Source: Amycolatopsis echigonensis | GTDB lineage: Bacteria; Actinomycetota; Actinomycetes; Mycobacteriales; Pseudonocardiaceae | Assembly: GCF_014174495.1 (NCBI RefSeq) | Contig: NZ_JACJHR010000011.1 | Coordinates: 79,255 to 143,254, forward strand | Direction: 5' to 3' | DNA: 64,000 nucleotides | Part shown: piece after piece, positions 1-64,000 of the stretch | Position numbering within the stretch: the first letter of the stretch is position 1 | How the letters are laid out: every line of letters starts with the position of its first letter | Program-made: the position numbers and the translations under genes | Notes under the pieces: model-generated | Databases searched by the model: none | The model's input: only the letters and a program-made list of their open reading frames with translations | Told to the model about the DNA's origin: nothing

Positions 1-606
1 CGGCACCAACGGGATATGCGTGACCCCGGGAAGCCGGGTCAGCGTGCGCGCCGCCCGGTCGAGCGCGACGGACCGCGCGCCCAGCACGTCCCGGAGCGGC
101 CGGGGCAAGGACGGGAAACTCGCCAGCGGCGGCACGCCCGCGAGAACGACCGGGACGTCGCCGATCCTCCGCCGCACCTCGACGATGATCGCCAGCAGAT
201 CTCGCCGGTACCGCGCGGCCGAGTGCAGCTCCAGGGTGTCGTTCACGCCGAGGACGACGACCACGATGTCAGCCGCCCGGACGCGCGGGACCAGCTCGTC
301 GAGGACCACCCGCGCCGAGGCACCGGTGATGCCCAGCGCGTGCCATCGCACCTCGCGGTCCGGGTACGCGCTGGCGAGACCCACCGCGAGCTGCCCAGTG
401 AGCGCATCGGCGTGCGTGGCCGCGCCGACGCCGTCCACTGTCGATTCGCCGATGACGGTGAGCCGCAGCGGTCGCCCGGTGCCGAGAGCGCCCTCGATCG
501 GCCCCGTGGCCCCGGGAAGCCGCGGAGTCGCCCGACGCACCCGAACTGCCTGCGCGACCAGCACGGGTGCCGTCAGGAAAAGGAGGAACAGCCGAAGAAC
601 TGCCAT
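1..606 (-). CDS. SGNH/GDSL-family hydrolase, truncated by window edge
   Basis: Read on the minus strand, an ATG at 606 opens a frame that runs without a stop to base 1 (202 codons). The protein starts with a hydrophobic segment (MAVLRLFLLFLTAPVLVAQA) that could be a signal peptide or anchor. The block-I motif follows as IGESTVDGVG, with a Glu at the usual Asp position of GDSL and the nucleophile Ser. LGVNDT matches block III of SGNH esterases and lipases (Asn of the oxyanion hole). The catalytic Asp-His block would lie beyond the window. Probably an exported esterase; the substrate cannot be inferred. Two DnaA-box sequences lie 51-80 bp upstream of its start. Confidence 0.8.
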   Translation of the reverse strand, partial: MAVLRLFLLFLTAPVLVAQAVRVRRATPRLPGATGPIEGALGTGRPLRLTVIGESTVDGVGAATHADALTGQLAVGLASAYPDREVRWHALGITGASARVVLDELVPRVRAADIVVVVLGVNDTLELHSAARYRRDLLAIIVEVRRRIGDVPVVLAGVPPLASFPSLPRPLRDVLGARSVALDRAARTLTRLPGVTHIPLVP

Positions 607-656
607 GCCTCCGACAGTAACGAGGGGCTACGACAGATCCGGGTCCGTGGAGCGAG

Positions 657-686
657 TTGTCCACAGGGGATGTGAGTTGTGGACAA
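657..686. promoter_or_regulatory. Pair of inverted DnaA boxes
   Basis: TTGTCCACA occurs at 657-665 and its exact reverse complement TGTGGACAA at 678-686, 12 bp apart, in the 190-bp gap between two genes. TTGTCCACA is the consensus DnaA box of high-GC actinomycetes. GGGGATA and TGTGCACA follow within 35 bp. No dnaA, dnaN or gyrase gene is present, so this is not an obvious oriC. It could be a DnaA titration site or a DnaA-regulated promoter of the hydrolase at 1-606. Confidence 0.55.
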
Positions 687-795
687 CCCTGGGGATAGCT
701 TGGGGACAGCTGTGCACATGTCCGCACCTGCCGACCAAATCACCCCACGCCGACCTCGGCGTTCGCGGACAACCCACCGGCAATCGCAGACCACC

Positions 796-1428
796 TCAGC
801 CCTGCGAGATCGACACCGTCTTGCCCACCAAGGACTCATCCTCAGCCGCGTCCAGCAAATACCGCGCCACGTTCGCCCGCGGGATCTGGAAGCTTCCCCG
901 AACATCCCGCCCGACCTCGCTGCGCACCCGCTCCCGCGCGGGCTTGTCGGTCAGCCTCGTCGGCCGCACGATCGTCCACCGCACCTCCGGGGCTTCGTGC
1001 AGGATCGACTCCATCCGCCGCAGGTCGGCGTATCCGTTGCGCAGCACCGCGCCCAGCAACGGCTTCAGCAGCAACCGCGACACCAGGCTGTCTCCCTCAG
1101 CCGGCAGGCCGGACGCGCTCACCACGACGAACCGCGTCTGGGAGCCGCGCAGCGCGGACACCACGGAGCGGGTGCCGTCGGAGTTGACCGTCGTCGGCTT
1201 GAGGTCCGTGGGGCCGAGGGCCAGGACGACCGCGTCACGGCCGGTCACCGCGTCAGCCAAGCCAGGATCAGTAAGCGAGTGAACCGCGACGTCCAATCGG
1301 GGGTGTGCGGGGACGGTCAACCGCGCCGGGTCGCGGACTACGGCGGTGACGTGCCATCCGCGCGCCAGCGCTTCCCGCACCGCCAGGCCGCCGATCCGGC
1401 CGCTCGCGCCCAGGACGGTGATCTTCAT
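796..1428 (-). CDS. NAD(P)-binding NmrA-like oxidoreductase
   Basis: A 210-aa protein starting MKITVLGASGRIGGL, which carries the GxxGxxG dinucleotide-binding loop of atypical (extended) SDR/NmrA proteins. The substrate-specificity part is short and the classical YxxxK motif is not evident, as is common in the NAD(P)H-binding NmrA-like group. It resembles putative NADH-flavin reductases of the YwnB type. It is divergent from a TetR gene with a palindromic operator (1444-1461) between them, so it is probably the regulated target of that repressor. Substrate unknown. Confidence 0.8.
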   Translation of the reverse strand: MKITVLGASGRIGGLAVREALARGWHVTAVVRDPARLTVPAHPRLDVAVHSLTDPGLADAVTGRDAVVLALGPTDLKPTTVNSDGTRSVVSALRGSQTRFVVVSASGLPAEGDSLVSRLLLKPLLGAVLRNGYADLRRMESILHEAPEVRWTIVRPTRLTDKPARERVRSEVGRDVRGSFQIPRANVARYLLDAAEDESLVGKTVSISQG

Positions 1429-1443
1429 GAGGCCTCCAAGGAG

Positions 1444-1461
1444 GGTGAGTGAACACTTACC
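1444..1461. promoter_or_regulatory. Palindromic operator between oxidoreductase and TetR gene
   Basis: GGTGAGTGAACACTTACC is an interrupted palindrome (GGT-n-AGTG-AA-CACT-n-ACC). It lies in the 61-bp divergent gap, 16 bp upstream of the oxidoreductase ATG and 28 bp upstream of the regulator ATG. Size and position are typical of a TetR-family operator, so autoregulation and co-repression of both genes is the simplest reading. Confidence 0.6.
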
Positions 1462-1489
1462 ACGCTGAGAAGACCCTCAGGGAGCACAC

Positions 1490-2053
1490 ATGGGAAGCCG
1501 CGAGGAGATCGTCGCCGCAGCAGCGACGGTGATGCGGGAGCGGGGGTACGCGCACGCCACGACCAAGGCGATCGCACAGGCCGCGGGCTACTCGGAAGCC
1601 TTGCTGTACAAGCATTTCCGCGACAAGACCGCGCTCTTCCTCGCAGTGTTGAAAGAAGAGCTTCCCGATCTTGCCGCCACGGCGGCGAGGCTCGCCGAGC
1701 ATCCGGAGAAGGCAGAGTTCAGCGACAATCTCGCCGAACTGACCACCACAGCACTGGCCTTCTACTGCGCGAGCTTCCCGATCTCCGTCTCGATCTTCTC
1801 CTCGCGCGCTCTGCTCCGCACCCACCGGGACACCCTCGAAAACGGTCCCGACCAGCCGATCCAGTACGTCGTCGGCTACCTCGACGCCGAGGTCAAACTA
1901 GGCAGGCTGCGCAGCGATCTCGACGTCGAAGCCGCGACCCGGCTACTGCTCGGCGCGTGTTTTCAAGAGGCGTTCCTCGCGTCCTTCGAAGAACGCCCGC
2001 CGCGACCAGATCTCGCGCACCGGCTCGCCGCGACGTTCGCGAAGATCGGCTAG
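1490..2053 (+). CDS. TetR-family regulator
   Basis: 187 aa. The N-terminal helix-turn-helix is clear: residues about 5-50 read EEIVAAAATVMRERGYAHAT, then TKAIAQAAGYSEALLYKHF, the TetR recognition pattern. The C-terminal ligand-binding domain is family-unspecific. It is divergent from the NmrA-like oxidoreductase and probably represses it. The 3' end overlaps the convergent MarR-type gene by 4 bp. Confidence 0.9.
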   Translation: MGSREEIVAAAATVMRERGYAHATTKAIAQAAGYSEALLYKHFRDKTALFLAVLKEELPDLAATAARLAEHPEKAEFSDNLAELTTTALAFYCASFPISVSIFSSRALLRTHRDTLENGPDQPIQYVVGYLDAEVKLGRLRSDLDVEAATRLLLGACFQEAFLASFEERPPRPDLAHRLAATFAKIG

Positions 2054-2535
2054 TCGCGGTTCTTCCGCAGCTCGTGCCACCGTTCGTACAGGTTGTTGAT
2101 CTCGACCAGCAGGAACGCCAGGAAGTCCCGCATCTCGGCCAGCCGCTTCCCAGCGGGGGTGTCCGCGCCGAGGGCGTCGATGCCTTCGGTGGCCGCGTCC
2201 CTCCACATGATCAGGAACCGGTCGCGCTTGAGGAACGTCGCGTACCAGAGGTCGTCGTAGAGCTGGTAGTGGTCGCGGCGCTGGCCGGGTTCGCGCACCT
2301 TCCGCACCATGCCGACCTGTTCCAGATACCGCACCGCCCCGGAGATCGCGGCCGGGCTCACCGACAGCTGCTCCGCCAGCTCAGCGGCCGTCAGCTGCCC
2401 CGAATCGGTCGTCATCAGCGCCGCGAACACCCGCGCTGACATGCGTTGCATGCCGATCTGAGCCATCACGAGGCCCAGGCTTTCGACGTATCGGCGGACG
2501 GCGTCCTCGTCCCTCTTCGTCTCAGGCGTCGTCAT
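2050..2535 (-). CDS. MarR/GbsR-type winged-helix regulator
   Basis: 161 aa from ATG 2535 (MTTPETKRDEDAVRRYVESL). A longer frame is open upstream, but it would cover the promoter region, so the inner ATG is preferred. The winged-helix core includes LTAAELAEQLSVSPAAISGA and VRYLEQVGMVRKVREPGQRR. The C-terminal helices (LVEINNLYERWHELRKNRD) resemble the dimerisation region of GbsR/MarR proteins that sit beside ABC exporters. It is divergent from the DrrAB-like exporter, with an inverted repeat between them, so it is a likely drug- or ligand-responsive repressor of that exporter. Confidence 0.85.
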   Translation of the reverse strand: MTTPETKRDEDAVRRYVESLGLVMAQIGMQRMSARVFAALMTTDSGQLTAAELAEQLSVSPAAISGAVRYLEQVGMVRKVREPGQRRDHYQLYDDLWYATFLKRDRFLIMWRDAATEGIDALGADTPAGKRLAEMRDFLAFLLVEINNLYERWHELRKNRD

Positions 2536-2593
2536 CCGTCCATCCTCTCCCACGACCCTCCAGAAGATCACTCGGTCTAGACGTTTTCTTAAC

Positions 2594-2609
2594 TTCACAA
2601 CTTCGTGAA
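2594..2609. promoter_or_regulatory. Inverted-repeat operator TTCAC-N6-GTGAA
   Basis: TTCACAACTTCGTGAA lies in the 94-bp gap between the MarR/GbsR-type gene and the ABC ATPase, 20 bp upstream of the ATPase start. Spacing and symmetry suit a winged-helix dimer. It matches 14 of 16 bases of the centre of the palindrome at 47586-47609. Confidence 0.6.
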
Positions 2610-2629
2610 ATGAGTGTAGCTTCCGAAAC

Positions 2630-3529
2630 ATGGGAAACGCCATTGCGATCTCCGGCCTGCACAAGGCATTCGGCCGGGTGAAGGCCCTCGACGGCCTTGA
2701 TCTTCAGGTTCCCGCGGGGGAAGTACACGGTTTCCTCGGCCCGAACGGCGCCGGGAAGTCCACCACGATCCGAGTCCTGCTCGGACTGCTGCGTGCCGAC
2801 GCCGGCGAGGTCCGGCTGCTCGGCGGCGACCCTTGGCGCGACGCGGCGAGCCTGCACCACCGGCTCGCCTACGTGCCCGGCGACGTCAACCTCTGGCCCA
2901 ACCTGTCCGGCGGCGAGGTCATCGACCTCCTCGGCAGGCTGCGCGGCGGGCTCGACCAGAAGCGCCGCAAGGAACTCGTCGAGCGCTTCGATCTCGACCC
3001 GCGCAAGAAGGGCCGCACGTACTCGAAGGGCAACCGGCAGAAGGTCGCCATCGTCGCCGCGCTCGCGTCCACTGTGGACTTGCTGCTGCTCGACGAGCCG
3101 ACCTCGGGGCTCGATCCGTTGATGGAGGCCACTTTCCAGGAGGTCATCCAGGAGGAGCGCGCGCAGGGCCGTACGGTGCTGCTGTCCAGCCACATTCTCG
3201 CCGAGGTGGAAGCCTTGTGCGACAAGGTGAGCATCATCCGGAACGGCCGCACGGTCGAGTCCGGCACGCTCGCCGAACTGCGCCATCTCACTCGCACGTC
3301 GATCACCGCGGAACTGGCCGGACCGCCGAACGGCCTCGCCGAACTCGCCGACGTGCACGACCTCAAGATGGACGGCAGCCGCGTCCGCTTCGACGTGGAA
3401 ACGCGCGCGCTCGAGGACGCGCTGCGGCAGCTGGCCCAGATCGGCGTGCGCAGCCTGGAGAGCCGGCCGCCGACGCTCGAAGAACTCTTCCTGCGCCACT
3501 ACGCGGACGAACTCGAGGCCGGGAAATGA
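2630..3529 (+). CDS. ABC exporter ATP-binding protein (DrrA-like)
   Basis: 299 aa. Walker A is GPNGAGKST, Walker B is [13 protein letters not shown], and the H-loop follows in VLLSSHI. The signature loop is degenerate (YSKGNRQK instead of LSGGQ), as in several antibiotic ABC-2 exporters. The C-terminal 80 aa form the usual DrrA-type extension. The permease start overlaps the stop (ATGA at 3526). Together they should form a drug or lipid exporter controlled by the divergent MarR/GbsR-type regulator. Confidence 0.92.
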
Positions 3530-5121
3530 CCGGCGCGCTCGTCGGCACCGGACCGCTGATCCGGCTCGCGCTGCGCCGCGACCGGATCATCCTGCCGATC
3601 TGGATCGTCCTGCTCAGCATCGTCCCGGTGGCCACGATCAGCAGCTACGACCAGTTCTATCCGACCGCCGCGAGCCGGGCCGGGCTCGTCGCGTCGGCGG
3701 CGGCGAACCCGTCGTTCGCGCTGCTCTACGGCCCAGCGTTCAATCTCGGCGCGGCCGGCGGGTTCATCGCCTGGCGGATGGGCGGATTCCTCGCGCTGCT
3801 GACCGGCCTGATGGCGGTCTTCACGCTCACCCGGCACACCCGTGCGGAGGAGGACAGCGGCCGGGCCGAACTGCTGGCGTCCACTGTGGTCGGTCGATAC
3901 GCGCCGCTCACCGCCGCGCTCACGGTGACCGGCGGGGCGAGCGTGCTGATCGGTGTATTGCAGGCGAGCACGCTCGCGTCGAAGGTTCCCGCAGCGGGTT
4001 CCGTCGCGCTCGGCGCGAGCACGGCGCTCGCCGGTCTGGTCTTCACCGGCGTCGCCGCGGTCGCCGCGCAGCTCGGCGAGTACTCGCGTACCGCGAACGG
4101 CATCGGCACGGCCGTGCTCGGCGTCGCGTTCCTGTTGCGTGGCGCGGGTGATTCGACCAGCGACGCGCACTGGCTGTCGTGGCTGTCGCCGCTCGGCTGG
4201 GCGCAGCAGATCCGCCCGTTCGCCGAAGAACGTTGGTGGGTCCTGACTCTGCCCGTCGCGACCACATTGGTGCTGTTCGCGGTGGCCTACGCGCTGCTGC
4301 CGCGTCGCGACGTCGGCGTCGGCCTGCTTCCGCCGCGCCTCGGTCCCAGCGAGGCCGCGCCGTCGCTGCGGTCGCCGTTCTCGCTGGCCTGGCGGCTGCA
4401 ACGGGGTCCGTTGCTCGGCTGGCTGGTCGGGCTCGCGGTCGGCGGCGCGTTGTTCGGGACGATCGCGCAGGGCATTTCCGGCCTCGTCGGCGGTACCGAG
4501 CAAAGCAGGCAGATCTTCGAACGCCTCGGCGGATCGCGCGGACTGGTCGACGCTTTCCTCGCGACGATGGTGAGCCTGTTCGCGATGCTCTCCTCGCTCT
4601 ACGGCGTGCAGGCGACGCTGCGGATGCGCACCGAAGAAACCTCGCTCCGGCTCGAACCGCTGCTGGCCACACGGGTCGGACGGCTGCGCTGGGCCGCGAG
4701 CCACCTGGTGTTCGCGTTCCTCGGCAGCGCGTTGCTCGTGCTCGTCGGGGGCGTGCTGCTCGGGCTGTCGAACGGATTGCGCAGCGGTGACGTCGGCCGC
4801 TCGGTCGGGAACATGGTCGAGGCCGTCGCGGTGCAGGTGCCCGCGGCGTGGGTGATCGTCGCGGTGGCCGCGCTGATCTTCGGACTGCTGCCGAAACTGG
4901 CGACCGCCGCCTGGGGCGTGGCCGCGCTGGCGTTGCTGATCAGCATGTTCGGGCCGGTCGTCAACGCGCCGCAGGTACTGCTGGACGTCTCGCCGTTCCA
5001 GCATCCGCCCAAGGTGCCCGGCCAGCTGTTCACCGCGGTGCCGCTGGTGGTGCTGCTGGCGGTCTCGGCGGTCGTGCTGGCGACGGGGCTGGCCGGCTGG
5101 CGGCGGCGCGACGTCGGCTGA
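3526..5121 (+). CDS. ABC-2 exporter permease, polyketide-antibiotic type
   Basis: 531 aa with about 12 hydrophobic segments in two homologous halves, beginning [20 protein letters not shown]. The second half begins near residue 280 ([20 protein letters not shown]). This double-length permease is typical of exporters annotated as polyketide antibiotic transporters in actinomycetes. Start and stop overlap by 4 bp with the ATPase gene, implying translational coupling. Substrate unknown. Confidence 0.88.
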
Positions 5122-5123
5122 CG

Positions 5124-5465
5124 TCAGCGTTCGTCGCGGGAGAATCCGCTGGTCGGGCCCAGCGAGGTCGGCGGGGGCGCCGGCGGGCTCGACGAGGTCG
5201 GGGTGACCGACACCGTGGCCGTGGTCGTGCGCGGCGGCGGGGCCGGGGGTGCCGGCTGGCGATGGGTCACGGTGATCGGCGGCAGAGGGAGGCCGGTCAC
5301 CGTGACCGTCACCTGCTGCACAGGCGGCGGGGTAGGCGGCGACGACTCTCCGGCCGGACGCGGAGTGCGACCGGCGACCAGCAGCGCGGCGACGAGCAAC
5401 CCGCCCGCCAGCCCGGCCAGCCCGGTCACGACGACATAACCCCAGGTGGGAGCGGTGTCCGACAT
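5124..5465 (-). CDS. Small single-TM proline/threonine-rich protein
   Basis: 113 aa. A hydrophobic segment at about residues 9-32 (YVVVTGLAGLAGGLLVAALL) is followed by a Pro/Thr/Ser-rich outer region with VTVTVT and PPAPPP runs. No enzymatic motif is seen. It resembles many actinobacterial membrane-anchored low-complexity proteins and has the same plan as the larger protein at 60945-61601. It is convergent with the ABC permease, 2 bp apart. Confidence 0.6.
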   Translation of the reverse strand: MSDTAPTWGYVVVTGLAGLAGGLLVAALLVAGRTPRPAGESSPPTPPPVQQVTVTVTGLPLPPITVTHRQPAPPAPPPRTTTATVSVTPTSSSPPAPPPTSLGPTSGFSRDER

Positions 5466-5584
5466 CCGGCACCTCCTCGCCGCACGGTCACTCGGCTACG
5501 AGGGTTTCGTCGCGTTGATCATAGGCGTCGTTACGCACTGTGCAACTTGATATCTACCGACTCAACTTATGTCACACTCCCCTT

Positions 5585-6803
5585 ATGAGGGGGATTCTTC
5601 GCACGCCCGACTTCCGGCGGCTCTGGCTCGCCGACGGCCTCAGTCAGGCCGGCAACCGCATCGATTTCCTGGTCATCCCGCTGCTGGCCACCACCACGCT
5701 CGCCGCCTCAGTGGCGGAGGTTTCGCTGCTGCGGACGCTGAGCACGCTCCCGTATCTGCTGCTTGGACTGCAGGTGGGCGCGTGGTGCGACCGGATGCGC
5801 AACCGGCCGGTGCTGATCACCGCCGACCTCGCCCGCGCGGCGCTCATCGGCTCAGTGCCGCTCGCCGCGGCGTTCGGTGAGCTGTCGCTGGGTCATCTGT
5901 ACCTCGTCGTGCTGCTGGCCGGTGTGTTCACCGTTTTCTTCAACGTCGCGCACCAGACCTACCTGCCTGGCCTCGTCGAACGCGGCGAACTGCCCGACGC
6001 GAACGCCCGGCTGCAGACCAACCTCTCCGTCGCCGCGATCGCCGGGCCGGGCCTCGGCGGGCTGATCGTGCAGTTCATCGGCAGCGCGGGCGCGATGGCC
6101 TTCGACGCTCTGACCTACCTGTGGTCCGCCGCCTGGCTGCACCGCATCCGCACGCCTGAGCCACGGCCCGAGCCCGCCGAGCGCAACCTCCGCCGCGAGA
6201 TCGGCGAAGGCTTGCGGACGGTGCTGCGCGATCCGATCCTGCGGGCGATCACCGTACACAGCGCCGTTTCGAGCCTATTCCAGTCGATGTTCATGGCGGT
6301 GTCGATGGTGTTCATGGTGCGAGACCTGCATCTGACGCCGTTCATGATCGGGCTGATCGGCACGCTCTCGCTGACCGGAGCACTGCTGGGCAGCACAGTC
6401 GCCCGACGGCTCGGCACCCGCTTCGGCGCGGCGCGGGCTCTGTTCATCGGCGGTGCGGCGTACAGCGTTTCGTTCCTGCCCAACGCTTTCGCGACGCCAG
6501 GGTGGGGCCTTGCCTGGTACATCGCTGGCGGGATCGCGTCGAGCTTCGGGATCATCGTGCTCGGCGTGTTCGAAACGAGCTTCCGGCAGGCGATCCACCC
6601 CGCACGAGCTGCTGGGCCGGGTCTCCTCGGTGTCGCAGACGGTCGTTTTCGGCATCGCCCCGCTTGGCAGCCTGCTCGGCGGCTTCATCGCTGAGTTCAC
6701 GACGACCCGGGTCACGTTGTACGTGTGCGGCATCGGAATCCTTGCGGCGTCGGCGATTCTCGTCGCTTCGCCGCTTCGGAAGATGCGCGATCTGCCCGGC
6801 TAG
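5585..6803 (+). pseudogene. MFS transporter (MFS_3 type) with a single-base frameshift
   Basis: From ATG 5585 the frame reads as an MFS exporter (MRGILRTPDFRRLWLADGLS; GAWCDRMRNRPVL is the loop 2-3 motif). After RQAI near 6595 it becomes nonsense and stops at 6694. Another frame continues the family sequence as TPHELLGRVSSVSQTVVFG to the stop at 6803. Removing one C from the ATCCACCCC run at about 6593-6600 restores RQAI-TPHELLGR and a 405-aa protein of normal length. So it is a recent frameshift or a sequence error. It is convergent with a TetR gene. A weak -35-like TTGATA lies at 5547. Confidence 0.8.
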
Positions 6804-7345
6804 ACCTTCCGCAGTCCGTCAAGCAGTACGCGCACCAGATGCCGGCTGTCCGGCGTAAATCGCTCCACCGCGAGTGCGCCGACGATCAGCGCGCGCAGGT
6901 CTTCGCCGTCGATGTCTGCGCGTACAGCGCCCGCGGCTTGTGCGCGTTCCAGAAGCGCAGTGAGGTTCACTCGAAACCGCTCCGCTGCTTCGGCCTTGTA
7001 CGCGGAGCCGCTTGTCTCACCGAGCGCTTCGCAGATCGCGCGGTTACGCGACGCCTGTTCGATGACGCGTGTGAAGTAGTCGTAGAACGCTTCGCCCGGC
7101 GCGTCGGAGTCGATCAGCTCCTGCGCCTCGACGCCGTACTGCTCCAGCCGCTCTACGACGACTGCCTGGAACAGCGCTTCCTTGCTGGGGAAATGCCGGT
7201 AAACCGTGCCCGCGCCGACGCCAGCCAGCCGCGCGATGTCGTCGAGGGGCACGGAGAGCCCGTCGACGGCGAACGCTGCTTCGGCGGCAGCCAGCACACG
7301 GGCGCGGTTCCGGCGCGCGTCCGCGCGGAGCGCAGGCTTCTCCAC
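6800..7345 (-). CDS. TetR-family regulator
   Basis: 181 aa. The HTH reads LDDIARLAGVGAGTVYRHFP (about residues 35-54) after the helix RARVLAAAEAAFAVDGLSVP. The C-terminal domain looks like the TetR_C group common in actinobacteria. It lies tail-to-tail with the frameshifted MFS gene and divergent from the SnoaL-like gene, whose promoter holds an inverted repeat that may be its operator. Confidence 0.9.
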   Translation of the reverse strand: MEKPALRADARRNRARVLAAAEAAFAVDGLSVPLDDIARLAGVGAGTVYRHFPSKEALFQAVVVERLEQYGVEAQELIDSDAPGEAFYDYFTRVIEQASRNRAICEALGETSGSAYKAEAAERFRVNLTALLERAQAAGAVRADIDGEDLRALIVGALAVERFTPDSRHLVRVLLDGLRKV

Positions 7346-7443
7346 CGGTCATCTCCTCTGATCTCAAAGTGGTGCGGCCGTCCGATTCTTCCTTGGAACA
7401 CGGTCCGCCGCTTCTGACCGTGTCCCAGATCTCCAGGGTGCCG

Positions 7444-7473
7444 TTGACAACCGGAGCGCGAACTCCGTATCGT
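7444..7473 (+). promoter_or_regulatory. Strong housekeeping-type promoter with internal inverted repeat
   Basis: TTGACA (7444-7449), an 18-bp spacer and TATCGT (7468-7473). The spacer contains CGGAG-N6-CTCCG (7452-7467), an inverted repeat exactly where a repressor would block RNA polymerase. The downstream gene begins at 7529. The divergent TetR protein is the obvious candidate ligand-responsive repressor. Confidence 0.6.
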
Positions 7474-7528
7474 CGTAAGCGGGTGCCCCGTTCCGATTAT
7501 CCACCCGTCTTCCCGAATGAGGTTTCTG

Positions 7529-8293
7529 ATGCCCCGCACCGTGTCCGAGGTGGCCGAGATCGTCGCGAACGCGCTGAGCGCCGTCGACGCCGCACCGCTC
7601 GCTGACGTTCTCGCCGAGGACGCCGTCTACGAAATCCCGTTCACCGGCCACCGCTCAGCGGGCCGGGACGCCGTACTGGCCACGCTCGGCGCGGGCAGCG
7701 CCGTCGCGGCCCGGATCGGCCTGGGAAAAGTCGAGGTCACCACGACCGAAACCGCGGACGGGTTCGCCGTCGAACTCGTCGCCGAGGGCCGCAATCCGCA
7801 CACCGGGCACAGCTACCGCCTCCCGTCGTCCGCCGGGTTGCTGACCGTGCGGGACGGCGAGATCACCCGTTATCGGGACTACCCGAACAACGGCGCGGCA
7901 ACCGCGTTGCACGGGACGAAGGAAGTGTTCCAGCGTTTCCTCGACGCGGCGGTCGACAACCGCTGGGACGATCTCGCCGACCTGTACTCCGACGACGTCG
8001 TCATCGAAATCCCGTTCGCGCCGGCCGGAGTGCCCAAGGTGACGCGCGACCGGGAGGAGTTGCGCAAACGCTTTCACGAGGCCGGACAGCGCCGCCGGAT
8101 CACCAAGGCGGACCGGGTCGTAGTGCACGAGACCAGCGACCCTGAGGTACTGGTCGCCGAGTACGACCTGCACGGGGAATACGAGGGCAAGGCGTACGTC
8201 TCGACGTACGCGATGGTGCTGACGGTGCGCGACGGGCGGATCGTGCACTCCCGGGATTACTCCGGCCCGCCGGTGTTCGCCGAATCGGCCTAA
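7529..8293 (+). CDS. Tandem SnoaL-like (NTF2-fold) protein
   Basis: 254 aa from ATG 7529, preferred over 7517 because GAGG sits 7 nt before it. The protein has two homologous halves. The first ends LLTVRDGEITRYRDYPN and the second VLTVRDGRIVHSRDYSGP. Each half carries the acidic YEIPF or IEIPF strand of the NTF2-like fold. SnoaL-like proteins act as small-molecule isomerases, cyclases or hydrolases, and the substrate cannot be inferred. A fused duplication is less common than the single domain. Confidence 0.8.
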   Translation: MPRTVSEVAEIVANALSAVDAAPLADVLAEDAVYEIPFTGHRSAGRDAVLATLGAGSAVAARIGLGKVEVTTTETADGFAVELVAEGRNPHTGHSYRLPSSAGLLTVRDGEITRYRDYPNNGAATALHGTKEVFQRFLDAAVDNRWDDLADLYSDDVVIEIPFAPAGVPKVTRDREELRKRFHEAGQRRRITKADRVVVHETSDPEVLVAEYDLHGEYEGKAYVSTYAMVLTVRDGRIVHSRDYSGPPVFAESA

Positions 8294-8901
8294 GCGGCGT
8301 CGACCCTCGCCAACCCGATCACCATGTCCGCCAAGGCCTCGCGCCCCTCCCGCGCACGCGCGTCGTCGGGGTCGCAGACGTACTGCAGGATCAAGCCGTC
8401 CACTCCGGCGACGATCATGCGCGCGAGGTGGTCGAAGGAAACGGCGGCAGTCTCGCCCGCCTGCTCGGCGGCTTGGCGGCACCAGCGAGCGACGACCCCG
8501 GCGTAGCGCTCGTACTGGAGCCGGGCGAGCTCTTCGTGACCAGGGGTGCGCAGCGCGTACATGGTGAGCTCATACTGCAGCAACTGCAGCTCACGCCCGC
8601 CCTCGACGAGCTTGGCCCAGAAGGTGTCGAGGCCGTGCCGGATCGCGTTCTCCAGGCCTTGGTCAGTAGCGGCCGAGGCCTGGAGAACGCCGGCGATCTC
8701 GTCGACGACGTCCTCGATCACGGCGCGGAGCAGCTTCTCCTTGGACGGGAAGACGTACTGCATGGTCGCCAGCGGGACGTCCGCCTGCGCGGCCACCACA
8801 CGCAGCGAAGTCTTGGCGACGCCGTGCGCGGCCAGCGCGGCGCGGGCGGCCGCGATGAACTGCGGCCGGCGCACCGAGGCCTCGACGTACGGCATGGCCA
8901 C
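8290..8901 (-). CDS. TetR-family regulator of the amine oxidase
   Basis: 203 aa. The HTH reads TSLRVVAAQADVPLATMQYV followed by FPSKEKLLRAVI. The large ligand-binding domain resembles BetI/YcdC-type C-termini. It is divergent from the flavin amine oxidase gene. The gap contains two copies of the same palindrome (8905-8924 and 8977-8992), one beside each start, so coordinate autoregulation and control of the oxidase is likely. Confidence 0.9.
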   Translation of the reverse strand: MAMPYVEASVRRPQFIAAARAALAAHGVAKTSLRVVAAQADVPLATMQYVFPSKEKLLRAVIEDVVDEIAGVLQASAATDQGLENAIRHGLDTFWAKLVEGGRELQLLQYELTMYALRTPGHEELARLQYERYAGVVARWCRQAAEQAGETAAVSFDHLARMIVAGVDGLILQYVCDPDDARAREGREALADMVIGLARVDAA

Positions 8902-8904
8902 CCC

Positions 8905-8992
8905 TTTCGGTCAGTCGACCGAAATATTGCCACGACCCCTTGCCAGCCCCGGCGGCGCTCCTTACGCTGCTCCAAATCGGTCGGCTGACCGA
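8905..8992. promoter_or_regulatory. Two matching TetR operators, TCGGTC-N4-GACCGA
   Basis: Operator 1 is TTTCGGTC-AGTC-GACCGAAA at 8905-8924, 4 bp from the regulator ATG. Operator 2 is TCGGTC-GGCT-GACCGA at 8977-8992, 27 bp from the oxidase ATG. The 6-bp arms are identical and both spacers are 4 bp, which strongly suggests one protein binds both. Confidence 0.75.
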
Positions 8993-9018
8993 ATCTTCGG
9001 AACGCGAGGGAGCGAGCC

Positions 9019-10359
9019 ATGAAGGTCGTGGTCGTCGGCGCGGGACTGGCGGGACTCTCCGCCGCACGAGAGCTCGGCAAGACCGGAGCCGAGACAGTCG
9101 TCCTGGAAGCTCGCGACCGGGTCGGCGGGCGAGTCGAGGGCGGCGAGCTCGGAGGCCATCCGATCGAACTCGGCGGCACCTGGATCGGCGAGGGCCATTC
9201 CCGGATGCACGGGCTCGTCGAGGAACTCGGCCTGGCGACTTTCCGCACGTGGAACGACGAAGGCAAGACACTCGTCCAGCTCGGCGGCCGGCGCACCCTC
9301 GTCAACGGAGCCAAGGGCGCCGTGCCGCGGCTCAACCCGGTCGCGCTCGCCGACCTAGCGCAGGGCTTGGCCCGTTTCGGCCGGCTGGCCCGCAGCATCG
9401 ACCCAGCCCAGCCGTGGACGCATCCGAAGGCGCGCCTGCTCGACAGCCAGACCTTCGAGACCTGGGTCCGGCGCAACCTGCGCACCCCGAGCGGGCGGGC
9501 GTACTTCCGGGTCGCGACCGAAGCCGTCTTCGCCGCCGACGCCAGCGACCTGTCGCTGCTGCACGCGCTGTTCTACGCGGTCAGCAACGCGGACCTGGAG
9601 ACCCTCCTCGCCGTCGACCGCGGCGCACAGCAGGACCGCGTCGTCGGCGGCTCCGTGCTGGTGGCTCAACGACTCGCGGACGGGCTCGACGTCAGGCTGT
9701 CGACGCCGGTCGCGTCAGTGGCCCACGACGGGACCGGGGTCACGGTCACCACGCGCGCTGGTCAGACCTTCACCGGCGACCGGGTCGTCGTCGCCCTCCC
9801 GCCGACGCTCGCCGGACGGCTGCGGTACGACCCGGTGCTGCCCGCCTGGCGCGACCAGCTCACCCAGAAGCTGCCAGCGGGCACCGTCGCCAAGACGTTC
9901 GCCGCGTACCCCACCCCCTTCTGGCGCGAGCAGGGGCTGAACGGGCAGGTCGCCTGCGACACCGGCCCGGTCAAGGTCACCTTCGACGTTTCCCCGCCGG
10001 GCGGCGAGATCGGCGTCCTCCTGGGCTTCGTCGAGGGCGGCGAGGCACGGCGCTGGCAGCGTCTTCCCGCCGACCGGCGCCGGCAGGCCGTGCTCGATTC
10101 CTTCGTCCGCTACCTGGGGCCGCGGGCCGCCGAACCGACCGCGTACGTCGAGAAGGACTGGAGCGCCGAGGAATTCACCCGAGGTTGTTACGGCGCCCAC
10201 TTCGCCCCTGGAGTGTGGACCAGCTACGGCGATGCGCTGCGGCCGCCGGTCGGCCGGATCCATTGGGCAGGTGCGGAGTACGCGGTGGAGTGGAACGGCT
10301 ACATGGAGGGCGCGGTGCGGTCCGGCAGCGCTGTCGCGGAAGAAATCATGCGGCTTTGA
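9019..10359 (+). CDS. Flavin-containing monoamine oxidase
   Basis: 446 aa. The N-terminal FAD-binding motif is VVVVGAGLAGLSAARELG, followed by EARDRVGGRV, the GG-doublet motif of amine oxidases. The C-terminal block WAGAEYAVEWNGYMEGAVRS is the hallmark flavin-binding end of the MAO/putrescine oxidase group. It would oxidatively deaminate an amine or polyamine to aldehyde, ammonia and H2O2. It is divergent from the TetR regulator with operators on its promoter, so it is likely induced by its amine substrate. The exact substrate is not predictable. Confidence 0.9.
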   Translation: MKVVVVGAGLAGLSAARELGKTGAETVVLEARDRVGGRVEGGELGGHPIELGGTWIGEGHSRMHGLVEELGLATFRTWNDEGKTLVQLGGRRTLVNGAKGAVPRLNPVALADLAQGLARFGRLARSIDPAQPWTHPKARLLDSQTFETWVRRNLRTPSGRAYFRVATEAVFAADASDLSLLHALFYAVSNADLETLLAVDRGAQQDRVVGGSVLVAQRLADGLDVRLSTPVASVAHDGTGVTVTTRAGQTFTGDRVVVALPPTLAGRLRYDPVLPAWRDQLTQKLPAGTVAKTFAAYPTPFWREQGLNGQVACDTGPVKVTFDVSPPGGEIGVLLGFVEGGEARRWQRLPADRRRQAVLDSFVRYLGPRAAEPTAYVEKDWSAEEFTRGCYGAHFAPGVWTSYGDALRPPVGRIHWAGAEYAVEWNGYMEGAVRSGSAVAEEIMRL

Positions 10360-10366
10360 GCGGGGC

Positions 10367-11155
10367 TCAGTGCGTCGCGGTCTGCGAAGCCGCCGGAGTG
10401 AACAAATGCTCCACCGCGGCCACGGTCCAGTCCCACACGCCCGGCACCAGCAACACTCCCACCAGCACGAACACCGGGAACACGAGCCGCGTCTCCACCT
10501 TTTTGCCGGTGTGCAGCCGCAGCGGCTTCGGCGGGCGGAGCTCGTACCAGGTCTCCCCCGCGATGGGCAGCGGGAACAGGAACGGGCAGCCCGACTCGGT
10601 CAGCGAATCCCCGAGGCAGTGCACGAAACAGCCCGCCGCGACAGCCACGCCGAGCCAGCCGGAGATGTCCGCCAACTGAGCCACGCGGTCGTCCGGCGCG
10701 GTGAAGTACCACCAGGCCACCGCGCCGCCGTAGAGCAGCAGCAGCCAGTCGCCTAGGGCACCGACAGCGAGCAGCAATCCGAACAGCAACACTCCCAGCA
10801 CGGCCCAAGCCCCACCGGCACTACAGCCAGCGGAGGTAGCCGCGCCGAGGGCGACAGCGAACAAGAGGGTGTGCGAGAGGTGCCGGTGCGTGCCGGGCCC
10901 CTTTTCGTCGCGCGGGCCCTTCGTCAGGGCGTAGACAGCCGCGGACAGCCGGCGCAGCAGCCAGGACAGCGCGCCGGTCAGCCAGCCGAACAGGCGGGTC
11001 GCGCTGGCGCTGGGGTGGTCCAGGTCCGGCAGCAGCGCGAACCCTGCCGTGGTGGCCGCGAAGACCACCGCCTGGTGCACTGTGCCGACGCCTACCGCCG
11101 GCGCGAGGGCAAGCCCAGCGCACCAGCCGGTCAGGGCGTGCGTGCGCCCCATCAT
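10367..11155 (-). CDS. Membrane-bound metal-dependent hydrolase, YdjM family
   Basis: 262 aa starting MMGRTHALTG; the second Met is an equally good start. The family features are seen: HxLTG at the N-terminus, LPDLDHP (acidic metal ligands) at about residue 43, THRHLSHTL near 90, and several hydrophobic helices. YdjM/DUF457 proteins are inner-membrane putative metal-dependent hydrolases of unknown substrate. Convergent with the amine oxidase gene, 7 bp apart. Confidence 0.85.
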   Translation of the reverse strand: MMGRTHALTGWCAGLALAPAVGVGTVHQAVVFAATTAGFALLPDLDHPSASATRLFGWLTGALSWLLRRLSAAVYALTKGPRDEKGPGTHRHLSHTLLFAVALGAATSAGCSAGGAWAVLGVLLFGLLLAVGALGDWLLLLYGGAVAWWYFTAPDDRVAQLADISGWLGVAVAAGCFVHCLGDSLTESGCPFLFPLPIAGETWYELRPPKPLRLHTGKKVETRLVFPVFVLVGVLLVPGVWDWTVAAVEHLFTPAASQTATH

Positions 11156-11214
11156 GATGGTTATCCCCCAGGTCGCGGACCACTTTACTCAGTCCGCGCG
11201 ACCGTATCGGGAGA

Positions 11215-11568
11215 TCAGGCCGGAGGTTCCTCCGACACGCTCAGGTGTTCGGCCACCCCGGTGAGCTCGATCACCCGGCTGACCGCCGGGCTCGGCACGA
11301 CCTCGAGTTCGACCTGCTGTTCCCCGGCCTGCCGCTGGGCGTGCAGGACGACGTTCAGCGCCGATGAGTCGAAGAAGGTCACCCCGGTGAGGTCGGCCAC
11401 CACGCGACGGGAATTCTTGTCCGCGATCAACCCGGCAAGAGCTTCCTGCAGCTGCGGGCTGGTGAGCAGATCGAGCTCACCCGTGACCACCACCCTCGGC
11501 TCGGCGGCCGCGGTGTCCAGCGTGATGCCGAATCCGGGCGGAGTGGCGTTCTGGTCGGCTGCGGGCAT
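11215..11568 (-). CDS. STAS-domain anti-sigma factor antagonist
   Basis: 117 aa. The STAS fold is recognisable: VVVTGELDLLTSPQLQEAL, then VVADLTGVTFFDSSALNVVL, where the DSSAL Ser is the phosphorylation site of RsbV/SpoIIAA-type proteins. Unphosphorylated STAS protein would bind the RsbW-like kinases encoded at 12249 and 13503 and release the sigma factor. It is transcribed away from the sigma operon but clusters with it. Confidence 0.9.
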   Translation of the reverse strand: MPAADQNATPPGFGITLDTAAAEPRVVVTGELDLLTSPQLQEALAGLIADKNSRRVVADLTGVTFFDSSALNVVLHAQRQAGEQQVELEVVPSPAVSRVIELTGVAEHLSVSEEPPA

Positions 11569-11791
11569 GCAGTTTCTCCTCGTCAGGCGCTGCTCCTGCG
11601 CCGGTACGCGCCTGTTGTCTCAAGCGGCAACCGTGTCACGGTCCCAAAGCATCTGGAGACCCAACCCTAACCCAGTGGGTGACCGCCGCCGCGTCGGCAC
11701 ACGGCTACCCCCTGGCTCGCGGGCGACCGGCGGACGCACAGCACCCCGCGCACCGCAGGTGGGCGCGCGGGTCGCGGGGGGTCGGATCAGC

Positions 11792-12097
11792 TCAGGCGGA
11801 CACCTTCTTGCGCTTCGCCCGCCGTTCGCGCATGAACAGCTCGCGGCGCTCGATCTCGCCGAGCCCGCCCCAGATCCCGTAGGGCTCTTCGACGGTCATC
11901 GCGTGCTTGCGGCACTGCGCCAGCACCGGGCAGGTGTGGCAAATCGCCTTGGCGCGGGACTCGCGGCGCTCACGCGCGGAGCCGCGCTCGTTGTCGGTAT
12001 GGAAGAACAGGCTGCTGTCCGCTCCGCGGCACGAGCCTTGAAGCTGCCACTCCCACTCCTCGGCCACCACATTCGGCAGTCGGCTCACGTCAGCCAT
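11792..12097 (-). CDS. WhiB-family iron-sulfur regulator
   Basis: 101 aa from ATG 12097; a much longer antisense frame is open upstream but overlaps the sigma operon. The four Fe-S ligands are Cys23 (GSCRG) and the CxxC-x5-C cluster at residues 53, 56 and 62 (ICHTCPVLAQCRKHAM). The Wbl turn reads PYGIWGGLGEIERR, followed by a basic C-terminal tail (RERRAKRKKVSA) that binds DNA. Wbl proteins act with the primary sigma factor in redox or NO sensing and development. Divergent from the RsbW-SigF operon. Confidence 0.92.
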   Translation of the reverse strand: MADVSRLPNVVAEEWEWQLQGSCRGADSSLFFHTDNERGSARERRESRAKAICHTCPVLAQCRKHAMTVEEPYGIWGGLGEIERRELFMRERRAKRKKVSA

Positions 12098-12169
12098 GTC
12101 GTCCCCACCTTTCCCGGGATCAGCACACTCGACGGCTACATGCCCGCCGGTCGCGGCGGTCAAACGCGG

Positions 12170-12195
12170 GTTTGGTTTGCTCACCCCCCGGGCAT
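12170..12195 (+). promoter_or_regulatory. Candidate SigB/SigF-type promoter of the sigma operon
   Basis: GTTT (12170-12173), a 16-bp spacer, then GGGCAT (12190-12195) fits the actinobacterial SigF/SigB consensus GTTT-N14-17-GGGTAT with one mismatch. It lies 53 bp upstream of the GTG of the anti-sigma gene, which would make the operon autoregulated. Confidence 0.5.
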
Positions 12196-12248
12196 GTGGC
12201 AGATCGGGCACGAAAGACTGGCGTGGCACGCCGGAGAGAGGAAAGCAC

Positions 12249-12665
12249 GTGGAGGAGAACGCCCCGCTCGAGCGCGAGGACGCACAGCTCATCGAGGTGC
12301 GGACGGCGGCTATCCCGCACGTGGTGCCCACCCTGCGCACCATCGTCGCCGACATCGCCATGCGCCAGGATTTCGACCTGGACGCGGTCGAGGATCTGCG
12401 GATGGCCGTGGACGAGGCCTGCTCGATGCTGCTGCCCTCGGCCGCCGACGGCAAGCTGACCTGCGTGTTCTCCTGGCTGGAGGGCCGGATCGAGGTCACT
12501 GTGTCGGTCGTCTCCGAGCGCGCCGACCACGGCGACGAGACCGGTCTGTCCTGGCAGCTGCTGACCGCGCTCGCGACCTCGGCGCGACGCACCGTGACCC
12601 CGGCCGACGGCCGGTACCTCTCCCGGGTGCAACTGGTCCGGGAGAGTGAGGCGGCCAGCTCGTGA
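12249..12665 (+). CDS. RsbW-like anti-sigma factor kinase
   Basis: 138 aa from GTG 12249, chosen because GAGAGGAAA precedes it by the right distance. The family N-box is present as DLRMAVDEACSML. The G-boxes are weak, as in many actinobacterial UsfX/RsbW homologues that bind the sigma factor directly. The stop overlaps the sigma-factor start (GTGA at 12662), the classical arrangement of an anti-sigma/sigma pair. Confidence 0.85.
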   Translation: MEENAPLEREDAQLIEVRTAAIPHVVPTLRTIVADIAMRQDFDLDAVEDLRMAVDEACSMLLPSAADGKLTCVFSWLEGRIEVTVSVVSERADHGDETGLSWQLLTALATSARRTVTPADGRYLSRVQLVRESEAASS

Positions 12666-13438
12666 CGAACCCCGCCGGCGGCGACCAGCCCACCGACGTG
12701 GCAGCACTGTTCCACGAGCTGACCGAGCTGCCCGAGCGTTCGCCCCGCCGCGAGGAGATCCGGGACCAGCTGGTGCGCGAGCATCTCGAACTGGCGCGCA
12801 ACCTCGCCCGGAAATTCCGCAACCGCGACGAGGCGATGGACGACCTTGTGCAGATCGCGACCGTCGGCCTGATCCACGCGGTGGACCGTTACGACCCCTC
12901 GCAGGGCACCGACTTCCTGGCCTTCGCGGTGCCGACGATCTCCGGCGAGCTTCGCCACCACTTCCGCGACAACAGCTGGTCGGTCCGGGTGCCAAGACGG
13001 CTCAAGGAGCTCAACGCCACGATCTCGGCCGCACGCGAGGAACTGACCGTGCGGCTTTCGCGTGCGCCGAAGCCCAGCGAGATCGCCAGCCATCTCGGCG
13101 TGCCGATCGAGGACGTCTACGAGGGCCTGCGGGCCGGACAGGGCCGTTACGGGGCCTCGCTGGACAATCTGCTGGAGAACTCCGCGCACACCCGCTTCGG
13201 CGCGCCGGACGCGAACCTCGGCCAGGCCGAACTGCGCGAGGCGCTGCGGCCGATGCTGGACAGCCTGCCCGAGCGCGAACGCAAGATCGTCGCGTTGCGC
13301 TTCGGGTCCGGGATGAGCCAGTCGGACATCGCGCGCCGCGTCGGGGTTTCCCAGATGCAGGTGTCGCGGCTGCTCGCGGCGACGCTCAAAAGGCTCCGTA
13401 CCGGACTGGCCGAGACTGACATCACCGAGGGCACCTGA
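12662..13438 (+). CDS. SigB/SigF-family alternative sigma factor
   Basis: 258 aa from GTG 12662. Region 2 includes LARKFRNRDEAMDDLVQIAT and GLIHAVDRYDPSQGTDFLAF. Region 3 begins RAPKPSEIASHLGVPIEDVY. Region 4 reads LPERERKIVALRFGSGMSQS followed by DIARRVGVSQMQVSRLL, so all functional regions are present. It is translationally coupled to the anti-sigma gene, so it should drive a general stress or development regulon. Confidence 0.95.
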   Translation: MTNPAGGDQPTDVAALFHELTELPERSPRREEIRDQLVREHLELARNLARKFRNRDEAMDDLVQIATVGLIHAVDRYDPSQGTDFLAFAVPTISGELRHHFRDNSWSVRVPRRLKELNATISAAREELTVRLSRAPKPSEIASHLGVPIEDVYEGLRAGQGRYGASLDNLLENSAHTRFGAPDANLGQAELREALRPMLDSLPERERKIVALRFGSGMSQSDIARRVGVSQMQVSRLLAATLKRLRTGLAETDITEGT

Positions 13439-13462
13439 TTCGCTTTCGGCCGAGTTGGGTAA
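13437..13462 (+). promoter_or_regulatory. Candidate SigF-type promoter of the second kinase gene
   Basis: GATT-N16-GGGTAA (13437-13462) starts inside the sigma-gene stop codon and lies 41 bp upstream of the ATG at 13503. It matches the SigF-type pattern with the GGGTA core intact and has the same 16-bp spacer as the candidate at 12170. Confidence 0.4.
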
Positions 13463-13502
13463 ACACCACATGCGACAACAGCGGCCGGGAGGTGCAGAAC
13501 CC

Positions 13503-13922
13503 ATGACGACGTCCAGGATGCCGACCAGGGGCACCGAGGCGGCCGCCGCCACGGTGCGCCTGGAGCTTCCGGACGACGTCACCGCGCCCGCTATCGCGCG
13601 GGCACAGGTCCGCGCCGCGCTCGCCCAGCTCGACGTTCCCGCCCAGCTTCGCGACGACGTGCTGCTGGCGACTTCCGAGCTGGTCACCAACGCCTTCGAG
13701 CACGGCGACCGGCCAGACCGGCTCGAACTCCGGATCGAGCACGGCGAACTGATGCTGCGGGTCTTCGACACCTCGGCCTCCCTTCCGCAGCTGAAAGAGC
13801 CGGTTCTTCCGTCCGCGGCGCGCAGCCGCGGACTTCAGCTGGTGCACGCGCTGTCCCGGCGCTGGGGCTACGACCCGGCCGAGGGCGGGAAGTGCGTCTG
13901 GGCGGCGTTCGGCCTCAGCTGA
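13503..13922 (+). CDS. RsbW/HATPase_c serine-kinase anti-sigma protein
   Basis: 139 aa from ATG 13503, preceded by GGGAGG. The N-box is LATSELVTNAFEHG and the G-box region is RSRGLQLVHALSRRWG, typical of actinobacterial HATPase_c_2 kinases. It would phosphorylate a STAS partner such as that at 11215-11568. It follows the sigma gene by 64 bp with its own SigF-like promoter. Having two kinases with one STAS gene suggests one acts directly on the sigma factor and the other on STAS. Confidence 0.85.
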   Translation: MTTSRMPTRGTEAAAATVRLELPDDVTAPAIARAQVRAALAQLDVPAQLRDDVLLATSELVTNAFEHGDRPDRLELRIEHGELMLRVFDTSASLPQLKEPVLPSAARSRGLQLVHALSRRWGYDPAEGGKCVWAAFGLS

Positions 13923-14543
13923 CGCCGGCTGGCCACCACGAGCCCGGCCGCGCCGAGCACCCCTAGTCCGCCCCCGAGCCAGCCGACGATCGTGCGCGGC
14001 CGTTCGGCCGCCGCACAGCCCGCTTCGGCGTGTGTCTCGGTCTCCGGCGAGCTGAACGCCGTCCCGCAGCCGACCCGGACGCTGGTGACGGAATCCGGTG
14101 GGTCGCCGGGGCCGAAGAGAGGGCGGTCACCGGCAACCGGAGGAACGCGATCCCGGCGAGGAAGAGCGCTGCGGACGCGAGTCCGATCCACAGCGCCGGA
14201 CGCCGGATGCTGGACGCAATCGGGGTGACTGGGGACGAGGAGCGGGCGAGCAGCTGGGGCTGAGCGCGGCACAGGTCTCGGAGATCCTGCGGATAACCGC
14301 GCGGGTTTTCGGACTGGGTGAAGCGGACGTGCTCCGCCCCGTGCCCGGCCGGACCGTCGCGATCTGCCTGCCGCCCTGGAAACTTTCGACGTGCACGACG
14401 TCACCGGTGAGCAAGGTGACGGCGTGCCACTCACCGGGGCCAGGCACCGGTGAGCCGCGTGCGGCCGAGAGTGATGGCCTCGTGATCTCCACGTCATCGC
14501 ACAAGATTCGGGGCGAGCCGGGGTTCACGTCACTGCCTCGCAC
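13868..14543 (-). pseudogene. Decayed locus: S8-protease leader fragment plus two-TM protein
   Basis: From ATG 14543 the minus strand encodes WHAVTLLTGDVVHVESFQGG and RQIATVRP, the prodomain style of actinomycete subtilases. The sense then shifts frame (EHVRFTQSENPRGYPQDLRD) into a hydrophobic stretch (ALWIGLASAALFLAGIAFLR). It shifts again at a CTCTCT run near 14128 into VTSVRVGCGTAF and a second membrane helix (TIVGWLGGGLGVLGAAGLVV). No single frame is intact and no catalytic domain remains. Either one degraded gene or two overlapping remnants; the two-base insertion in the CT run is the clearest lesion. Confidence 0.6.
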
Positions 14544-14561
14544 TGTCGCGGTTGCGACATG

Positions 14562-15215
14562 TTAGCCAGCCACCGCCGCGTAATAGGCCAGGAGGCGGTC
14601 AGCGAGTTCGTCCGGACGGCTCAGCAGCGCGAGATGGGAACCGGCCATCTCGTCCGCGTCCAGTCCCAGCCGTTCGCGCGCGACCCGGCGCAACAGGTCC
14701 GCGGAGAAGAACCGGTCGTCGCGGAAGAGCAGGACTTTTGTTGGCACGTCCGGCAACCGCTCGCCTGGCCACGGCACGCTGTACTCGGCGCTGTTCTGAT
14801 CCCGGCCGCGGCGCTCGTTCTCCTCCGCCAGCTCGGCCGGAACGTCCGCCATGAACTGCTCGGCGACGCTCAGTCCGTCGGCCGATTCGAAGCCGACGTT
14901 GCCCCACCACTCCCCCGGAGCCTCGCCTGGCGCGGGCACCATCCCGGCGACGAACACGAGAAGCCGCGCGCCGACCCGCTCCGCCACGAGCGGCGCGGTG
15001 AACCCGCCGTAGGAATGTCCGACCACGACGACTTCCGCGGCGTCGCCGATCGCCGCGACCACGGTGTCGGTGAAGTCGGCGAACGTGGCCTGCGGGTTCT
15101 CGATCGGCAGGTCCGGGGCCACGACCTCGTGGCCGGACGCCTTGAGCCGCGCGGCGACCAGGTGCCAGTCCCAGCCGCTGCCGCCGCCCCCGTGGATCAG
15201 CGCGAAAGTCGCCAT
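14562..15215 (-). CDS. Alpha/beta hydrolase
   Basis: 217 aa. The oxyanion loop HGGGGSGWDW, the nucleophile elbow GHSYGG, an acidic candidate in FRDDRFF and the catalytic His in GSHLALLS are all present, so the triad is complete. It belongs to the short esterase group similar to plant salicylate-binding/MES esterases (start MATFALIHGGGGS). Substrate unknown. Followed 13 bp downstream on the other side by the nuclease gene, same strand. Confidence 0.9.
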   Translation of the reverse strand: MATFALIHGGGGSGWDWHLVAARLKASGHEVVAPDLPIENPQATFADFTDTVVAAIGDAAEVVVVGHSYGGFTAPLVAERVGARLLVFVAGMVPAPGEAPGEWWGNVGFESADGLSVAEQFMADVPAELAEENERRGRDQNSAEYSVPWPGERLPDVPTKVLLFRDDRFFSADLLRRVARERLGLDADEMAGSHLALLSRPDELADRLLAYYAAVAG

Positions 15216-15228
15216 GGGGCCCAGCTTG

Positions 15229-15888
15229 TCACGCTGGGCAGCGCTTCAGCATGTCCTGCAGCGCGTTCTTCTCCATGTCCGTGATCGTCAGCCCGTAGTA
15301 GTGCTTCACCGTGACCCAGTCGGTCGCGTAGGTGCACCAGAACGACACCAGCGGCGGCTTCCACTCGTCCGGAGCCTTGTCGCTCTTCTGCCGGTTCACG
15401 CTCGCCGTCACCGCGAACAGCTGCGGGCGCGTGAGGTCGTTCGCGAACTGCTCGCGCTTCTCCTGCGTCCAGTCGCGCGCGCCGCTCACCCAGGCCTGGC
15501 CGAGCGGGACCATGTGGTCGATGTCGAGCTGAGTCGGCTTGGTCCAGGTCTGGCCGTCGTACACGCTCAGCCAGGTGCCCGACGTCGGCTTGCAGTCGCT
15601 GCCCGCCTTGACGTCCTTGCCCGCGCGCTTGAGAACGGTTTCGCGGGTGTCGCAGCTGTCGCCCTGGCTGTCCCAGTGCTTGAACTTGTCGCGCGAATAG
15701 CCGGTCATGGTGCCGCGCGCGCCGATCTTCAGCTCGGACAGCTGCTTCGTCGCGTCCGCGGCGGAGGCCGGTGCCGCCTCGGACGGGGTGTCGCCGACTT
15801 CGCGCTGGCCGTACCAAAACCCGACGACAGCGATGAGCAGCACGACCGCGAGCAGCACGGTGCGCTTGGTGGGGAACGGCCGGGCCAT
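15229..15888 (-). CDS. Membrane-anchored or secreted HNH-type nuclease (DUF1524)
   Basis: 219 aa from ATG 15888, preceded by AGAGGA; a frame extending to 16023 lacks protein-like sequence. Residues about 9-25 form one membrane or signal segment (VLLAVVLLIAVVGFWYG). The DUF1524/GmrSD-C type HNH motif is seen as QLDIDHMVPLGQAW, with Asp-His as general base and metal site, and ASVNRQKSDKAP as the Asn/Lys part. Such exported HNH proteins are common in actinomycetes and probably degrade extracellular DNA. Confidence 0.88.
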   Translation of the reverse strand: MARPFPTKRTVLLAVVLLIAVVGFWYGQREVGDTPSEAAPASAADATKQLSELKIGARGTMTGYSRDKFKHWDSQGDSCDTRETVLKRAGKDVKAGSDCKPTSGTWLSVYDGQTWTKPTQLDIDHMVPLGQAWVSGARDWTQEKREQFANDLTRPQLFAVTASVNRQKSDKAPDEWKPPLVSFWCTYATDWVTVKHYYGLTITDMEKNALQDMLKRCPA

Positions 15889-16130
15889 GGTGCGCGGAAT
15901 CCTCTCGGGCGGGGAGTTCGGGGAGCCGGAGTATGCCTGTCGCCGGGCCGGTAATCGCGCAGACACTCTCGGCAGCGTTCGAGCCGTGGCAAGGACCACG
16001 TCCGGCCAGTCGTTGCCCGCCAACGAAAAAGCGCAGATCAGCGGGGGTGGATAACGCTCGCGAAGGTGTCACGTCCTCGGCGGCGCGAACGATTGTCTTC
16101 AGTGGGGAGCCGGAAAGGAGCGGGTGCGAG

Positions 16131-17168
16131 ATGCCCGGGCGGCTGCGGAACTGGAACACACGCGTCGATGACTACCTGCGCCGGAAGGCGGCGGAGGGCG
16201 GCAACCTCGTCGCGATGACGCGGGTCGCCGCCGACCTGCGCGAACGCGGCGACACGGCGGAGGCCGAACAGTGGTATCGCCGGGCTGCCTCGGGCGGTGA
16301 CCGGATCGCCATGACCGCGCTGGCCCACCTGCTGGCCGAACGCGGAGCCGACGACGAGGCCGCCCGCTGGTACCACGAAGCCGCGCAGGCCGGCGAGCCG
16401 CACGGGATGCTCGGATACGCCCGTACCTGCGAAAACCAGGGTCATCTCAACGACGCCGAACGTTGGTATGCCGCCGCGTTCCAAGCCGGTGCGACCGAAG
16501 CAGCCGGACTGCTGGGTCACCTGCTCGTCGAAGACGGCCGATACGCCGAGGCCGAGGGCTGGTGCCGCACGGCCGCGGAGGACGGCAACGCGACGGCGAT
16601 GCTGGACCTCGGCACGGTCCTGCGAGAACTCGGCGCGCCCGACGAGATGGCGTACTGGTGGCGAGCCGCGCTGGACGCGGGCGAACTCTCCGCGACCTGC
16701 CTGCTGGGCCGGGAAGCGGAACGGACGGACCGGCAAGGCGACGCCGAGCGGTGGTTCCGTCGCGGCGCGAAAGGCGGGCACGTCGAGGCGAAGGTGCGGT
16801 TGGGACTGCTGCTGCATCGCCGGGGCGACCTCGAAGAGGCGGAGCGCTGGTACCTCGAAGCCGCCGAGGCGGGCGACGCGGCGGCGATGACCAACCTCGG
16901 CGTTCTCGCCCGCAATCGCCGCGACGACGGCGAGGCCGCGGCTTGGTACCGCAAGGCCGCCGAGCACGGCAGCATCCCGGCGCTTACCAACCTGGGACAT
17001 CTCGCCGAATCCCGCAGCGACCTGGCACAGGCCGAACGCTGCTTCCGCGTCGCCGCGGAGACCGGTGACGTGCAGGGCATGCTGAGCCTGACCCGGATGC
17101 TGCGCGCCCGCGGCGCGACCGCCGAAGCCGACCATTGGCAGGCCCTCGCCGCCGACCGTCCACAGTAG
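16131..17168 (+). CDS. Sel1/TPR-repeat protein
   Basis: 345 aa from ATG 16131, with AAAGGAG upstream. It is almost entirely Sel1-like repeats of about 36 aa, for example AEQWYRRAASGGDRIAMTAL and AERWYLEAAEAGDAAAMTNL, roughly eight to nine copies. No signal peptide or enzymatic domain. Sel1 proteins scaffold signalling complexes. Divergent from the nuclease gene across about 240 bp in which no other gene is seen. Confidence 0.85.
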   Translation: MPGRLRNWNTRVDDYLRRKAAEGGNLVAMTRVAADLRERGDTAEAEQWYRRAASGGDRIAMTALAHLLAERGADDEAARWYHEAAQAGEPHGMLGYARTCENQGHLNDAERWYAAAFQAGATEAAGLLGHLLVEDGRYAEAEGWCRTAAEDGNATAMLDLGTVLRELGAPDEMAYWWRAALDAGELSATCLLGREAERTDRQGDAERWFRRGAKGGHVEAKVRLGLLLHRRGDLEEAERWYLEAAEAGDAAAMTNLGVLARNRRDDGEAAAWYRKAAEHGSIPALTNLGHLAESRSDLAQAERCFRVAAETGDVQGMLSLTRMLRARGATAEADHWQALAADRPQ

Positions 17169-17249
17169 ACACTGCGCGCCTCGTCTCGGGGTCGATCTCC
17201 GGGATCTTCCCGGATGTTGTCCGGCACCGGCGCGGCTAGCGTCGATGAA

Positions 17250-18140
17250 GTGTTCCGACGCCTGCTTCTCGCCGTCCTCGCCGGCATCGCGGTGTTCCTG
17301 GTGCCGTGGACGGTCTATCTCGGGCTGACCCTGCCCGAGCACTTCGACACGAGCCAGTGGCGGGTCGCCTGGGTCGGCTTCGACATCGTCCTGCTGCTGT
17401 GTTTCGCCGCGTCCGTGCTGCTCGGGATGCGCCGCAGCCGCGCGTCGGTGCCGATGCTGGCCGCGACCGCCGCGCTGCTGTGCTGCGACGCCTGGTTCGA
17501 CGTCGTCCTCGACTGGGGCGGTCCCGACCAGTGGGCCAGCATCGGCACCGCGCTGGTCGCGGAAGTGCCGATCGCGGTGTTCCTGATGCTGCGAGCGCGC
17601 GCCCTGCTCGCCGGCAACGCGCGACCGCGGCCGCTGACCATGCGCGACATCGCCGTGCACACGAACCCGAACTACCAGCGGTTGCTCCGGCTGCTGCCGG
17701 CCACCTCGGCCGAACTGCGCGCGCAGCTCCCGTCGATCGACGTCCCGGCCGCGCTGCTGACCCTCACCCACGCCGGATACACGCGTCGTGCCCGCGACGG
17801 TCGCTGGCACTCCCTCCCGCAGAGCACGAACGAAGCGAAGCCGGAGGACTTCCCCGAGGAAGACCGGCCGAAGCTGGCCGCCTACCTCGACGCGAAGTAC
17901 GACCGCGAGGTGCGCCTGATGTCCTGGGCCGCCGAGCATCGCGACACCTTCGACGGCTGGACCGCCGGGAGCCGCGCCGGCATCCGGCTGAGCTACAAGG
18001 ACCTGAAGGAGTTCCAAGCGGAGTACCTGGAACTGGTGCACCGCTACGCCGCCCGCAAACCCGGTCCGTCCGACGAGGCGCGTGATCTGGCCGTGCGGTT
18101 CTACGCTTTCCCGGAACCGAAACCCGCCGAGCTGGCGTAG
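17250..18140 (+). CDS. Membrane protein with cytoplasmic winged-helix-like domain
   Basis: 296 aa if translation starts at GTG 17250. TAGCGT at 17237-17242 ends 7 nt before this GTG, the geometry of a leaderless gene, and no Shine-Dalgarno precedes the alternative ATG at 17214. Four hydrophobic segments lie within residues about 5-120. The soluble part has a winged-helix feel (LRAQLPSIDVPAALLTLTHA then GYTRRARDGRWHSL) and a charged C-terminus. Not assigned to a known family. Confidence 0.7.
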   Translation: MFRRLLLAVLAGIAVFLVPWTVYLGLTLPEHFDTSQWRVAWVGFDIVLLLCFAASVLLGMRRSRASVPMLAATAALLCCDAWFDVVLDWGGPDQWASIGTALVAEVPIAVFLMLRARALLAGNARPRPLTMRDIAVHTNPNYQRLLRLLPATSAELRAQLPSIDVPAALLTLTHAGYTRRARDGRWHSLPQSTNEAKPEDFPEEDRPKLAAYLDAKYDREVRLMSWAAEHRDTFDGWTAGSRAGIRLSYKDLKEFQAEYLELVHRYAARKPGPSDEARDLAVRFYAFPEPKPAELA

Positions 18141-18150
18141 GTTTCGCAGC

Positions 18151-18516
18151 ATGATTCATCACGTGCAGATCGCCTGCCCAGCGGGCGCGGAGGACGACGA
18201 ACGCGCTTTCTACACCGGTGTGCTCGGCTGGACGGAACTGCCGAAACCGCCGCTGCTGGCGGCCCGCGGCGGCTGCTGGTTCCAGGTGCCCGGCGTCGGC
18301 GGCCCGGACGGCGAACTGCACGTCGGCGTCGAGGCGGATTTCCGTCCAGCACTCAAGGCGCACCCGGCGTTCGTGGTCGACGTGGACGCCGTCGCCGCCG
18401 CGATCGAAGCCGCCGGCCGATCCGTGGCGTGGGCCGATCCCGCGGAAATCCCGGGCAGGCGGCGGTTCCACACCTTCGACCCGGTCGGCAACCGGCTGGA
18501 GTTCCTCGAGGGCTGA
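18151..18516 (+). CDS. VOC/glyoxalase-family protein
   Basis: 121 aa (MIHHVQIACPAGAEDDERAF), starting 10 bp after the preceding gene. One glyoxalase/bleomycin-resistance fold with the paired beta-alpha-beta-beta-beta modules; the C-terminal strand reads FDPVGNRLEFLEG with the usual Glu metal ligand. Could bind or modify a small metabolite; no specific function can be assigned. Confidence 0.8.
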   Translation: MIHHVQIACPAGAEDDERAFYTGVLGWTELPKPPLLAARGGCWFQVPGVGGPDGELHVGVEADFRPALKAHPAFVVDVDAVAAAIEAAGRSVAWADPAEIPGRRRFHTFDPVGNRLEFLEG

Positions 18517-18533
18517 TTGTCCTTTATGGACAT

Positions 18534-19424
18534 TCAGTCGCCGACCGCGTCCCGTCCGCGCTTCACGATCAGCGGATCCGGTTCCCCCACCACGGTTTTG
18601 TCTTTGCCCTCATAGTCGAACCGGGACAGGAAATAGCGCATCGCGTTGATCCGGGCGCGTTTCTTGTCGTTGCTCTTGATCGTGATCCACGGCGCGAGAT
18701 CGTTGTCCGTGCGGAGGAACATCGCCTCCTTGGCCGCGGTGTAGTCGTCCCATTTGTCGAGCGACTGCAGGTCCATCGGGGACAGTTTCCACTGCCGCAC
18801 CGGGTCGACCTGCCGGATGATGAACCGCGTGCGCTGTTCGGCCTGGGTCACCGAGAACCAGAACTTCGTGACGGTGATCCCGCTCTCCACCAGCATTTCC
18901 TCGAACAGCGGCACCTGCCGCATGAACTGCTCGTACTGGTCCGGCGAGCAAAACCCCATCACCTGCTCGACCCCGGCCCGGTTGTACCAGGACCGGTCGA
19001 ACAACACCATCTCGCCCGCGGTCGGCAGATGCTGGACGTAGCGCTGGAAGTACCACTGATGCGCTTCCCGGTCGCTGGGCTTGGCGAGCGCGACGACACG
19101 AGCGTGGCGCGGGTTGAGATGCTCCATGAACCGCTTGATGGTGCCGCCCTTGCCCGCGGCGTCGCGCCCCTCGAACAAAATGACGTGCCGGCTGCCGGTC
19201 TCGCTGATCGAGTTCTGCAGCTTGAGCAGTTCGACCTGCAGCAGATACTTGGTCTGGTCGTACTCCTCGCGCGGCATGCGCTCGTCGTAGGGATAGTTCT
19301 CCCGCCAGGTGTCGACCGCCTTGCCGAACGCGTCGATCAGCACGGGATCGTCATCGTGGTCCTCGCCGACCGAATGCCCGTCGATCTCGAGCCGATCGAT
19401 GTACTCCCGCACGTCCCGCAACAT
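18534..19424 (-). CDS. ppk2: Polyphosphate kinase 2
   Basis: 296 aa from ATG 19424. The PPK2 Walker A is EGRDAAGKGGTIKRF, and Walker B/lid are FDRSWYNRAGVEQVMGF and KFWFSVTQAEQRTRF. Length and motif set match class I PPK2, which transfers phosphate between polyphosphate and nucleoside diphosphates. The same frame stays open for 92 more codons to an ATG at 19700 with high GC at third codon positions, so a longer 388-aa start cannot be excluded. Confidence 0.93.
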   Translation of the reverse strand: MLRDVREYIDRLEIDGHSVGEDHDDDPVLIDAFGKAVDTWRENYPYDERMPREEYDQTKYLLQVELLKLQNSISETGSRHVILFEGRDAAGKGGTIKRFMEHLNPRHARVVALAKPSDREAHQWYFQRYVQHLPTAGEMVLFDRSWYNRAGVEQVMGFCSPDQYEQFMRQVPLFEEMLVESGITVTKFWFSVTQAEQRTRFIIRQVDPVRQWKLSPMDLQSLDKWDDYTAAKEAMFLRTDNDLAPWITIKSNDKKRARINAMRYFLSRFDYEGKDKTVVGEPDPLIVKRGRDAVGD

Positions 19425-19781
19425 GCGGCCGACCTTAAGCAGGACAGGTGAACGGGAGGTGTCTGGCAGCTGCCAGACCGGCAGGCGGTGCAACCGCGCG
19501 ACGGTCAGCTGATTGGCGCAGTCCACTCTGTACTCCTCGCCGCTGATTCCGTTGAACCGCAGCCCTTCCGGCGAAAAGCCGGTCCCGAGCACCCCGAGAT
19601 TCGCTTGTTCGCTCACGGCAAGCCAGGCCCCGGCGAAGTGCAGGTGCCTCCAGACCGCCACCCAGAGCATGCCCTGACCTGCGGATATGAGGTTTGTCAT
19701 GAGCCTCGCCTGCGAAATCCACGTCGGTTCGGTGAGGGCTGCTCCTGTGCCGGTCAGGGCGGTCGGCGAGACGCTGTCGGC
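19425..19781. other. 357-bp gap with open frame in phase with PPK2
   Basis: No gene with a recognisable family lies here. The minus-strand frame is continuous with PPK2 and reads ANLGVLGTGFSPEGLRF and ISGEEYRVDCANQLTVARLH, which looks protein-like and has high GC3. It is either an N-terminal extension of PPK2, a remnant, or chance openness in high-GC DNA. The plus side holds the promoter of the ABC operon starting at 19782. Confidence 0.35.
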
Positions 19782-20699
19782 ATGGGCAGGGAAACGGTAG
19801 TCGAGGTGGACGGCCTGCGGATCGACTACGGGTCGTTCGTAGCGGTCCACGGGTTGAGTTTCACGGTGCGCGCCGGCGAGGTTTTCGGGTTGCTGGGGAC
19901 CAACGGTGCGGGCAAGACGTCGACAATGGACGTCCTGGAGGGGTACCGGCGGCCCTCGGCCGGGAGTGTGCGGGTCTTCGGAGTCGATCCGGCACAGCAG
20001 CGCGAGAAGATCGCGCCGCGGGTCGGGATCATGTTGCAGGAGGCCGGGTTCTTCGACGACCTGACAGTCGTCGAGTCGATCCGGGCCTGGCGGCGCTTCA
20101 CCGCCGACGCGATGCCGATCGACGAGGTGATCGACCTGGTCGACCTCGGCAAGGTCGGGAACACGCGCGTGGGGAAGCTGTCCGGCGGAGAGCGGCGGCG
20201 CCTTGACCTGGCGCTCGCCGTCCTGGGGAGGCCGGAGCTGCTGTTTCTCGATGAGCCGACGACCGGACTCGACCCGCAGGCGCGGCGGCGGACGTGGCGG
20301 GTGCTGGAGAACATGGTCGCGGGCGGCATGGCGATCCTGCTGACCACTCACTACATGGAGGAAGCGCAGTATCTCGCCGATCGCGTGGCGATCATGGACC
20401 GCGGGCGCATCGTGCGCCACGGCTCCGTCGGCGAGGTGATCGGGGCCGACCACGGCTCGACGGTCACGTTCGTCAGCGAGGCTCCGGTGCCGGTCGAAGT
20501 GGCCGGGGTGTCGCAGGACGGCCGCCACTACGCGCTGAGCAGCACCGATCCGCAGGCGGACCTGCACCGGCTGCTCGACTGGGCCCACCGGGCCGGCGCG
20601 CGGATCTCCGAACTCGAGGTCCGGCGCAATTCGCTCGAAGACGTCTTCCTGCGGGTCGCCGACGAGGCCGACCTCGCTGTCACCGCGAAGGAGCGCTGA
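19782..20699 (+). CDS. ABC-2 exporter ATP-binding protein
   Basis: 305 aa from ATG 19782. Walker A is GTNGAGKTS, signature LSGGERRRLDLALA, Walker B LLFLDEPTTGLDP and H-loop LLTTHYM: a complete DrrA/CcmA-type exporter ATPase with a C-terminal extension. TGATG links it to the permease. With the two-component system that follows directly it makes a regulated export module. Its position just before the RiPP genes suggests self-protection or product export. Confidence 0.93.
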   Translation: MGRETVVEVDGLRIDYGSFVAVHGLSFTVRAGEVFGLLGTNGAGKTSTMDVLEGYRRPSAGSVRVFGVDPAQQREKIAPRVGIMLQEAGFFDDLTVVESIRAWRRFTADAMPIDEVIDLVDLGKVGNTRVGKLSGGERRRLDLALAVLGRPELLFLDEPTTGLDPQARRRTWRVLENMVAGGMAILLTTHYMEEAQYLADRVAIMDRGRIVRHGSVGEVIGADHGSTVTFVSEAPVPVEVAGVSQDGRHYALSSTDPQADLHRLLDWAHRAGARISELEVRRNSLEDVFLRVADEADLAVTAKER

Positions 20700-21556
20700 T
20701 GACTGCCGCGGCACCCGTGCTGCCCGCCGCCCGCCGATCGCTGGGCTGGTGGCGCTACACCTGGTCACAATTCCTGCTGTCGCAGAAGGTGCACTGGCGC
20801 GATCTCGGTTTCGCGCTCACCGGAGTGCTTATTCCGCTCGGGCTCGGCATCGGATTGCCCGCGAGCCAGCACGGCAAGGGCGAGGTCGCCGGCATCGACG
20901 GCGGCGTGTACCTGCTGCCGGGGATGATGGGATTCGTCCTCGTCTGGATCGTCTACAACGTCGTGAACTCGGCGACGAGCCGACGCGGGAAACTGATTTA
21001 CAAAAGGCTGCGCGGCACCCCGCTGCCCGACACCGCGATCATGACCGGAGAAGCCATGAGCGGATCCGTCACCAGCGTCGCGCAAGTAGTGGTGCTCTTG
21101 GTTTTCGGGCTCGTTTACCTGGGCGGCCCCGCGCCGGCGAACCCGCTGTTGCTGCTGGTCGGCGTCGTGCTGGGCGCGTTCACGTTCGCGCTGCTGGCGA
21201 TCGGCGTTTCCGGACTGCTGCCCACCAGCGAGGTCTCGACGTGGCTGGTCACGCCATTCCTGTTCCTGATGATGTTCGCGTCCGGAATCGTTTTCCCGCT
21301 GTCGGAGATGCCGCACTTCCTGCAGGTTCCCGTGCAGTACCTGCCCTCGAGTTCGGTGGTCGAGATTCTGCGCACCGCTTACCTCGGCCGCGACTTCGCT
21401 TCGAATCCCGCGACCGCCCAGCTGCCCCGCGAAGTCGGATTCCTGCAGTCGTTCCGGGCGTGCGTCATGCCGCTGGGACTACTCTGTGCCTGGATCGGCG
21501 TTTCCCTCGGCCTGGGCAAGCGCTTCTTCAAATGGGACCCGAAACGGACGGGCTAG
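20699..21556 (+). CDS. ABC-2 exporter permease
   Basis: 285 aa, start ATG overlapping the ATPase stop by one base. Six hydrophobic segments typical of ABC-2 permeases, with the conserved cytoplasmic stretch RRGKLIYKRLRGTPLPDTAI and the late motif MMFASGIVFPLSEMPHFLQ. It forms a half transporter that would dimerise with the ATPase. Operon: ATPase-permease-kinase-response regulator. Confidence 0.9.
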   Translation: MTAAAPVLPAARRSLGWWRYTWSQFLLSQKVHWRDLGFALTGVLIPLGLGIGLPASQHGKGEVAGIDGGVYLLPGMMGFVLVWIVYNVVNSATSRRGKLIYKRLRGTPLPDTAIMTGEAMSGSVTSVAQVVVLLVFGLVYLGGPAPANPLLLLVGVVLGAFTFALLAIGVSGLLPTSEVSTWLVTPFLFLMMFASGIVFPLSEMPHFLQVPVQYLPSSSVVEILRTAYLGRDFASNPATAQLPREVGFLQSFRACVMPLGLLCAWIGVSLGLGKRFFKWDPKRTG

Positions 21557-21568
21557 GCGGGAGGACGT

Positions 21569-22690
21569 GTGGACCGGTGGAGCCCCGGGACACTGGGCCG
21601 CGTCGTCGCGCTGCTGATCCTCGGCACGGTCGTCGCGTTCACCGGCGAAGGGTTCTTCCTCTGGCTCAGCACCCGGCCCCCGATGGTCGACGTCCTCTTC
21701 GCGGTGCTGGCCGGCGCCGGTCTGCTGGCCGCCATCGGCCGCGTCGTGTGGTCGGTGGTGCGCCGTTCGTCCTCCCGGAGCGAGCACCTGGTCGACGTGG
21801 CCATCGCCACCAGCCTGTCCTACGCGCTGCTGCTGGCCTTCGGACCCGCGTGGCTGGCGCTGCCCGCCCTGGTCGCCGGGGTCGCGGCGATCAGCTTCAC
21901 CGGAGCCAAACGCTGGCTTTTCCCGCTGCTCGTGCTGATCAGCACGGCCGGGATCGCGTTCCTGCACGACGTGCCGGCGTTCGCGGTGGCCGAGACGTTG
22001 CTCCGCTCGGTCGTGACCGTCGTCGTGCTGGCCGGGATGGGGCTGCTGGTCGCCTACGCGGCCGAGGTCCACGCCAGCCGCGACGAACTGGCCCGGATGG
22101 CGGTGGTCGAGGAGCGGTTGCGCTTCGCCCGCGACCTGCACGACGTGCTCGGGCGGGGCTTGTCGGTGGTGCGGCTCAAGGCCGAACTCGGGGTGCGGCT
22201 GCTGGACGCCGACCCCGGTGCCGCCCGCGACCAGTTCGTGCAGATCGCCGAGCTCGCCGGCAGTTCGGTGTCCGAACTGCGCAAGGTGATCGCCGGCTAC
22301 CGGCAGCCCAGCCTCGCCGAGGAGCTGCGCGGCACGTCGTCGATCCTCAGCCTCGCCGGCGTCCGGGTGGTCGCCGATCCGGTGCCCGAGGACCTGCCCG
22401 CACCCGCGGCCGAGGCGATCGGCGCGGCGATCCGCGAGGGCGGCACCAATATCCTGCGCCACAGTGCCGCGGAGAACTGCCGCGTCGAGTTCGTGCGCGA
22501 ACCGGCGGCGCTGACCGTCCGGATCTCCAATGACCGGCCGCACGCCGGGGGCGCCCGGGCCGGCCACGGGCTCACCGGCCTCGCCGAGCGGCTCGCCGCG
22601 GTGCACGGCACGCTCGACCACACCGGCGCGGGCGACGAGTTCGTGCTCACCGCTCGCGTTCCCCTTGACCTGCCGAGGAAAAACTCATGA
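21569..22690 (+). CDS. NarL-type sensor histidine kinase (HisKA_3)
   Basis: 373 aa from GTG 21569 with GGGAGG upstream. About five N-terminal membrane helices (residues 10-160) form the sensor. The H-box is RFARDLHDVLGRGLSVVRL, with His in the HDxLG context of HisKA_3 kinases. The ATPase end includes IREGGTNILRHSAAENC and GHGLTGLAERLAAVHG. It resembles the DesK/LiaS class that senses membrane or cell-envelope stress. It overlaps the response-regulator start (ATGA), and the shared operon suggests it controls the ABC exporter and perhaps the RiPP genes. Confidence 0.92.
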   Translation: MDRWSPGTLGRVVALLILGTVVAFTGEGFFLWLSTRPPMVDVLFAVLAGAGLLAAIGRVVWSVVRRSSSRSEHLVDVAIATSLSYALLLAFGPAWLALPALVAGVAAISFTGAKRWLFPLLVLISTAGIAFLHDVPAFAVAETLLRSVVTVVVLAGMGLLVAYAAEVHASRDELARMAVVEERLRFARDLHDVLGRGLSVVRLKAELGVRLLDADPGAARDQFVQIAELAGSSVSELRKVIAGYRQPSLAEELRGTSSILSLAGVRVVADPVPEDLPAPAAEAIGAAIREGGTNILRHSAAENCRVEFVREPAALTVRISNDRPHAGGARAGHGLTGLAERLAAVHGTLDHTGAGDEFVLTARVPLDLPRKNS

Positions 22691-23295
22691 CCCTGCGGAT
22701 CGTGCTGGCCGAGGACCACGCCCTGCTCCGGGAATCCCTGCGCACGGTGTTCAGCCTCGCCGACGACATCGAGGTGGCCGAAGCCGTGGACAACGGCGCC
22801 GACGCGCTCGAAGCCATCCGGCGCGAACGTCCCGACGGAGCCATGGTCGACATCGACATGCCGCGCATGTCCGGCCTGGAGGTCGCCGAGGCGGTGCACG
22901 CCGAGGGCATCCCGTGTGCCCTTCTCGTGGTCACCAGTTACGGCAAACCCGGGTACCTGCACCGCGCCATGCGGGCCGGGGTGCGCGGGTTCGTCACGAA
23001 GAACATCTCGCCGGACGCGCTGATCGACGCCGTGCGCAAGGTGTGCGCCGGCGGACGGCACGTGGACCCCGAAATCGCCGCCGACGCGCTCGCGGTCGGC
23101 GAGACGCCGCTGACCGATCGGGAGCTGGAAGTGCTCCGGCTCTCGGGAGCCGGGCTGCGTCCCGCCGAGATCGGCGCGCGGCTGTCGCTGGCCGAGGGCA
23201 CCGTGCGCAACTACCTGTCGAGCACCCTGACGAAACTGCAGGTCGACAACCGGGTGGCGGCCTACCGCGTCGCGGAGGAGGCCGGGTGGCTGTGA
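22687..23295 (+). CDS. NarL/LuxR-type response regulator
   Basis: 202 aa. The receiver domain has the acidic pocket AEDHALL, the phosphoacceptor Asp in MVDIDMPRMSGLEV and the Lys in FVTKNIS. The LuxR HTH lies at about residues 140-200: LTDRELEVLRLSGAGLRPAE then EGTVRNYLSSTLTKLQVDN. It is the cognate partner of the upstream kinase. Paired with DesK-like kinases, such regulators usually activate a linked exporter. Confidence 0.93.
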   Translation: MTLRIVLAEDHALLRESLRTVFSLADDIEVAEAVDNGADALEAIRRERPDGAMVDIDMPRMSGLEVAEAVHAEGIPCALLVVTSYGKPGYLHRAMRAGVRGFVTKNISPDALIDAVRKVCAGGRHVDPEIAADALAVGETPLTDRELEVLRLSGAGLRPAEIGARLSLAEGTVRNYLSSTLTKLQVDNRVAAYRVAEEAGWL

Positions 23296-24425
23296 CGGAC
23301 CTGTTCGAGCTTTATCAGGACCTGCACCGCCATCCCGAACTCTCCGGCGCCGAGGAGCGCACCGCCGCCGTCCTCGCGCGGGAACTGACCGGCCTGGGCT
23401 TCACCGTGCACCCGGGAATCGGGGGCCATGGTGTCGTCGCGGCGCTGGACAACGGCGAGGGGCCCACGGTCGCGCTGCGGTCCGAACTGGACGCTTTGCC
23501 GCTGACCGAACGCACTGGTTTGTCTTACGCCGCAAGCGGTTCCGCGATGCACGCGTGCGGGCACGACCTGCACCTCGCCGCCGTGGTCGGCGCCGCGGCG
23601 GAGCTGACCGAGGACCGGGCTAGCTGGCGGGGCAGGCTGGTCGTGCTGGGACAGCCGGGCGAGGAGACCCTCGACGGCGCGCTGGCGATGGTGGCCGACG
23701 GCGTGCACGACGTTTTCGGGAAGCCGGACGCGGTGCTGGCCCAACACGCCGTGCCGGGACCGGTGGGGCGGATCGGGCATTCGCCCGGGCCGATCACCGC
23801 GCCGTGCGCCGAACTGGCGATCACCGTGCACGGCCGGGGCGGGCACGCCGCGGTGCCGCACCTCGCGGTCGACCCGGTGGTGCTGGCCGCACATCTCGTG
23901 GTGCGGCTGCAATCGGTGGTGGCACGGGAAACCAGCCCGGCCGAGCCGGTGGTGGTCACGGTCGGCTCGATCCACGCGGGCGACGCGGCCAACGTGATCC
24001 CGTACCGGGTGCGGCTGGGAGTGAGCGTGCGTTCGGCGACCGACGGCGCGCTGAGCCGCGCGCTGACCGCGGTGGAGCGCGTGTGCCGCGCTGAGGCCGC
24101 CGCGTCCGGGGCACCGGTCGAGCCGGAGATCCAGACGGTCCGCTCGGCCCCCGCGACGATCAACGACCGGCAGCTCACGCTCGCCGTGCGGGGCGCACAG
24201 CTGGCTGCCCTCGGCCCGAACCTCGTCTCCTGGACGCCGCCGGTGGCCGCGGCCGAGGACGTGAGCCACCTGGCTGAGGGCGCGCCCCTGTGCTACTGGA
24301 CGCTCGGCGTCGGCGACCGCGGAACCAACCACTCGCCGGACTTCGCCCCGTCTCCCGAGGCACTGCCGGCGGCCGTGCGGGCGCTGGTGCTCGCCGCGCA
24401 GGCGGTCTTCGCGCCCGGACGCTGA
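23292..24425 (+). CDS. M20-family amidohydrolase/peptidase
   Basis: 377 aa from GTG 23292 (GTGA overlap with the regulator stop); GTG 23286 is an alternative. It matches the M20D aminoacylase/HipO/AbgB group: ELYQDLHRHPELSGAEERTA, HACGHDLHLAAVVGAA with metal ligands, GQPGEETLDGA (catalytic Glu), and HGRGGHAAVPHLAVDP of the lid domain. It would hydrolyse an N-acyl amino acid or amide. Its position between the regulator and the RiPP precursors makes a role in leader or by-product breakdown, or resistance, possible but unproven. Confidence 0.88.
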   Translation: MTDLFELYQDLHRHPELSGAEERTAAVLARELTGLGFTVHPGIGGHGVVAALDNGEGPTVALRSELDALPLTERTGLSYAASGSAMHACGHDLHLAAVVGAAAELTEDRASWRGRLVVLGQPGEETLDGALAMVADGVHDVFGKPDAVLAQHAVPGPVGRIGHSPGPITAPCAELAITVHGRGGHAAVPHLAVDPVVLAAHLVVRLQSVVARETSPAEPVVVTVGSIHAGDAANVIPYRVRLGVSVRSATDGALSRALTAVERVCRAEAAASGAPVEPEIQTVRSAPATINDRQLTLAVRGAQLAALGPNLVSWTPPVAAAEDVSHLAEGAPLCYWTLGVGDRGTNHSPDFAPSPEALPAAVRALVLAAQAVFAPGR

Positions 24426-24507
24426 GCTATCCGGAGTCAGTACTCAGGGTGACCGCAGCGTAGGCAGCCATGCACTCTTAGCATGACTTTCCTAAGGGAA
24501 CCCTAAA

Positions 24508-24522
24508 TTAGCTGTCAGCTAA
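24508..24522. promoter_or_regulatory. Perfect inverted repeat upstream of the RiPP operon
   Basis: TTAGCT-GTC-AGCTAA in an unusually AT-rich patch, about 130 bp before the first small gene. A second imperfect palindrome, TAAGGGAACCCTAA, ends just upstream (24493-24506). Symmetry and position suggest binding sites for a dimeric regulator, for example the linked NarL-type response regulator. Alternatively it is part of the end of the preceding transcript. Confidence 0.45.
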
Positions 24523-24583
24523 CTACTCCAGACGGGTGATATCGCTGCGTAACCCGTCTACCGGGTGCCGAGTTTGGTTTACG

Positions 24584-24618
24584 TTCGCCTTGTGCGAATC
24601 GCTCGAAGCGAATAGCAC
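24584..24618 (+). promoter_or_regulatory. Predicted RiPP-operon promoter with two overlapping hairpin repeats
   Basis: TTGTGC (24590-24595), 17 bp, TAGCAC (24613-24618) form a reasonable primary-sigma promoter 34 bp before ATG 24652. TTCGC-CTTGT-GCGAA (24584-24598) overlaps the -35 and TCGCT-CGA-AGCGA (24599-24611) fills the spacer. Two adjacent inverted repeats on the promoter imply repression or activation by a DNA-binding dimer. GGGGGG precedes the ATG as ribosome site. Confidence 0.5.
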
Positions 24619-24651
24619 GAAACTGGGGAATCAAAAGCCTGGGGGGCTTGC

Positions 24652-24885
24652 ATGATGACCGCTGCTGTCATTTCCGCTTTCGCGGTTGTGTCCGGTTTGC
24701 CCGGAGTATCCGCTACCGGAGCCACCGTTCCGGCACCGCCGAGGTGTGTGCCGAGCACACAGTTCGCCAACGTCGGATTCGAGCTGGCGGAATGGGAGTA
24801 CCTCGGTACTCAGGGCGGGGAATACCGGTACCGCTACAGCTTTAACGGCTGGACTCAGGGCACGGTCGCCTGCACCCCTAGCTGA
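24652..24885 (+). CDS. Small secreted two-cysteine protein at head of RiPP cluster
   Basis: 77 aa (ATG 24652, or 24655). Residues 1-22 form a short signal peptide (MMTAAVISAFAVVSGLPGVS). The mature part of roughly 50 aa has two Cys (in PPRCVPS and VACTPS), which could form a disulfide, and is rich in aromatic residues (EWEYLGTQGGEYRYRYSFNG). It resembles no family I recognise. It lies directly after the predicted promoter and 37 bp before the first precursor gene, so it is probably co-transcribed. It could be an immunity or partner protein, or an unrelated exported protein. Confidence 0.7.
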   Translation: MMTAAVISAFAVVSGLPGVSATGATVPAPPRCVPSTQFANVGFELAEWEYLGTQGGEYRYRYSFNGWTQGTVACTPS

Positions 24886-24922
24886 ATTCCCTTCGCTTTT
24901 ATCGCGGGAGGAGGTGAAAGGA

Positions 24923-25066
24923 ATGCAGGAGATCACCAACGCCGTGGACGCGGTGGAGGAGCTGCAGGTCGAGGAGCTCGTCGAGACCACCGCGGCCGGC
25001 ACCGCCTTCTCGATCGGCAGCGCGGGCTGCCCGTCGAGCGTCGGCACCGCTTCCAGCTTCGGCTGA
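24923..25066 (+). CDS. RiPP precursor peptide 1
   Basis: 47 aa after a strong GGGAGGAGG/AAAGGA site. The acidic leader ends VEELQVEELVETTAAG (residues 11-26). The predicted core TAFSIGSAGCPSSVGTASSF plus a final Gly holds nine Ser/Thr/Cys in 21 residues. The leader pattern EELxVEEL and the core motif CPSSxGT are shared with the next peptides. The AG junction suits cleavage by the C39 peptidase encoded at 27160. Expected modifications are azoles at Cys/Ser/Thr and dehydration of remaining Ser/Thr. Confidence 0.88.
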   Translation: MQEITNAVDAVEELQVEELVETTAAGTAFSIGSAGCPSSVGTASSFG

Positions 25067-25116
25067 GCGCGTCCGAATCCGGAAAAACACTGGTCAGCAC
25101 ATCCGAGGAGATCGAT

Positions 25117-25275
25117 ATGAACGAGTTCGACACCCAGGTCGAGCAGGCGTTCGCCGAGGACATCACGGTGGAGGAGCTGGGCGAGGTGGCCGGCGCCGGC
25201 ACCACGAACACCGGCGGCACCATCAGCTCCACCACCTGCCCGGCGTGCATCGGCACCGCCTTCAGCTGGTCCTGA
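25117..25275 (+). CDS. RiPP precursor peptide 2
   Basis: 52 aa with GAGGAG upstream. Leader MNEFDTQVEQAFAEDITVEE then LGEVAGAG; core from residue 29 begins TTNTGGTISSTTCPACIGTA and ends FSWS. It is the most divergent core: 13 of 24 residues are Ser/Thr/Cys, with two Cys in CPAC. A double-glycine-like GAG marks the cleavage site. Confidence 0.88.
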   Translation: MNEFDTQVEQAFAEDITVEELGEVAGAGTTNTGGTISSTTCPACIGTAFSWS

Positions 25276-25288
25276 GAGGACAACGCAC

Positions 25289-25438
25289 ATGGACATGCAG
25301 GAGTCGCAGGACTTCACCGAAGAACTGACCGTCGAAGAGCTGTCCGACGCCACCGGCGCCGGCTGGTGCGTCGGGTCGGCCGGCACGTTCGGCTGCCCCT
25401 CCAGCGCGGGCTCCTACGGCACCGTCAGCTCGCACTGA
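25289..25438 (+). CDS. RiPP precursor peptide 3
   Basis: 49 aa with AGAGGA 8 nt before ATG 25289; the in-frame ATG 25295 is less well placed. Leader ends TEELTVEELSDATGAG (residue 25); core begins WCVGSAGTFGCPSSAGSYGT and ends VSSH. Two Cys and eight Ser/Thr in the 24-residue core. The 3' end is 22 bp from the next precursor. Confidence 0.88.
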   Translation: MDMQESQDFTEELTVEELSDATGAGWCVGSAGTFGCPSSAGSYGTVSSH

Positions 25439-25460
25439 GCCTCTGAACAGGGAGAACATC

Positions 25461-25610
25461 ATGAACGAAGAGATCTTGGAGCCGGCGACGACCGAGCTGA
25501 CGATCGAGCAGCTGTCGGACGCGCAGGCGGGCAGCTTCTGCCTCGGCAGCGTGGGCACCGCGGGGTGCCCGAGCTCGGCGGGCACGGTCGGCACCGCGAG
25601 CTCGAGCTGA
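25461..25610 (+). CDS. RiPP precursor peptide 4
   Basis: 49 aa with AGGGAGAA upstream. Leader ends TTELTIEQLSDAQAG (residue 24); core begins SFCLGSVGTAGCPSSAGTVG and ends TASSS. It is closest to precursor 3, sharing spacing of Cys, GCPSSAG and the Ser-rich tail, which points to gene duplication. Twelve Ser/Thr/Cys occur in 25 core residues. Confidence 0.88.
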   Translation: MNEEILEPATTELTIEQLSDAQAGSFCLGSVGTAGCPSSAGTVGTASSS

Positions 25611-25659
25611 CAATCCCCTGCCCCATCCGCGGCGAAACGAATTTCGAAGGGAGGTTGCC

Positions 25660-25803
25660 ATGGAGAACGCTACCACGCAGGCCCCGCAGGCCGAGGAGCT
25701 CGTGATCGAGGAACTCACCGAGGCCGGAGCCAGCAATTGTTTCGGAACGGCGGGCAGCATCGGCTGCCCGGTGTGCTTCGGCACCTACGGCTGCGCCACC
25801 TGA
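25660..25803 (+). CDS. RiPP precursor peptide 5
   Basis: 47 aa with AAGGGAGG upstream. Leader ends AEELVIEELTEAGA (residue 24); core begins SNCFGTAGSIGCPVCFGTYG and ends CAT. It is the most Cys-rich core (four Cys), so potentially the most thiazole-rich product. The GCPxx-GT motif is conserved while Ser-Ser is replaced by VC. It is followed by the hairpin at 25836-25882 before the enzyme genes. Confidence 0.88.
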   Translation: MENATTQAPQAEELVIEELTEAGASNCFGTAGSIGCPVCFGTYGCAT

Positions 25804-25835
25804 TCCAGGCGCGTTAGCCGATATTCCACACACCC

Positions 25836-25882
25836 GTGGTCGCCGCCGAATGATGAATCTTTTTATAGCCGGCGGCGACCAC
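25836..25882 (+). terminator. Hairpin between precursor and enzyme genes (attenuator candidate)
   Basis: GTGGTCGCCGCCG (25836-25848) and CGGCGGCGACCAC (25870-25882) are exact reverse complements, 13 bp each, with a 21-nt AU-rich loop including CTTTTTAT. No U-tract follows the stem, so it is either a partial terminator or a 3'-protecting processing structure. Between precursors and modifying enzymes it would raise the precursor-to-enzyme transcript ratio. The next gene starts 39 bp downstream. Confidence 0.65.
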
Positions 25883-25921
25883 GCGGTGCGGATGAACACG
25901 TGCCGAGAAAGGAACTGGGGG

Positions 25922-27163
25922 ATGGCAGAAATCGTCCAGCGGCTGTGGCGGCACTTCGCCCGTCAGGAGCCGTTCGGCAAAGACGCTCCGGGCTTCTTCG
26001 CGGAGCTCGCGGAACGCGCACCGGTGGTGCGGTTCGACGGGATGTGGGTCATTTCCGGCTACGACCTGGTGACCCGGCTCTGCACCCACCCCGGCTTCCC
26101 GATGGCGGCTCCGGTGTTCCAGGAGGACGTCCGCCGGGATAACCCACAGTTTGTTCGCTTCTTCAGCGGCACCATGTCGGTGCGCGCCGCCGAGGAGCAC
26201 CAGCGGCTACGAAGCGTGCTCACCGGAGCTTTTTCCGGCCGCCGGCTGGCCGCGCTGCGCGGCCGGATCGACGAGGTGGTGGCCGAGTTGCTGGCCGAAC
26301 CCCTCCGGCGCGGCGAGGCCGAGTTCGTGGCCGACATCGCGACGCCGCTGCCCGCGCGGGTCACCGCCGTGCTGCTCGGCATCCCTCCGGCCGACCGTGA
26401 CCTGGTCACCGCGAGGGCGACCGGCATGATGAACCAGCTGGCCGCCGGTTTTCTCGCCGAAGCGCATCCCGAGGCCGGTCCGCCGATCACCGCCGCGGAG
26501 TTCGCCGAGCTGCGCGAGTACGTCGCCGGCCAGCTCGCCCGGCGCCGCGCGGAACCGGCCGACGACCTGATCGGGCACCTTGCCCAGGCGCAGCAGGACG
26601 GCAAGCTCTCCGCCGACGAAGCCGTCGACATGGTGCTCCTGCTGTTCATGACCGGCCTCGACACGGTGACCGCCGCGCTCGCCAACACGCTCGTCGTCCT
26701 GTCCGAGCGCCCGGAGATCGCCGCGGCGCTGGCCGCCGACGAGCAGCGCGCCGACCGCGTGTTCGCCGAGGCGATCCGGCTGCGCACGCCGGTCGCGTTC
26801 GGCTCGCGCCAGGTCACGCACGACCTGTCCGTCGGCACCCTGGACTTCAAGGCGGGCGACACCGTCATCCTGGCTTTCGCCGCCGCCAACCTCGACCCGC
26901 GCAAGTTCGCCGAGCCGCTGGAGTTCCGGTGGGATCGGCCGATCACCGGCAACGTCGCGTTCGGCCACGGCAGCTACTACTGCCTTGGCAGCGCGCTGGC
27001 CGCGATGACCGCGCAGTCGCTGCTTCAGGCGGTGCACCACCGGCTGCCGACCCCGAGCCGTCCGCTCGCCGAACTGCCGTGGCGGCAGTCGCTGGCCTTT
27101 CCGACCCCGCGCGTGCTGCCGGTGACCTTCGCCCCGGCGCTCGCGGAAAGCGGTGCGCGGTGA
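25922..27163 (+). CDS. Cytochrome P450 of the RiPP cluster
   Basis: 413 aa from ATG 25922 (after AAAGGAACTGGGGG). The heme-ligand Cys354 lies in FGHGSYYCLGSALA; the usual His two before Cys is Tyr here. The I-helix motif is LLLFMTGLDTVTAALA and the K-helix ExxR is EAIR. Soluble bacterial class needing ferredoxin partners, none of which is encoded nearby. It overlaps the C39-ABC gene by 4 bp (GTGA), so it belongs to the biosynthetic operon. It presumably hydroxylates, epoxidises or crosslinks the peptide; the site is unknown. Confidence 0.93.
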   Translation: MAEIVQRLWRHFARQEPFGKDAPGFFAELAERAPVVRFDGMWVISGYDLVTRLCTHPGFPMAAPVFQEDVRRDNPQFVRFFSGTMSVRAAEEHQRLRSVLTGAFSGRRLAALRGRIDEVVAELLAEPLRRGEAEFVADIATPLPARVTAVLLGIPPADRDLVTARATGMMNQLAAGFLAEAHPEAGPPITAAEFAELREYVAGQLARRRAEPADDLIGHLAQAQQDGKLSADEAVDMVLLLFMTGLDTVTAALANTLVVLSERPEIAAALAADEQRADRVFAEAIRLRTPVAFGSRQVTHDLSVGTLDFKAGDTVILAFAAANLDPRKFAEPLEFRWDRPITGNVAFGHGSYYCLGSALAAMTAQSLLQAVHHRLPTPSRPLAELPWRQSLAFPTPRVLPVTFAPALAESGAR

Positions 27164-29283
27164 GCACCCGCTTCCGCTCCCGCGCGGGCGCCGAGTTCCG
27201 CCAGGTCGAGGAATCCGACTGCGGCGCGGCCTGCCTCGGGATCCTGCTCGCCGGTTTCGGCAAGCACCTCACCTGGCCGGAGCTTTCGCAAGCGTGCGGC
27301 GGCGGACGGGACGGGATCAGCGCCGCGACGCTCGCCCGGCGCGGGCAGCAGTTCGGGCTCACCGTGAGCGCCAAGCGCGTCCGGCTGTCCGGAGCCGAAG
27401 CTGACCTCGCCACCTTGCGCGGACTCGCCGCGCCCGGGGTGGTGTTCGTCGACAACCGGCACTTCGCGGTGCTGGAGCGAGTCGGCCGGAAGGGCCGCGT
27501 GCGGCTGCACGACCCGGCGGCGGGCAGGCTGACACTGTCGCTGGCCGAGTTCCGCACCCGGTTTTCCGGGCTGTACCTGGGTTTCCGGCCCGGTGCCGGG
27601 TTCACGCGCGGTGGCGCGCCGCAGCGGGTGCTGCCGCGCGCGATGCGCTGGCTCGGCGCGGGACTGCCCGCGGTCGTCGGCGCGGTGACCGCGGGCGTGT
27701 TCACCGCCGCGCTGACGGTCACGGCCGCGTTGCTCGCCTGGTCGTTGGTCACCGCGACCGCCGGGCCGAGTGCGCAGTGGCTTCTGACCGCCACCGCAGT
27801 CGGCGTCGCACTGGCGGGCTGGGCGCAGCAACGCTTGCTTTCGGCAGCGCTCCTGCGCACGTCCCTCACGCGGTCGAGCGAACTCGTCGGGCATCTGCTG
27901 CGCTTGCCCGGCAGCTACTTCCACCGCCGGTTCACCGGCGGCGTCGCGGCGCGGGTACAGATCGCCGACACTATCGCGCAGCAGCTCACCACGGTGGTGC
28001 TCCCGGTCGCGGTGAACGCCGCCGCGGTGCTCGGACTGCTCGTCGTGCTGACCGTGCTCGCCCCTGCGGCCGCCGCGGTCCTGCTCGGCAGCACGCTGAT
28101 CACCGCCCTGTTCCTGCGCCTCGGCCGCCGGTCCGGCACCGAACGGCAGTCGACGCTCATGGTCGAGCAGTCGGCGCGCGACGGGCTTTCGCTCAACGTG
28201 CTCTCCGCGATCGACACGGTGAAGGCCGAAGGCAGCGGACGGCAAGCGTTCGCGCGCTGGTCCGCGGCGCAGCGGAAAGTGCTTACCGCGCAACGGAAAG
28301 TCGCGCTGGGCGAGCACAGCTTCGGGCTCGGCGTCACGGCACTGCACGCCGTCGGGTACGCCGTCTGCCTCGCGCTGACCGCACTGGTCGCGCCCAGCGA
28401 AGTCATCACCGTGGCCGTGCTGGCCGGAGTGTGGCAGCTGCACGCGGGCGGGCTGGTCACCGGACTGCACCGCATCGGCGGCCTGCGCAGCAGCTTCGCC
28501 GCGTACGACGACGTGGCGGGCGCCGAGACCGATCCGTCCGATGTGGACACACCCGTCGCCGTGGGCCCGGGCCGCGTCACCGTGCGCGGCCTGCGCTACG
28601 GCTACGACACCAACGCCGAACCGCTGCTGGTCTCGCTGGATCTCGACGTGCCGCCCGGCGGTCGCATGACCTTGGTGGGCCCGAGCGGCTGTGGCAAGTC
28701 GACATTGGCGAAGGTGCTGGCCGGACTCGTGCGGCCGTGGTCGGGCGTGGCGCTGGTCGACGGGAAGCGCACCGCGGACCTTCCGCCTTCGGTGCGGCCG
28801 TCGCTGGTCGGGTACGTGCCGCAGCGGCCCGCGTTCTTCGAGGGCACCGTGCGGGAAAACCTGGAGCTGGGCACGCGGCTGCCGGACGACGCGATCGCCG
28901 CCGCCCTCGCCGACGCCCAGCTCACCGAAACGATCGCCCTGCGCGGCGGCGTCGACGGAGCTACGGTGAGCCAGCAGGCCCGCAACTTCTCCGGCGGCGA
29001 GCGGCAACGGCTCGCGCTGGCCCGCGCGCTCGCCCGCAACCCGCGCGTCCTCGTACTCGACGAAGCGACGAGCGCGGTCGAAACAGCTCTCGCCGGACGG
29101 ATCGACGCGGCGCTGCGGGCCCGTGGCACCACGACGATCGTGGTGGCGCACCGGCTTTCCGAAGTCCGCGCCGACGACACCGTCGTGCTGCTGGACCGCG
29201 GGAAGGTGCGTGTCTACGGGACGCACGAAGACCTCGTCGCACACGCCCGCGGGTATCGCGACTTCGCGGAGGTGGCCGGATGA
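27160..29283 (+). CDS. C39-peptidase ABC transporter (leader removal and export)
   Basis: 707 aa from GTG 27160. The N-terminal C39 domain has oxyanion Gln15 and catalytic Cys21 (QVEESDCGAACLG), His101 (VDNRHFAVLE) and Asp118 (LHDPAAG), so it looks active. Then come five or six membrane helices and the ATPase: Walker A GPSGCGKST, signature NFSGGERQR, Walker B VLVLDEATSA. It should cut precursors at the AG/GA site and export cores. Together with the next gene it resembles the paired NHLM-type transporter set. ATGA overlap with the following gene. Confidence 0.93.
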   Translation: MSTRFRSRAGAEFRQVEESDCGAACLGILLAGFGKHLTWPELSQACGGGRDGISAATLARRGQQFGLTVSAKRVRLSGAEADLATLRGLAAPGVVFVDNRHFAVLERVGRKGRVRLHDPAAGRLTLSLAEFRTRFSGLYLGFRPGAGFTRGGAPQRVLPRAMRWLGAGLPAVVGAVTAGVFTAALTVTAALLAWSLVTATAGPSAQWLLTATAVGVALAGWAQQRLLSAALLRTSLTRSSELVGHLLRLPGSYFHRRFTGGVAARVQIADTIAQQLTTVVLPVAVNAAAVLGLLVVLTVLAPAAAAVLLGSTLITALFLRLGRRSGTERQSTLMVEQSARDGLSLNVLSAIDTVKAEGSGRQAFARWSAAQRKVLTAQRKVALGEHSFGLGVTALHAVGYAVCLALTALVAPSEVITVAVLAGVWQLHAGGLVTGLHRIGGLRSSFAAYDDVAGAETDPSDVDTPVAVGPGRVTVRGLRYGYDTNAEPLLVSLDLDVPPGGRMTLVGPSGCGKSTLAKVLAGLVRPWSGVALVDGKRTADLPPSVRPSLVGYVPQRPAFFEGTVRENLELGTRLPDDAIAAALADAQLTETIALRGGVDGATVSQQARNFSGGERQRLALARALARNPRVLVLDEATSAVETALAGRIDAALRARGTTTIVVAHRLSEVRADDTVVLLDRGKVRVYGTHEDLVAHARGYRDFAEVAG

Positions 29284-30995
29284 CCACGCTGCCGCCCGAA
29301 GGAATGACCGGACGCGGACTGCTGTCGTTCGCACTGGCCGGCGAACGGGTCCGGCTGGCGATCACGGCCGTGCTCGGCCTGCTGGCGACGGTCTTCGGAT
29401 TCGTCGTGCCGCTGGCGGGCATGGTGCTGGCCATCGCGATCGCCGCGGCGAACCACGATGCCGTGCCGTACGCCGCCGGAGCGCTCGCCGGGCTGCTCGC
29501 CTTGCAGCTGCTGACCACCGCGGTGGTCGAACGCGGTCTGCTGACCCTCACCGACCGGGCTCAGGACCGGCTCGAATCCGCGCTGTGGCATCGGCTGCTG
29601 AGCCTGCCCTCGGCGTTCTTCCGCCAGTACCCGCTGCGCCGGTTGATGGGCTTCGCCGGCGGCGTCGGCCAGCTGCGCGGACTCCTCGGCAGCGGGGGCC
29701 TGACCGCCGCGCTGCACGCGGTGTTCGCACTCGTCGCGGTCGCGTTGCTGGCCTTGCTCGACCCGTGGCTCGCGGTCGCCGCCACCGGGATGTTCGGGCT
29801 GGTGCTCGGCGCGATGCTGTGGCTTTCCGTGCGCCAGCAACGGCACGACACCGACGTGCTGGCCGCGGTCGACGACGTGCAGGCCGCGGTCTATCCGGCG
29901 ATGCTCGGCATCGACGACGTGCGGGCGTTCGGCGCGCAGTCCTATGTGGTCAGTCGCTGGCGCGAGGCGTTCACGGCGCAGAAACGGTCGGACGACAAGG
30001 GGTTGCGGTACTCGGAGATCGCGAGCGCACTGGCCGTGGCGTGCTATCCGGCATTGCTCGCTGTACTGCTGCCGATGACCGCCGGGCTCGGGTTCACCGC
30101 GCAGTGGACCGTGGTCATGGTCGCGATGACGCTCAACCTCACCGCCGCGCGGCTGCAGGGCGCGCTGGTCGGCCTGTTCTCGATCGGCCCGGTGCACGCG
30201 CGGCTCGCGCCGGTGCTCACGACGCGTCCGGAAACGCCGCCGGACCCGGTTCCGCTCCCCCGCGCTCGCGGCGCGGTGGTGCTCGACGGCGTGAGCTTCC
30301 GCTATCCCGGCCAGACCCGTGACCTGCTGCAGGACATTTCCCTGCGCATCGAACCGGGCGAATTCGTCGCGCTGGTCGGCGCGTCCGGCGCGGGCAAGTC
30401 GACCCTGCTCCGGCTGCTGCTCGGCCTCGACCACGCCGACCGCGGCCGGGTGCTGGTGGACGGCGTGGACGTCCGCCATTGCGACGTCGACGAGCTGCGG
30501 ACGCGGATCGGCTACGTCGCACAGGACGCCACGCTCATGCGCGGCACCCTCGCCGAGGTGATCTGCGGGGCGGCCGGCGAGACGGACCTGCGCCTGGCCT
30601 GGCAGGCGGCGGAATCGGCACAGCTCGCCGACGTGGTCCGCGCGCTGCCGATGGGCCTGCACACTCAGGTCACCGACGGCGAGAGCGGGCTGTCCGGCGG
30701 CCAGGTGCAACGACTGCTGCTGGCCCGCGCGCTGGCCAAACGCCCGTCCGTGCTGCTGCTCGACGAAGCGACCAGCGCGCTCGACGCCGCCGCGCAGGAA
30801 CTCGTGCGGCGCGCGGTGGACGACTTGCGGCTGACCCGGGTGGTGGTGGCCCATCGGCTCTCCACCATCCGCTCGGCCGACCGGATCGCCGTGCTGGAGC
30901 ACGGCCGCATCGCCACCCTCGGCACGTTCGCCGAGGTGGCCGGCCGTTCGGAGGCTTTCGCCCGGCTGGTGGGCACCGCCCGCCGGCTCGACTGA
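29280..30995 (+). CDS. Second ABC transporter, fused membrane and ATPase domains
   Basis: 571 aa from ATG 29280. Six-helix exporter domain (residues about 20-320), then ATPase with Walker A GASGAGKST, signature LSGGQVQR, Walker B VLLLDEATSALD and H-loop VVAHRLS. No peptidase domain. It probably heterodimerises with the C39 transporter or exports a separate product. Followed by YcaO after 11 bp. Confidence 0.92.
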   Translation: MTTLPPEGMTGRGLLSFALAGERVRLAITAVLGLLATVFGFVVPLAGMVLAIAIAAANHDAVPYAAGALAGLLALQLLTTAVVERGLLTLTDRAQDRLESALWHRLLSLPSAFFRQYPLRRLMGFAGGVGQLRGLLGSGGLTAALHAVFALVAVALLALLDPWLAVAATGMFGLVLGAMLWLSVRQQRHDTDVLAAVDDVQAAVYPAMLGIDDVRAFGAQSYVVSRWREAFTAQKRSDDKGLRYSEIASALAVACYPALLAVLLPMTAGLGFTAQWTVVMVAMTLNLTAARLQGALVGLFSIGPVHARLAPVLTTRPETPPDPVPLPRARGAVVLDGVSFRYPGQTRDLLQDISLRIEPGEFVALVGASGAGKSTLLRLLLGLDHADRGRVLVDGVDVRHCDVDELRTRIGYVAQDATLMRGTLAEVICGAAGETDLRLAWQAAESAQLADVVRALPMGLHTQVTDGESGLSGGQVQRLLLARALAKRPSVLLLDEATSALDAAAQELVRRAVDDLRLTRVVVAHRLSTIRSADRIAVLEHGRIATLGTFAEVAGRSEAFARLVGTARRLD

Positions 30996-31006
30996 GGGGA
31001 ACAACC

Positions 31007-33331
31007 ATGACGAAAAGCATCAACCGGGTCACGAGGTTCAACCGGTCGCTGCGGGTGCTGACGGTGCCCGGCGACGCGGTGTACCTCACCAGTGAGCGGA
31101 CCACGCAGACGCGGCTGGCCGGCACGCTGGTCGAGCGGCTGGCGCCGCTGCTGGCCGACGGGCAGCTGAGCCGCGACGACATCAAGGCCGCGCTCGCCGA
31201 GGCCGACCCCGCGCGCATCGACGTCGCGCTGGACCGGCTGGGCCGCAGCGGCTACGTCGTCGAGGTCGACCCCGAGGTCGACCCGCGCGTCGGCGGCTAC
31301 TGGGAAGCGTCCGGTGTGGACGGGGACGACGCGGTGCGCCGGCTTGCCGCGGCGAACGTGCGCGTGCTGACCGCGGGCGAGGTCGACGCCGCCGGGTTCA
31401 CCGAGGCGTTGCGGGCGCTCGGCACCAACGTGACCAGCGAGCCCGGCGGGTTCACCGTCGTGCTCACCGACGACTACCTGCGCCCGGAACTCGCCGAATG
31501 GGGCAAGCAGTTCCACGAGGCCGGGATGCCGTGGCTTCCGGTGAAGCCGGTCGGCAGCATGATCTGGGTCGGCCCGGTTTTCGAACCCGAGGTCACCGGC
31601 TGCTACGAATGCCTGCGGGTGCGGCTGTCCAACAAGAACGTCCTCGCCTCCTACCTGCGCCAGCGCGGCGTGCTCGACAGCCCCGCACTGGTCAACTCGG
31701 TGACCGGCACCCCGGTCACCCAGGACCTGGCGCACCGGCTCGCCGCGCTGCACGTGGGCAAATGGCTCACCGGGGCGTTCGCCGCGGGACGCGCGGCGAT
31801 GCCGCAGCCGCCGGGCGGGGTCGCCGCGGAATACGGCACGCCGTGGCAGGCCGAGGTCATCACGCTCGACACGATCAGCCTCACCCAGGAGCACCACCCG
31901 TTCCAGCGGCGTCCGCAGTGCCCGCTGTGCGGTGAGCCGGACCTGCAGGCGCGCCGCCAGGAAACGCCCGTGCGGATCGAGTCGCGCCCACGGATGGCAA
32001 GCAGCGACGGCGGATACCGCTCGCGTCCGCCGGAGCAGTTCGTCGCCCGGTACGAGCACCTGATCAGCCCGGTCACCGGACCGATCAGCAACCTCGTGAA
32101 GGTGCCGCTGGAGGTCGAGGGCCTGCACACCTACACCGCGGGCCAGAACTTCGCGATCCCGATGGCGAACGCCAACGACCTGCGGGCGGGGCTGCGCAGT
32201 TGCAGCGCGGGCAAGGGAATGAGCGACGCGCAGGCCAAGGCGTCCGCGCTGGGCGAGGCCATCGAGCGTTACTCCGGCCTGTTCCACGGCGACGAAGCCC
32301 GCCGCACCGCGCGCTACACCGATCTGGATCCGGCCGAGGTGATCCACCCCAACGCGGTGCACCTGTACAGCGAAGCGCAGTTCCGCGACCGGGCCGAATG
32401 GAACGCGCGCCCGTCGCACTTCCACTGGGTCGCCGACGACCTCGACCCGCACGCCGAGGTCGAATGGTCGCCGGTGTGGTCGCTGACCGAGCAGCGCACC
32501 AAGCTGTTCCCCACCTCCGGGCTCTACTTCGCTTACCACCACCCGGAAAACCGGTACCAGGCCGGAGCGAACTCCAACGGCTGCGCCGCGGGCACCAGCC
32601 TCGAGGACGCGGTGCTGCAGGGCTTCATGGAACTCGTCGAACGCGACACGGTCGCGATGTGGTGGTACCACCGGCTGCGCCGCCCGGCCATCGATCTGTC
32701 CACTTTCGACGTTCCCTACTTCGCCGAATGGCAGCAGCGCTACGACGCTCTCGAACGCGACACCTGGGTGCTGGACCTGACCAACGACCTCGGCATCCCG
32801 TCGGTGGCCGCGGTTTCGGTCCGCCGCGACAAGCCCGCGCAGGACATCCTGTTCGCCCTCGGCGCCCACTTCGACGTGGAGGTGGCGATCGGGCGGGCGC
32901 TCTCGGAGATGAACCAGTTCCTGCCCGCGGTGATCGGCATGAAGGCCGACGGTTCGGGCACTTACGCCTACAACGACCCCGACCAGCTGCACTGGTGGCG
33001 CACCGCGACCACCGAGAACCAGCCGTACGTGCTCCCGGCCGAAGGCCCGCGGCGCACCAAGGCCGACTTCGCCCGCTACGAAAGCTCCGATGTCCGCGAC
33101 GACGTGCTGCGCGCCGAGCGGATTGTCGCGGAGCACGGCATGGAAATGCTGGTGCTGGACCAGACTCGCGTCGACATCGGCCTGCCGGTGGTGCGGGTGC
33201 TGGTGCCCGGGATGCGGCACTTCTGGCCCCGCTTCGCGCCCGGCCGGCTGTACGACGTGCCGCTGGAGCTGGGCTGGATCGACCGCAAGCCGTCCGAAGC
33301 CGACCTCAACCCGATTGCGATGTTCCTATGA
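31007..33331 (+). CDS. Fused azoline cyclodehydratase (ThiF-like plus YcaO)
   Basis: 774 aa from ATG 31007 (GGGGAACA upstream). The N-terminal half is the E1/Ocin-ThiF-like leader-binding part with a zinc tetrad Cys199/202 (CYECL) and Cys305/308 (CPLCGE). The YcaO domain follows from about residue 345, with the ATP site RSCSAGKGMSDAQAKASALG and EAIERYSG, and EDAVLQGFMELVERDTVAMW. It ends LNPIAMFL, not the PxPxP seen in many YcaO cyclodehydratases. It should convert Cys/Ser/Thr in the cores to azolines. ATGA overlap with the dehydrogenase gene. Confidence 0.93.
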   Translation: MTKSINRVTRFNRSLRVLTVPGDAVYLTSERTTQTRLAGTLVERLAPLLADGQLSRDDIKAALAEADPARIDVALDRLGRSGYVVEVDPEVDPRVGGYWEASGVDGDDAVRRLAAANVRVLTAGEVDAAGFTEALRALGTNVTSEPGGFTVVLTDDYLRPELAEWGKQFHEAGMPWLPVKPVGSMIWVGPVFEPEVTGCYECLRVRLSNKNVLASYLRQRGVLDSPALVNSVTGTPVTQDLAHRLAALHVGKWLTGAFAAGRAAMPQPPGGVAAEYGTPWQAEVITLDTISLTQEHHPFQRRPQCPLCGEPDLQARRQETPVRIESRPRMASSDGGYRSRPPEQFVARYEHLISPVTGPISNLVKVPLEVEGLHTYTAGQNFAIPMANANDLRAGLRSCSAGKGMSDAQAKASALGEAIERYSGLFHGDEARRTARYTDLDPAEVIHPNAVHLYSEAQFRDRAEWNARPSHFHWVADDLDPHAEVEWSPVWSLTEQRTKLFPTSGLYFAYHHPENRYQAGANSNGCAAGTSLEDAVLQGFMELVERDTVAMWWYHRLRRPAIDLSTFDVPYFAEWQQRYDALERDTWVLDLTNDLGIPSVAAVSVRRDKPAQDILFALGAHFDVEVAIGRALSEMNQFLPAVIGMKADGSGTYAYNDPDQLHWWRTATTENQPYVLPAEGPRRTKADFARYESSDVRDDVLRAERIVAEHGMEMLVLDQTRVDIGLPVVRVLVPGMRHFWPRFAPGRLYDVPLELGWIDRKPSEADLNPIAMFL

Positions 33332-34812
33332 CCACGCTCGAACGCACCGCCGAAGCCGTCGTCACCTTCCGCCGCGACATTTCCTTGCTGCACAAGGACG
33401 ACCAGGTCCTGCTCGGGCTCGCCGACCGCGCGGGCTACCGGCTCAAGGGCGTCGGCGCGCCGATGCTCGAAGCACTCGAGCAGGTCCGCGCCGGGTTGCA
33501 CACCGAAGAGGAACTGGTCGCCGAGCACCCGAACTCGCCGGTCGCCGCCGTGCTGGCCAAGGTGGAACCGTTCCTCGCCGCCGGTTTCCGGCTGCGCGGC
33601 GAGCGCGTGGCCGTGCTGGAACGCACCGGCGTGACGCCGCTGCGGCCCGAACTGCCCGAGATCGCCGGCGGGTGGCTGCGCCTCGGCAAGTTCAGCCTGC
33701 TGCGCCGCCGCGGCGGTGAGCTGGTGATCGAATCGCCGATCGGGAAGTATCGTGCGGTGCTGCTCGACGCGGCGCTCGCCGGGGCCGTGGCCGCGCTCGC
33801 CGTCGCGCGGCCGGTGTCCGAACTGGACGCGGAATGGCATCCCGTGCTGGCCGCGCTGGCTGGTGCCGGTTTCCTCGACCTCGGAACGGACGGCGAGTTT
33901 CCCGCGGACCAGGACGACGTGCTGCGCCAATGGGACGTGCACGACCTGTACTTCCACAGCCGCAGCCGGATCGGGCGCACCGACGAGGCGTTCGGCGGCC
34001 GGTTCCCTTACGTGGGACAGATCGAGCCGCTGCCCGCGGTGAAGCCCGCCCCGGAGGGCCCGGCGATCACGTTGTACCGCCCCGAGTTCGACGTCGTGCG
34101 CTCGGCCGATCCGGGCCTGCAGGAGGCCATCGAGGCGCGCCAGTCCATCCGGACGTACGGCGAGAAGCCGATCACCGCGCAGCAGCTGGGCGAGTTCCTG
34201 TACCGCACCGCGCGGGTGCGCGGCACGTACGGGCCGCGGCCGGAGGCGCGCATGCCGTACGAGGGTTCGAGCCGTCCGTACCCGTGCGGAGGCGCGGGCT
34301 ACGAACTGGAGCTGTACCTGACCGTGCGCCGGTGCGACGGGCTGGAGCCGGGCATCTACCACTACGACGCGGGCGAGCACGTGCTGCGGCTGGTCAACGC
34401 CGACGAGGCCGTACGGGAGGAACTGCTGTCCGTCGCGACGCTGTCGACCGGCGGCCAGGCCGTGCCGGACGTGCTGGTGACCATGACGTCCCGCTTCCAG
34501 CGGCTCTCGTGGAAGTACCAGTCGATCGCCTACGCCGTGACCCTCAAGCACGCCGGCGCGCTGTACCAGACGATGTACCTGGTGGCGACCGCGATGGGGC
34601 TGGCCGGCTGCGGGCTGGGCAGCGGGGACGCCGACGCGTCGGCCCGCGCGTTCAAGCTCGACTACCTGCGGGAGTCCTCGGTCGGCGAGTTCATCCTCGG
34701 CAGCGCCCCTGCGGAACTGCCGGCGCCGGTGAGCGGGGACGGCGCGCTCGACTGGCGCGCGGGCAACGACCCGGGCTGGCAGGCCGAGGCCCTGGCCGCG
34801 CGTAGGCGGTGA
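33328..34812 (+). CDS. SagB-type azoline dehydrogenase (FMN)
   Basis: 494 aa from ATG 33328. The N-terminal third is a leader-binding or scaffold part. The nitroreductase-like domain starts at about residue 265 (AIEARQSIRTYGEKPI), with LELYLTVRRCDGLEPGIYHY and the SagB Lys-Tyr pair at 396-397 (RLSWKYQSIAYAV), then GALYQTMYLVATAMGLAGCG. Expected to oxidise azolines to azoles using FMN. It overlaps both neighbours by 4 bp. Confidence 0.93.
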   Translation: MTTLERTAEAVVTFRRDISLLHKDDQVLLGLADRAGYRLKGVGAPMLEALEQVRAGLHTEEELVAEHPNSPVAAVLAKVEPFLAAGFRLRGERVAVLERTGVTPLRPELPEIAGGWLRLGKFSLLRRRGGELVIESPIGKYRAVLLDAALAGAVAALAVARPVSELDAEWHPVLAALAGAGFLDLGTDGEFPADQDDVLRQWDVHDLYFHSRSRIGRTDEAFGGRFPYVGQIEPLPAVKPAPEGPAITLYRPEFDVVRSADPGLQEAIEARQSIRTYGEKPITAQQLGEFLYRTARVRGTYGPRPEARMPYEGSSRPYPCGGAGYELELYLTVRRCDGLEPGIYHYDAGEHVLRLVNADEAVREELLSVATLSTGGQAVPDVLVTMTSRFQRLSWKYQSIAYAVTLKHAGALYQTMYLVATAMGLAGCGLGSGDADASARAFKLDYLRESSVGEFILGSAPAELPAPVSGDGALDWRAGNDPGWQAEALAARRR

Positions 34813-37040
34813 CGACCGTGGCCGAACTGCTCGTCTCCCGGATCTGCGGGCTGCCCGCCGCGGTGCTCGACGGCCTGCGGGCCCCGGAGACCCTTGCCCT
34901 GCTGGAGGAGGCCGAGGCCGCCGCGGCACGCAAAAACGCGCTGCGCGAACCGGTCTGCGACCTGCTGCACGCCGTCATCGGGCGCGACGGACTGTCGCGC
35001 GACCAGCGGCGCGGGCTCATCCGGCTGCGCCGGGGCGTGTTCAACGACCGCACCGACGAGGCCGGGCTCCGGCTCTCGCGCGAGGTGCTGGCCCCGGCGG
35101 ACGCGGAGCGGCTCGGCGAGTGGCACCAAGCGCTGGTGCGGGAGCGGGAACTGCTGGAAAAGGCGGCTCGGGCGCTGACCGGCGAGCTGGCGGCGGCGCA
35201 GCACGCGGTGTCGGCCGCGTTGCGCCAGCCCGACGTGCTCGCCGGGCTCGCGCTGGCCAGCCCGGAGTTCGTCACGGCCTTCACTGACCGGCCGGAGCTG
35301 GGCAAACCCGGCGGCAGGCTGAGCCGCAGCGCGGTGTCGTATCTGGTGCGGACCACGCTGAAGCCCAGTCCGTTCGGCACATTGACCACGGTCGGCGTCG
35401 GCGGCTTCGCCGGAGCGGTCGATCCCGGCCGGGAGCGCAGGTTGGTGAGTTCTTCGCGCGTCGCCGCGCGGCTCGCCTACGCGGCGCTGGCCAGCGACCC
35501 GGTCGTGATGCCCAATGTGGACACCAGGTTGGTCGGCGACGAGTGGCTCGCCGCGTTGCCGGTCCACCTCAAACGCGGTGGCGTGTACTTCCGCGAGGAC
35601 GAGGTCACGGCGTTGCCCGGCCCAGTGCCGTTCGACGCTCGCCCGCGCCGCCTGCGAGAACTGGCCGCCTTGCTGGGCTGCTCGCTCGACGAGCTGCGCC
35701 GGCTTCTGGATCAGGGCCTGCTGTTGCTGGTGCCGCCGTGGGAGCTGGCCGAACCGCGGCATTTCACGGCGTGGGGCGAACCCGCGCTGGCCGAAGCCGA
35801 AAAAGTCGTTGCCGGCAAGGAAAACGGACGCCAGCGCGCCGAAGCCGTGCTCGCCCTCCGTTCCCGCCTGCGCACGACGTTGGCCGAGCGCGACCCGGCC
35901 CGCGCTGGATGGCTGGACGGACTGGGCCTGGTGCACGAAACCGTCGCGCACGGCCCGGAGCCGGAAACCGTTCCGCCCGAGTGGGTTCCCGGAGAACTGG
36001 ACCGCCTCGAAGGCGTGTTGCGCTCGACGGTGCGGCCCCGGGCGGGTTACTTCGATCTGGTCCGTTTTTTCGTGCACCACTACCGCGACGGCAGCGCCGA
36101 CCTCGCCGAGTTCGCGTTCCGCGCGGTGCGGGACCTGGACCCGATGTGGTGGCTTTCGCGGTGCGCGGTGCCCGACCCGCAAGCGCGTGAGGTGTCCGGG
36201 GCGAGCGTCGGACGGCCCGCGCACTCGGTGTTCTGGCAGGTCGCGGGCGACGCGCTGGTGCTCAACCAGGTCCACCCGGGTTACCTCGGCGCGGTCGCGC
36301 GCTGGGCGGGCGTGCCGGGTCTGTCCGATCAGGTCGAAACGGCGATGGCCGCCCTGCACGAACGGCGTTTCCCGGACGCGGCGGTCTACCAGCTGACCGC
36401 ACACGCCGACTGGACGGATACGCAACGCCCGGGCGTGCGTGCGACGCCAGTCCTGTCCTGGGGAGCCGAACGTGCTTACGGCGGCGTGCCGATCGACGGT
36501 TTCCGCGTGCGCCACGACCCGGCCACCGGCACGCTCGAAATCCTTGACCCAACCGGACGCCCCGCGGCGTTGAGCTATCTCGGCGCGGTGCCCGCACACC
36601 TGCTGCGCGGCGTGCCCCGCGTGCTGCAACTGCTTTCGGACCCGTGGCTGTCGCTCGGCCCGTGGGCACCGACGCCCGGATCTGGCTTCCGCGACCGCGT
36701 GACCGACGGGCGGCTCGTGCTGCGCCGGGCCCGCTGGACGCTGCCCGCGTCGGCGCTCCCGAAGCTCGGCAGCGGCCCCGACCTCGACTTCCTCCGCGCC
36801 GGCCGGATGTTCCGGGCCGAACACGGGCTGCCCGAGCAACTGTTCGTCCGCGGGCTCGCCGCGGGCGGGACGCCGCTGAGCAAACCGCAATGGCTCAGCT
36901 TCGACTCCCCGCTCGCGGCGTGGACGGCGCTGAAAGGCGTGGCCGGCGCGGAGGAACTCGAATTCACCGAAGCGCTGCCCGCCGCGGGTGCGGCAGCCGG
37001 GCGCGTCACGGAATTCCTCACGGTGGTGACCCATGATTGA
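34809..37040 (+). CDS. LanB-type dehydratase, glutamylation subunit
   Basis: 743 aa from GTG 34809. It matches the N-terminal lantibiotic-dehydratase domain: RGLIRLRRGVFNDRT, LVRTTLKPSPFGTLTTVGVG, and WSWGAERAYG-like stretches near the end (LSWGAERAYGGVPIDGFRVR). In split LanB systems this subunit transfers Glu from glutamyl-tRNA to core Ser/Thr. It overlaps the elimination subunit gene by 8 bp. Length is typical of thiopeptide and goadsporin (GodF-like) proteins. Confidence 0.9.
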   Translation: MTTVAELLVSRICGLPAAVLDGLRAPETLALLEEAEAAAARKNALREPVCDLLHAVIGRDGLSRDQRRGLIRLRRGVFNDRTDEAGLRLSREVLAPADAERLGEWHQALVRERELLEKAARALTGELAAAQHAVSAALRQPDVLAGLALASPEFVTAFTDRPELGKPGGRLSRSAVSYLVRTTLKPSPFGTLTTVGVGGFAGAVDPGRERRLVSSSRVAARLAYAALASDPVVMPNVDTRLVGDEWLAALPVHLKRGGVYFREDEVTALPGPVPFDARPRRLRELAALLGCSLDELRRLLDQGLLLLVPPWELAEPRHFTAWGEPALAEAEKVVAGKENGRQRAEAVLALRSRLRTTLAERDPARAGWLDGLGLVHETVAHGPEPETVPPEWVPGELDRLEGVLRSTVRPRAGYFDLVRFFVHHYRDGSADLAEFAFRAVRDLDPMWWLSRCAVPDPQAREVSGASVGRPAHSVFWQVAGDALVLNQVHPGYLGAVARWAGVPGLSDQVETAMAALHERRFPDAAVYQLTAHADWTDTQRPGVRATPVLSWGAERAYGGVPIDGFRVRHDPATGTLEILDPTGRPAALSYLGAVPAHLLRGVPRVLQLLSDPWLSLGPWAPTPGSGFRDRVTDGRLVLRRARWTLPASALPKLGSGPDLDFLRAGRMFRAEHGLPEQLFVRGLAAGGTPLSKPQWLSFDSPLAAWTALKGVAGAEELEFTEALPAAGAAAGRVTEFLTVVTHD

Positions 37041-37839
37041 TGCCGTGCTGCGACCGGAGTGGCGCTATTGGCGGGTTTACGTGCCCGATCTCCGGTCCGT
37101 TCCGACGCTGTTGCGGCAAGTCGTGCACCCATTCGTCGCCGCGCACCGCGAAGGATTGCGGCGGTGGTTTTTCCTGCAGTACATGGACATGTCGGGCCTG
37201 CAGCTGCGCGTACGGTTCAACGCGCGCCCCGAAGCCGCGTCCGAGGTCGAAGCGGACCTGGACCGACGCTTCGCCGAACACGGCGCGGAAGTCGTGAAAC
37301 GCTGGTACGAACCGGAATTGGCGAAATTCCGCGGACGCGACGGCGTGGAGTTCGCCGAACGCGTCGCGCACCTCGGCAGCGAAACCGCCCTGGAACTGCT
37401 GCCCGCCCGGACCCCGGCTCGCCGCATCGCATTGGCCGCGGCCCATACGGCGGTGATCGCCGACGGCTTGCCCACGACGCAGCAGGTGAGTTTTCTGCAC
37501 CAGTACGCGTGGTACTGGTCAGGTCGCGGTGCCCGGACCGTCGCCTGGCGTCCCGCCGCCGCGACCGCGCACCCCGGCGATCCGGCCGCCGTACGCCAAG
37601 CGAGCCGCCTCGCCGAAACCGTGGCGCGGGAACTCGCGAGCGATTCGGTCGGACGCCCGTTGCGCCGTTACGCCGAGCGGTTCTGGGCGGAGTACGAGGA
37701 CTCGGCACGCCGCGTTTCGCCTTACCGGGCCGCTTTCCAGCACGTCCACCTCATGAACAATCGGCTCGGCGCCGTTCCCGGAGAGGAGGCACAAATCGCA
37801 CGGTTGTTGTGGGTGCGACGAATGCGTAGCATCGAATAG
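37033..37839 (+). CDS. LanB-type elimination subunit (SpaB_C)
   Basis: 268 aa from ATG 37033. Family motifs are W-F-LQYMDMSGLQLRVRFNA (with the active-site Arg context), RWYEPELAKFRG, and QHVHLMNNRLGAVPGEE, the late His/NRL block. These residues are kept in glutamate-eliminating enzymes, so it should form Dha/Dhb. The same fold also includes thiopeptide [4+2] pyridine synthases. As this is the only copy and the elimination residues appear intact, elimination is the better call. Confidence 0.85.
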   Translation: MIDAVLRPEWRYWRVYVPDLRSVPTLLRQVVHPFVAAHREGLRRWFFLQYMDMSGLQLRVRFNARPEAASEVEADLDRRFAEHGAEVVKRWYEPELAKFRGRDGVEFAERVAHLGSETALELLPARTPARRIALAAAHTAVIADGLPTTQQVSFLHQYAWYWSGRGARTVAWRPAAATAHPGDPAAVRQASRLAETVARELASDSVGRPLRRYAERFWAEYEDSARRVSPYRAAFQHVHLMNNRLGAVPGEEAQIARLLWVRRMRSIE

Positions 37840-37899
37840 GGGTAATTAGCCAACAAAATCGGCAATCAAAAATAACGACGCCAGACAGGGAGAAAGATC

Positions 37900-38067
37900 A
37901 TGGACTCAGGTTCCAGCGGCGCGGCGAGCAGCATCGGCGACCCGGACGACGACCACCCGAACCCCGTCGGGGACGCAGTGGTCAAGGGCGTGCGCACGGT
38001 GCTCGGCAAACTCGGCCCGGCCGGCAAGAAGGCCGCCGAACAGCTCCCGAAGAAGAAAGACAAGTAG
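37900..38067 (+). CDS. 55-aa charged small protein at the end of the RiPP operon
   Basis: ATG 37900 with AGGGAG 8 nt upstream. The N-terminal half is acidic and Ser/Gly/Asp/Pro-rich (MDSGSSGAASSIGDPDDDHP); the C-terminal half is a basic amphipathic helix (VVKGVRTVLGKLGPAGKKAA) ending in KKKDK. It has no Cys and only Ser-poor C-terminus, so it does not look like a sixth precursor. A strong hairpin follows. Candidate immunity protein, chaperone or helper; function unknown. Confidence 0.65.
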   Translation: MDSGSSGAASSIGDPDDDHPNPVGDAVVKGVRTVLGKLGPAGKKAAEQLPKKKDK

Positions 38068-38090
38068 TCCGGTGCCGCCTCGCGCGCGAC

Positions 38091-38132
38091 CGCGGCGCTG
38101 AGAGCGGGCCTATTCCCGTTCCCAGCGCCGCG
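38091..38132 (+). terminator. Terminator after the RiPP operon
   Basis: CGCGGCGCTG (38091-38100) pairs with CAGCGCCGCG (38123-38132). The 22-nt loop contains a second CGGG/CCCG pair, giving an extended stem. It lies 24 bp after the stop of the 55-aa gene. No U-tract, as usual in high-GC actinomycetes. Confidence 0.6.
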
Positions 38133-38286
38133 GCCGTATCACGCGGGTACCGGAATCCCGATGATCGATCGAGTGAAAGCCCCGGACCGGGAACTGCATG
38201 GGCGGATATTCCGCACGATTGAACTCAAGAAGACCCGGGTCGTAAGCCGGCTTGGCCACGCCGGAGCTCCCGGTCGCCGTCCAGAC

Positions 38287-38320
38287 AGCGAGGACCCCCT
38301 GTCACCAGGGGGTCCTCGCT
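38287..38320. terminator. Strong stem-loop downstream of tRNA-Arg
   Basis: AGCGAGGACCCCCT (38287-38300), loop GTCACC, AGGGGGTCCTCGCT (38307-38320): a perfect 14-bp stem. It lies 22 bp beyond the 3' end of the minus-strand tRNA-Arg and probably ends that transcript; on the plus side TTTACT follows it. Confidence 0.75.
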
Positions 38321-38341
38321 TTACTGTCTCGACCAGACAGT

Positions 38342-38414
38342 GCGCCCGAAGGGATTCGAACCCCTGACCTTCTGATCCGTAGTCAGATGCTCTATCCAGC
38401 TGAGCTACGGGCGC
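38342..38414 (-). tRNA. tRNA-Arg (anticodon ACG)
   Basis: 73 nt. The acceptor pairs GCGCCCG with CGGGCGC. D arm is GCTC-AGCTGGATA-GAGC, anticodon arm TCTGA-CTACGGA-TCAGA with ACG at the centre of the loop, and T arm AGGGG-TTCGAAT-CCCTT. All stems are perfectly or nearly perfectly paired. CCA is not encoded. Confidence 0.97.
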
Positions 38415-38456
38415 GTGTTCAGTTGTTAATCTAGCACCTGCCGAAACAAGCACCAG

Positions 38457-38546
38457 CGGAGGCTCCGGGATTTGAACCCGGGAGGGGGGGTTACCCCCAA
38501 CCGCATTAGCAGTGCGGCGCCATAGACCAGACTAGGCGAAGCCTCC
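38457..38546 (-). tRNA. tRNA-Ser (anticodon GCT)
   Basis: 90 nt, class II. Acceptor GGAGGCT pairs with AGCCTCC. Anticodon arm is CCGCA-CTGCTAA-TGCGG with GCT, followed by a long variable arm (GGGGGTAACCCCC) and T arm CCCGG-GTTCAAA-TCCCGG-type. It lies 42 bp upstream of the tRNA-Arg on the same strand. Confidence 0.96.
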
Positions 38547-38612
38547 TGGGTCCCAACGACCACTGCTCAGATAGGTTACACACCCCTCCGCCCCCTCCGG
38601 AAGGCACCCCCC

Positions 38613-40337
38613 TCAACGCTGCAGCAGCCGCCGCAACCAGGGGGAACGTCCGCCGAGGCCCTCGGCTTCGAAGGTCGCGATGCCTACGCGCGGCAGCGAC
38701 CCGACGCCTGGGTAGACGAGGTAGCGCGGGACCCACCGGGGCTGGAACTTGGCGTTGAACCGGTAGAGGCTTTCGATCTGGATCCACCGCGAGAAGAAGT
38801 GCAGGACCTTCGCCGAGAGGCGCGCGACCGGGCCCGCTCCGATGCGCTGACCCTGCTCCATCAGGGCGCGGAAGGCGGCGAAGTTCAGCGACACGTGGTC
38901 GATGCCGTTCTCGCGGGAGTACAGCAGCAGCTCCGAGATCATCAGCTCGTTCACGCCGTTGTCGGCGGTGCGGTCCCGCCGCATCACGTCCAGCGAGAGG
39001 CCTCGTTCGCCCCACGGCACGAACTGCAGCACGCCCCGGACGCGGCCGCCCTGTTCCGCGGTGACGATCACCGAACCGGGGTCGCCCATGCGGCCCAGCG
39101 CCATCGAGAACCCGCGTTCGGTTTCGGTGCCGCGCCAGGCGGCGGCCAGGTGCACCAGCTCGGACAGCTCGCCGGGACGCAGGTCCTCGGCCCGGCGCAC
39201 CAAGACCTTGTAGCCGGCCCGCTTCGTCCGCGACGACGCCTGTCGCACGCCGCGCATCACGCGGCCTTCCAGCGTGAACGTCTCGGTGTCGACGACCGCC
39301 TCGTCGCCGATTTCCAGCACCTCCAGGCCGAACCGGGCCCACACCGTCGCGCCCAGCTCGGACGCGCCCATCGCGGCGGGCAGCCAGGCGTTGCGCTTGC
39401 AGATGTCCAGGTACTCCTCGATCGCGCCGGGCCACGCCTCGTGGTCGCCGAGCGGGTCGGCCGACGTCAACGCGACCCCGGCGATCACGCGGAACGTGAC
39501 GGCCGCCTTGCCGGTCTTGGAGAAGACCGCGAACTTGTCGCGGCGCAGCGCGAAGTAGCCCAGCGAGTCCCGTTCCCCGTGCTGCTTCAGCAACTCGTGC
39601 AGCCGCGCGAGTTCGTCGTCGGACAGCTCCGGCGCGGGTTCGGACGAGCGCAGCAAGAAATACGCCGACACCAGTACGCCGGTGATGCTGAAGACCAGCC
39701 CGACCGACGCGGACAGGTCCTCGAACCACATCTCGTGGAACACCGCGGGCCCGCTGACGCCGGCGAGCGCGAGCGCGGACTGGGAAAACCGGTCCGCGAA
39801 GCTCATCGGGTCGAGCATCCGGGCGGGCGCGACGGACAGCAGCGCGAAGTTGAGCACGAACCCGGCCAGCACCAGCTGTAACAGCACTCGCAGCGCACGC
39901 CAGCGGCCAACGGTCGGGTCCGGGCGGGCGATGAAGTACCGCCTGGTGCCGATGAGCCCGGCGAGCAGCACCACGGACACCACGCCCGCACCGAAAACGT
40001 GCCGCAGCCCGAGGTGTGACAACGCCAACAGGGCGGCGAAGCCGACCGCCAGTTGCCAGGCGCGGCGCTTGCGGCGACGGAGCCCGGCCGCGAGCATGAT
40101 CAGCAACACACCGGTGACCAGCGCCACAGCGGCCGCCGCGGTGGTCGCTTCGCTCGGCAGCTCCAGCCATTTGGCCACGTGCCCGCGCACGTCGCGGCCC
40201 ATCGGCACGACCGTGGACACGATGGCCAGCAGCCCGGCCAGCCTGGTCACCCAGGTGATCGCGACGACCGACGTGACGCCGGCCGCCTGCCAAGTGTGCT
40301 GCGCGCGCGTCTCGGTCACCACGCGTGCAACACGCAC
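38613..40337 (-). CDS. MprF/LysX-like phosphatidylglycerol lysyltransferase domain protein
   Basis: 574 aa. The N-terminal half has six or seven membrane helices. The C-terminal DUF2156/GNAT-like domain carries ALRRDKFAVFSKTGKAAVTF, DPLGDHEAWPGAIEEYLDIC and SLNFAAFRALMEQGQRIGAG, as in MprF and mycobacterial LysX. The lysyl-tRNA synthetase module of LysX is absent, so it would use cellular aminoacyl-tRNA. Such enzymes add Lys to phosphatidylglycerol and lower sensitivity to cationic peptides. It lies just past the RiPP cluster; the tRNAs separate them, so a functional link is speculative. Confidence 0.88.
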   Translation of the reverse strand: MRVARVVTETRAQHTWQAAGVTSVVAITWVTRLAGLLAIVSTVVPMGRDVRGHVAKWLELPSEATTAAAAVALVTGVLLIMLAAGLRRRKRRAWQLAVGFAALLALSHLGLRHVFGAGVVSVVLLAGLIGTRRYFIARPDPTVGRWRALRVLLQLVLAGFVLNFALLSVAPARMLDPMSFADRFSQSALALAGVSGPAVFHEMWFEDLSASVGLVFSITGVLVSAYFLLRSSEPAPELSDDELARLHELLKQHGERDSLGYFALRRDKFAVFSKTGKAAVTFRVIAGVALTSADPLGDHEAWPGAIEEYLDICKRNAWLPAAMGASELGATVWARFGLEVLEIGDEAVVDTETFTLEGRVMRGVRQASSRTKRAGYKVLVRRAEDLRPGELSELVHLAAAWRGTETERGFSMALGRMGDPGSVIVTAEQGGRVRGVLQFVPWGERGLSLDVMRRDRTADNGVNELMISELLLYSRENGIDHVSLNFAAFRALMEQGQRIGAGPVARLSAKVLHFFSRWIQIESLYRFNAKFQPRWVPRYLVYPGVGSLPRVGIATFEAEGLGGRSPWLRRLLQR

Positions 40338-40368
40338 GGCCCTGCCATGCTTCCCCCCGCTGGCGCGT

Positions 40369-42348
40369 TCAGTCCGCGGCGAGCTCCACGAAGGGGGCCA
40401 GCGCGGCCGGGTTGGCCAGCGCGTCCCTGCTCACCGCCCTCTCCGGCGCGACTCCGGAGAGGATCCGCTTCACTGGTACTTCGCACTTCTTACCGTTCAA
40501 CGTACGGGGAATCTCGGAAACGACGATGAACCGATCGGGTACGTGTCGTGGCGACAGCGCGTTGCGAAGCTCTTTCCGCAGGTCAGGCTCAACTTCTTCG
40601 AGTGTCGCGCCGGCCGTGAGTACGACAAAACACAGCAGCTGCCCGTCGTCGTTGCCCGCCGCCGACGTATCGATGACCAGCGAGTCGGCGACCTGGGCAA
40701 AGCCTTCCGCGACCCGGTAGAACTCGGCGGTGCCCATCCGGACGCCGCCGCGGTTGAGCGTCGAATCGCTGCGGCCGTAGACCACCGCCGAACCGCGGCG
40801 CGTGATCTTGACCCAGTCGCCATGCCTCCAGATACCCGGATACATCTCGAAGTACGCCTCGCGCAGCCGGGAACCGTCCGGGTCGTTCCAGAAGGAGACC
40901 GGCATCGACGGCATCGGCTCGGTGATCACCAGCTCACCGACCTCCTCGACCACCGGCTCGCCGCGGTCGTCGAACGCCGCCGCGGCCACGCCGAGCGCGC
41001 GGCAGGACAGTTCGCCGAGCCACACCGGCACGTCCGGCGCGGCCGTGACGATCCCCGCGCACAGGTCGGTGCCGCCGGAGACCGAGCAGATCTGCACATC
41101 CCGGCCGATCGCGTCGGCGATCCAGCGGAAGCCCTCCGGCGACAACGGCGCACCGGTCGAGCCGACGACGCGCAGCGCGCTGAGGTCGTAGCGTTCGGCC
41201 GGGGCGAGGCCCGCCTTGAGGCAGCTCTGGATGAACGGCGCGGACGTGCCGAAGTAGGTGATGCGGTGCTGCTCCGCCAGGTGCCACAGCGCGTTCAGGT
41301 CCGGATGGCCGGGACTGCCGTCGTACAACACGATCGTGGTGCCGACGAGCAGCCCGGAGACGATGAAGTTCCACATCATCCAGCCGGTGGTGGTGAACCA
41401 GAAGAATCGGTCGCTCGGCCCCAGCCCGCTCTGCAGTCCCAGCGCTTTGAAGTGTTCGACGACGATGCCGCCGTGGCTCTGCACGATCCCCTTCGGGAGC
41501 CCGGTCGTGCCCGAGGAATACAGGATCCACAACGGATGCGAGGCTTCCACCGGCTCGTACGCCAGCTCGCCGCCCGCGTGTTCGGCGAGCATCGCGTTCC
41601 AGTCGACGACGCCGTCGATGGTCCCATCTCCTACGTACTTCACCAAAACGGTGGCTTCCAGCGAAGGAAGCTGTTCGCGCAACTGCTGAACGGTGTCGCG
41701 GATGTCGAATTTCCGGCCGTGGTAAGCGTATCCGTTCACCGCGATGAGCACCTTCGGCTCGATCTGGGTGAACCGGTCGGCGATCGCGCGGATCCCGAAG
41801 TCCGGGGAACACGACGACCAGATCGCGCCGAGGCTGGCGGTGGCGAGGAAAGCGATGAGCGTCTGCGGGCAGTTCGGGGCGAGCGCGACGACCCGATCTC
41901 CTTTGCCGACACCGAAAGCGCGCAACGCGGCGCGCGCGGCGGCGACGTGCGCGCGGAGGTCGCCGTAGGTGAATTGCTCGGTGAGCCCGTCCTCGCGGTG
42001 GAAGATCACCGCGAGTTCGTCGTCGGCCTTCGTCGCGCCGCCGGTGTCCGGGCTCAGCGAGTGTTCGGCGTAGTTGAGCGTGCCGCCTTCGAACCATTTC
42101 GCGTCCGGCATCGCGCCGGACAGGATTTCCCGCGGCTGCTCGTGCCAGCGCACGCCGAAGAACTCCGCCACCGCGGCCCAGAACTCGGGGACGTGCTCGA
42201 CCGAGTAGTGCCACAGGTCGTCGTAATCGGCCAGGTCGACGCCGCGCCGCTCGCGCAGCCATCGGCGGAAGGCTTCGATCTTCGAGTCAGCGACCTGGTT
42301 CGGGTCGGGTCGCCAGAGCACCTCGGGAGCAGCGGCGTTCTCGGTCAC
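40369..42348 (-). CDS. Acetoacetate-CoA ligase
   Basis: 659 aa, the normal length. AMP-binding motif YSSGTTGLPKGIVQSHGG, A8 region VVYGRSDSTLNRGGVRMGTA, and C-terminal catalytic Lys in LNGKKCEVPVKRIL. N-terminal ADSKIEAFRRWLRERRGVDL and HEQPREILSGAMPDAKWFEG are characteristic of acetoacetyl-CoA synthetases. It activates acetoacetate with ATP and CoA, feeding ketone bodies to central metabolism. Downstream of its start lies about 200 bp without a gene before the DLH-family gene. Confidence 0.93.
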   Translation of the reverse strand: MTENAAAPEVLWRPDPNQVADSKIEAFRRWLRERRGVDLADYDDLWHYSVEHVPEFWAAVAEFFGVRWHEQPREILSGAMPDAKWFEGGTLNYAEHSLSPDTGGATKADDELAVIFHREDGLTEQFTYGDLRAHVAAARAALRAFGVGKGDRVVALAPNCPQTLIAFLATASLGAIWSSCSPDFGIRAIADRFTQIEPKVLIAVNGYAYHGRKFDIRDTVQQLREQLPSLEATVLVKYVGDGTIDGVVDWNAMLAEHAGGELAYEPVEASHPLWILYSSGTTGLPKGIVQSHGGIVVEHFKALGLQSGLGPSDRFFWFTTTGWMMWNFIVSGLLVGTTIVLYDGSPGHPDLNALWHLAEQHRITYFGTSAPFIQSCLKAGLAPAERYDLSALRVVGSTGAPLSPEGFRWIADAIGRDVQICSVSGGTDLCAGIVTAAPDVPVWLGELSCRALGVAAAAFDDRGEPVVEEVGELVITEPMPSMPVSFWNDPDGSRLREAYFEMYPGIWRHGDWVKITRRGSAVVYGRSDSTLNRGGVRMGTAEFYRVAEGFAQVADSLVIDTSAAGNDDGQLLCFVVLTAGATLEEVEPDLRKELRNALSPRHVPDRFIVVSEIPRTLNGKKCEVPVKRILSGVAPERAVSRDALANPAALAPFVELAAD

Positions 42349-42552
42349 TCGCCGATGCTAACCCCGGGATGCTCGCGAAGTCCTTTTTCGACCGTGGCCA
42401 CTCCGGCCAGCAGCGCGCGGACACGTCCAGGCGACGTCTGGAAAGTTGCTCAGCACCGGAACGCCTGCCGCTCCTCCACAAAGGACAGAGCGGCCGCCGA
42501 TCGCCTCCAGTCGCTGCTGTTCGACAAGCCCTGCCGAGGGCGCTGCCGGAGA

Positions 42553-43185
42553 TCAGCGGAGATGGGCGTCGAACCAGTCGAGGGTGCGTTGCCAGGCCTC
42601 TGCGGCCGCGTTGGGATCGGCGTCGAAGCGGTGGTTCGCGCCCGGGTAGCGCACGACGTTCGTCGCGACTTTCGCCGACGCCGCGGCCTCGCGCAGCTGC
42701 TCCACCTCGGCCTCGCCGACCTCGTCCCCGGCATCGCCGTACATGCCGAGCCACGGGCTGGTCACGCGGCCGGCGATCTCCAGCAGTTTCGGCAGCTCCG
42801 CGACCGCCTGGCCGCCGACGCTCACCGCCGCCCCGAACTTGCGGTGCGAGGCGACTACCAGCGCCGCCGTGCCGCCGAGGTCGAAGCCGACGACGCCGCG
42901 GAGGTCGGCCTCGACGCCGCGATCGGTGAGCCATTCGAGCGTGCGGTCCGTCGCTTCGAGCAGATCGCGCTGGGTGAGCTGTTCGCCGGACTCGATGTGC
43001 GGCGTGACAGTGAGCCAGCCCTCGCCGGCGAGGCTCTTGACCAGCAGCAGAACGCCGTCAGTGACCCCGTGGCCCTCGTGCAGGACCACCAGGCCGCCGC
43101 GAAGCGCGCGGTCGGGCTCGGCGAAGGTGAGGCGGAGGGTGCTGCCGTCGGTACGCTGGTGGTCCACGGTGGTCGTCGACGTCAT
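42553..43185 (-). CDS. Dienelactone-hydrolase-family protein with Asp nucleophile position
   Basis: 210 aa from ATG 43185; an upstream TTG start at 43197 is possible. It has the DLH fold signatures VVLHEGHGVTDGVLLLVKSL and late His in GANHRFD. The elbow reads VVGFDLGGTAALV, with Asp102 where DLH enzymes have Cys (GxCxGG). Asp and His partners appear kept (YGDAGDEV, His202). This could mean a dehalogenase-like Asp nucleophile or a non-catalytic protein. Convergent with nothing nearby; divergent from hisC. Confidence 0.82.
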   Translation of the reverse strand: MTSTTTVDHQRTDGSTLRLTFAEPDRALRGGLVVLHEGHGVTDGVLLLVKSLAGEGWLTVTPHIESGEQLTQRDLLEATDRTLEWLTDRGVEADLRGVVGFDLGGTAALVVASHRKFGAAVSVGGQAVAELPKLLEIAGRVTSPWLGMYGDAGDEVGEAEVEQLREAAASAKVATNVVRYPGANHRFDADPNAAAEAWQRTLDWFDAHLR

Positions 43186-43289
43186 CGCCTCATGCAATCA
43201 CCTCTGGGTGAACATTGGGAACCTTTCCGGATCGGCCGGGGCGAGATACGGTGACCCCGTCGTCCCGTGAAAACCGAGGAGTTCCGACG

Positions 43290-44348
43290 ATGCCGTCCCT
43301 CGCCCCCCGCCCTGACCTCGATTCGTTGCCGAAGTACGTCCCCGGCCGGACGATCGAAGGGGCCGTCAAGCTCGCGAGCAACGAGGTGCCCGGCGGTCCG
43401 CTGCCGAGCGTGCAGGCGGCGATCACGGCTGCGGTCACCGGAGTGAACCGGTATCCGGACAACGGTTCCCAGGCTTTGCGCGAGCGGCTTTCGCGGCGGC
43501 TGGACGTGCCGGTCGAGCGGCTCGCGATCGGCTGCGGTTCGGTTTCGCTGTGCCAGCAGATGATCCAGGCGCTGTGCGGTGCCGGCGACGAGGTGCTGTT
43601 CGGCTGGCGGTCGTTCGAGGCCTACCCGATCGTGGTACAGGTGGCGCTCGCCACAGGCGTGAAGGTTCCGCTGACGCCGGAGCACGGGCTGGACCTCGAC
43701 GCGATGCTGGCGCGGATCACCGACCGCACCAAGCTGGTGTTCCTCTGCAACCCGAACAACCCGACCGGCACCGTGCTGCACCGGGACGAGATCGAGCGGT
43801 TCCTCGAAGCGGTGCCGCCGCACGTGCTTGTGGTGCTGGATGAGGCATACAAGGAATTCGTCACCGACCCCGAGGTGCCGGACGGCATCGAGTTCACGCG
43901 GACGCGCGGCAATGTGGCGGTGCTGCGCACGTTCTCGAAGGCGTACGGGCTCGCCGGGCTGCGCGTCGGGTACGCGGTGGCTCCGGAGCCGATCGCGCAG
44001 GCGCTGCAGCAGGTGTACGTGGCGTTCTCGGTGAACAGCATCGCGCAGGTGGCCGCGATCGCGTCGCTCGACGCGGAGGACGAACTGCTCGCCCGGTGCC
44101 AGGAGATCATCTCCGAACGCACCCGGGTGCGGGACGCGTTGCTGGAGATGGGCTACGAAATCCCGCCGACCCAGGCGAACTTCGTGTGGTTCCCGCTCGG
44201 CGAGCGCACCGCCGCCTTCGCCGAGCACATGCTGGACCGGAAGCTGATCGTGCGCCCGTTCCCCGGCGAGGGCGCGCGCGTGACGATCGGGACCCCGGAG
44301 GAGAACGACCTGATGCTGGCCGCGGCCAAGGAATTCCAGGCTATTTGA
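43290..44348 (+). CDS. hisC: Histidinol-phosphate/aromatic aminotransferase (HisC/Pat type)
   Basis: 352 aa from ATG 43290 (GAGGAG upstream). Class I/II PLP aminotransferase: KLASNEVPGGPLPSVQ, CNPNNPTGTVLH, VLDEAYKEFV, and PLP Lys in LRTFSKAYGLAGLRVGY. The short length and N-terminus (PDLDSLPKYVPGRTIEGAVK) fit the actinobacterial HisC2/Pat group that acts on aromatic amino acids or histidinol phosphate. It stands apart from a his operon, favouring the Pat role. The 3' end overlaps the TSUP gene by 8 bp. Confidence 0.9.
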   Translation: MPSLAPRPDLDSLPKYVPGRTIEGAVKLASNEVPGGPLPSVQAAITAAVTGVNRYPDNGSQALRERLSRRLDVPVERLAIGCGSVSLCQQMIQALCGAGDEVLFGWRSFEAYPIVVQVALATGVKVPLTPEHGLDLDAMLARITDRTKLVFLCNPNNPTGTVLHRDEIERFLEAVPPHVLVVLDEAYKEFVTDPEVPDGIEFTRTRGNVAVLRTFSKAYGLAGLRVGYAVAPEPIAQALQQVYVAFSVNSIAQVAAIASLDAEDELLARCQEIISERTRVRDALLEMGYEIPPTQANFVWFPLGERTAAFAEHMLDRKLIVRPFPGEGARVTIGTPEENDLMLAAAKEFQAI

Positions 44349-45102
44349 GGACCAGCTGCACGACCGCGGCGAGCCCGATCACGACGATCACGCCGCGCAG
44401 CACGGTGGGCGGCAGCTTGCGGCCGATCCTGGCCCCGAGCTGCCCGCCGATCGTGGACCCGAGCGCGAGCAGCCCGATCACCGGCCAGCTCACCGGGGCG
44501 ACGAACGCGTAAATCGTGCCGGCGACGATGTTCACGACCGCGGACAGCACGTTTTTGACGCCGTTGAGCCGCTGCAACGGTTCGGACAGCAGCATGCCCA
44601 TGACAGCCATCATCATCACGCCCTGCGCGGCGGTGAAGTAGCCGCCGTAGATGCCGATGACGAAGAGCAGCCCGAACAGCAACGGCCCGGCGTGGTGCTC
44701 GCGCCCGTTGGCCTCGCGGCGTTTCTGCACCCACTTCGACACCTTGGGCTGAACGATCACGAGCACGACGGCGAGCCCGACCAGCACCGGAACGATCTTC
44801 TCGAAGGCACCTTTGGGCAGCGTCAGGAGCAGCACGGTGCCACCGATGGCCCCGAAGAACGAGGCGACCGCGAACCGCATCACCTGCGGCCAGTACCCGA
44901 CGAGCTCATGCCGGTAGCCGTACGCACCACTGACCGTGCCCGGCGCGAGCCCGACCGCGTTCGACGTCGTAGCGGTCACCGGCGGATAGCCCAGCGCGAC
45001 GAGCACCGGGAAGGTCACGAGCGTCCCTGAACCGACGACGGTGTTGATCGTCCCGGCCCACATCCCGGCGATGAAGATGACGACGGCATGCCACCAGGTC
45101 AT
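44341..45102 (-). CDS. TSUP-family (TauE/SafE) membrane exporter
   Basis: 253 aa with about eight hydrophobic segments. It starts MTWWHAVVIFIAGMWAGTIN and carries the family repeat TVVGSGTLVTFPVLVALGYP and the later YGGYFTAAQGVMMMAVMGML. Members move sulfite, sulfoacetate or similar organic anions across the membrane; the substrate here is unknown. Confidence 0.9.
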   Translation of the reverse strand: MTWWHAVVIFIAGMWAGTINTVVGSGTLVTFPVLVALGYPPVTATTSNAVGLAPGTVSGAYGYRHELVGYWPQVMRFAVASFFGAIGGTVLLLTLPKGAFEKIVPVLVGLAVVLVIVQPKVSKWVQKRREANGREHHAGPLLFGLLFVIGIYGGYFTAAQGVMMMAVMGMLLSEPLQRLNGVKNVLSAVVNIVAGTIYAFVAPVSWPVIGLLALGSTIGGQLGARIGRKLPPTVLRGVIVVIGLAAVVQLVLK

Positions 45103-45109
45103 AAAGCAC

Positions 45110-46021
45110 TCACCCGCTGACCCTAAGCAGGAGCCTCCTCACCCGGCGACGCGATGTGTCCGGTCAGACACTGGAAGGCATCGCCCAGGCGCGACGGGTG
45201 CCTGGCGGCGGGCGCCGGTTCAGCTCATCGGCAGTCCCCGGCGTGGCCGCGCACGCAACGGGACCCGCCACGGGCTGACACAACCGCCACCGCGCGCTCC
45301 ACTTCGGCCACCGGGTCCGCGCTCTGGCCGCCACGTCCAACCGCCAGAGCCGCCACGTCTGGCCGGATCCGCGCACCAGCCGCCAGGCCGGGGCCGCCGA
45401 GTCCGAGCTCCGGCCGCCACATCCAGCCGCTGGTCCGCACTCAACCGCCAGGCACACGCACCAGCCGCCAGGTCCACGCACCAGCCGCCAGGTCCACGCA
45501 CCAGCCGCCGGGTCCACGCACCAGCCGCCGGGTCCGGTCGGAGCCGCGCACCAGCCGTCAGGTCGAGCCGCCGGATCCGCACACCAGCTGCCACATCCGG
45601 CCGCCGAGTCCGCACTCCGGCCGCCAGGTCCGGCCGCCGAGCCCACGCTCCTGCCCGCCAGGTCCGGCCGCCGAGCCCACGCTCCCGCTGCCAGGTCGGG
45701 CCGCCGAGTCCGCGATTCAGCCGTCAGGTCCGCACTTCGGCTTCACCGCCAGATCGCACTCCGCCAGCCAGCTGGTCCGTGATCTGCCGCCGCCTCAGCC
45801 ACAAGCCCGCACTTCAGCGCAGCCGCCGGTCCGCGTTCCGTCTCCGCCTCAGCACCCAGCCCGCTCCCGCCTCGGCACTCAACCCGCGTGCGTCTCCGCC
45901 CTCGGCACCCAGCCCGCTTCACCTCCTCGCTCCGCTCCCGCCGCACTCACCTCCACTCCCAGCCACTCCACGCACTCCACTCACCCACTCCGCCGAACCC
46001 CACCCCGCCCGGCACCACCCC
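45110..46021. repeat. C-rich low-complexity region with 20-bp tandem repeats
   Basis: About 900 bp without a believable gene. The plus strand is strongly C-rich over G. A degenerate motif related to CCGCCAGGTCCGCAC recurs from about 45280 to 45760, and between 45441 and 45540 five 20-bp units line up, the central ones reading CCAGCCGCCAGGTCCACGCA with one or two changes. The 3' part becomes a CCACTCC-rich tract. All six frames are open for long stretches giving Pro/Arg/Gly-rich nonsense. No CRISPR-like spacers, no conserved protein. Confidence 0.7.
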
Positions 46022-46366
46022 TCACCGCTCAAAGACGCAAAACTCGTTCCCCTCCGGATCCGCCATCACGTGCCACTCCCGGTCCCCTCCTCGCTCCGCC
46101 ACCATCCGCGCACCGGCCGCGACCAGTTCGTCCGGATTTCCCCACACGTCCAGGTGCATCCGGTTCTTCACCGTCTTGCGCTCCGGCACCGGGTTCAGCC
46201 AGAGCAACGGCCCCTCGCCGGCCGGGTCGACGATCGCGACCGGCCAGTCCGGCGGTTTCTCGCCGGGCGGGCTCCGGCGGACGTAGCCGAGCACCGTGCA
46301 CCACCAGTCGGCCTGTGCCTGGTGGTCGAGTGCGTCCAGTGCGAGATCCTTGAACTGCGCGGGCAT
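46022..46366 (-). CDS. VOC/glyoxalase-family protein
   Basis: 114 aa from ATG 46366, preceded by GGGAGGGA. Glyoxalase-like_2 style: LDALDHQAQADWWCTVLGYV, WLNPVPERKTVKNRMHLDVW, and DPEGNEFCVFER at the end. This subgroup is abundant in actinomycetes with unknown substrates. It is a paralogue of the protein at 47144-47548; both flank the GntR gene. Confidence 0.85.
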   Translation of the reverse strand: MPAQFKDLALDALDHQAQADWWCTVLGYVRRSPPGEKPPDWPVAIVDPAGEGPLLWLNPVPERKTVKNRMHLDVWGNPDELVAAGARMVAERGGDREWHVMADPEGNEFCVFER

Positions 46367-46452
46367 GGTCCCTCCCTTTCCCACCCAAGATCGTGACACC
46401 CGCCACCGACAATTTCCCGCGCCTCGGGTCGCCAGCTGTCAGGATGGGCGGC

Positions 46453-47142
46453 GTGGCCCACGAATCCGAGCAGGTCTGGAGCGCCACGGTCGACCATCTG
46501 CGCACGATGATCGACTCGGGCGAGCTTCCGCCGGGCTCGCGGCTGCCCGCCGAACGCGCGTTGTGCGAGCAGCTTGGCATCAGTCGCGGGTCACTGCGCC
46601 AGGCGTTGCGCGTCCTGGATTCGATCGGTTACGTCCAGATTCGCGCCGGGTCAGGCACTTACGTCCGCGAGCAAGGCACCGAGGAAAGCCCGCTGAGCAG
46701 CTGGTTTTCCGAGCACGAGCAGCTGGTGGAGAAGCTGTTCGACCTGCGCGCGACCGTCGAGCCGACCCTCGCCGAGCGGCTTGCCCGGCAGCACACGCCG
46801 CGTGTGGTGCAGCGGCTCGCGGACAACGTCGCGGAGATGGAGGCGGCCGCGGCGGCTGGGGACATGTTGCGCGTCATCGCGACCGACGCCGAGTTCCATC
46901 GGGTGATCGCCGGCAACGCGGGCAACGACGACGTCGCTGACCTGCTTCGTTCGGTGCTCGCCCTGGTCGGCGAGGAACGCCGGGCCGCGCTGCGGCTGCC
47001 TGGGCAGATCCGCAAGGCCGTGGCCGAGCACCGCGCGATTCTCGACGCCATCAGCCGGTCGGACGCGGCAGCCGCCCGCGAGATCACCCTCAAACACTTG
47101 CTGGACGCGAAAACCTACGCCCACGACTACGCGTCTTCCTGA
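46453..47142 (+). CDS. GntR/FadR-family regulator
   Basis: 229 aa from GTG 46453; CAGGAT ends 7 nt before it, the leaderless geometry, while ATG 46444 is the alternative. Winged helix: LRTMIDSGELPPGSRLPAER then LGISRGSLRQALRVLDSIGY. The FCD domain keeps its metal-binding His residues (DAEFHRVIAG, EHRAILDAI, LKHLLDA). FCD regulators usually sense organic acids. It sits between the two VOC genes and could control either. Confidence 0.9.
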   Translation: MAHESEQVWSATVDHLRTMIDSGELPPGSRLPAERALCEQLGISRGSLRQALRVLDSIGYVQIRAGSGTYVREQGTEESPLSSWFSEHEQLVEKLFDLRATVEPTLAERLARQHTPRVVQRLADNVAEMEAAAAAGDMLRVIATDAEFHRVIAGNAGNDDVADLLRSVLALVGEERRAALRLPGQIRKAVAEHRAILDAISRSDAAAAREITLKHLLDAKTYAHDYASS

Positions 47143-47143
47143 A

Positions 47144-47548
47144 TCAGCACACGCAGAATGCGTTGCCTTCCGGATCCTGCAGCACGGCGAAACAGCCGCT
47201 CTCGTCCACGACCGTGCGCACATGCACGGCGCCTCGCGCGACCAACCTGGCCGTCTCGGCCTCGACCCCGACTCGATCCGCCGCCCCGGTGCGCACGTCC
47301 AGGTGCAGCCGGTTCTTGCCGAGTTTCGGCTCGGGCACGCGATGGAACAGCAACCGTGGGCCGAGTCCGGCCGGGTCGGCCGCCGCGCACCACGCTTCCG
47401 CGCCGTCCCCGACCGAGCGGGAGAACTCGGCCCAGCTCGACGCCCCCGAGGACGGCCCTTCGACCACGTACCCCAGCGCCGCGGCCCAGAACTCCGCCAG
47501 CCGCTCCGGGTCCGCACAGTCGATGGCTATCTGCACCCGCTTCGCCAT
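47144..47548 (-). CDS. VOC/glyoxalase-family protein
   Basis: 134 aa from ATG 47548 (MAKRVQIAIDCADPERLAEF). Carries LLFHRVPEPKLGKNRLHLDV and QDPEGNAFCVC, the same subgroup as 46022-46366. Convergent with the GntR gene (1-bp gap) and divergent from the methyltransferase, sharing a near-perfect palindromic operator. Confidence 0.86.
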   Translation of the reverse strand: MAKRVQIAIDCADPERLAEFWAAALGYVVEGPSSGASSWAEFSRSVGDGAEAWCAAADPAGLGPRLLFHRVPEPKLGKNRLHLDVRTGAADRVGVEAETARLVARGAVHVRTVVDESGCFAVLQDPEGNAFCVC

Positions 47549-47585
47549 GCCTATGGATGATGCTGCCTCCGGCAATCAGCGCTAC

Positions 47586-47609
47586 AGTCTTCACAAGTTT
47601 GTGAAGACT
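47586..47609. promoter_or_regulatory. 24-bp near-perfect palindromic operator
   Basis: The arms AGTCTTCACAA and TTGTGAAGACT are exact reverse complements, 11 bp each, separated by GT. It lies 22 bp before the methyltransferase GTG and 37 bp before the VOC start, so one dimer could control both. The inner 16 bp match 14 of 16 positions of the operator beside the MarR/GbsR-type gene at 2594-2609. Confidence 0.75.
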
Positions 47610-47631
47610 TTGCCACGATGGGGGTCTGGCC

Positions 47632-48444
47632 GTGGAGAAAGTGCACTTCACCGAAGAGAAGGCGACCAACCTCGGCACGCTGTATGCCCGCGCGCTCGAC
47701 GCTCGTGCGGCCGATCCCGTCCTCGGCGACACCGCCGCCGACGAGGCGGTCAAAAAGATCGACTACGACTTCCGCAAGCTCGGCGTCAACGAGAACTCCG
47801 CGGTCTCCGTCGCGATCCGGGCGCGCGCGATCGACGAGATGGCCGCCAAATGGCTCGCCGAACACTCGGACGCGATCGTCGTGCACCTCGGCTGCGGAAT
47901 GGACACCCGCGTGTACCGGCTCGACCCGCCGCCCTCGGTCGTCTGGTTCGACGTGGATTATCCCGAGGTCGTGGACGTCCGCAGCCGGATTTACCCGGAG
48001 CGCCCCGGATACTCGATGATCGGCTCGTCGGTCACCGATTTCGGCTGGCTAGACCAGGTTCCCGGCGACCGCGAGGCGCTGATCGTGGCCGAGGGGCTCA
48101 CCATGTACCTCACCGCGGAGTCCGGGACAGAACTGGTCCGCAGGCTCGTCGGCAAGTTCCCGTCCGGCCGGATCGTGGCCGATTTCTTCAGTTCGCTCGG
48201 CATCAAGGCGCAGAGAATCAACCCTGTGGTCCGCCGCGCGGGCGCGACTTTGCATTGGGGCATCGACGATCCGCACGAACTCGAACGCTACGGCCTCCGC
48301 CTGGTGTCCTGTTTGGACGCGACCGACTGGGCGAGCGACGAAACCCTGGCGAAGATCCCGACCGCGTCCCGTTTGGCGTTGCACGCGTCAGCGCTGTTCC
48401 CGACGATCCGCAGGATGGGCCGGATCGCCGAATGGGAGTTCTGA
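47632..48444 (+). CDS. Class I SAM methyltransferase, LCMT/Tcm type
   Basis: 270 aa from GTG 47632. SAM-binding motif I reads VVHLGCGMDTRVYRL, with VVWFDVDYPEVVDVR and ALIVAEGLTMYL as later motifs, the pattern of PF04072 O-methyltransferases often found near natural-product genes. The target is unknown. The operator overlaps its promoter, so expression is probably tightly regulated by an unlinked or distant MarR-like protein. Confidence 0.88.
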   Translation: MEKVHFTEEKATNLGTLYARALDARAADPVLGDTAADEAVKKIDYDFRKLGVNENSAVSVAIRARAIDEMAAKWLAEHSDAIVVHLGCGMDTRVYRLDPPPSVVWFDVDYPEVVDVRSRIYPERPGYSMIGSSVTDFGWLDQVPGDREALIVAEGLTMYLTAESGTELVRRLVGKFPSGRIVADFFSSLGIKAQRINPVVRRAGATLHWGIDDPHELERYGLRLVSCLDATDWASDETLAKIPTASRLALHASALFPTIRRMGRIAEWEF

Positions 48445-48510
48445 ATCCCTGACCGACCGGGCTGCTTTTGCCCACTCCGGACATCCCGGTCACCAGCACC
48501 CGCACGGTGG

Positions 48511-48999
48511 TTACCGCGTTTCCAGCACCCGCGCGACGAACCGGCCGATCTTCTCGTTCATCCGCTCGACGCGTTCCTCCTCCGAGAGCGTCTCCTTCGG
48601 CTGCGGCACCGCGGGCTTGAGCTCGCCGCGCAGGTACGCGCTGCACGCCAGGTCGGAGCACAAATACGTACCGACCGTGTTGCCGTCGCGGCCGGCTTTT
48701 CCGGCGAGCCGGGCGGAAAACAGCGTGATGTCGGCGAGCGGATGCGTCGTGGTGCAGAACGCGCAGATGTTGCTGCGCAGCCGCGATTTCGGCGGCGCCG
48801 CGGCCCGCAGCGACAGACCGATCACCTCGTCACCGCGCGGTACGACGAGGTACGCCCGGCCGGGCGCCTTCACGTCGCGCCAGCCGAGGAAGTCGCGCTT
48901 CTCCCACGGAATGTCCGCGGGGAGCGTGATGGACTTGGCTTCCCCGCGGGAACAGTTGACGAACGAGGCGCGGATCTCGGCGGGGTCGAGCGGTTGCAT
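48511..48999 (-). CDS. FBP-domain (FusB-like C-terminal zinc finger) protein
   Basis: 162 aa. It carries the treble-clef zinc motif of EF-G-binding proteins as ICAFCTTTHPLADI and YLCSDLACSAYLRG, with Cys ligands in both halves. FusB-type proteins bind EF-G and rescue it from fusidic acid; this actinobacterial version has its own short N-terminal part. The role in resistance is unproven. Confidence 0.82.
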   Translation of the reverse strand: MQPLDPAEIRASFVNCSRGEAKSITLPADIPWEKRDFLGWRDVKAPGRAYLVVPRGDEVIGLSLRAAAPPKSRLRSNICAFCTTTHPLADITLFSARLAGKAGRDGNTVGTYLCSDLACSAYLRGELKPAVPQPKETLSEEERVERMNEKIGRFVARVLETR

Positions 49000-49079
49000 G
49001 CCGCCACGCTAACCATCGCCGCGCCTCGGCCGCGACGGCTTTTTTCGCTCCTGGGCCCGCCACCCCATACGATCTGCTG

Positions 49080-50561
49080 GTGCGCACGATGATCGCGGGG
49101 AGGTTCCGCCTGGTTCTGCGCACCAGTCTGGGCTTCGCCGCGCTCGGTGTCGGATCGAGTGTCGCCGGTGCCGGAGTCGTCGCGTTGCTGCTGCTCCTGC
49201 AGGGTTTGCCGGCGGACGTCGACGATCGCGGCTGGGTGCTCGGCGTCACCGCGGCCGGGGTGGTCGCGCTCGCCTTGATCGTCGGCACGCTCTGGACCGC
49301 TTACCTGCAGCGCCGCACCGTGGTGTGGTTCACGATCGGCCGCCCGCCGACCGCGGACGAGGCGAAACGCGCGCTGCGGCTGCCGTTCGACATGGCGGTG
49401 GTGAGCGGCACCCTCTGGCTGATCGGCGCGCTCGCGCTGGGCATTCTGGCCGGCGTCCTCGGTTCGATCGGCGACGCGGCGGGCATCGCGCTCACCATCG
49501 GCCTCGGCGGGCTGACCACGGTCGGCCTCACCTACCTGGCCGCGGAATGGGTCGCGCGTCCGGTGATGACGATGGCGCTCGACGTGCTGCCGCCACGCGG
49601 TTCGCTGCCGGTCACCGTGCTGACCCGGCTGGTCGTCACCTGGGTGCTGGCGAGCGGTGTGCCGCTGATCGGCGTGCTGCTGGTGACCACGCCGCCCGAC
49701 CTCGGCCGCCACGGAAATCCGACGGCGAGCCTGATCGTGCTGTCCGTGACCGGCCTGACGACCGGCGCGATCGGCACCGCGCTCCTGTCCCGCGCGGTCG
49801 CCGCGCCGCTGCACCGGCTGCGAATCGCCCTGGACGCGATCGCCCGCGGACGCAAGGACGTGCACGTCGACGTGGACGATTCCAGCGAGATCGGGATGCT
49901 GCAGACGTCGGTCAACGACCTCGCCGCCGGCCTGCGCGAACAGGACCGGATGCGCGACCTGTTCGGCCGTCACGTCGGTGCCGACGTCGCCCGGCACGCG
50001 CTCGAATACGGCGCGTCGCTCTCCGGTGACGTCCGCGAGGTCACCGCGCTGTTCGTGGACGTCGTGGACTCGACAGCCCTCGCCTCGCGCACTCCGCCGC
50101 AGGAATTGGTCGAGAAGCTGAACCGGTTCTTCGCGAGCGTGGTGTCCGCAGTGGACGCTCGGGGCGGGCTGGTCAACAAGTTCCAGGGCGACGCCGCGCT
50201 GTGCGTTTTCGGTGCGCCGACCCGGCTGTCCGACGGCCCGACGATGGCTCTGGCCGCGGCCCGCGCAATCCGCGACGCGGTGATGTCAGAAGGCGAGCTC
50301 GACCTGGGGATTGGTGTCGCGACCGGGCAGGTGTTCGCCGGGCAGCTCGGCGCGTCGAGCCGTCTTGAGTACACGGTGATCGGCGACGCGGTGAACGAAG
50401 CCGCGCGGCTCACCGAACACGCGAAAGCCGTGCCGTCGCGCGTGCTCGCCAGCGAAACGACGGTGAAAGCCGCACTGGGCGGCGAACGGGAACACTGGCG
50501 GCTGCACGGCGAACTCCACCTACGCGGCCGCCACCGCGAGACCCGGACCTGGACGACCTAG
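49080..50561 (+). CDS. Class III adenylate cyclase with HAMP domain
   Basis: 493 aa from GTG 49080; TACGAT ends 6 nt before it, fitting a leaderless start. About six membrane helices precede a HAMP segment (LSRAVAAPLHRLRIALDAIA). The cyclase domain follows: ALFVDVVDSTALASR (metal Asp), VNKFQGDAALCVFGAP (substrate Lys and second metal Asp) and YTVIGDAVNEAARLTEHA (transition-state Asn/Arg). All catalytic residues appear present, so it should make cAMP in response to a membrane signal. Confidence 0.93.
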   Translation: MRTMIAGRFRLVLRTSLGFAALGVGSSVAGAGVVALLLLLQGLPADVDDRGWVLGVTAAGVVALALIVGTLWTAYLQRRTVVWFTIGRPPTADEAKRALRLPFDMAVVSGTLWLIGALALGILAGVLGSIGDAAGIALTIGLGGLTTVGLTYLAAEWVARPVMTMALDVLPPRGSLPVTVLTRLVVTWVLASGVPLIGVLLVTTPPDLGRHGNPTASLIVLSVTGLTTGAIGTALLSRAVAAPLHRLRIALDAIARGRKDVHVDVDDSSEIGMLQTSVNDLAAGLREQDRMRDLFGRHVGADVARHALEYGASLSGDVREVTALFVDVVDSTALASRTPPQELVEKLNRFFASVVSAVDARGGLVNKFQGDAALCVFGAPTRLSDGPTMALAAARAIRDAVMSEGELDLGIGVATGQVFAGQLGASSRLEYTVIGDAVNEAARLTEHAKAVPSRVLASETTVKAALGGEREHWRLHGELHLRGRHRETRTWTT

Positions 50562-50589
50562 CGCCGTCGGTTCTCACCGGGATGGCCGC

Positions 50590-51588
50590 TTACGACAGCT
50601 CAGGCCAGGTCAGCACGGTCGAACCCCAGGTCAGCCCGGCCCCGAACGCGGTCAACAGGACCCGGTGCCCCGGCGTCAGCGTCCCGTCGGCGACCGCGTC
50701 CGCGAGCGCCAGCGGGATCGACGCCGCGCTGGTGTTGCCGACCCGGTCGATGTTCGACACCACCGCGTCCGCCGGCATGCCGAGCTGCTTCGCGGTCGCC
50801 TGCAGGATGCGGATGTTCGCCTGGTGCCCGACGAACCGGTCGACGTCGCCGACCATCCAGCCTGCCTGGTCCAGCACCGCGCGCGAGGATTCCGCCATCC
50901 GCGCGCACGCCTGCCGGAACACGGCCGTGCCCTGCATGACCATGAACCGGTCCTTCGGGTTCTCCGGCACCCGCTGCGCCGCGCCGCCCGCCTCGACCCA
51001 CAGCAGCTTGGCCAGTTCGCCCTCGCTGTGCAGGTCGAACGGGCCTAGCGCGCCGCGTTCGCCGGGCTCGCCCGCGCGCAGCAGGACCGCGCCGCCGCCG
51101 TCGCCGAAGATCGGCACCGTGGTGCGGTCGTCCGGGTCGACCAGCGAGGTGAAGACGTCCGCACCGATCACCAGCACCCGCTCGGCCATCCCGCCGGCGA
51201 TGAACCCGGCGGCGGTCGCGAGCGCGTAGACGAAACCGCTGCACACGGCGTTGACGTCGAGCGCGAGCGCCGTGCCGAGGCCGAGCCGGGCCGCCACCTG
51301 CGGCGCGGTGGCCGGGCAGAGCTGGTCGGCGGTGGAGGTGGCGAGCACGACCGCGTCCGCGTGCCCGTCCGGGCCGAGCGCCGCCCGTCCCGCCTCCTCG
51401 GCGAGGTCCACTGTGGACTGGCCGGGCGCGACCCGGCGGCGCTCCCGGATCCCGGTGCGGGTGCGGATCCACTCGTCGGTGGTGTCCAGGCGAGCCGCGA
51501 TCTCGTGGTTCGTCACCACGTGCTCGGGCAGCGCGCCGCCGAGTCCGGCGACGACGGCGGCTCGATGCTGCGACCGGACGGCACTCAT
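50590..51588 (-). CDS. fabH: Beta-ketoacyl-ACP synthase III
   Basis: 332 aa. The catalytic triad is intact: Cys in DVNAVCSGFVYAL, His in FVGHQANIRIL, Asn in GNTSAASIPLAL. N-terminal TTDEWIRTRTGIRERR is the CoA-site motif of FabH. Typical length. It stands alone rather than in a fab operon, so it may prime special fatty acids or a secondary metabolite. A small palindrome lies about 60 bp upstream. Confidence 0.92.
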   Translation of the reverse strand: MSAVRSQHRAAVVAGLGGALPEHVVTNHEIAARLDTTDEWIRTRTGIRERRRVAPGQSTVDLAEEAGRAALGPDGHADAVVLATSTADQLCPATAPQVAARLGLGTALALDVNAVCSGFVYALATAAGFIAGGMAERVLVIGADVFTSLVDPDDRTTVPIFGDGGGAVLLRAGEPGERGALGPFDLHSEGELAKLLWVEAGGAAQRVPENPKDRFMVMQGTAVFRQACARMAESSRAVLDQAGWMVGDVDRFVGHQANIRILQATAKQLGMPADAVVSNIDRVGNTSAASIPLALADAVADGTLTPGHRVLLTAFGAGLTWGSTVLTWPELS

Positions 51589-51647
51589 GGCGGAACCTCC
51601 CAGACCGGCTTGTTGGCGGACGTCGCCGGTTGCCTCCCTTGTATGGC

Positions 51648-51661
51648 CTACCCCTGGGTAG
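51648..51661. promoter_or_regulatory. Palindrome upstream of fabH
   Basis: CTACCC-CT-GGGTAG, a perfect 14-bp palindrome 60 bp before the fabH ATG in the 203-bp gap to the divergent Lrp gene. It may be an operator for fabH or for the Lrp-type protein. Confidence 0.45.
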
Positions 51662-51791
51662 ACCGGTCAGTTGTGTTCCACGTCACTGAGAGACCTCTTC
51701 CACATTCGCTCAATAGGAGGTATTGCGCGCAGCGTCACGGCGGCGTGGTAAACCCGAGGCTTTTTGTCGGTCCGTCCAGTTAGCCTGAAGC

Positions 51792-52262
51792 GTGCGCACT
51801 CCCGACCTGGACCAGCTTGACCTCGCCATCCTCTCCTGCCTGCAGACCGACGCCCGCATGATCGCCGAGGTCATCGGGTCCAAAGTCGGCCTGTCCGCCG
51901 CGGCCGTCCAGCGGCGGATCAAGCGGCTGCGCGAGGCCGGAGTGATCGAGAAGGAGGTCGCGGTGCTGTCCCCGGCCGCGCTCGGGCTGGACATGACGTT
52001 CGTCGTCATGGTCGAGATGGAGCGCGAGAGCCTGCCCGTGCTCGACGGCTTCCGCGCGCAGGTCCTCGCCGACGACTGCGTGCAGCAGTGCTACTACGTC
52101 ACCGGCACCGCGGACTTCGTGCTCGTGGTCACCTGCCCGGACATGGCGGCGTTCGAGAATTTCGCGCGGCGGATGTTCTTCGACAATCCCAACGTCCGGC
52201 ATTTCACCACCAGCGTGGCGATGGACCGGGTCAAAGTGGGCCTCACGCTGCCGCTTTCCTGA
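51792..52262 (+). CDS. Lrp/AsnC-family regulator
   Basis: 156 aa from GTG 51792; TAGCCT ends 5 nt before it, suggesting a leaderless transcript. HTH: LDQLDLAILSCLQTDARMIA and VGLSAAAVQRRIKRLREAGV. The RAM ligand domain follows (CYYVTGTADFVLVVTCPDMA). It is divergent from fabH, which it may control along with itself. Confidence 0.9.
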   Translation: MRTPDLDQLDLAILSCLQTDARMIAEVIGSKVGLSAAAVQRRIKRLREAGVIEKEVAVLSPAALGLDMTFVVMVEMERESLPVLDGFRAQVLADDCVQQCYYVTGTADFVLVVTCPDMAAFENFARRMFFDNPNVRHFTTSVAMDRVKVGLTLPLS

Positions 52263-52427
52263 CGCGCGCGGAAACGCAAGGGTTCTGTGTCCGGTGTTAC
52301 GTGTTCGCGTCCTGATGCAACCGATCGCGTGAACGTCGCCGGAACGCCGTCATGTGCTCCCGAGTCGATCATCTCCCTGCCGACCAGTTCGCGAGGCGCG
52401 AACGACCGGAGGAAACCAGGAGCAGCC

Positions 52428-52835
52428 GTGCACACCACCGACGCCGTACACCAGACCCAGTTCGTACTGCTGAACGAGAGCACTACGCCGGTGCTGTCCC
52501 GCCTCTCCTTCCACGTGGCGGAGCCCTACGCGGTCACCGTGGCGTTCCGGACCGAGCGCGGCCGGTGGATCGAGTGGACGTTCGCCCGAGACCTGCTCGT
52601 GACCGGGCTGGACGAGCCGACCGGGATCGGCGACGTGCGCATCCGGCCGGACCTGTCCGAGGACGAGGCTTTGCTGACGCTGGAAATCGAATCGCCCGAC
52701 GGCTACGCGTCGTTCGAGCTGGAACGCGCCGACCTGCAGGCGTTCCTCGAATCTTCCTACGAGCTGGTGCCGCTCGGAGCCGAGAGCGAGCACTTCGACA
52801 TCGACGGGCTGATCGAGGAGATCAGCAACGTGTGA
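52428..52835 (+). CDS. ssgB: SsgB-like sporulation/cell-division activator
   Basis: 135 aa from GTG 52428 (CCAGGAG upstream). SsgA-like fold: LLNESTTPVLSRLSFHVAEP, YAVTVAFRTERGRWIEWTFA and RDLLVTGLDEPTGIGDVRI. Proteins of this length and conservation in non-Streptomyces actinomycetes are SsgB, which positions FtsZ during septation. Its presence supports a mycelial host. Followed by a strong terminator. Confidence 0.9.
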   Translation: MHTTDAVHQTQFVLLNESTTPVLSRLSFHVAEPYAVTVAFRTERGRWIEWTFARDLLVTGLDEPTGIGDVRIRPDLSEDEALLTLEIESPDGYASFELERADLQAFLESSYELVPLGAESEHFDIDGLIEEISNV

Positions 52836-52863
52836 GAAGACCTGCCGATCCCGCGGCAATGCG

Positions 52864-52910
52864 GACAAGGGCGGTTCGAGTGCGCTGGAGGCACTCGAGC
52901 CGCCCTTGTC
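52864..52910 (+). terminator. Terminator after ssgB
   Basis: GACAAGGGCGGTTCGAGTGC (52864-52883) pairs with the 20-nt arm at 52891-52910 across a 7-nt loop, with a single G-U pair. It lies 28 bp after the ssgB stop. Confidence 0.85.
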
Positions 52911-52964
52911 GCATGTGGACCGTGGGGACGGACAATCACCCGCGCACGAGCGTGCTGCCAGTCG

Positions 52965-53440
52965 CCGACAGCGCTCAGCGAGAATCCTACCGAGCAGCCG
53001 GACGAGCTGCCGATGTAGTACGCGTCCCCGCCGAGCACGTTGTAGTGCGCCTTCGGCACGGCCGAGGTTTCCGTCACGGCCACTGCCGCAGTGTCCACAC
53101 CGGACTGGCGGACGAACTGCTCCGCCGCGCCGCGCTGTCCCTTGAGGACAGTCAGGCTGATCCGGTTGCTCGCGGTGTCGATGCCCCAGCCGGTGACGGA
53201 CTTCGGCGCGCCTGGTCGACCGGCACCGCGTCGGTCACCGAGACGACGGCCTTGCCGGTGGCCGCGTTGAAGCTCGTGCCGCTGACGCGTTGGCCGAGAG
53301 ACTTCTCCGGTGCCGCGCCGATCTTGCTCGCGGTCTCCTCGTTCGCGAGCCGGGCGAGCGCCTGGTTGTGGGTGAGGCCGAGGTCGCGCTGCATGGCCGG
53401 GACCAGGCCGGGGTTGAGCGGGGCGGCGCCGGCGGCCAGG
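52965..53440 (-). pseudogene. Truncated, frameshifted streptogrisin-like (S1) protease
   Basis: The minus strand encodes the alpha-lytic/streptogrisin prodomain: LNPGLVPAMQRDLGLTHNQA and ATGKAVVSVTDAVPVDQA. After a frameshift near 53215 it continues PKSVTGWGIDTASNRISLTV, then GGDAYYIGSSSGCSVGFSLS, where the mature protease should begin. Instead of the catalytic domain the sequence ends in unrelated codons. No signal peptide remains because the 5' end abuts a LuxR fragment. A dead exported protease gene. Confidence 0.8.
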
Positions 53441-53442
53441 CG

Positions 53443-53610
53443 ACGATCGCCGAGATGCTCGCAAAGGGTCGGACAAACCGACAGATTGCCGACGGCCTGT
53501 TCCTGTCACCGCGCACGGTGGAGCAGCACGTGGCGAAGGTGCTTCGGAAGCTAGGTGCGCGAAGCCGCACGGATGTGACCAGAAAACTGCCGAACCTTCC
53601 GTCGCGCTAA
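53443..53610 (+). pseudogene. LuxR-type HTH 3' fragment
   Basis: Reads AEMLAKGRTNRQIADGLFLS, PRTVEQHVAKVLRKLGARSR and a short tail to the stop at 53610, the C-terminal HTH of a LuxR/NarL protein. The receiver or ATPase part is missing: upstream sequence is antisense to the broken streptogrisin gene. The junction lies at about 53440, consistent with a deletion or recombination that fused two gene remnants head to head. Confidence 0.75.
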
Positions 53611-53646
53611 CGGGCATCTCATCGCACCGGGCCCTACCGTGTTCGG

Positions 53647-54321
53647 GTGGCTGACGAACAAGTGCCTGCCTGGCGGCGGGCGACGAAAGGCGAGACCCGG
53701 TGGCCCGCGGCGGCCGTTGTCATCGGAACCCTCGCCCTGCAGCTGGCCTTGCCCGACGAGATGGTGCTGCACCCGTGGTGGCTGCTGCCCGCGCTGACCG
53801 CCGTGCTGATCATCGCGCTGCTGTTCCTCAATCCCGGGCGGCTCACCGAGTTCAACATCATCGAGCGCATGGTGGCGCTGGCCGCGCTGGCCGTCGTCAG
53901 CGTACTCAACGGCGCGTCCGCGGTGCAGCTGGTGATCGAGATCGCACGAGGCGCGCAACGCGGGCACGCGGTACAGGTGCTGATCAGCGGCGTGGTCGTC
54001 TACTGGACCAACATCGTCGTCTTCTCGCTCTGGTACTGGGAGTTCGACCGCGGCGGCCCGGCCCGGCGCGCGGCAGGCCGCGCGGACTTCCCCGACCTGC
54101 AGTTTCCGCAGATGAGCGACCCGTCGATGGCCAAGGCGGAATGGGAACCGCGCTACCTGGACTACCTCTACACGTCGTTCACCAACGCCACCGCGTTCAG
54201 CCCGACCGACGTCATGCCGCTGCGGATCTGGGCCAAGATGACCATGATGGTCCAGGCCGGGATCTCGCTGCTGCTCGCGCTGATGGTGTTCGCCTGGGCG
54301 GTCAACGGCCTCCAGGGCTGA
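53647..54321 (+). CDS. Integral membrane protein, DUF1345-like
   Basis: 224 aa from GTG 53647; TACCGT ends 6 nt before it, a leaderless arrangement. Four or five membrane helices. The late motif DYLYTSFTNATAFSPTDVMP followed by a terminal helix resembles the conserved end of DUF1345 proteins. Function unknown; there is one predicted cytoplasmic loop (FDRGGPARRAAGRADFPDL). Confidence 0.75.
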   Translation: MADEQVPAWRRATKGETRWPAAAVVIGTLALQLALPDEMVLHPWWLLPALTAVLIIALLFLNPGRLTEFNIIERMVALAALAVVSVLNGASAVQLVIEIARGAQRGHAVQVLISGVVVYWTNIVVFSLWYWEFDRGGPARRAAGRADFPDLQFPQMSDPSMAKAEWEPRYLDYLYTSFTNATAFSPTDVMPLRIWAKMTMMVQAGISLLLALMVFAWAVNGLQG

Positions 54322-54364
54322 AACCCACTGGCCTCGCCCGCGTCCGCCAGGTATATCTCCGGCC

Positions 54365-54685
54365 ATGGAGCTTCCCGAACCGCCCTACTACGCGGTGATC
54401 TTCACGTCCCTGCGCACCGACGGGGACCGCGGCTACGCCGAGCGCGCCGCCTACATGTCCGAACTCGCCGCGAAACAGCCCGGCTACCTCGGCCAGAACT
54501 CCGTCCGCGACGAATCCGGGCTCGGCATCACCGTGTCGTATTGGCAGGACGAGGACTCCATCGCCGCGTGGCGCACCAACCTGGAGCACACCGAAACCCG
54601 CAACCACGGCCGCGCCGAGTGGTACCGCTCCTTCGATGTCCAGGTGTCCCGGGTCGAACGCGCCTACCGCTTCGAACGTCCATGA
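54365..54685 (+). CDS. Antibiotic biosynthesis monooxygenase (ABM)-domain protein
   Basis: 106 aa. TATATC ends 7 nt before ATG 54365 (leaderless-like). The dimeric ferredoxin-like ABM fold is seen as YYAVIFTSLRTDGDRGYAER, MSELAAKQPGYLGQNSVRDE and ITVSYWQDEDSIAAWRTNLE. ABM proteins include cofactor-free monooxygenases and heme-degrading enzymes. Here probably a stress or quinone-related small enzyme; substrate unknown. Confidence 0.85.
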   Translation: MELPEPPYYAVIFTSLRTDGDRGYAERAAYMSELAAKQPGYLGQNSVRDESGLGITVSYWQDEDSIAAWRTNLEHTETRNHGRAEWYRSFDVQVSRVERAYRFERP

Positions 54686-54686
54686 G

Positions 54687-54723
54687 GGGAGCCCCGAGGG
54701 ACTCTGCTTCCCTCGGGGCTCCC
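54687..54723. terminator. Bidirectional terminator between convergent genes
   Basis: GGGAGCCCCGAGGG (54687-54700), a 9-nt loop, CCCTCGGGGCTCCC (54710-54723). It lies between the ABM gene (ends 54685) and the convergent G1 peptidase gene (ends 54738) and serves both. It shares the loop sequence GACTCTG-TTCCCTC with the palindrome at 63629-63675. Confidence 0.85.
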
Positions 54724-54737
54724 GCACAGACTTTTGG

Positions 54738-55457
54738 CTACTGCCGGTTCATGGTGAAGCTTTGGCCGTCCGAACCGATCGGGCCGGGGACCCATGTGGC
54801 GCTGCCGCCGTCGTCCGCGTTGAGGCCCTGCGGGCTCGTGTCGGCGAGGTTCTTGCCGTCGAACTTGACCCCGTCGAACTTCACGCCGCCGTTGATCGTC
54901 GGATAGGAATCAGACGGCGATTCGATGATCGCTTCCGCCGACGAGTGCTTCGCGTTCAACGACTGCGTGGTCGTCTTCGTCCAGCCCTGCGTGTCGTTCT
55001 TCAAGTCGAGTTTGTAGCTGCTGTTGCTACGCGTGACAGTCGCGGTGATGTGGTCACCCGCCTTCACCGGTGCCTCGCTCGCCGAGTAGTACACCGGTGC
55101 GGCCGGGTACATTTCGTACCACGCCTGGTATTGCGGGCTGCCGCTGGAACAATCGGTCGCGACGCCGGTTTGCTCCACAGAGGACGATCCGTCGCCGTCG
55201 ATGCCCACCCACGGCGCGAACAGGTCGTTGCTGGATTTGCAGGTCGCCGCCGGTTCGGTCCAGCCAGCCGTCGCGGTGGTGAAACTGCCGAAACTGACGT
55301 AGCCGCCCCAGTTTCCGCCGGAGTAGTGGTTCCCGTGGAAGTGCTTGCCGAACGTGACGGGCCCGGCTCCCGCGCCGGCGACGAGGGTCGCGGCCGCGAA
55401 CGCGCCGACCGCCAGCAATCCGAGGGGACGCGGGAAGGATCGTGAACTCATGGGCAT
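54738..55457 (-). CDS. Secreted G1-family (eqolisin) glutamic peptidase
   Basis: 239 aa. Signal peptide at residues 1-30 (LGLLAVGAFAAATLVAGAGA). Eqolisin-type features: NHYSGGNWGGYVSFGSF, WVGIDGDGSSSVEQTGVATD with the candidate catalytic Gln, YQAWYEMYPAAPVYY, and SSAEAIIESPSD with the candidate catalytic Glu. A short internal repeat VKFDGVKFDGK is present. Acid proteases of this family are well known in fungi; bacterial members are fewer. Confidence 0.85.
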   Translation of the reverse strand: MPMSSRSFPRPLGLLAVGAFAAATLVAGAGAGPVTFGKHFHGNHYSGGNWGGYVSFGSFTTATAGWTEPAATCKSSNDLFAPWVGIDGDGSSSVEQTGVATDCSSGSPQYQAWYEMYPAAPVYYSASEAPVKAGDHITATVTRSNSSYKLDLKNDTQGWTKTTTQSLNAKHSSAEAIIESPSDSYPTINGGVKFDGVKFDGKNLADTSPQGLNADDGGSATWVPGPIGSDGQSFTMNRQ

Positions 55458-55650
55458 CCAATCTGGTCACGGGAGTGCCTGCGCGTACCAGTGTTGAATT
55501 TCGCCCGCCCGAGTTGGTAGCTACTTTCGAAGGGTATTCACATCTGGGGAATGGTTCACCAAATGTCCCGATTCTCCGGTCTGTACCCGGAAGTCCGTGC
55601 CCGCCCGCCGGGGGAGGCAGCGGGCCGGCACGGACTCCTTCCGAAGTGGA

Positions 55651-56706
55651 CTACCGCGCCGTACGGGCGTGCGCGGCGTCCACGAACTGGGTGGTGTACG
55701 TCTGGGACAAATCGATCTTGTCCTTTTTCGGCTTCACGTTGCTGGACGACGCACCCAGCACCTTCAGCACGTTCTGCGCGCCGGACGGGTCCATCCGGCC
55801 GTCCTTGGTGAACATCGGCAGACTGTCCTTGAGCGACTTGACGTACAACGCCTTGTCCCCGCCCGCGAACGACGGCGGCATCAGATCGGCCACCTGCTCC
55901 GCGGTGTGCGTGGAAAGCCACTTCAGCGAATCCACGTACGCGTTGGCGAGTTTCTGCACGACGTCCGGATAGCGTTTCACGATTTCGCAGCTCATGTACA
56001 GCGAACTCGCCGGATACAACCCGCCCAGCGCCGCGCGCGTGCCTTCCGGCGTGCGCATGTCGTACAAGACCTTCGCCTGCCCAGTGTTGGTCAGCTGCGC
56101 GATGGTCGGATCGGTCGTCATGCCCGCGTCGATCGAACCTTGTTGCAGGGCCGAGATAAACGTCTGCCCAGCCCCGACCTTCACCGGCGTGTAGTCCTTG
56201 CTGCCGACGCCGCCGCGGCTGGCGAGCGCCTTGGTGAGAAAGTCGGTCGACGAGCCGAGCGACGTGACGCCGAGGTTCTTTCCGCGGAAGTCCGCGCCGG
56301 ATTTGATGTGCGGAGCCTTCGAGGTCGCGACCATTTCCGCTTCCCCGGGCACATTCGCGAACTGCACCACACTCGTGATGCACTGGTCCTTGGCCTGCAG
56401 GTCGATCGTGTGGTCGTAGAACCCGATCACCCCCTGCACTTCCCCGGCCAGCAGCGACGTTTCCGCGTTGGCCCCGGACGGCTGGTCGAACAGTTCGACG
56501 TCCAGCCCCTGCTTCTGGTACTCGCCCAGCTGCTTCGCGAGCTGCCCCGGCAGATAGATCACTTTGGACAGTCCGCCGACCATGATCTTGATGTGCGGCC
56601 GCCCGCTGGTGCCGAGGTCGATCTCCCGGGAGTCCCGGCAGGCGGTCACCCCGGCAACGGTCACCAATGCGGCCGCCGCGACCGCGAGTGTCCTTTTCAG
56701 CCGCAT
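55651..56706 (-). CDS. ABC substrate-binding lipoprotein, NMT1/SsuA type
   Basis: 351 aa. Lipobox VAGVTAC at residues 17-23. NMT1-like periplasmic fold: IKIMVGGLSKVIYLPGQLAK, LDVELFDQPSGANAETSLLA and FRGKNLGVTSLGSSTDFLTK. It supplies a nitrate/sulfonate/thiamine-precursor-like ligand to the permease and ATPase encoded upstream on the same strand (1-bp gap). Divergent two-component genes beyond the ATPase probably sense the same ligand. Confidence 0.9.
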   Translation of the reverse strand: MRLKRTLAVAAAALVTVAGVTACRDSREIDLGTSGRPHIKIMVGGLSKVIYLPGQLAKQLGEYQKQGLDVELFDQPSGANAETSLLAGEVQGVIGFYDHTIDLQAKDQCITSVVQFANVPGEAEMVATSKAPHIKSGADFRGKNLGVTSLGSSTDFLTKALASRGGVGSKDYTPVKVGAGQTFISALQQGSIDAGMTTDPTIAQLTNTGQAKVLYDMRTPEGTRAALGGLYPASSLYMSCEIVKRYPDVVQKLANAYVDSLKWLSTHTAEQVADLMPPSFAGGDKALYVKSLKDSLPMFTKDGRMDPSGAQNVLKVLGASSSNVKPKKDKIDLSQTYTTQFVDAAHARTAR

Positions 56707-56707
56707 G

Positions 56708-57592
56708 TCAGATCCCCTGGCTCGCCTGGGCCGAGACCTGCGGACGCCAGCGCAGCAGCCTCGATTCCAACGTGCTGATTCCCCACTCGGCCAGCAGCGC
56801 GACCACGGTGATGATCAGCATGCCCGCGTAGACCCCGGCAGTGTCGAAGGTGCCCTGCGCGTTGGCGATCAGGAAGCCCATGCCCGCCTTGGCACCGGTG
56901 TACTCGCCGACGACCGCGCCGATCAACGCGAACCCGAACGCCACGTGCAGCGACGAAAGAATCCACGACGTCGCGCTGGGCAGCACGATCGACTTCAGCA
57001 CCTGCCAGCGAGTCGCGCCGAGGATGCGAGCGTTGTCGATCAGGTTGCGGTCCACCTCGCGAGCACCGGTGAAAGCGTTGAAGAACACCGCGAAGAACAC
57101 CAGTACGACGACCGTCGCGACCTTCGAGGACATGCCGAGGCCGAACCAGATCACGAACAGCGCGGCGAGCACGATACGCGGCAACGCGTTGGCTGCCTTG
57201 ATAAAAGGAGCCAGCACGTCCGAGAGGTACTGGCTGCGCCCGAGCACCACGCCGAGCAGAACGCCGAGTGCCGCGCCGATCACGAACCCGAGAACAGCTT
57301 CCTCCACGGTGACCAGTATCTGGTACCAAATGGAGCCGAAATCAGTTCCGGTGATGAACCATTCGGTAAGTCGTTCCCAGATTTTCGACGGCATCGAATA
57401 GAAGAACGGGTCGATCCAGAACCGCCCGGCGAGCTCCCAGCTGCCGAGCCACACCACGACGATCGCCAGGCGCAGCAACCAGATGTTGCGCCTACGCGCG
57501 GCCGTGCGGGTCTTCTGCCGCGCGAGAATGCTTGCCTCGTCCTCGATCTGAGGATTCGGGTTGGACGGGCCGACAGTCAGATCAAGCGACAC
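56708..57592 (-). CDS. ABC importer permease (SsuC/TauC type)
   Basis: 294 aa, six membrane helices after a 37-aa cytoplasmic tail. The EAA loop is DRNLIDNARILGATRWQVLK, the ATPase contact site. It overlaps the ATPase gene by 11 bp and precedes the binding-protein gene, completing an SsuBCA/TauABC-like importer. Confidence 0.9.
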   Translation of the reverse strand: MSLDLTVGPSNPNPQIEDEASILARQKTRTAARRRNIWLLRLAIVVVWLGSWELAGRFWIDPFFYSMPSKIWERLTEWFITGTDFGSIWYQILVTVEEAVLGFVIGAALGVLLGVVLGRSQYLSDVLAPFIKAANALPRIVLAALFVIWFGLGMSSKVATVVVLVFFAVFFNAFTGAREVDRNLIDNARILGATRWQVLKSIVLPSATSWILSSLHVAFGFALIGAVVGEYTGAKAGMGFLIANAQGTFDTAGVYAGMLIITVVALLAEWGISTLESRLLRWRPQVSAQASQGI

Positions 57593-58385
57593 CGGTCGCT
57601 CCCTTCTGGCGGGCCTTGTCGACCTCGCCGCGCAGCGATTCCCAGATGTCGGAGTAGATCTTGCGGAATTCCTCGGTCAGTCGCAGGTCTTCCACCTTGC
57701 GCGGCCGTTCCAGCGGAACCTCGAACACGTCCTTGACCGTCGCCGGGCTGGTGGTCAGCACGACTACCTTGTCCGCCAACGCGATGGCCTCGTCGAGGTC
57801 GTGCGTCACGAAGATCACCGCGGCGCCGGTGCCGGACCACAGCCGGAGCAACTCGTCCTGCATCAGCGCGCGAGTCTGGACGTCGAGCGCGGAGAACGGC
57901 TCGTCCATCAGCAGGATTTTCGGCTCGGTGACCAGCGTCTGCGCCAACGCGACGCGCTTGCGCATACCGCCGGAAAGCTGGTGCGGGTAGTACTTCTCGA
58001 ATCCGGCCAGCCCGACGCGGGCGATCCAGTCGGCCGCCTTCTTCCGGGCGTCCTCTTTGAACGCGCCGCGGAAGCGCGGTCCGGACGCGACGTTGTCCAG
58101 CACCGAACGCCACGGCATCACCGCGTCGGTCTGGAACATGTAGCCGACGCCGTCCGGAATCGACTTCACGTCGGAGCCGTGCACGACGACCCGGCCCGCC
58201 GACGGCGGCTGCAACCCGGAGACCAGCGACAACGTGGTGGATTTGCCGCATCCGGTCGGCCCGACCACGGCGACGAACTCCCCCGGTTCGACGGTCATGG
58301 TCAGCTCGCGGACTGCGGTGTGGACAGAACCTGATCCGCTCGGGAACCTTTTGGTGGCGCCGATCAGTTCGATGAGTGGGGCCAT
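57582..58385 (-). CDS. ABC importer ATPase (SsuB/TauB type)
   Basis: 267 aa from ATG 58385 with GAAGGAG upstream. Walker A GPTGCGKST, Q-loop GYMFQTDAVMPWRSV, signature LSGGMRKRVALAQ, Walker B LLMDEPFSALD, H-loop FVTHDLDEA: complete. First gene of the importer operon, divergent from a CitA-like kinase. Confidence 0.92.
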   Translation of the reverse strand: MAPLIELIGATKRFPSGSGSVHTAVRELTMTVEPGEFVAVVGPTGCGKSTTLSLVSGLQPPSAGRVVVHGSDVKSIPDGVGYMFQTDAVMPWRSVLDNVASGPRFRGAFKEDARKKAADWIARVGLAGFEKYYPHQLSGGMRKRVALAQTLVTEPKILLMDEPFSALDVQTRALMQDELLRLWSGTGAAVIFVTHDLDEAIALADKVVVLTTSPATVKDVFEVPLERPRKVEDLRLTEEFRKIYSDIWESLRGEVDKARQKGATGVA

Positions 58386-58530
58386 CGAGGTGACTCCTTC
58401 GTCACGGTGGGGACTCGCTCGACGCAGGTTAAGAGCGCGTTTCCCGGCGGAGAAGCTTGTCGACGTTCTGCGTGCGCTCTGCGCGTTCTCCACGTTTTGC
58501 TCGTTTAGCGCACAGCGCTGAGCTGGGGGT

Positions 58531-60162
58531 ATGTTGCCTGGCATGCCGAAGTGGGCGCTCTTTCCGCGGATGCGGTTCACCCGTCAGGTGCTGCTGTTGC
58601 AGATCGGCGTGGTGGTCCTCGTCGTGGGCCTCGGCGTCGCGCTGGTCAGCTCGCTCCTGCGCACGACCCTGACCGAACAGTACGGCGAGCGAGCCTTGGC
58701 GATCGCGAAATCCGTGGCCACGGAGCCGGTGGTGATCGCCGGTGCGGCTTCCCGGAAACCGAGCCCGGACCTTCAGCAGCGAGTCGAAGCAGTGACGCAG
58801 ACCGACGACGCGCTGCTGTTCGTGGTCATCACGGACGATCACGGCATCCGGCTGGCCCATCCAACGCCCGAGATGGTCGGCAAGCAGGTGAGCACGCCGT
58901 GGGAGGAAGTGATCGCGGGCAACGACGTGGTGAGCGAGTTCAACGCGGGCACCTTGGGACCGTCCGTGCGCAGCAAGACCCCGATCAAGCAGGGCTCCCG
59001 GGTCATCGGCGAGGTGAGCGTCGGCTACCGCATCGGTGAGCTGACCGGCGACTTCAACCGATGGTTCATCCTGACGATGGTCTTTGGCGGCGGCGCCCTT
59101 CTGATCGGCGCTGGCGCATCCGCCCTGCTCAACCGCCGTCTGCGCCGCGTAACCCATGGCCTCGAACCCCACGAACTGACCGAGCTGCTCTACGAACACG
59201 AAGCCGTCCTGCACGGCATCGGCGAAGGTGTCCTGGCGGTCGACGCGGAACATCGGGTGACCGTCCGCAACGACGAAGCCGAACGGCTCCTCGGCACCCC
59301 GCTCCCCGTCGGCGCGCCGCTGGAGGCACTGGGCCTGTCCCCGCGAGTGCACCAGGCCGTGTCCGAAGGACGCCCAGTGGACAACCTCCTGGCCGTCGCC
59401 GGAAACCGGGTCCTGGTAATCAATTCCCGTGCCGTGCACCGGGAAGAACACGCGCTGGGCACCGTGCTGACGTTCCGCGACCGCACCGACCTCGACACTC
59501 TCACCCGCGAACTCGACGGCATCCGCTCGCTGTCCGACGGCCTGCGCGCGCAACGGCACGAGTTCGCGAATCGCCTGCACACGCTGTCCGGTCTGCTGCA
59601 GCTGGGCCACCACGCCGAAGCCGAGGAATACCTGCAGACCCTCACCGAAACCACCGCCTCGCGTGCGGAACCGCTCGACGACCGGGTCGTCGATCCATAC
59701 CTGCAAGCCTTGCTGGTCGCGAAAACCGAGCAGGCACAGGAAAAAGGCATTGAGCTCCGATTGGCCGACGACGCCTGGGTCCCCGCTTCAGTAACCGATC
59801 CGATCGCCGCGGGCACGGTAATCGGCAACCTGGTCGACAACGCCCTGCACGCCGCGCGCATGGGCCCGCGCCGGCCCGCGTGGGTCGAAGTCGGCCTGCT
59901 TGCCGATGACTCCACTTTGCATGTGTCCGTTGTAGACAGTGGCCCGGGAATCGACGCGGCCTTACGGGACAAGCTTTTCGACGAAGGAGTGTCCACAAAG
60001 CTCAGTCCCGGCCACGGTCTGGGACTGGCCTTGGCCCGCCAAGCCGCCCGAGCCCGCGACGGTGACGTGTGGCTCGCCGACCCCGGCGACGCGACGACCG
60101 GCGCGTTGTTCGTCGCGAAACTTCCCGGACTGCTGGACCGACCCGAGGAGACCGACGCATGA
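58531..60162 (+). CDS. CitA/DcuS-type sensor histidine kinase
   Basis: 543 aa. Two membrane helices (about residues 20-42 and 180-200) flank an extracytoplasmic sCache-like sensor. A PAS region (GEGVLAVDAEHRVTVRNDEA) leads to the phosphorylation site in LRAQRHEFANRLHTLSGLLQ. The ATPase has GTVIGNLVDNALHAARMG and GHGLGLALARQAARARDGD. CitA-type kinases bind carboxylates. Overlaps the regulator start (ATGA). Divergence from the importer suggests that the importer operon is its target. Confidence 0.92.
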   Translation: MLPGMPKWALFPRMRFTRQVLLLQIGVVVLVVGLGVALVSSLLRTTLTEQYGERALAIAKSVATEPVVIAGAASRKPSPDLQQRVEAVTQTDDALLFVVITDDHGIRLAHPTPEMVGKQVSTPWEEVIAGNDVVSEFNAGTLGPSVRSKTPIKQGSRVIGEVSVGYRIGELTGDFNRWFILTMVFGGGALLIGAGASALLNRRLRRVTHGLEPHELTELLYEHEAVLHGIGEGVLAVDAEHRVTVRNDEAERLLGTPLPVGAPLEALGLSPRVHQAVSEGRPVDNLLAVAGNRVLVINSRAVHREEHALGTVLTFRDRTDLDTLTRELDGIRSLSDGLRAQRHEFANRLHTLSGLLQLGHHAEAEEYLQTLTETTASRAEPLDDRVVDPYLQALLVAKTEQAQEKGIELRLADDAWVPASVTDPIAAGTVIGNLVDNALHAARMGPRRPAWVEVGLLADDSTLHVSVVDSGPGIDAALRDKLFDEGVSTKLSPGHGLGLALARQAARARDGDVWLADPGDATTGALFVAKLPGLLDRPEETDA

Positions 60163-60815
60163 TCCGCACCCTGATCGTGGACGACGACTTCCGCGTCGCC
60201 GGCGTGCACGCGGGATTCGTGTCGGAGGTACCGGGATTCACTGTCGCCGGGGTGGCGCACACTGCCGCCGAAGCCCGTGCCCGCGTGCGGGAACTGGCCC
60301 CGGACCTGGTCTTGCTGGACGTCTATTTGCCGGATGAGTCCGGACTTTCCGTCCTGCCCGACCTGAAGACGGACACCATCGTGTTGTCCGCCGCTACCGA
60401 TGCCGCGTCGATCTCCGCCGCGATCCGCGCGGGTGCGTTGAACTATCTGATCAAGCCGTTCACGACGCGGCAATTGTCGGAACGGCTCACGTCGTACGCC
60501 CGGTACCGCGGTCTGGTCACGACCGAACGTCCGCTGTCCCAGGACGACGTGGACCGGGCTTTCCGCGCTCTCCATGACCAGGACCGCGCCGCGACGCCGA
60601 AAGGCCAGTCGAGCGCGACGGCTCGCCTGGTGTCAGAGCGGCTGCGCGGTTCCCCGACCCCGCTGTCCGCCGCCGAAGTGGCTCGCGAACTCGGCATGGC
60701 CCGCGCTACCGCGCAGCGTTATCTGACCGCGCTGGCGGAGTCGGGAGCAGTGGAAATGCGCCTTCGCTACGGCGCGACTGGGCGACCGGAACACGAATAC
60801 GCTTGGATCGGCTGA
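60159..60815 (+). CDS. CitB/DctR-type response regulator
   Basis: 218 aa from ATG 60159. Receiver: LIVDDDFRVAG, phospho-Asp in LVLLDVYLPDESGLSVL, Lys in YLIKPFTTRQL. The C-terminal winged helix LSAAEVARELGMARATAQRY recognises DNA. Direct-repeat-like GTTCTGCG/GCTCTGCG/GTTTTGCT elements at about 58470-58515, between kinase and importer genes, may be its binding sites. Confidence 0.9.
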   Translation: MIRTLIVDDDFRVAGVHAGFVSEVPGFTVAGVAHTAAEARARVRELAPDLVLLDVYLPDESGLSVLPDLKTDTIVLSAATDAASISAAIRAGALNYLIKPFTTRQLSERLTSYARYRGLVTTERPLSQDDVDRAFRALHDQDRAATPKGQSSATARLVSERLRGSPTPLSAAEVARELGMARATAQRYLTALAESGAVEMRLRYGATGRPEHEYAWIG

Positions 60816-60944
60816 CCCCGCGGTCAGTGCCTCCAGCCAGCAAGGAATCGGCCAACCGCAGTTCTTGCTTGCCGATGCCGGTGACACTGCTGTCCTTCAG
60901 GTCGGCTGGCCGTCGGTCGGCGCGCTGCCCTGCCCGATGACCTC

Positions 60945-61601
60945 TCAGCGCCCGCCAGCCATCCGCTGCGCGGCGTCGAGCCACGGCTTCCAGTCGAGGA
61001 ACTGGTCGATGCCCGCCCGCGACGGGGTCTTGGTCGGAGCGGGCGTCCCGAGGTCCGCACGCGGGTCGGCCTGTTCCTGGGTTTCCGGAGCCGCCGTCGT
61101 ACGCGGCGTGGTCGGGTGGACCGGGTTGTGCCGCCGCACCGGGGTCTGCTGCGTGGGCACCGGGACGTACACCGTGACCGGCGGCGCGGTCTGCGTCACC
61201 GGCGGTGCGATCGTCGACGGAACCGGGACCTGCTGCTCCGCGATCGGAAGGCGCTGCTCGGCCTGCGCGACGGCGTCGTCCGCGGTCTGGCCGGGGAGCG
61301 AGCCGGTGAAGAACCCGCCGGCCAGCCAGCCGAGTCCGACCAGGAGCACTGCCAGCCCGGCGCCGACCCACACCCGGGCCCGCCGCCGCGACGCCACCGC
61401 GCGCGGGCGTTCCTCGGCGGGCGCGCATCCGGCGATCACCGGGATCTGCTGGGTCGATTCGCAGCTCGTCTCGACCGCGGCCTCGTCCTGCGGGCGCGGC
61501 TCGCGCGGCAGGCTCGCGGCGATGATGCCGGTGCGGTCGACCAGTTCCCCGGAGGCCCGGTCAGCGGGCGCGGCCAGTCGGCGCTCGGCAAGGCGCAGCA
61601 T
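60945..61601 (-). CDS. Single-TM protein with Pro/Thr-rich extracytoplasmic region
   Basis: 218 aa. Cytoplasmic N-terminus of about 75 aa, membrane helix WVGAGLAVLLVGLGWLAGGF, then a Pro/Thr/Gln-rich outer segment (STIAPPVTQTAPPVTVYVPV). No catalytic motif. Architecture as in 5124-5465 but with a longer cytoplasmic part. Function unknown. Confidence 0.65.
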   Translation of the reverse strand: MLRLAERRLAAPADRASGELVDRTGIIAASLPREPRPQDEAAVETSCESTQQIPVIAGCAPAEERPRAVASRRRARVWVGAGLAVLLVGLGWLAGGFFTGSLPGQTADDAVAQAEQRLPIAEQQVPVPSTIAPPVTQTAPPVTVYVPVPTQQTPVRRHNPVHPTTPRTTAAPETQEQADPRADLGTPAPTKTPSRAGIDQFLDWKPWLDAAQRMAGGR

Positions 61602-61722
61602 CGAGGGCTACCTCCGGGGTGCGGACACACGAGTGGACTCGGAGCATTCTGCGGCATTTCCGAGGTGCTCGGCGAAAATGCAACTCTATCGAGTGATCAA
61701 GAATGCGGACGGTCGCGGCGGG

Positions 61723-62559
61723 TTATCCGTTCCGCTCGACGCGCTTGAGTCCCTGGCGCGCCAAAACCGCGAGCGGACGCTGGTATGCCGAACCGAGCAC
61801 GCGCGGGATCGCGTCGATCACGTACGCGTCCGGTCCGATGAGGATCCGCGCGGACCGCCTGCGCACGCCGCGCAGGATGGTCTCGGCCGCTTTCTTCGGT
61901 GTGGTAAGGGCGATTTTCTCGAATCCGGCCGCCGCCTTGGCTTGGTCGCCGGCCGCTCCGCCGCGGGCGTTGCGGGCGATGTTGGTCTTGATCCCGCCCG
62001 GATGCACGCAGCTGACGCCGACCGGATGCCGTGCCGCGAGCATTTCTTCGCGCAGCGACTCGGTGAATCCGCGAACGGCGAACTTCGCCGCGTTGTACGC
62101 ACTCTGCGTAGGCACTCCGACGAATCCGAACACGCTGGAGATATTGACGACGTAGCCGTCTCTGGAGTCGATGAGGTGCGGCAGGAATGCCTTCGTGCCG
62201 TTCACGACACCGCCGAGGTTGATGCCGAGCAGCCAGTCGAAGTCCTCGAACGTCATGTCCTCGACAGTCGCGCCCAGCGCCACCCCGGCGTTGTTGACGA
62301 CGAGGTTGACCCGGCCGTGCTCCCGCACGACGTCCTCGGCGTGGGCGAGGACGGCAGCCCGGTCGGCCACGTCGAGGGAATGACCCCGCACCTTGGCACC
62401 GCGTTCGCCGGCTTCGCGCACGGTGCCGTCGAGGCCTTCGGAGTCGACATCGGACAGCTCGAGGAGCGCGCCGTGCAACGCGAGTTCGAGGGCCAGCGCC
62501 CGGCCGATGCCCGAGCCCGCTCCGGTGATCACTGCGACTTTGTTCGAGAAGTCCTTCAT
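61723..62559 (-). CDS. Short-chain dehydrogenase/reductase
   Basis: 278 aa. Cofactor loop AVITGAGSGIGRALALELAL, NNAGVAL, catalytic Ser in NISSVFGFVG and YxxxK as QSAYNAAKFAVRGFTESL. A classical SDR with Asp after strand 2 (LSDVDSEG), suggesting NAD preference. It resembles acetoin/oxidoreductase-like SDRs with a C-terminal extension; substrate unknown. Confidence 0.92.
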   Translation of the reverse strand: MKDFSNKVAVITGAGSGIGRALALELALHGALLELSDVDSEGLDGTVREAGERGAKVRGHSLDVADRAAVLAHAEDVVREHGRVNLVVNNAGVALGATVEDMTFEDFDWLLGINLGGVVNGTKAFLPHLIDSRDGYVVNISSVFGFVGVPTQSAYNAAKFAVRGFTESLREEMLAARHPVGVSCVHPGGIKTNIARNARGGAAGDQAKAAAGFEKIALTTPKKAAETILRGVRRRSARILIGPDAYVIDAIPRVLGSAYQRPLAVLARQGLKRVERNG

Positions 62560-62625
62560 CGTCTCCCCACCCTGGTCTCACCGCTCACTCTGATACTAGT
62601 GACGAAGACCAGTACAGGAGGTGGC

Positions 62626-63375
62626 ATGCGGCGCACGGTGATCGGGCTGTTCGCACTGATGAGTGCGAGCGGGACCATCGTGGCGTGCGCTCAGCACGCA
62701 GCGGAACCGGCGGTCGCGCCGTCGACCCCGGCGAAGCCGATCCACGCGGCCATCGGCGCGCTGTTCGTCGACGGTTCGCATTACTGCACGGCAAGCGTCG
62801 TGCACAGCCCGCGCGGGGACGAACTGCTCACCGCCGCACACTGCATCCACGACGGCGAAAGCGGAGGCTACCTGTCCAATATCACCTTCGCGCCCGGTTT
62901 CCACGACGGCGTCGCGCCGTACGGATACTGGCAGGTCGGGAACGAACTGGTCGCGCAAGGATGGATCGATTCGTCTGATCCGAACCTGGATGTCGGTTTC
63001 GCGACCGCGCGTCAGGACGGTTCCCCGGAACCCCTCGAAGCAGTGACCGGAGCGAACCAACTCGGCACGAACGGCCCCTTCGCCCGCCAGGTGACCGTGG
63101 CCGGCTACCCGGACGGCGTCGACGAGGTCGCCACCTGCGAAACGCACACCCAGCAGCAGGACGACCACCAAATGCGCCTCGACTGCCCCGGCTTCGCGAC
63201 CGGCACGAGCGGCAGCCCGCTGGTAGCGGACCCCGCACCGGACACGAAAAACGGCACGGTAGTCGGCGTGATCGGCGGCTACGAGGCAGGCGGAAACACC
63301 GACGACATCTCGTACTCGAGCTATTTCGACGACCAGATCGCCGATCTGTACAACCGGGCAACCACAATGCCGTGA
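62626..63375 (+). CDS. Trypsin-like serine protease lipoprotein
   Basis: 249 aa from ATG 62626 behind AGGAGGTG. Signal with lipobox GTIVAC (Cys21). Triad: His in ELLTAAHCIHDGE, Asp in SDPNLDVGFATARQD, Ser in GFATGTSGSPLVADP, with Cys pairs around them. An S1/V8-like exported protease. It could process extracellular proteins in development; targets unknown. Confidence 0.9.
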   Translation: MRRTVIGLFALMSASGTIVACAQHAAEPAVAPSTPAKPIHAAIGALFVDGSHYCTASVVHSPRGDELLTAAHCIHDGESGGYLSNITFAPGFHDGVAPYGYWQVGNELVAQGWIDSSDPNLDVGFATARQDGSPEPLEAVTGANQLGTNGPFARQVTVAGYPDGVDEVATCETHTQQQDDHQMRLDCPGFATGTSGSPLVADPAPDTKNGTVVGVIGGYEAGGNTDDISYSSYFDDQIADLYNRATTMP

Positions 63376-63388
63376 CATGATGCGGCCC

Positions 63389-63610
63389 ATGAGCACGCGC
63401 GACGTCCCGATCACCGGGGAACCGATCCGGCTGGGCCAATTCCTGAAACTGGCCGACCTCGCGGACAACGGCTCGCACGCGAAAGACCTGATCGACGCGG
63501 AAGAAGTCACGGTCAACGGCGAAGTCGAAACCCGCCGAGGCCGCCAACTAGCAGACGGCGACATCGTCGCGGTCGGAACCGAGAAAGCCCGCGTCTCCCT
63601 GGCCCGCTGA
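63389..63610 (+). CDS. S4-domain RNA-binding protein
   Basis: 73 aa from ATG 63389; CATGAT ends 7 nt before it, so leaderless translation is plausible, while ATG 63377 is the alternative. S4 fold: IRLGQFLKLADLADNGSHAK, DLIDAEEVTVNGEVETRRGR, QLADGDIVAVG. Like YaaA/RlbA proteins that bind structured RNA or ribosomal intermediates. Confidence 0.88.
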   Translation: MSTRDVPITGEPIRLGQFLKLADLADNGSHAKDLIDAEEVTVNGEVETRRGRQLADGDIVAVGTEKARVSLAR

Positions 63611-63628
63611 CTTCCGGGCCCAACGTTC

Positions 63629-63675
63629 GTGAGGGGAACCTTCACAGACTCTGATTCCCTCAGGGTTCCCCTCAC
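63629..63675. terminator. Palindromic terminator/repeat after the S4 gene
   Basis: GTGAGGGGAACC (63629-63640) pairs with GGTTCCCCTCAC (63664-63675). The 23-nt loop contains GACTCTGATTCCCTC, nearly identical to the loop of the terminator at 54687. Both probably belong to one dispersed palindromic family used as terminators. Confidence 0.75.
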
Positions 63676-63953
63676 GGCACGCCGCCGCGCCCGCCGCCGC
63701 CGCGATGCACCCAAGGCGGCATTCGGTGCGTCACCTGCACCGAAAACCTCAGTGGGGCGCTAAACCGGCACCCGCGAACCCACGCAACCACTCACCCAAG
63801 TCGCGCGCCCACCACAAAACCGCAGCCCCACACCCAACACGTCCAGGCCCCCGAGCCGCGCGCCCCCCACCACCGATCCGCAACCCGCGCACCCAAACCA
63901 TCGAGGCACCCAGCCCCTCCCCCGCACCCCGATACGAAGCCTCCTCTGCGGTT
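63676..63953. other. Gene-free C-rich stretch with a small inverted repeat
   Basis: No believable gene. TTCGGTGC-GTCACCT-GCACCGAA at 63722-63744 is a perfect 8-bp inverted repeat beside CCAAGGCGGCA. The remainder is strand-asymmetric, C far more common than G on the plus strand, like 45.1-46.0 kb. Short minus-strand frames look like chance openness. Confidence 0.5.
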
Positions 63954-64000
63954 CGGGGGTGCTTGTCAAGGCATCTTCCCCGCCTTGACAAGCACCCCCG
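63954..64000. terminator. Perfect 18-bp-arm stem-loop at window end
   Basis: CGGGGGTGCTTGTCAAGG (63954-63971) and CCTTGACAAGCACCCCCG (63983-64000) are exact complements around an 11-nt loop. Probably a terminator for the next gene to the right; the neighbouring gene lies outside the window. Confidence 0.75.

Follow-up and report, generated by a model that had tools for sequence, protein, structure and literature searches.

Gene content and extent of the locus

The window, a 64,000-nucleotide stretch of the 9.66 Mb genome of Amycolatopsis echigonensis (part of its contig C13), carries five precursor genes, p1 to p5, next to a set of modification and export genes. Nineteen genes at 19782-38067 were taken as the full locus:

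19782..20699, + strand: ABC ATPase, DrrA-like; start set by homologues; NCBIfam drrA 228.9 bits, below the cut-off of 312
20699..21556, + strand: ABC-2 permease, partner of the ATPase; start inferred; Pfam ABC2_membrane
21569..22690, + strand: histidine kinase; Pfam HisKA_3; conserved with the cluster
22687..23295, + strand: LuxR-type response regulator; Pfam Response_reg and GerE
23292..24425, + strand: M20 amidohydrolase; TIGR01891 265.5 bits, above cut-off
24652..24885, + strand: 77-aa protein with a signal-peptide-like N-terminus, without the precursor leader/core pattern, in the Amycolatopsis form of the locus only
24923..25066, + strand: precursor p1; predicted core GTAFSIGSAGCPSSVGTASSFG; NF033482 35.0 bits
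25117..25275, + strand: precursor p2, CPAC type; predicted core GTTNTGGTISSTTCPACIGTAFSWS; NF033629 117.8 bits
25289..25438, + strand: precursor p3; predicted core GWCVGSAGTFGCPSSAGSYGTVSSH; NF033482 28.5 bits
25461..25610, + strand: precursor p4; predicted core SFCLGSVGTAGCPSSAGTVGTASSS; NF033482 24.5 bits, just below cut-off
25660..25803, + strand: precursor p5; predicted core NCFGTAGSIGCPVCFGTYGCAT; NF033482 23.5 bits, just below cut-off
25922..27163, + strand: cytochrome P450, 413 aa (437 from an upstream ATG); Pfam p450; heme motif FGHGSYYCLG
27160..29283, + strand: C39-peptidase ABC exporter, 707 aa; Pfam Peptidase_C39, ABC_membrane and ABC_tran; Cys21, His and Asp motifs
29280..30995, + strand: second ABC exporter subunit, 571 aa; Pfam; nearest NHLM ABC2, TIGR03797 438 bits, below the cut-off of 709
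31007..33331, + strand: leader-binding/YcaO fused cyclodehydratase, 774 aa; TIGR03604 and TIGR03882 above cut-offs
33328..34812, + strand: SagB/ThcOx FMN dehydrogenase, 494 aa; TIGR03605 165.6 bits, above cut-off; ThcOx
34809..37040, + strand: LanB glutamylation half, GodF-like, 743 aa; Pfam Lant_dehydr_N
37033..37839, + strand: LanB elimination half, GodG-like (predicted), 268 aa; Pfam Lant_dehydr_C
37900..38067, + strand: 55-aa Lys-rich peptide, in the Amycolatopsis form of the locus only

On the 3′ side of p1-p5 the order is thus P450, C39-ABC exporter, second ABC subunit, leader-binding/YcaO protein, SagB/ThcOx dehydrogenase, Lant_dehydr_N protein (LanB_N), Lant_dehydr_C protein (LanB_C) and the 55-aa gene. 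All genes named in a preliminary description of this DNA were present, with the sizes given there and the expected domains, as were five consecutive precursors with common leader and core patterns, the first at 24923-25066. The coordinates of the description begin at 24652. The ORF at this position is not a precursor; it encodes the 77-aa secreted-like protein, which lacks the leader/core pattern although it belongs to the locus, and as a left boundary 24652 is too narrow, five co-conserved genes lying at 19782-24425. Overlapping starts and stops had also been described; this is true of five of the six junctions from the P450 to LanB_C (overlaps of 4-8 bases, the remaining junction being an 11-base gap) but not of the precursor genes, which are separated by spacers of 13-50 bases. 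A purine-rich stretch precedes every precursor start.

Relatives of LanB_N were present in 53 of 390 genomes of the family, and a class-wide search with the precursor alignment gave matches in 10 of 394 genomes (own genome counted in both). The YcaO protein is 98% identical to that in the locus of Amycolatopsis orientalis DSM 43388. Five Amycolatopsis genomes, the own genome (G000) and G119, G132, G143 and G094, have the intact five-peptide cluster. Thirteen of 392 Streptomyces genomes matched the precursor search, with five strong matches in G818 only; the one examined of the 12 others (G478) had a different precursor type. Two-peptide loci with a P450, both exporters, YcaO, SagB and split LanB were found in four genomes of the genus Amycolatopsis (G093, G130, G152 and G146) and in a MAG labelled Mycobacterium sp. 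(G411), precursors in relatives being picked by an in-house composition filter that may miss some.

The genes for the ATPase, permease, kinase, response regulator and M20 amidohydrolase accompany the cluster in all four other intact Amycolatopsis loci. The same genes occur in Streptomyces G818, but downstream of the cluster. The DrrA-like ATPase (57% identity in G818) was also found in all five two-peptide loci, the permease in four of them, and the kinase and the response regulator each in all five. Identity of the response regulator was 93-100% across four Amycolatopsis loci and 56% in G818. The M20 amidohydrolase (51% identity in G818) was associated with five-peptide loci only, as the stretches fetched from the five two-peptide loci gave no match to it. 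Because pump, two-component system and M20 amidohydrolase co-occur with the cluster, we consider the locus to be larger than described, extending from about 19782 to 38067. A P450 relative accompanied the cluster in G818, in every one of the five two-peptide loci and in the four remaining intact Amycolatopsis loci.

Neither the 77-aa nor the 55-aa gene had a match in Pfam, NCBIfam or PHROGs, and the G818 stretches gave no match to either. Among 80 genomes of the genus the 77-aa gene, in which dN is lower than dS, occurs in five, exactly those with the intact cluster, which assigns it to the locus. Six carry the 55-aa gene, namely the five with intact loci and G139; an immunity or accessory role for its product would be a guess. 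In G139 (locus L043) the locus copy is decayed: the LanB matches are broken, the 55-aa gene is intact at 85% identity, and most of the remaining cluster genes had no match in the stretch.

Directly past the 55-aa gene the opposite strand of the window encodes a phosphatidylglycerol lysyltransferase (38613-40337). This gene on the right and the gene at 18429 on the left adjoin the locus in G119 and G132 as well. Neither was found in the stretches taken from G143 and G094, so synteny ends on both sides there. Elsewhere in the own genome there is a second YcaO gene (G000:C27:10851-11804).

Predicted modification enzymes and the triplet register of the cores

The YcaO protein aligns with LynD over residues 20-772 (586 bits) and also matches MusD and TruD; judged by these alignments, nearly the entire protein corresponds to a cyclodehydratase of the LynD/TruD type. 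LanB_N matched the solved goadsporin protein 9jhq with an E-value of 1.6e-55.

The 268-aa LanB_C protein bears on the question of what kind of peptide is made. NCBI names such as 'thiocillin family' and 'thiopeptide-type' suggest a thiopeptide cluster, whose product would contain a macrocyclic pyridine. Precursors p1 and p3 pass NF033482, LanB_C passes the cut-off of TIGR03891, and the best fold matches of the LanB_C model (pLDDT 89) include the pyridine synthases PbtD and TbtD, aza-cyclase entries and TsrL. In these fold matches elimination domains and pyridine synthases tie, and the fold does not separate the two. The sequence is nearer to LanB elimination domains: the profile search gave MibB at 8.4e-14 and MadB at 3.8e-7, as against 0.0014 for the pyridine synthase 7cww (named TsrE in the sequence table and TsrL in the entry title), with NisB at 0.008 and no PbtD or TbtD match up to E 10. 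Residues R784/R786, E823 and H961 of NisB, which we take to be catalytic in that enzyme, align with R59/R61, E95 and H239 of LanB_C, and R826 aligns with Lys98 (LanB_C numbers counted from the alignment); the aligned LanB_C residues are invariant in 24 aligned sequences. Moreover, LanB_C is the single PF14028 protein at the locus, which does not have a pyridine synthase plus a separate elimination protein, and by eye the five cores share no conserved Ser pair at a fixed macrocycle spacing. Two further PF14028 matches lie on another contig of the own genome (G000:C14:13395-16353). We regard a thiopeptide as very unlikely, and placed it behind linear peptides on account of the single PF14028 protein and of the profile nearer to elimination domains.

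Double-glycine-type leaders follow a rule that was used to predict the cut between leader and core. Aligned on their conserved Leu, the leaders of p1-p5 end in TAA, AGA, TGA, QAG and GAS at the predicted cut. As the rule is a general one, the core starts may shift by a residue or two, and the cut in p5 is the weakest of the five predictions. The triplet spacing described below is independent of the exact core starts.

Ser, Thr or Cys occupies every third position of the predicted cores: 7/7, 8/8, 8/8, 8/8 and 7/7 in p1 to p5, together 38 of 38. Shuffled cores with free choice of register had a mean of 23.4 and a maximum of 31 such positions, and 38 was reached in none of 100,000 shuffles. The frequency of Ser/Thr/Cys pairs was 0.33 at distance 3 and at distance 6, and 0.07-0.16 at the other distances up to 8. 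Among orthologues nine of the 38 register columns varied, all within Ser/Thr/Cys, and five of the nine included Cys. Of the other Ser/Thr/Cys columns eight out of 16 varied, six of these eight to Gly, Ala, Val, Leu or His (Fisher p 0.002 for register versus other varying columns, the columns not being independent). This column test was made with cores of modal length, leaving out the p2 cores P0086 and S_p2; adding P0049, a p4-type core among eight small proteins that fit no pattern, alters no register column. Such substitutions at the register are as expected if its sites become azoles. One core of the two-peptide loci departs from a single register.

Ser or Thr directly precedes a register site at S13 and S19 of p1, S10 and T13 of p2, and S14 and S23 of both p3 and p4; p5 has no such site. 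In goadsporin, according to the available part of its description, T2, T5 and C8 become azoles, likewise with a spacing of three, and Dha formation at S4 and S14 depends on the azoles at T5 and S15 (PMC5303826). The adjacent pairs of p1-p4 have the geometry of these Dha/azole pairs (S4/T5 and S14/S15).

Linear peptides with azoles and dehydro-residues, made by goadsporin-type enzymes as the preliminary description had proposed, are the best reading of the locus, given the 9jhq match, the LynD/TruD-type YcaO protein and the single PF14028 protein. We infer the following reactions. The leader-binding/YcaO protein would bind the LxVEEL leaders and cyclise Ser, Thr or Cys at each third core position, and the SagB oxidase would aromatise the rings to give seven or eight azoles per peptide. 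The split LanB would glutamylate, and eliminate from, any Ser or Thr whose next residue is an azole; p1-p4 each have two such sites and p5 has none, which would leave 0-2 dehydro-residues per peptide. The P450 may oxidise some position of the product as a tailoring step. The C39 exporter would cleave about six residues past the conserved Leu of the leader and secrete the peptides. Self-protection of the producer, or efflux, is the likely role of the DrrAB-like pump, and the cluster is likely under the control of the two-component system. The products would probably be antibiotic-like.

Conservation of the cores across genera

The array of five precursors recurs in unchanged order in Streptomyces G818, where the seven genes behind it also correspond to those of the window. 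Between the window and G818, on which the cross-genus comparison mainly relies, core identity was 19/22 (86%) for p1, 23/25 (92%) for p2, 22/25 (88%) for p3, 21/25 (84%) for p4 and 19/22 (86%) for p5. The identity of the leaders was 39, 42, 42, 33 and 44%, and that of the enzymes 46% (P450), 46% (first ABC exporter), 47% (second ABC subunit), 64% (YcaO), 59% (SagB), 42% (LanB_N) and 44% (LanB_C). When all cores were compared with all, the own counterpart was always the best match (84-92%; off-diagonal 16-64%); for the leaders this was so in two of five rows. The predicted products thus show higher sequence conservation than do the enzymes proposed to produce them.

At 45 of the 104 identical core residues (43%) the codon differed, compared with 32-52% in the seven enzymes. 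Silent divergence of the predicted cores is therefore about that of the enzymes while their amino acids were held, and the identity of the cores is not accounted for by a recently transferred array. Within Amycolatopsis the pooled cores were identical at 119/119 and 116/118 positions in the two genomes compared. Pooled-core dS was low in these comparisons (0.10 and 0.01), so nucleotide-level constraint or chance may underlie part of the identity within the genus.

The five-precursor arrays, present in four other Amycolatopsis genomes and in one Streptomyces, and the register that no shuffle reproduced, place the family beyond chance. Five distinct precursors and one goadsporin-like enzyme set likely yield five linear peptides with polyazole and dehydro-residue structure, probably kept as a set by selection; this is the reading that we favour with some confidence. 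The number of products, five as in the preliminary description, would follow from five intact, constrained cores.

The peptides could, however, be independent products of the same chemistry, a small library in which each member has its own target or role and no function is shared. The cores of the paralogues differ clearly (16-64% off-diagonal), and since relatives with two peptides have a similar set of enzymes, the pathway does not depend on there being five. Against this, an enzyme divergence of 36-58% between Amycolatopsis and Streptomyces has left all five types in place and their order unchanged, Kitasatospora sp. NPDC093558 has four of the types (p1, p2, p4 and p5) among the matches listed, and one-by-one loss is what independent products should show. 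We consider independence a serious contender, if somewhat less probable than its opposite.

Core conservation might also reflect the demands of the enzymes and not of a target. The register common to all five cores could indeed be a requirement of YcaO. Yet each core was kept individually, also outside the register, while the enzymes fell to 42-64% identity, and an enzyme set that serves five cores presumably tolerates variation. Enzyme demand as the cause is improbable in our view.

In most RiPP families variable cores and similar enzymes are expected. Here five nearly fixed cores in the same order, with diverging enzymes, suggest either that the target is demanding or that the peptides act jointly. 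The strictest form of the selected-set reading would be a five-component RiPP, in which the strict-triplet polyazole peptides act only, or best, as a set and the array was fixed by selection while the enzymes drifted. We put this forward tentatively and think it rather doubtful; to our knowledge no RiPP has so many obligate parts. The locus offers a concrete test of RiPPs acting as five-part mixtures.

Precursor families and known systems

Both NCBI precursor models relevant to the locus were applied with their curated cut-offs, 25 bits for NF033482 ('thiocillin family RiPP') and 60 bits for NF033629 ('RiPP_CPAC'). Two of the five precursors passed NF033482 (p1 and p3, scores as listed above), p4 and p5 falling just short and p2 scoring 19.0; p2 alone passed NF033629, with p1, p3 and p5 below the cut-off and p4 unlisted. 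These models, which name no product, already covered the precursors. The precursor class was hence known, which caps the novelty of the locus. New here are the same five-precursor array in the same order in Streptomyces and the 38/38 triplet register. The analysis suggests that the 'thiocillin' label misleads on chemistry, as it implies a pyridine that the locus seems unable to form. For cryptic clusters whose precursors NCBI names by thiocillin resemblance, the triplet register would give sharp mass predictions.

Searching papers for the core strings gave no match, and a literature search on the class, which was not exhaustive, found no paper on this locus. Homologues of single precursor types came from Amycolatopsis, Streptomyces, Kitasatospora and metagenomes. 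A plasmid search with p3 and P0095 gave no match. Relatives of YcaO were found in 200 plasmid records; the two examined (H2 and H4) had a single YcaO gene beside a two-component system, in other contexts. A viral scan with one core motif gave 12 raw matches.

Several other precursor groups were seen on the way. Eleven precursors (P0079, P0082, P0084, P0089, P0090, P0092 and P0094-P0098) have nearly one leader, SEKHQKQIDQVTIDDLSEADE, and differing cores; HQKQ is absent from two of them, and the two that were tested both hold the same triplet register. A wider multi-precursor group of eight loci (L045 and L088-L094) has three to six precursor candidates each beside LanB_N and YcaO relatives, with cores such as TASCPxSSAS and leaders such as LPEGNAL, and a close P450 relative was not matched there. 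L047 and L048 hold a further set of several precursors, whose leaders end near AAD and whose cores are rich in Cys, Ser and Thr; a YcaO and a LanB_N relative are present there. In L095 (G663) an exporter pair with 35-39% identity to that of the five-peptide locus lies beside small GTG ORFs, one of which ends in VEGCVGTAGTLGTIGGCAGTAGTYGCA.

The two-precursor loci are like the five-peptide locus in their P450, C39-ABC, ABC, YcaO, SagB, split LanB, ABC ATPase and two-component system. They differ in having TP where the five-peptide cores have CP and in the downstream position of the pump and regulator genes, and the M20, 77-aa and 55-aa genes were not found in them.

Coryneazolisins share the combination of azole enzymes and lanthipeptide-like dehydratases without a [4+2] protein; in the available part of their description, by which they were compared, they have two D proteins and other precursors (PMC4603692). 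Dehydrazoles (carnazolamide) also unite azoles and dehydro-residues in one peptide, but use a DUF4135 dehydratase and nitrile-hydratase-like leaders, as far as the available text goes (PMC10676384). No DUF4135 LanM-like dehydratase was matched by Pfam among the locus proteins scanned.

The closest parallel is goadsporin (godA-H of Streptomyces sp. TP-A0584), for which the accessible part of PMC5303826 names GodD (YcaO), GodE (FMN dehydrogenase), the split LanB GodF/GodG and GodB (peptidase-ABC). The locus has a fused leader-binding/YcaO protein and a SagB oxidase (TIGR03882, TIGR03604 and TIGR03605 above cut-offs), a separate protein predicted to glutamylate, recognised by Lant_dehydr_N and the match to 9jhq, and a peptidase-ABC transporter; LanB_C may be the separate elimination protein, favoured by the profile but tied with pyridine synthases in fold. 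A GodH-like GNAT N-acetyltransferase was not found among the locus genes scanned. As the preliminary description had held, the locus is also unlike goadsporin, which has one structural gene and, in the part of PMC5303826 available, no P450 named. Goadsporin thus has one precursor and six azoles, the locus five precursors and an uninterrupted triplet register of seven or eight sites, and the P450 is the enzyme that most sets the five-peptide family apart. On the whole the window holds a real, intact and constrained five-peptide locus of goadsporin-like logic.
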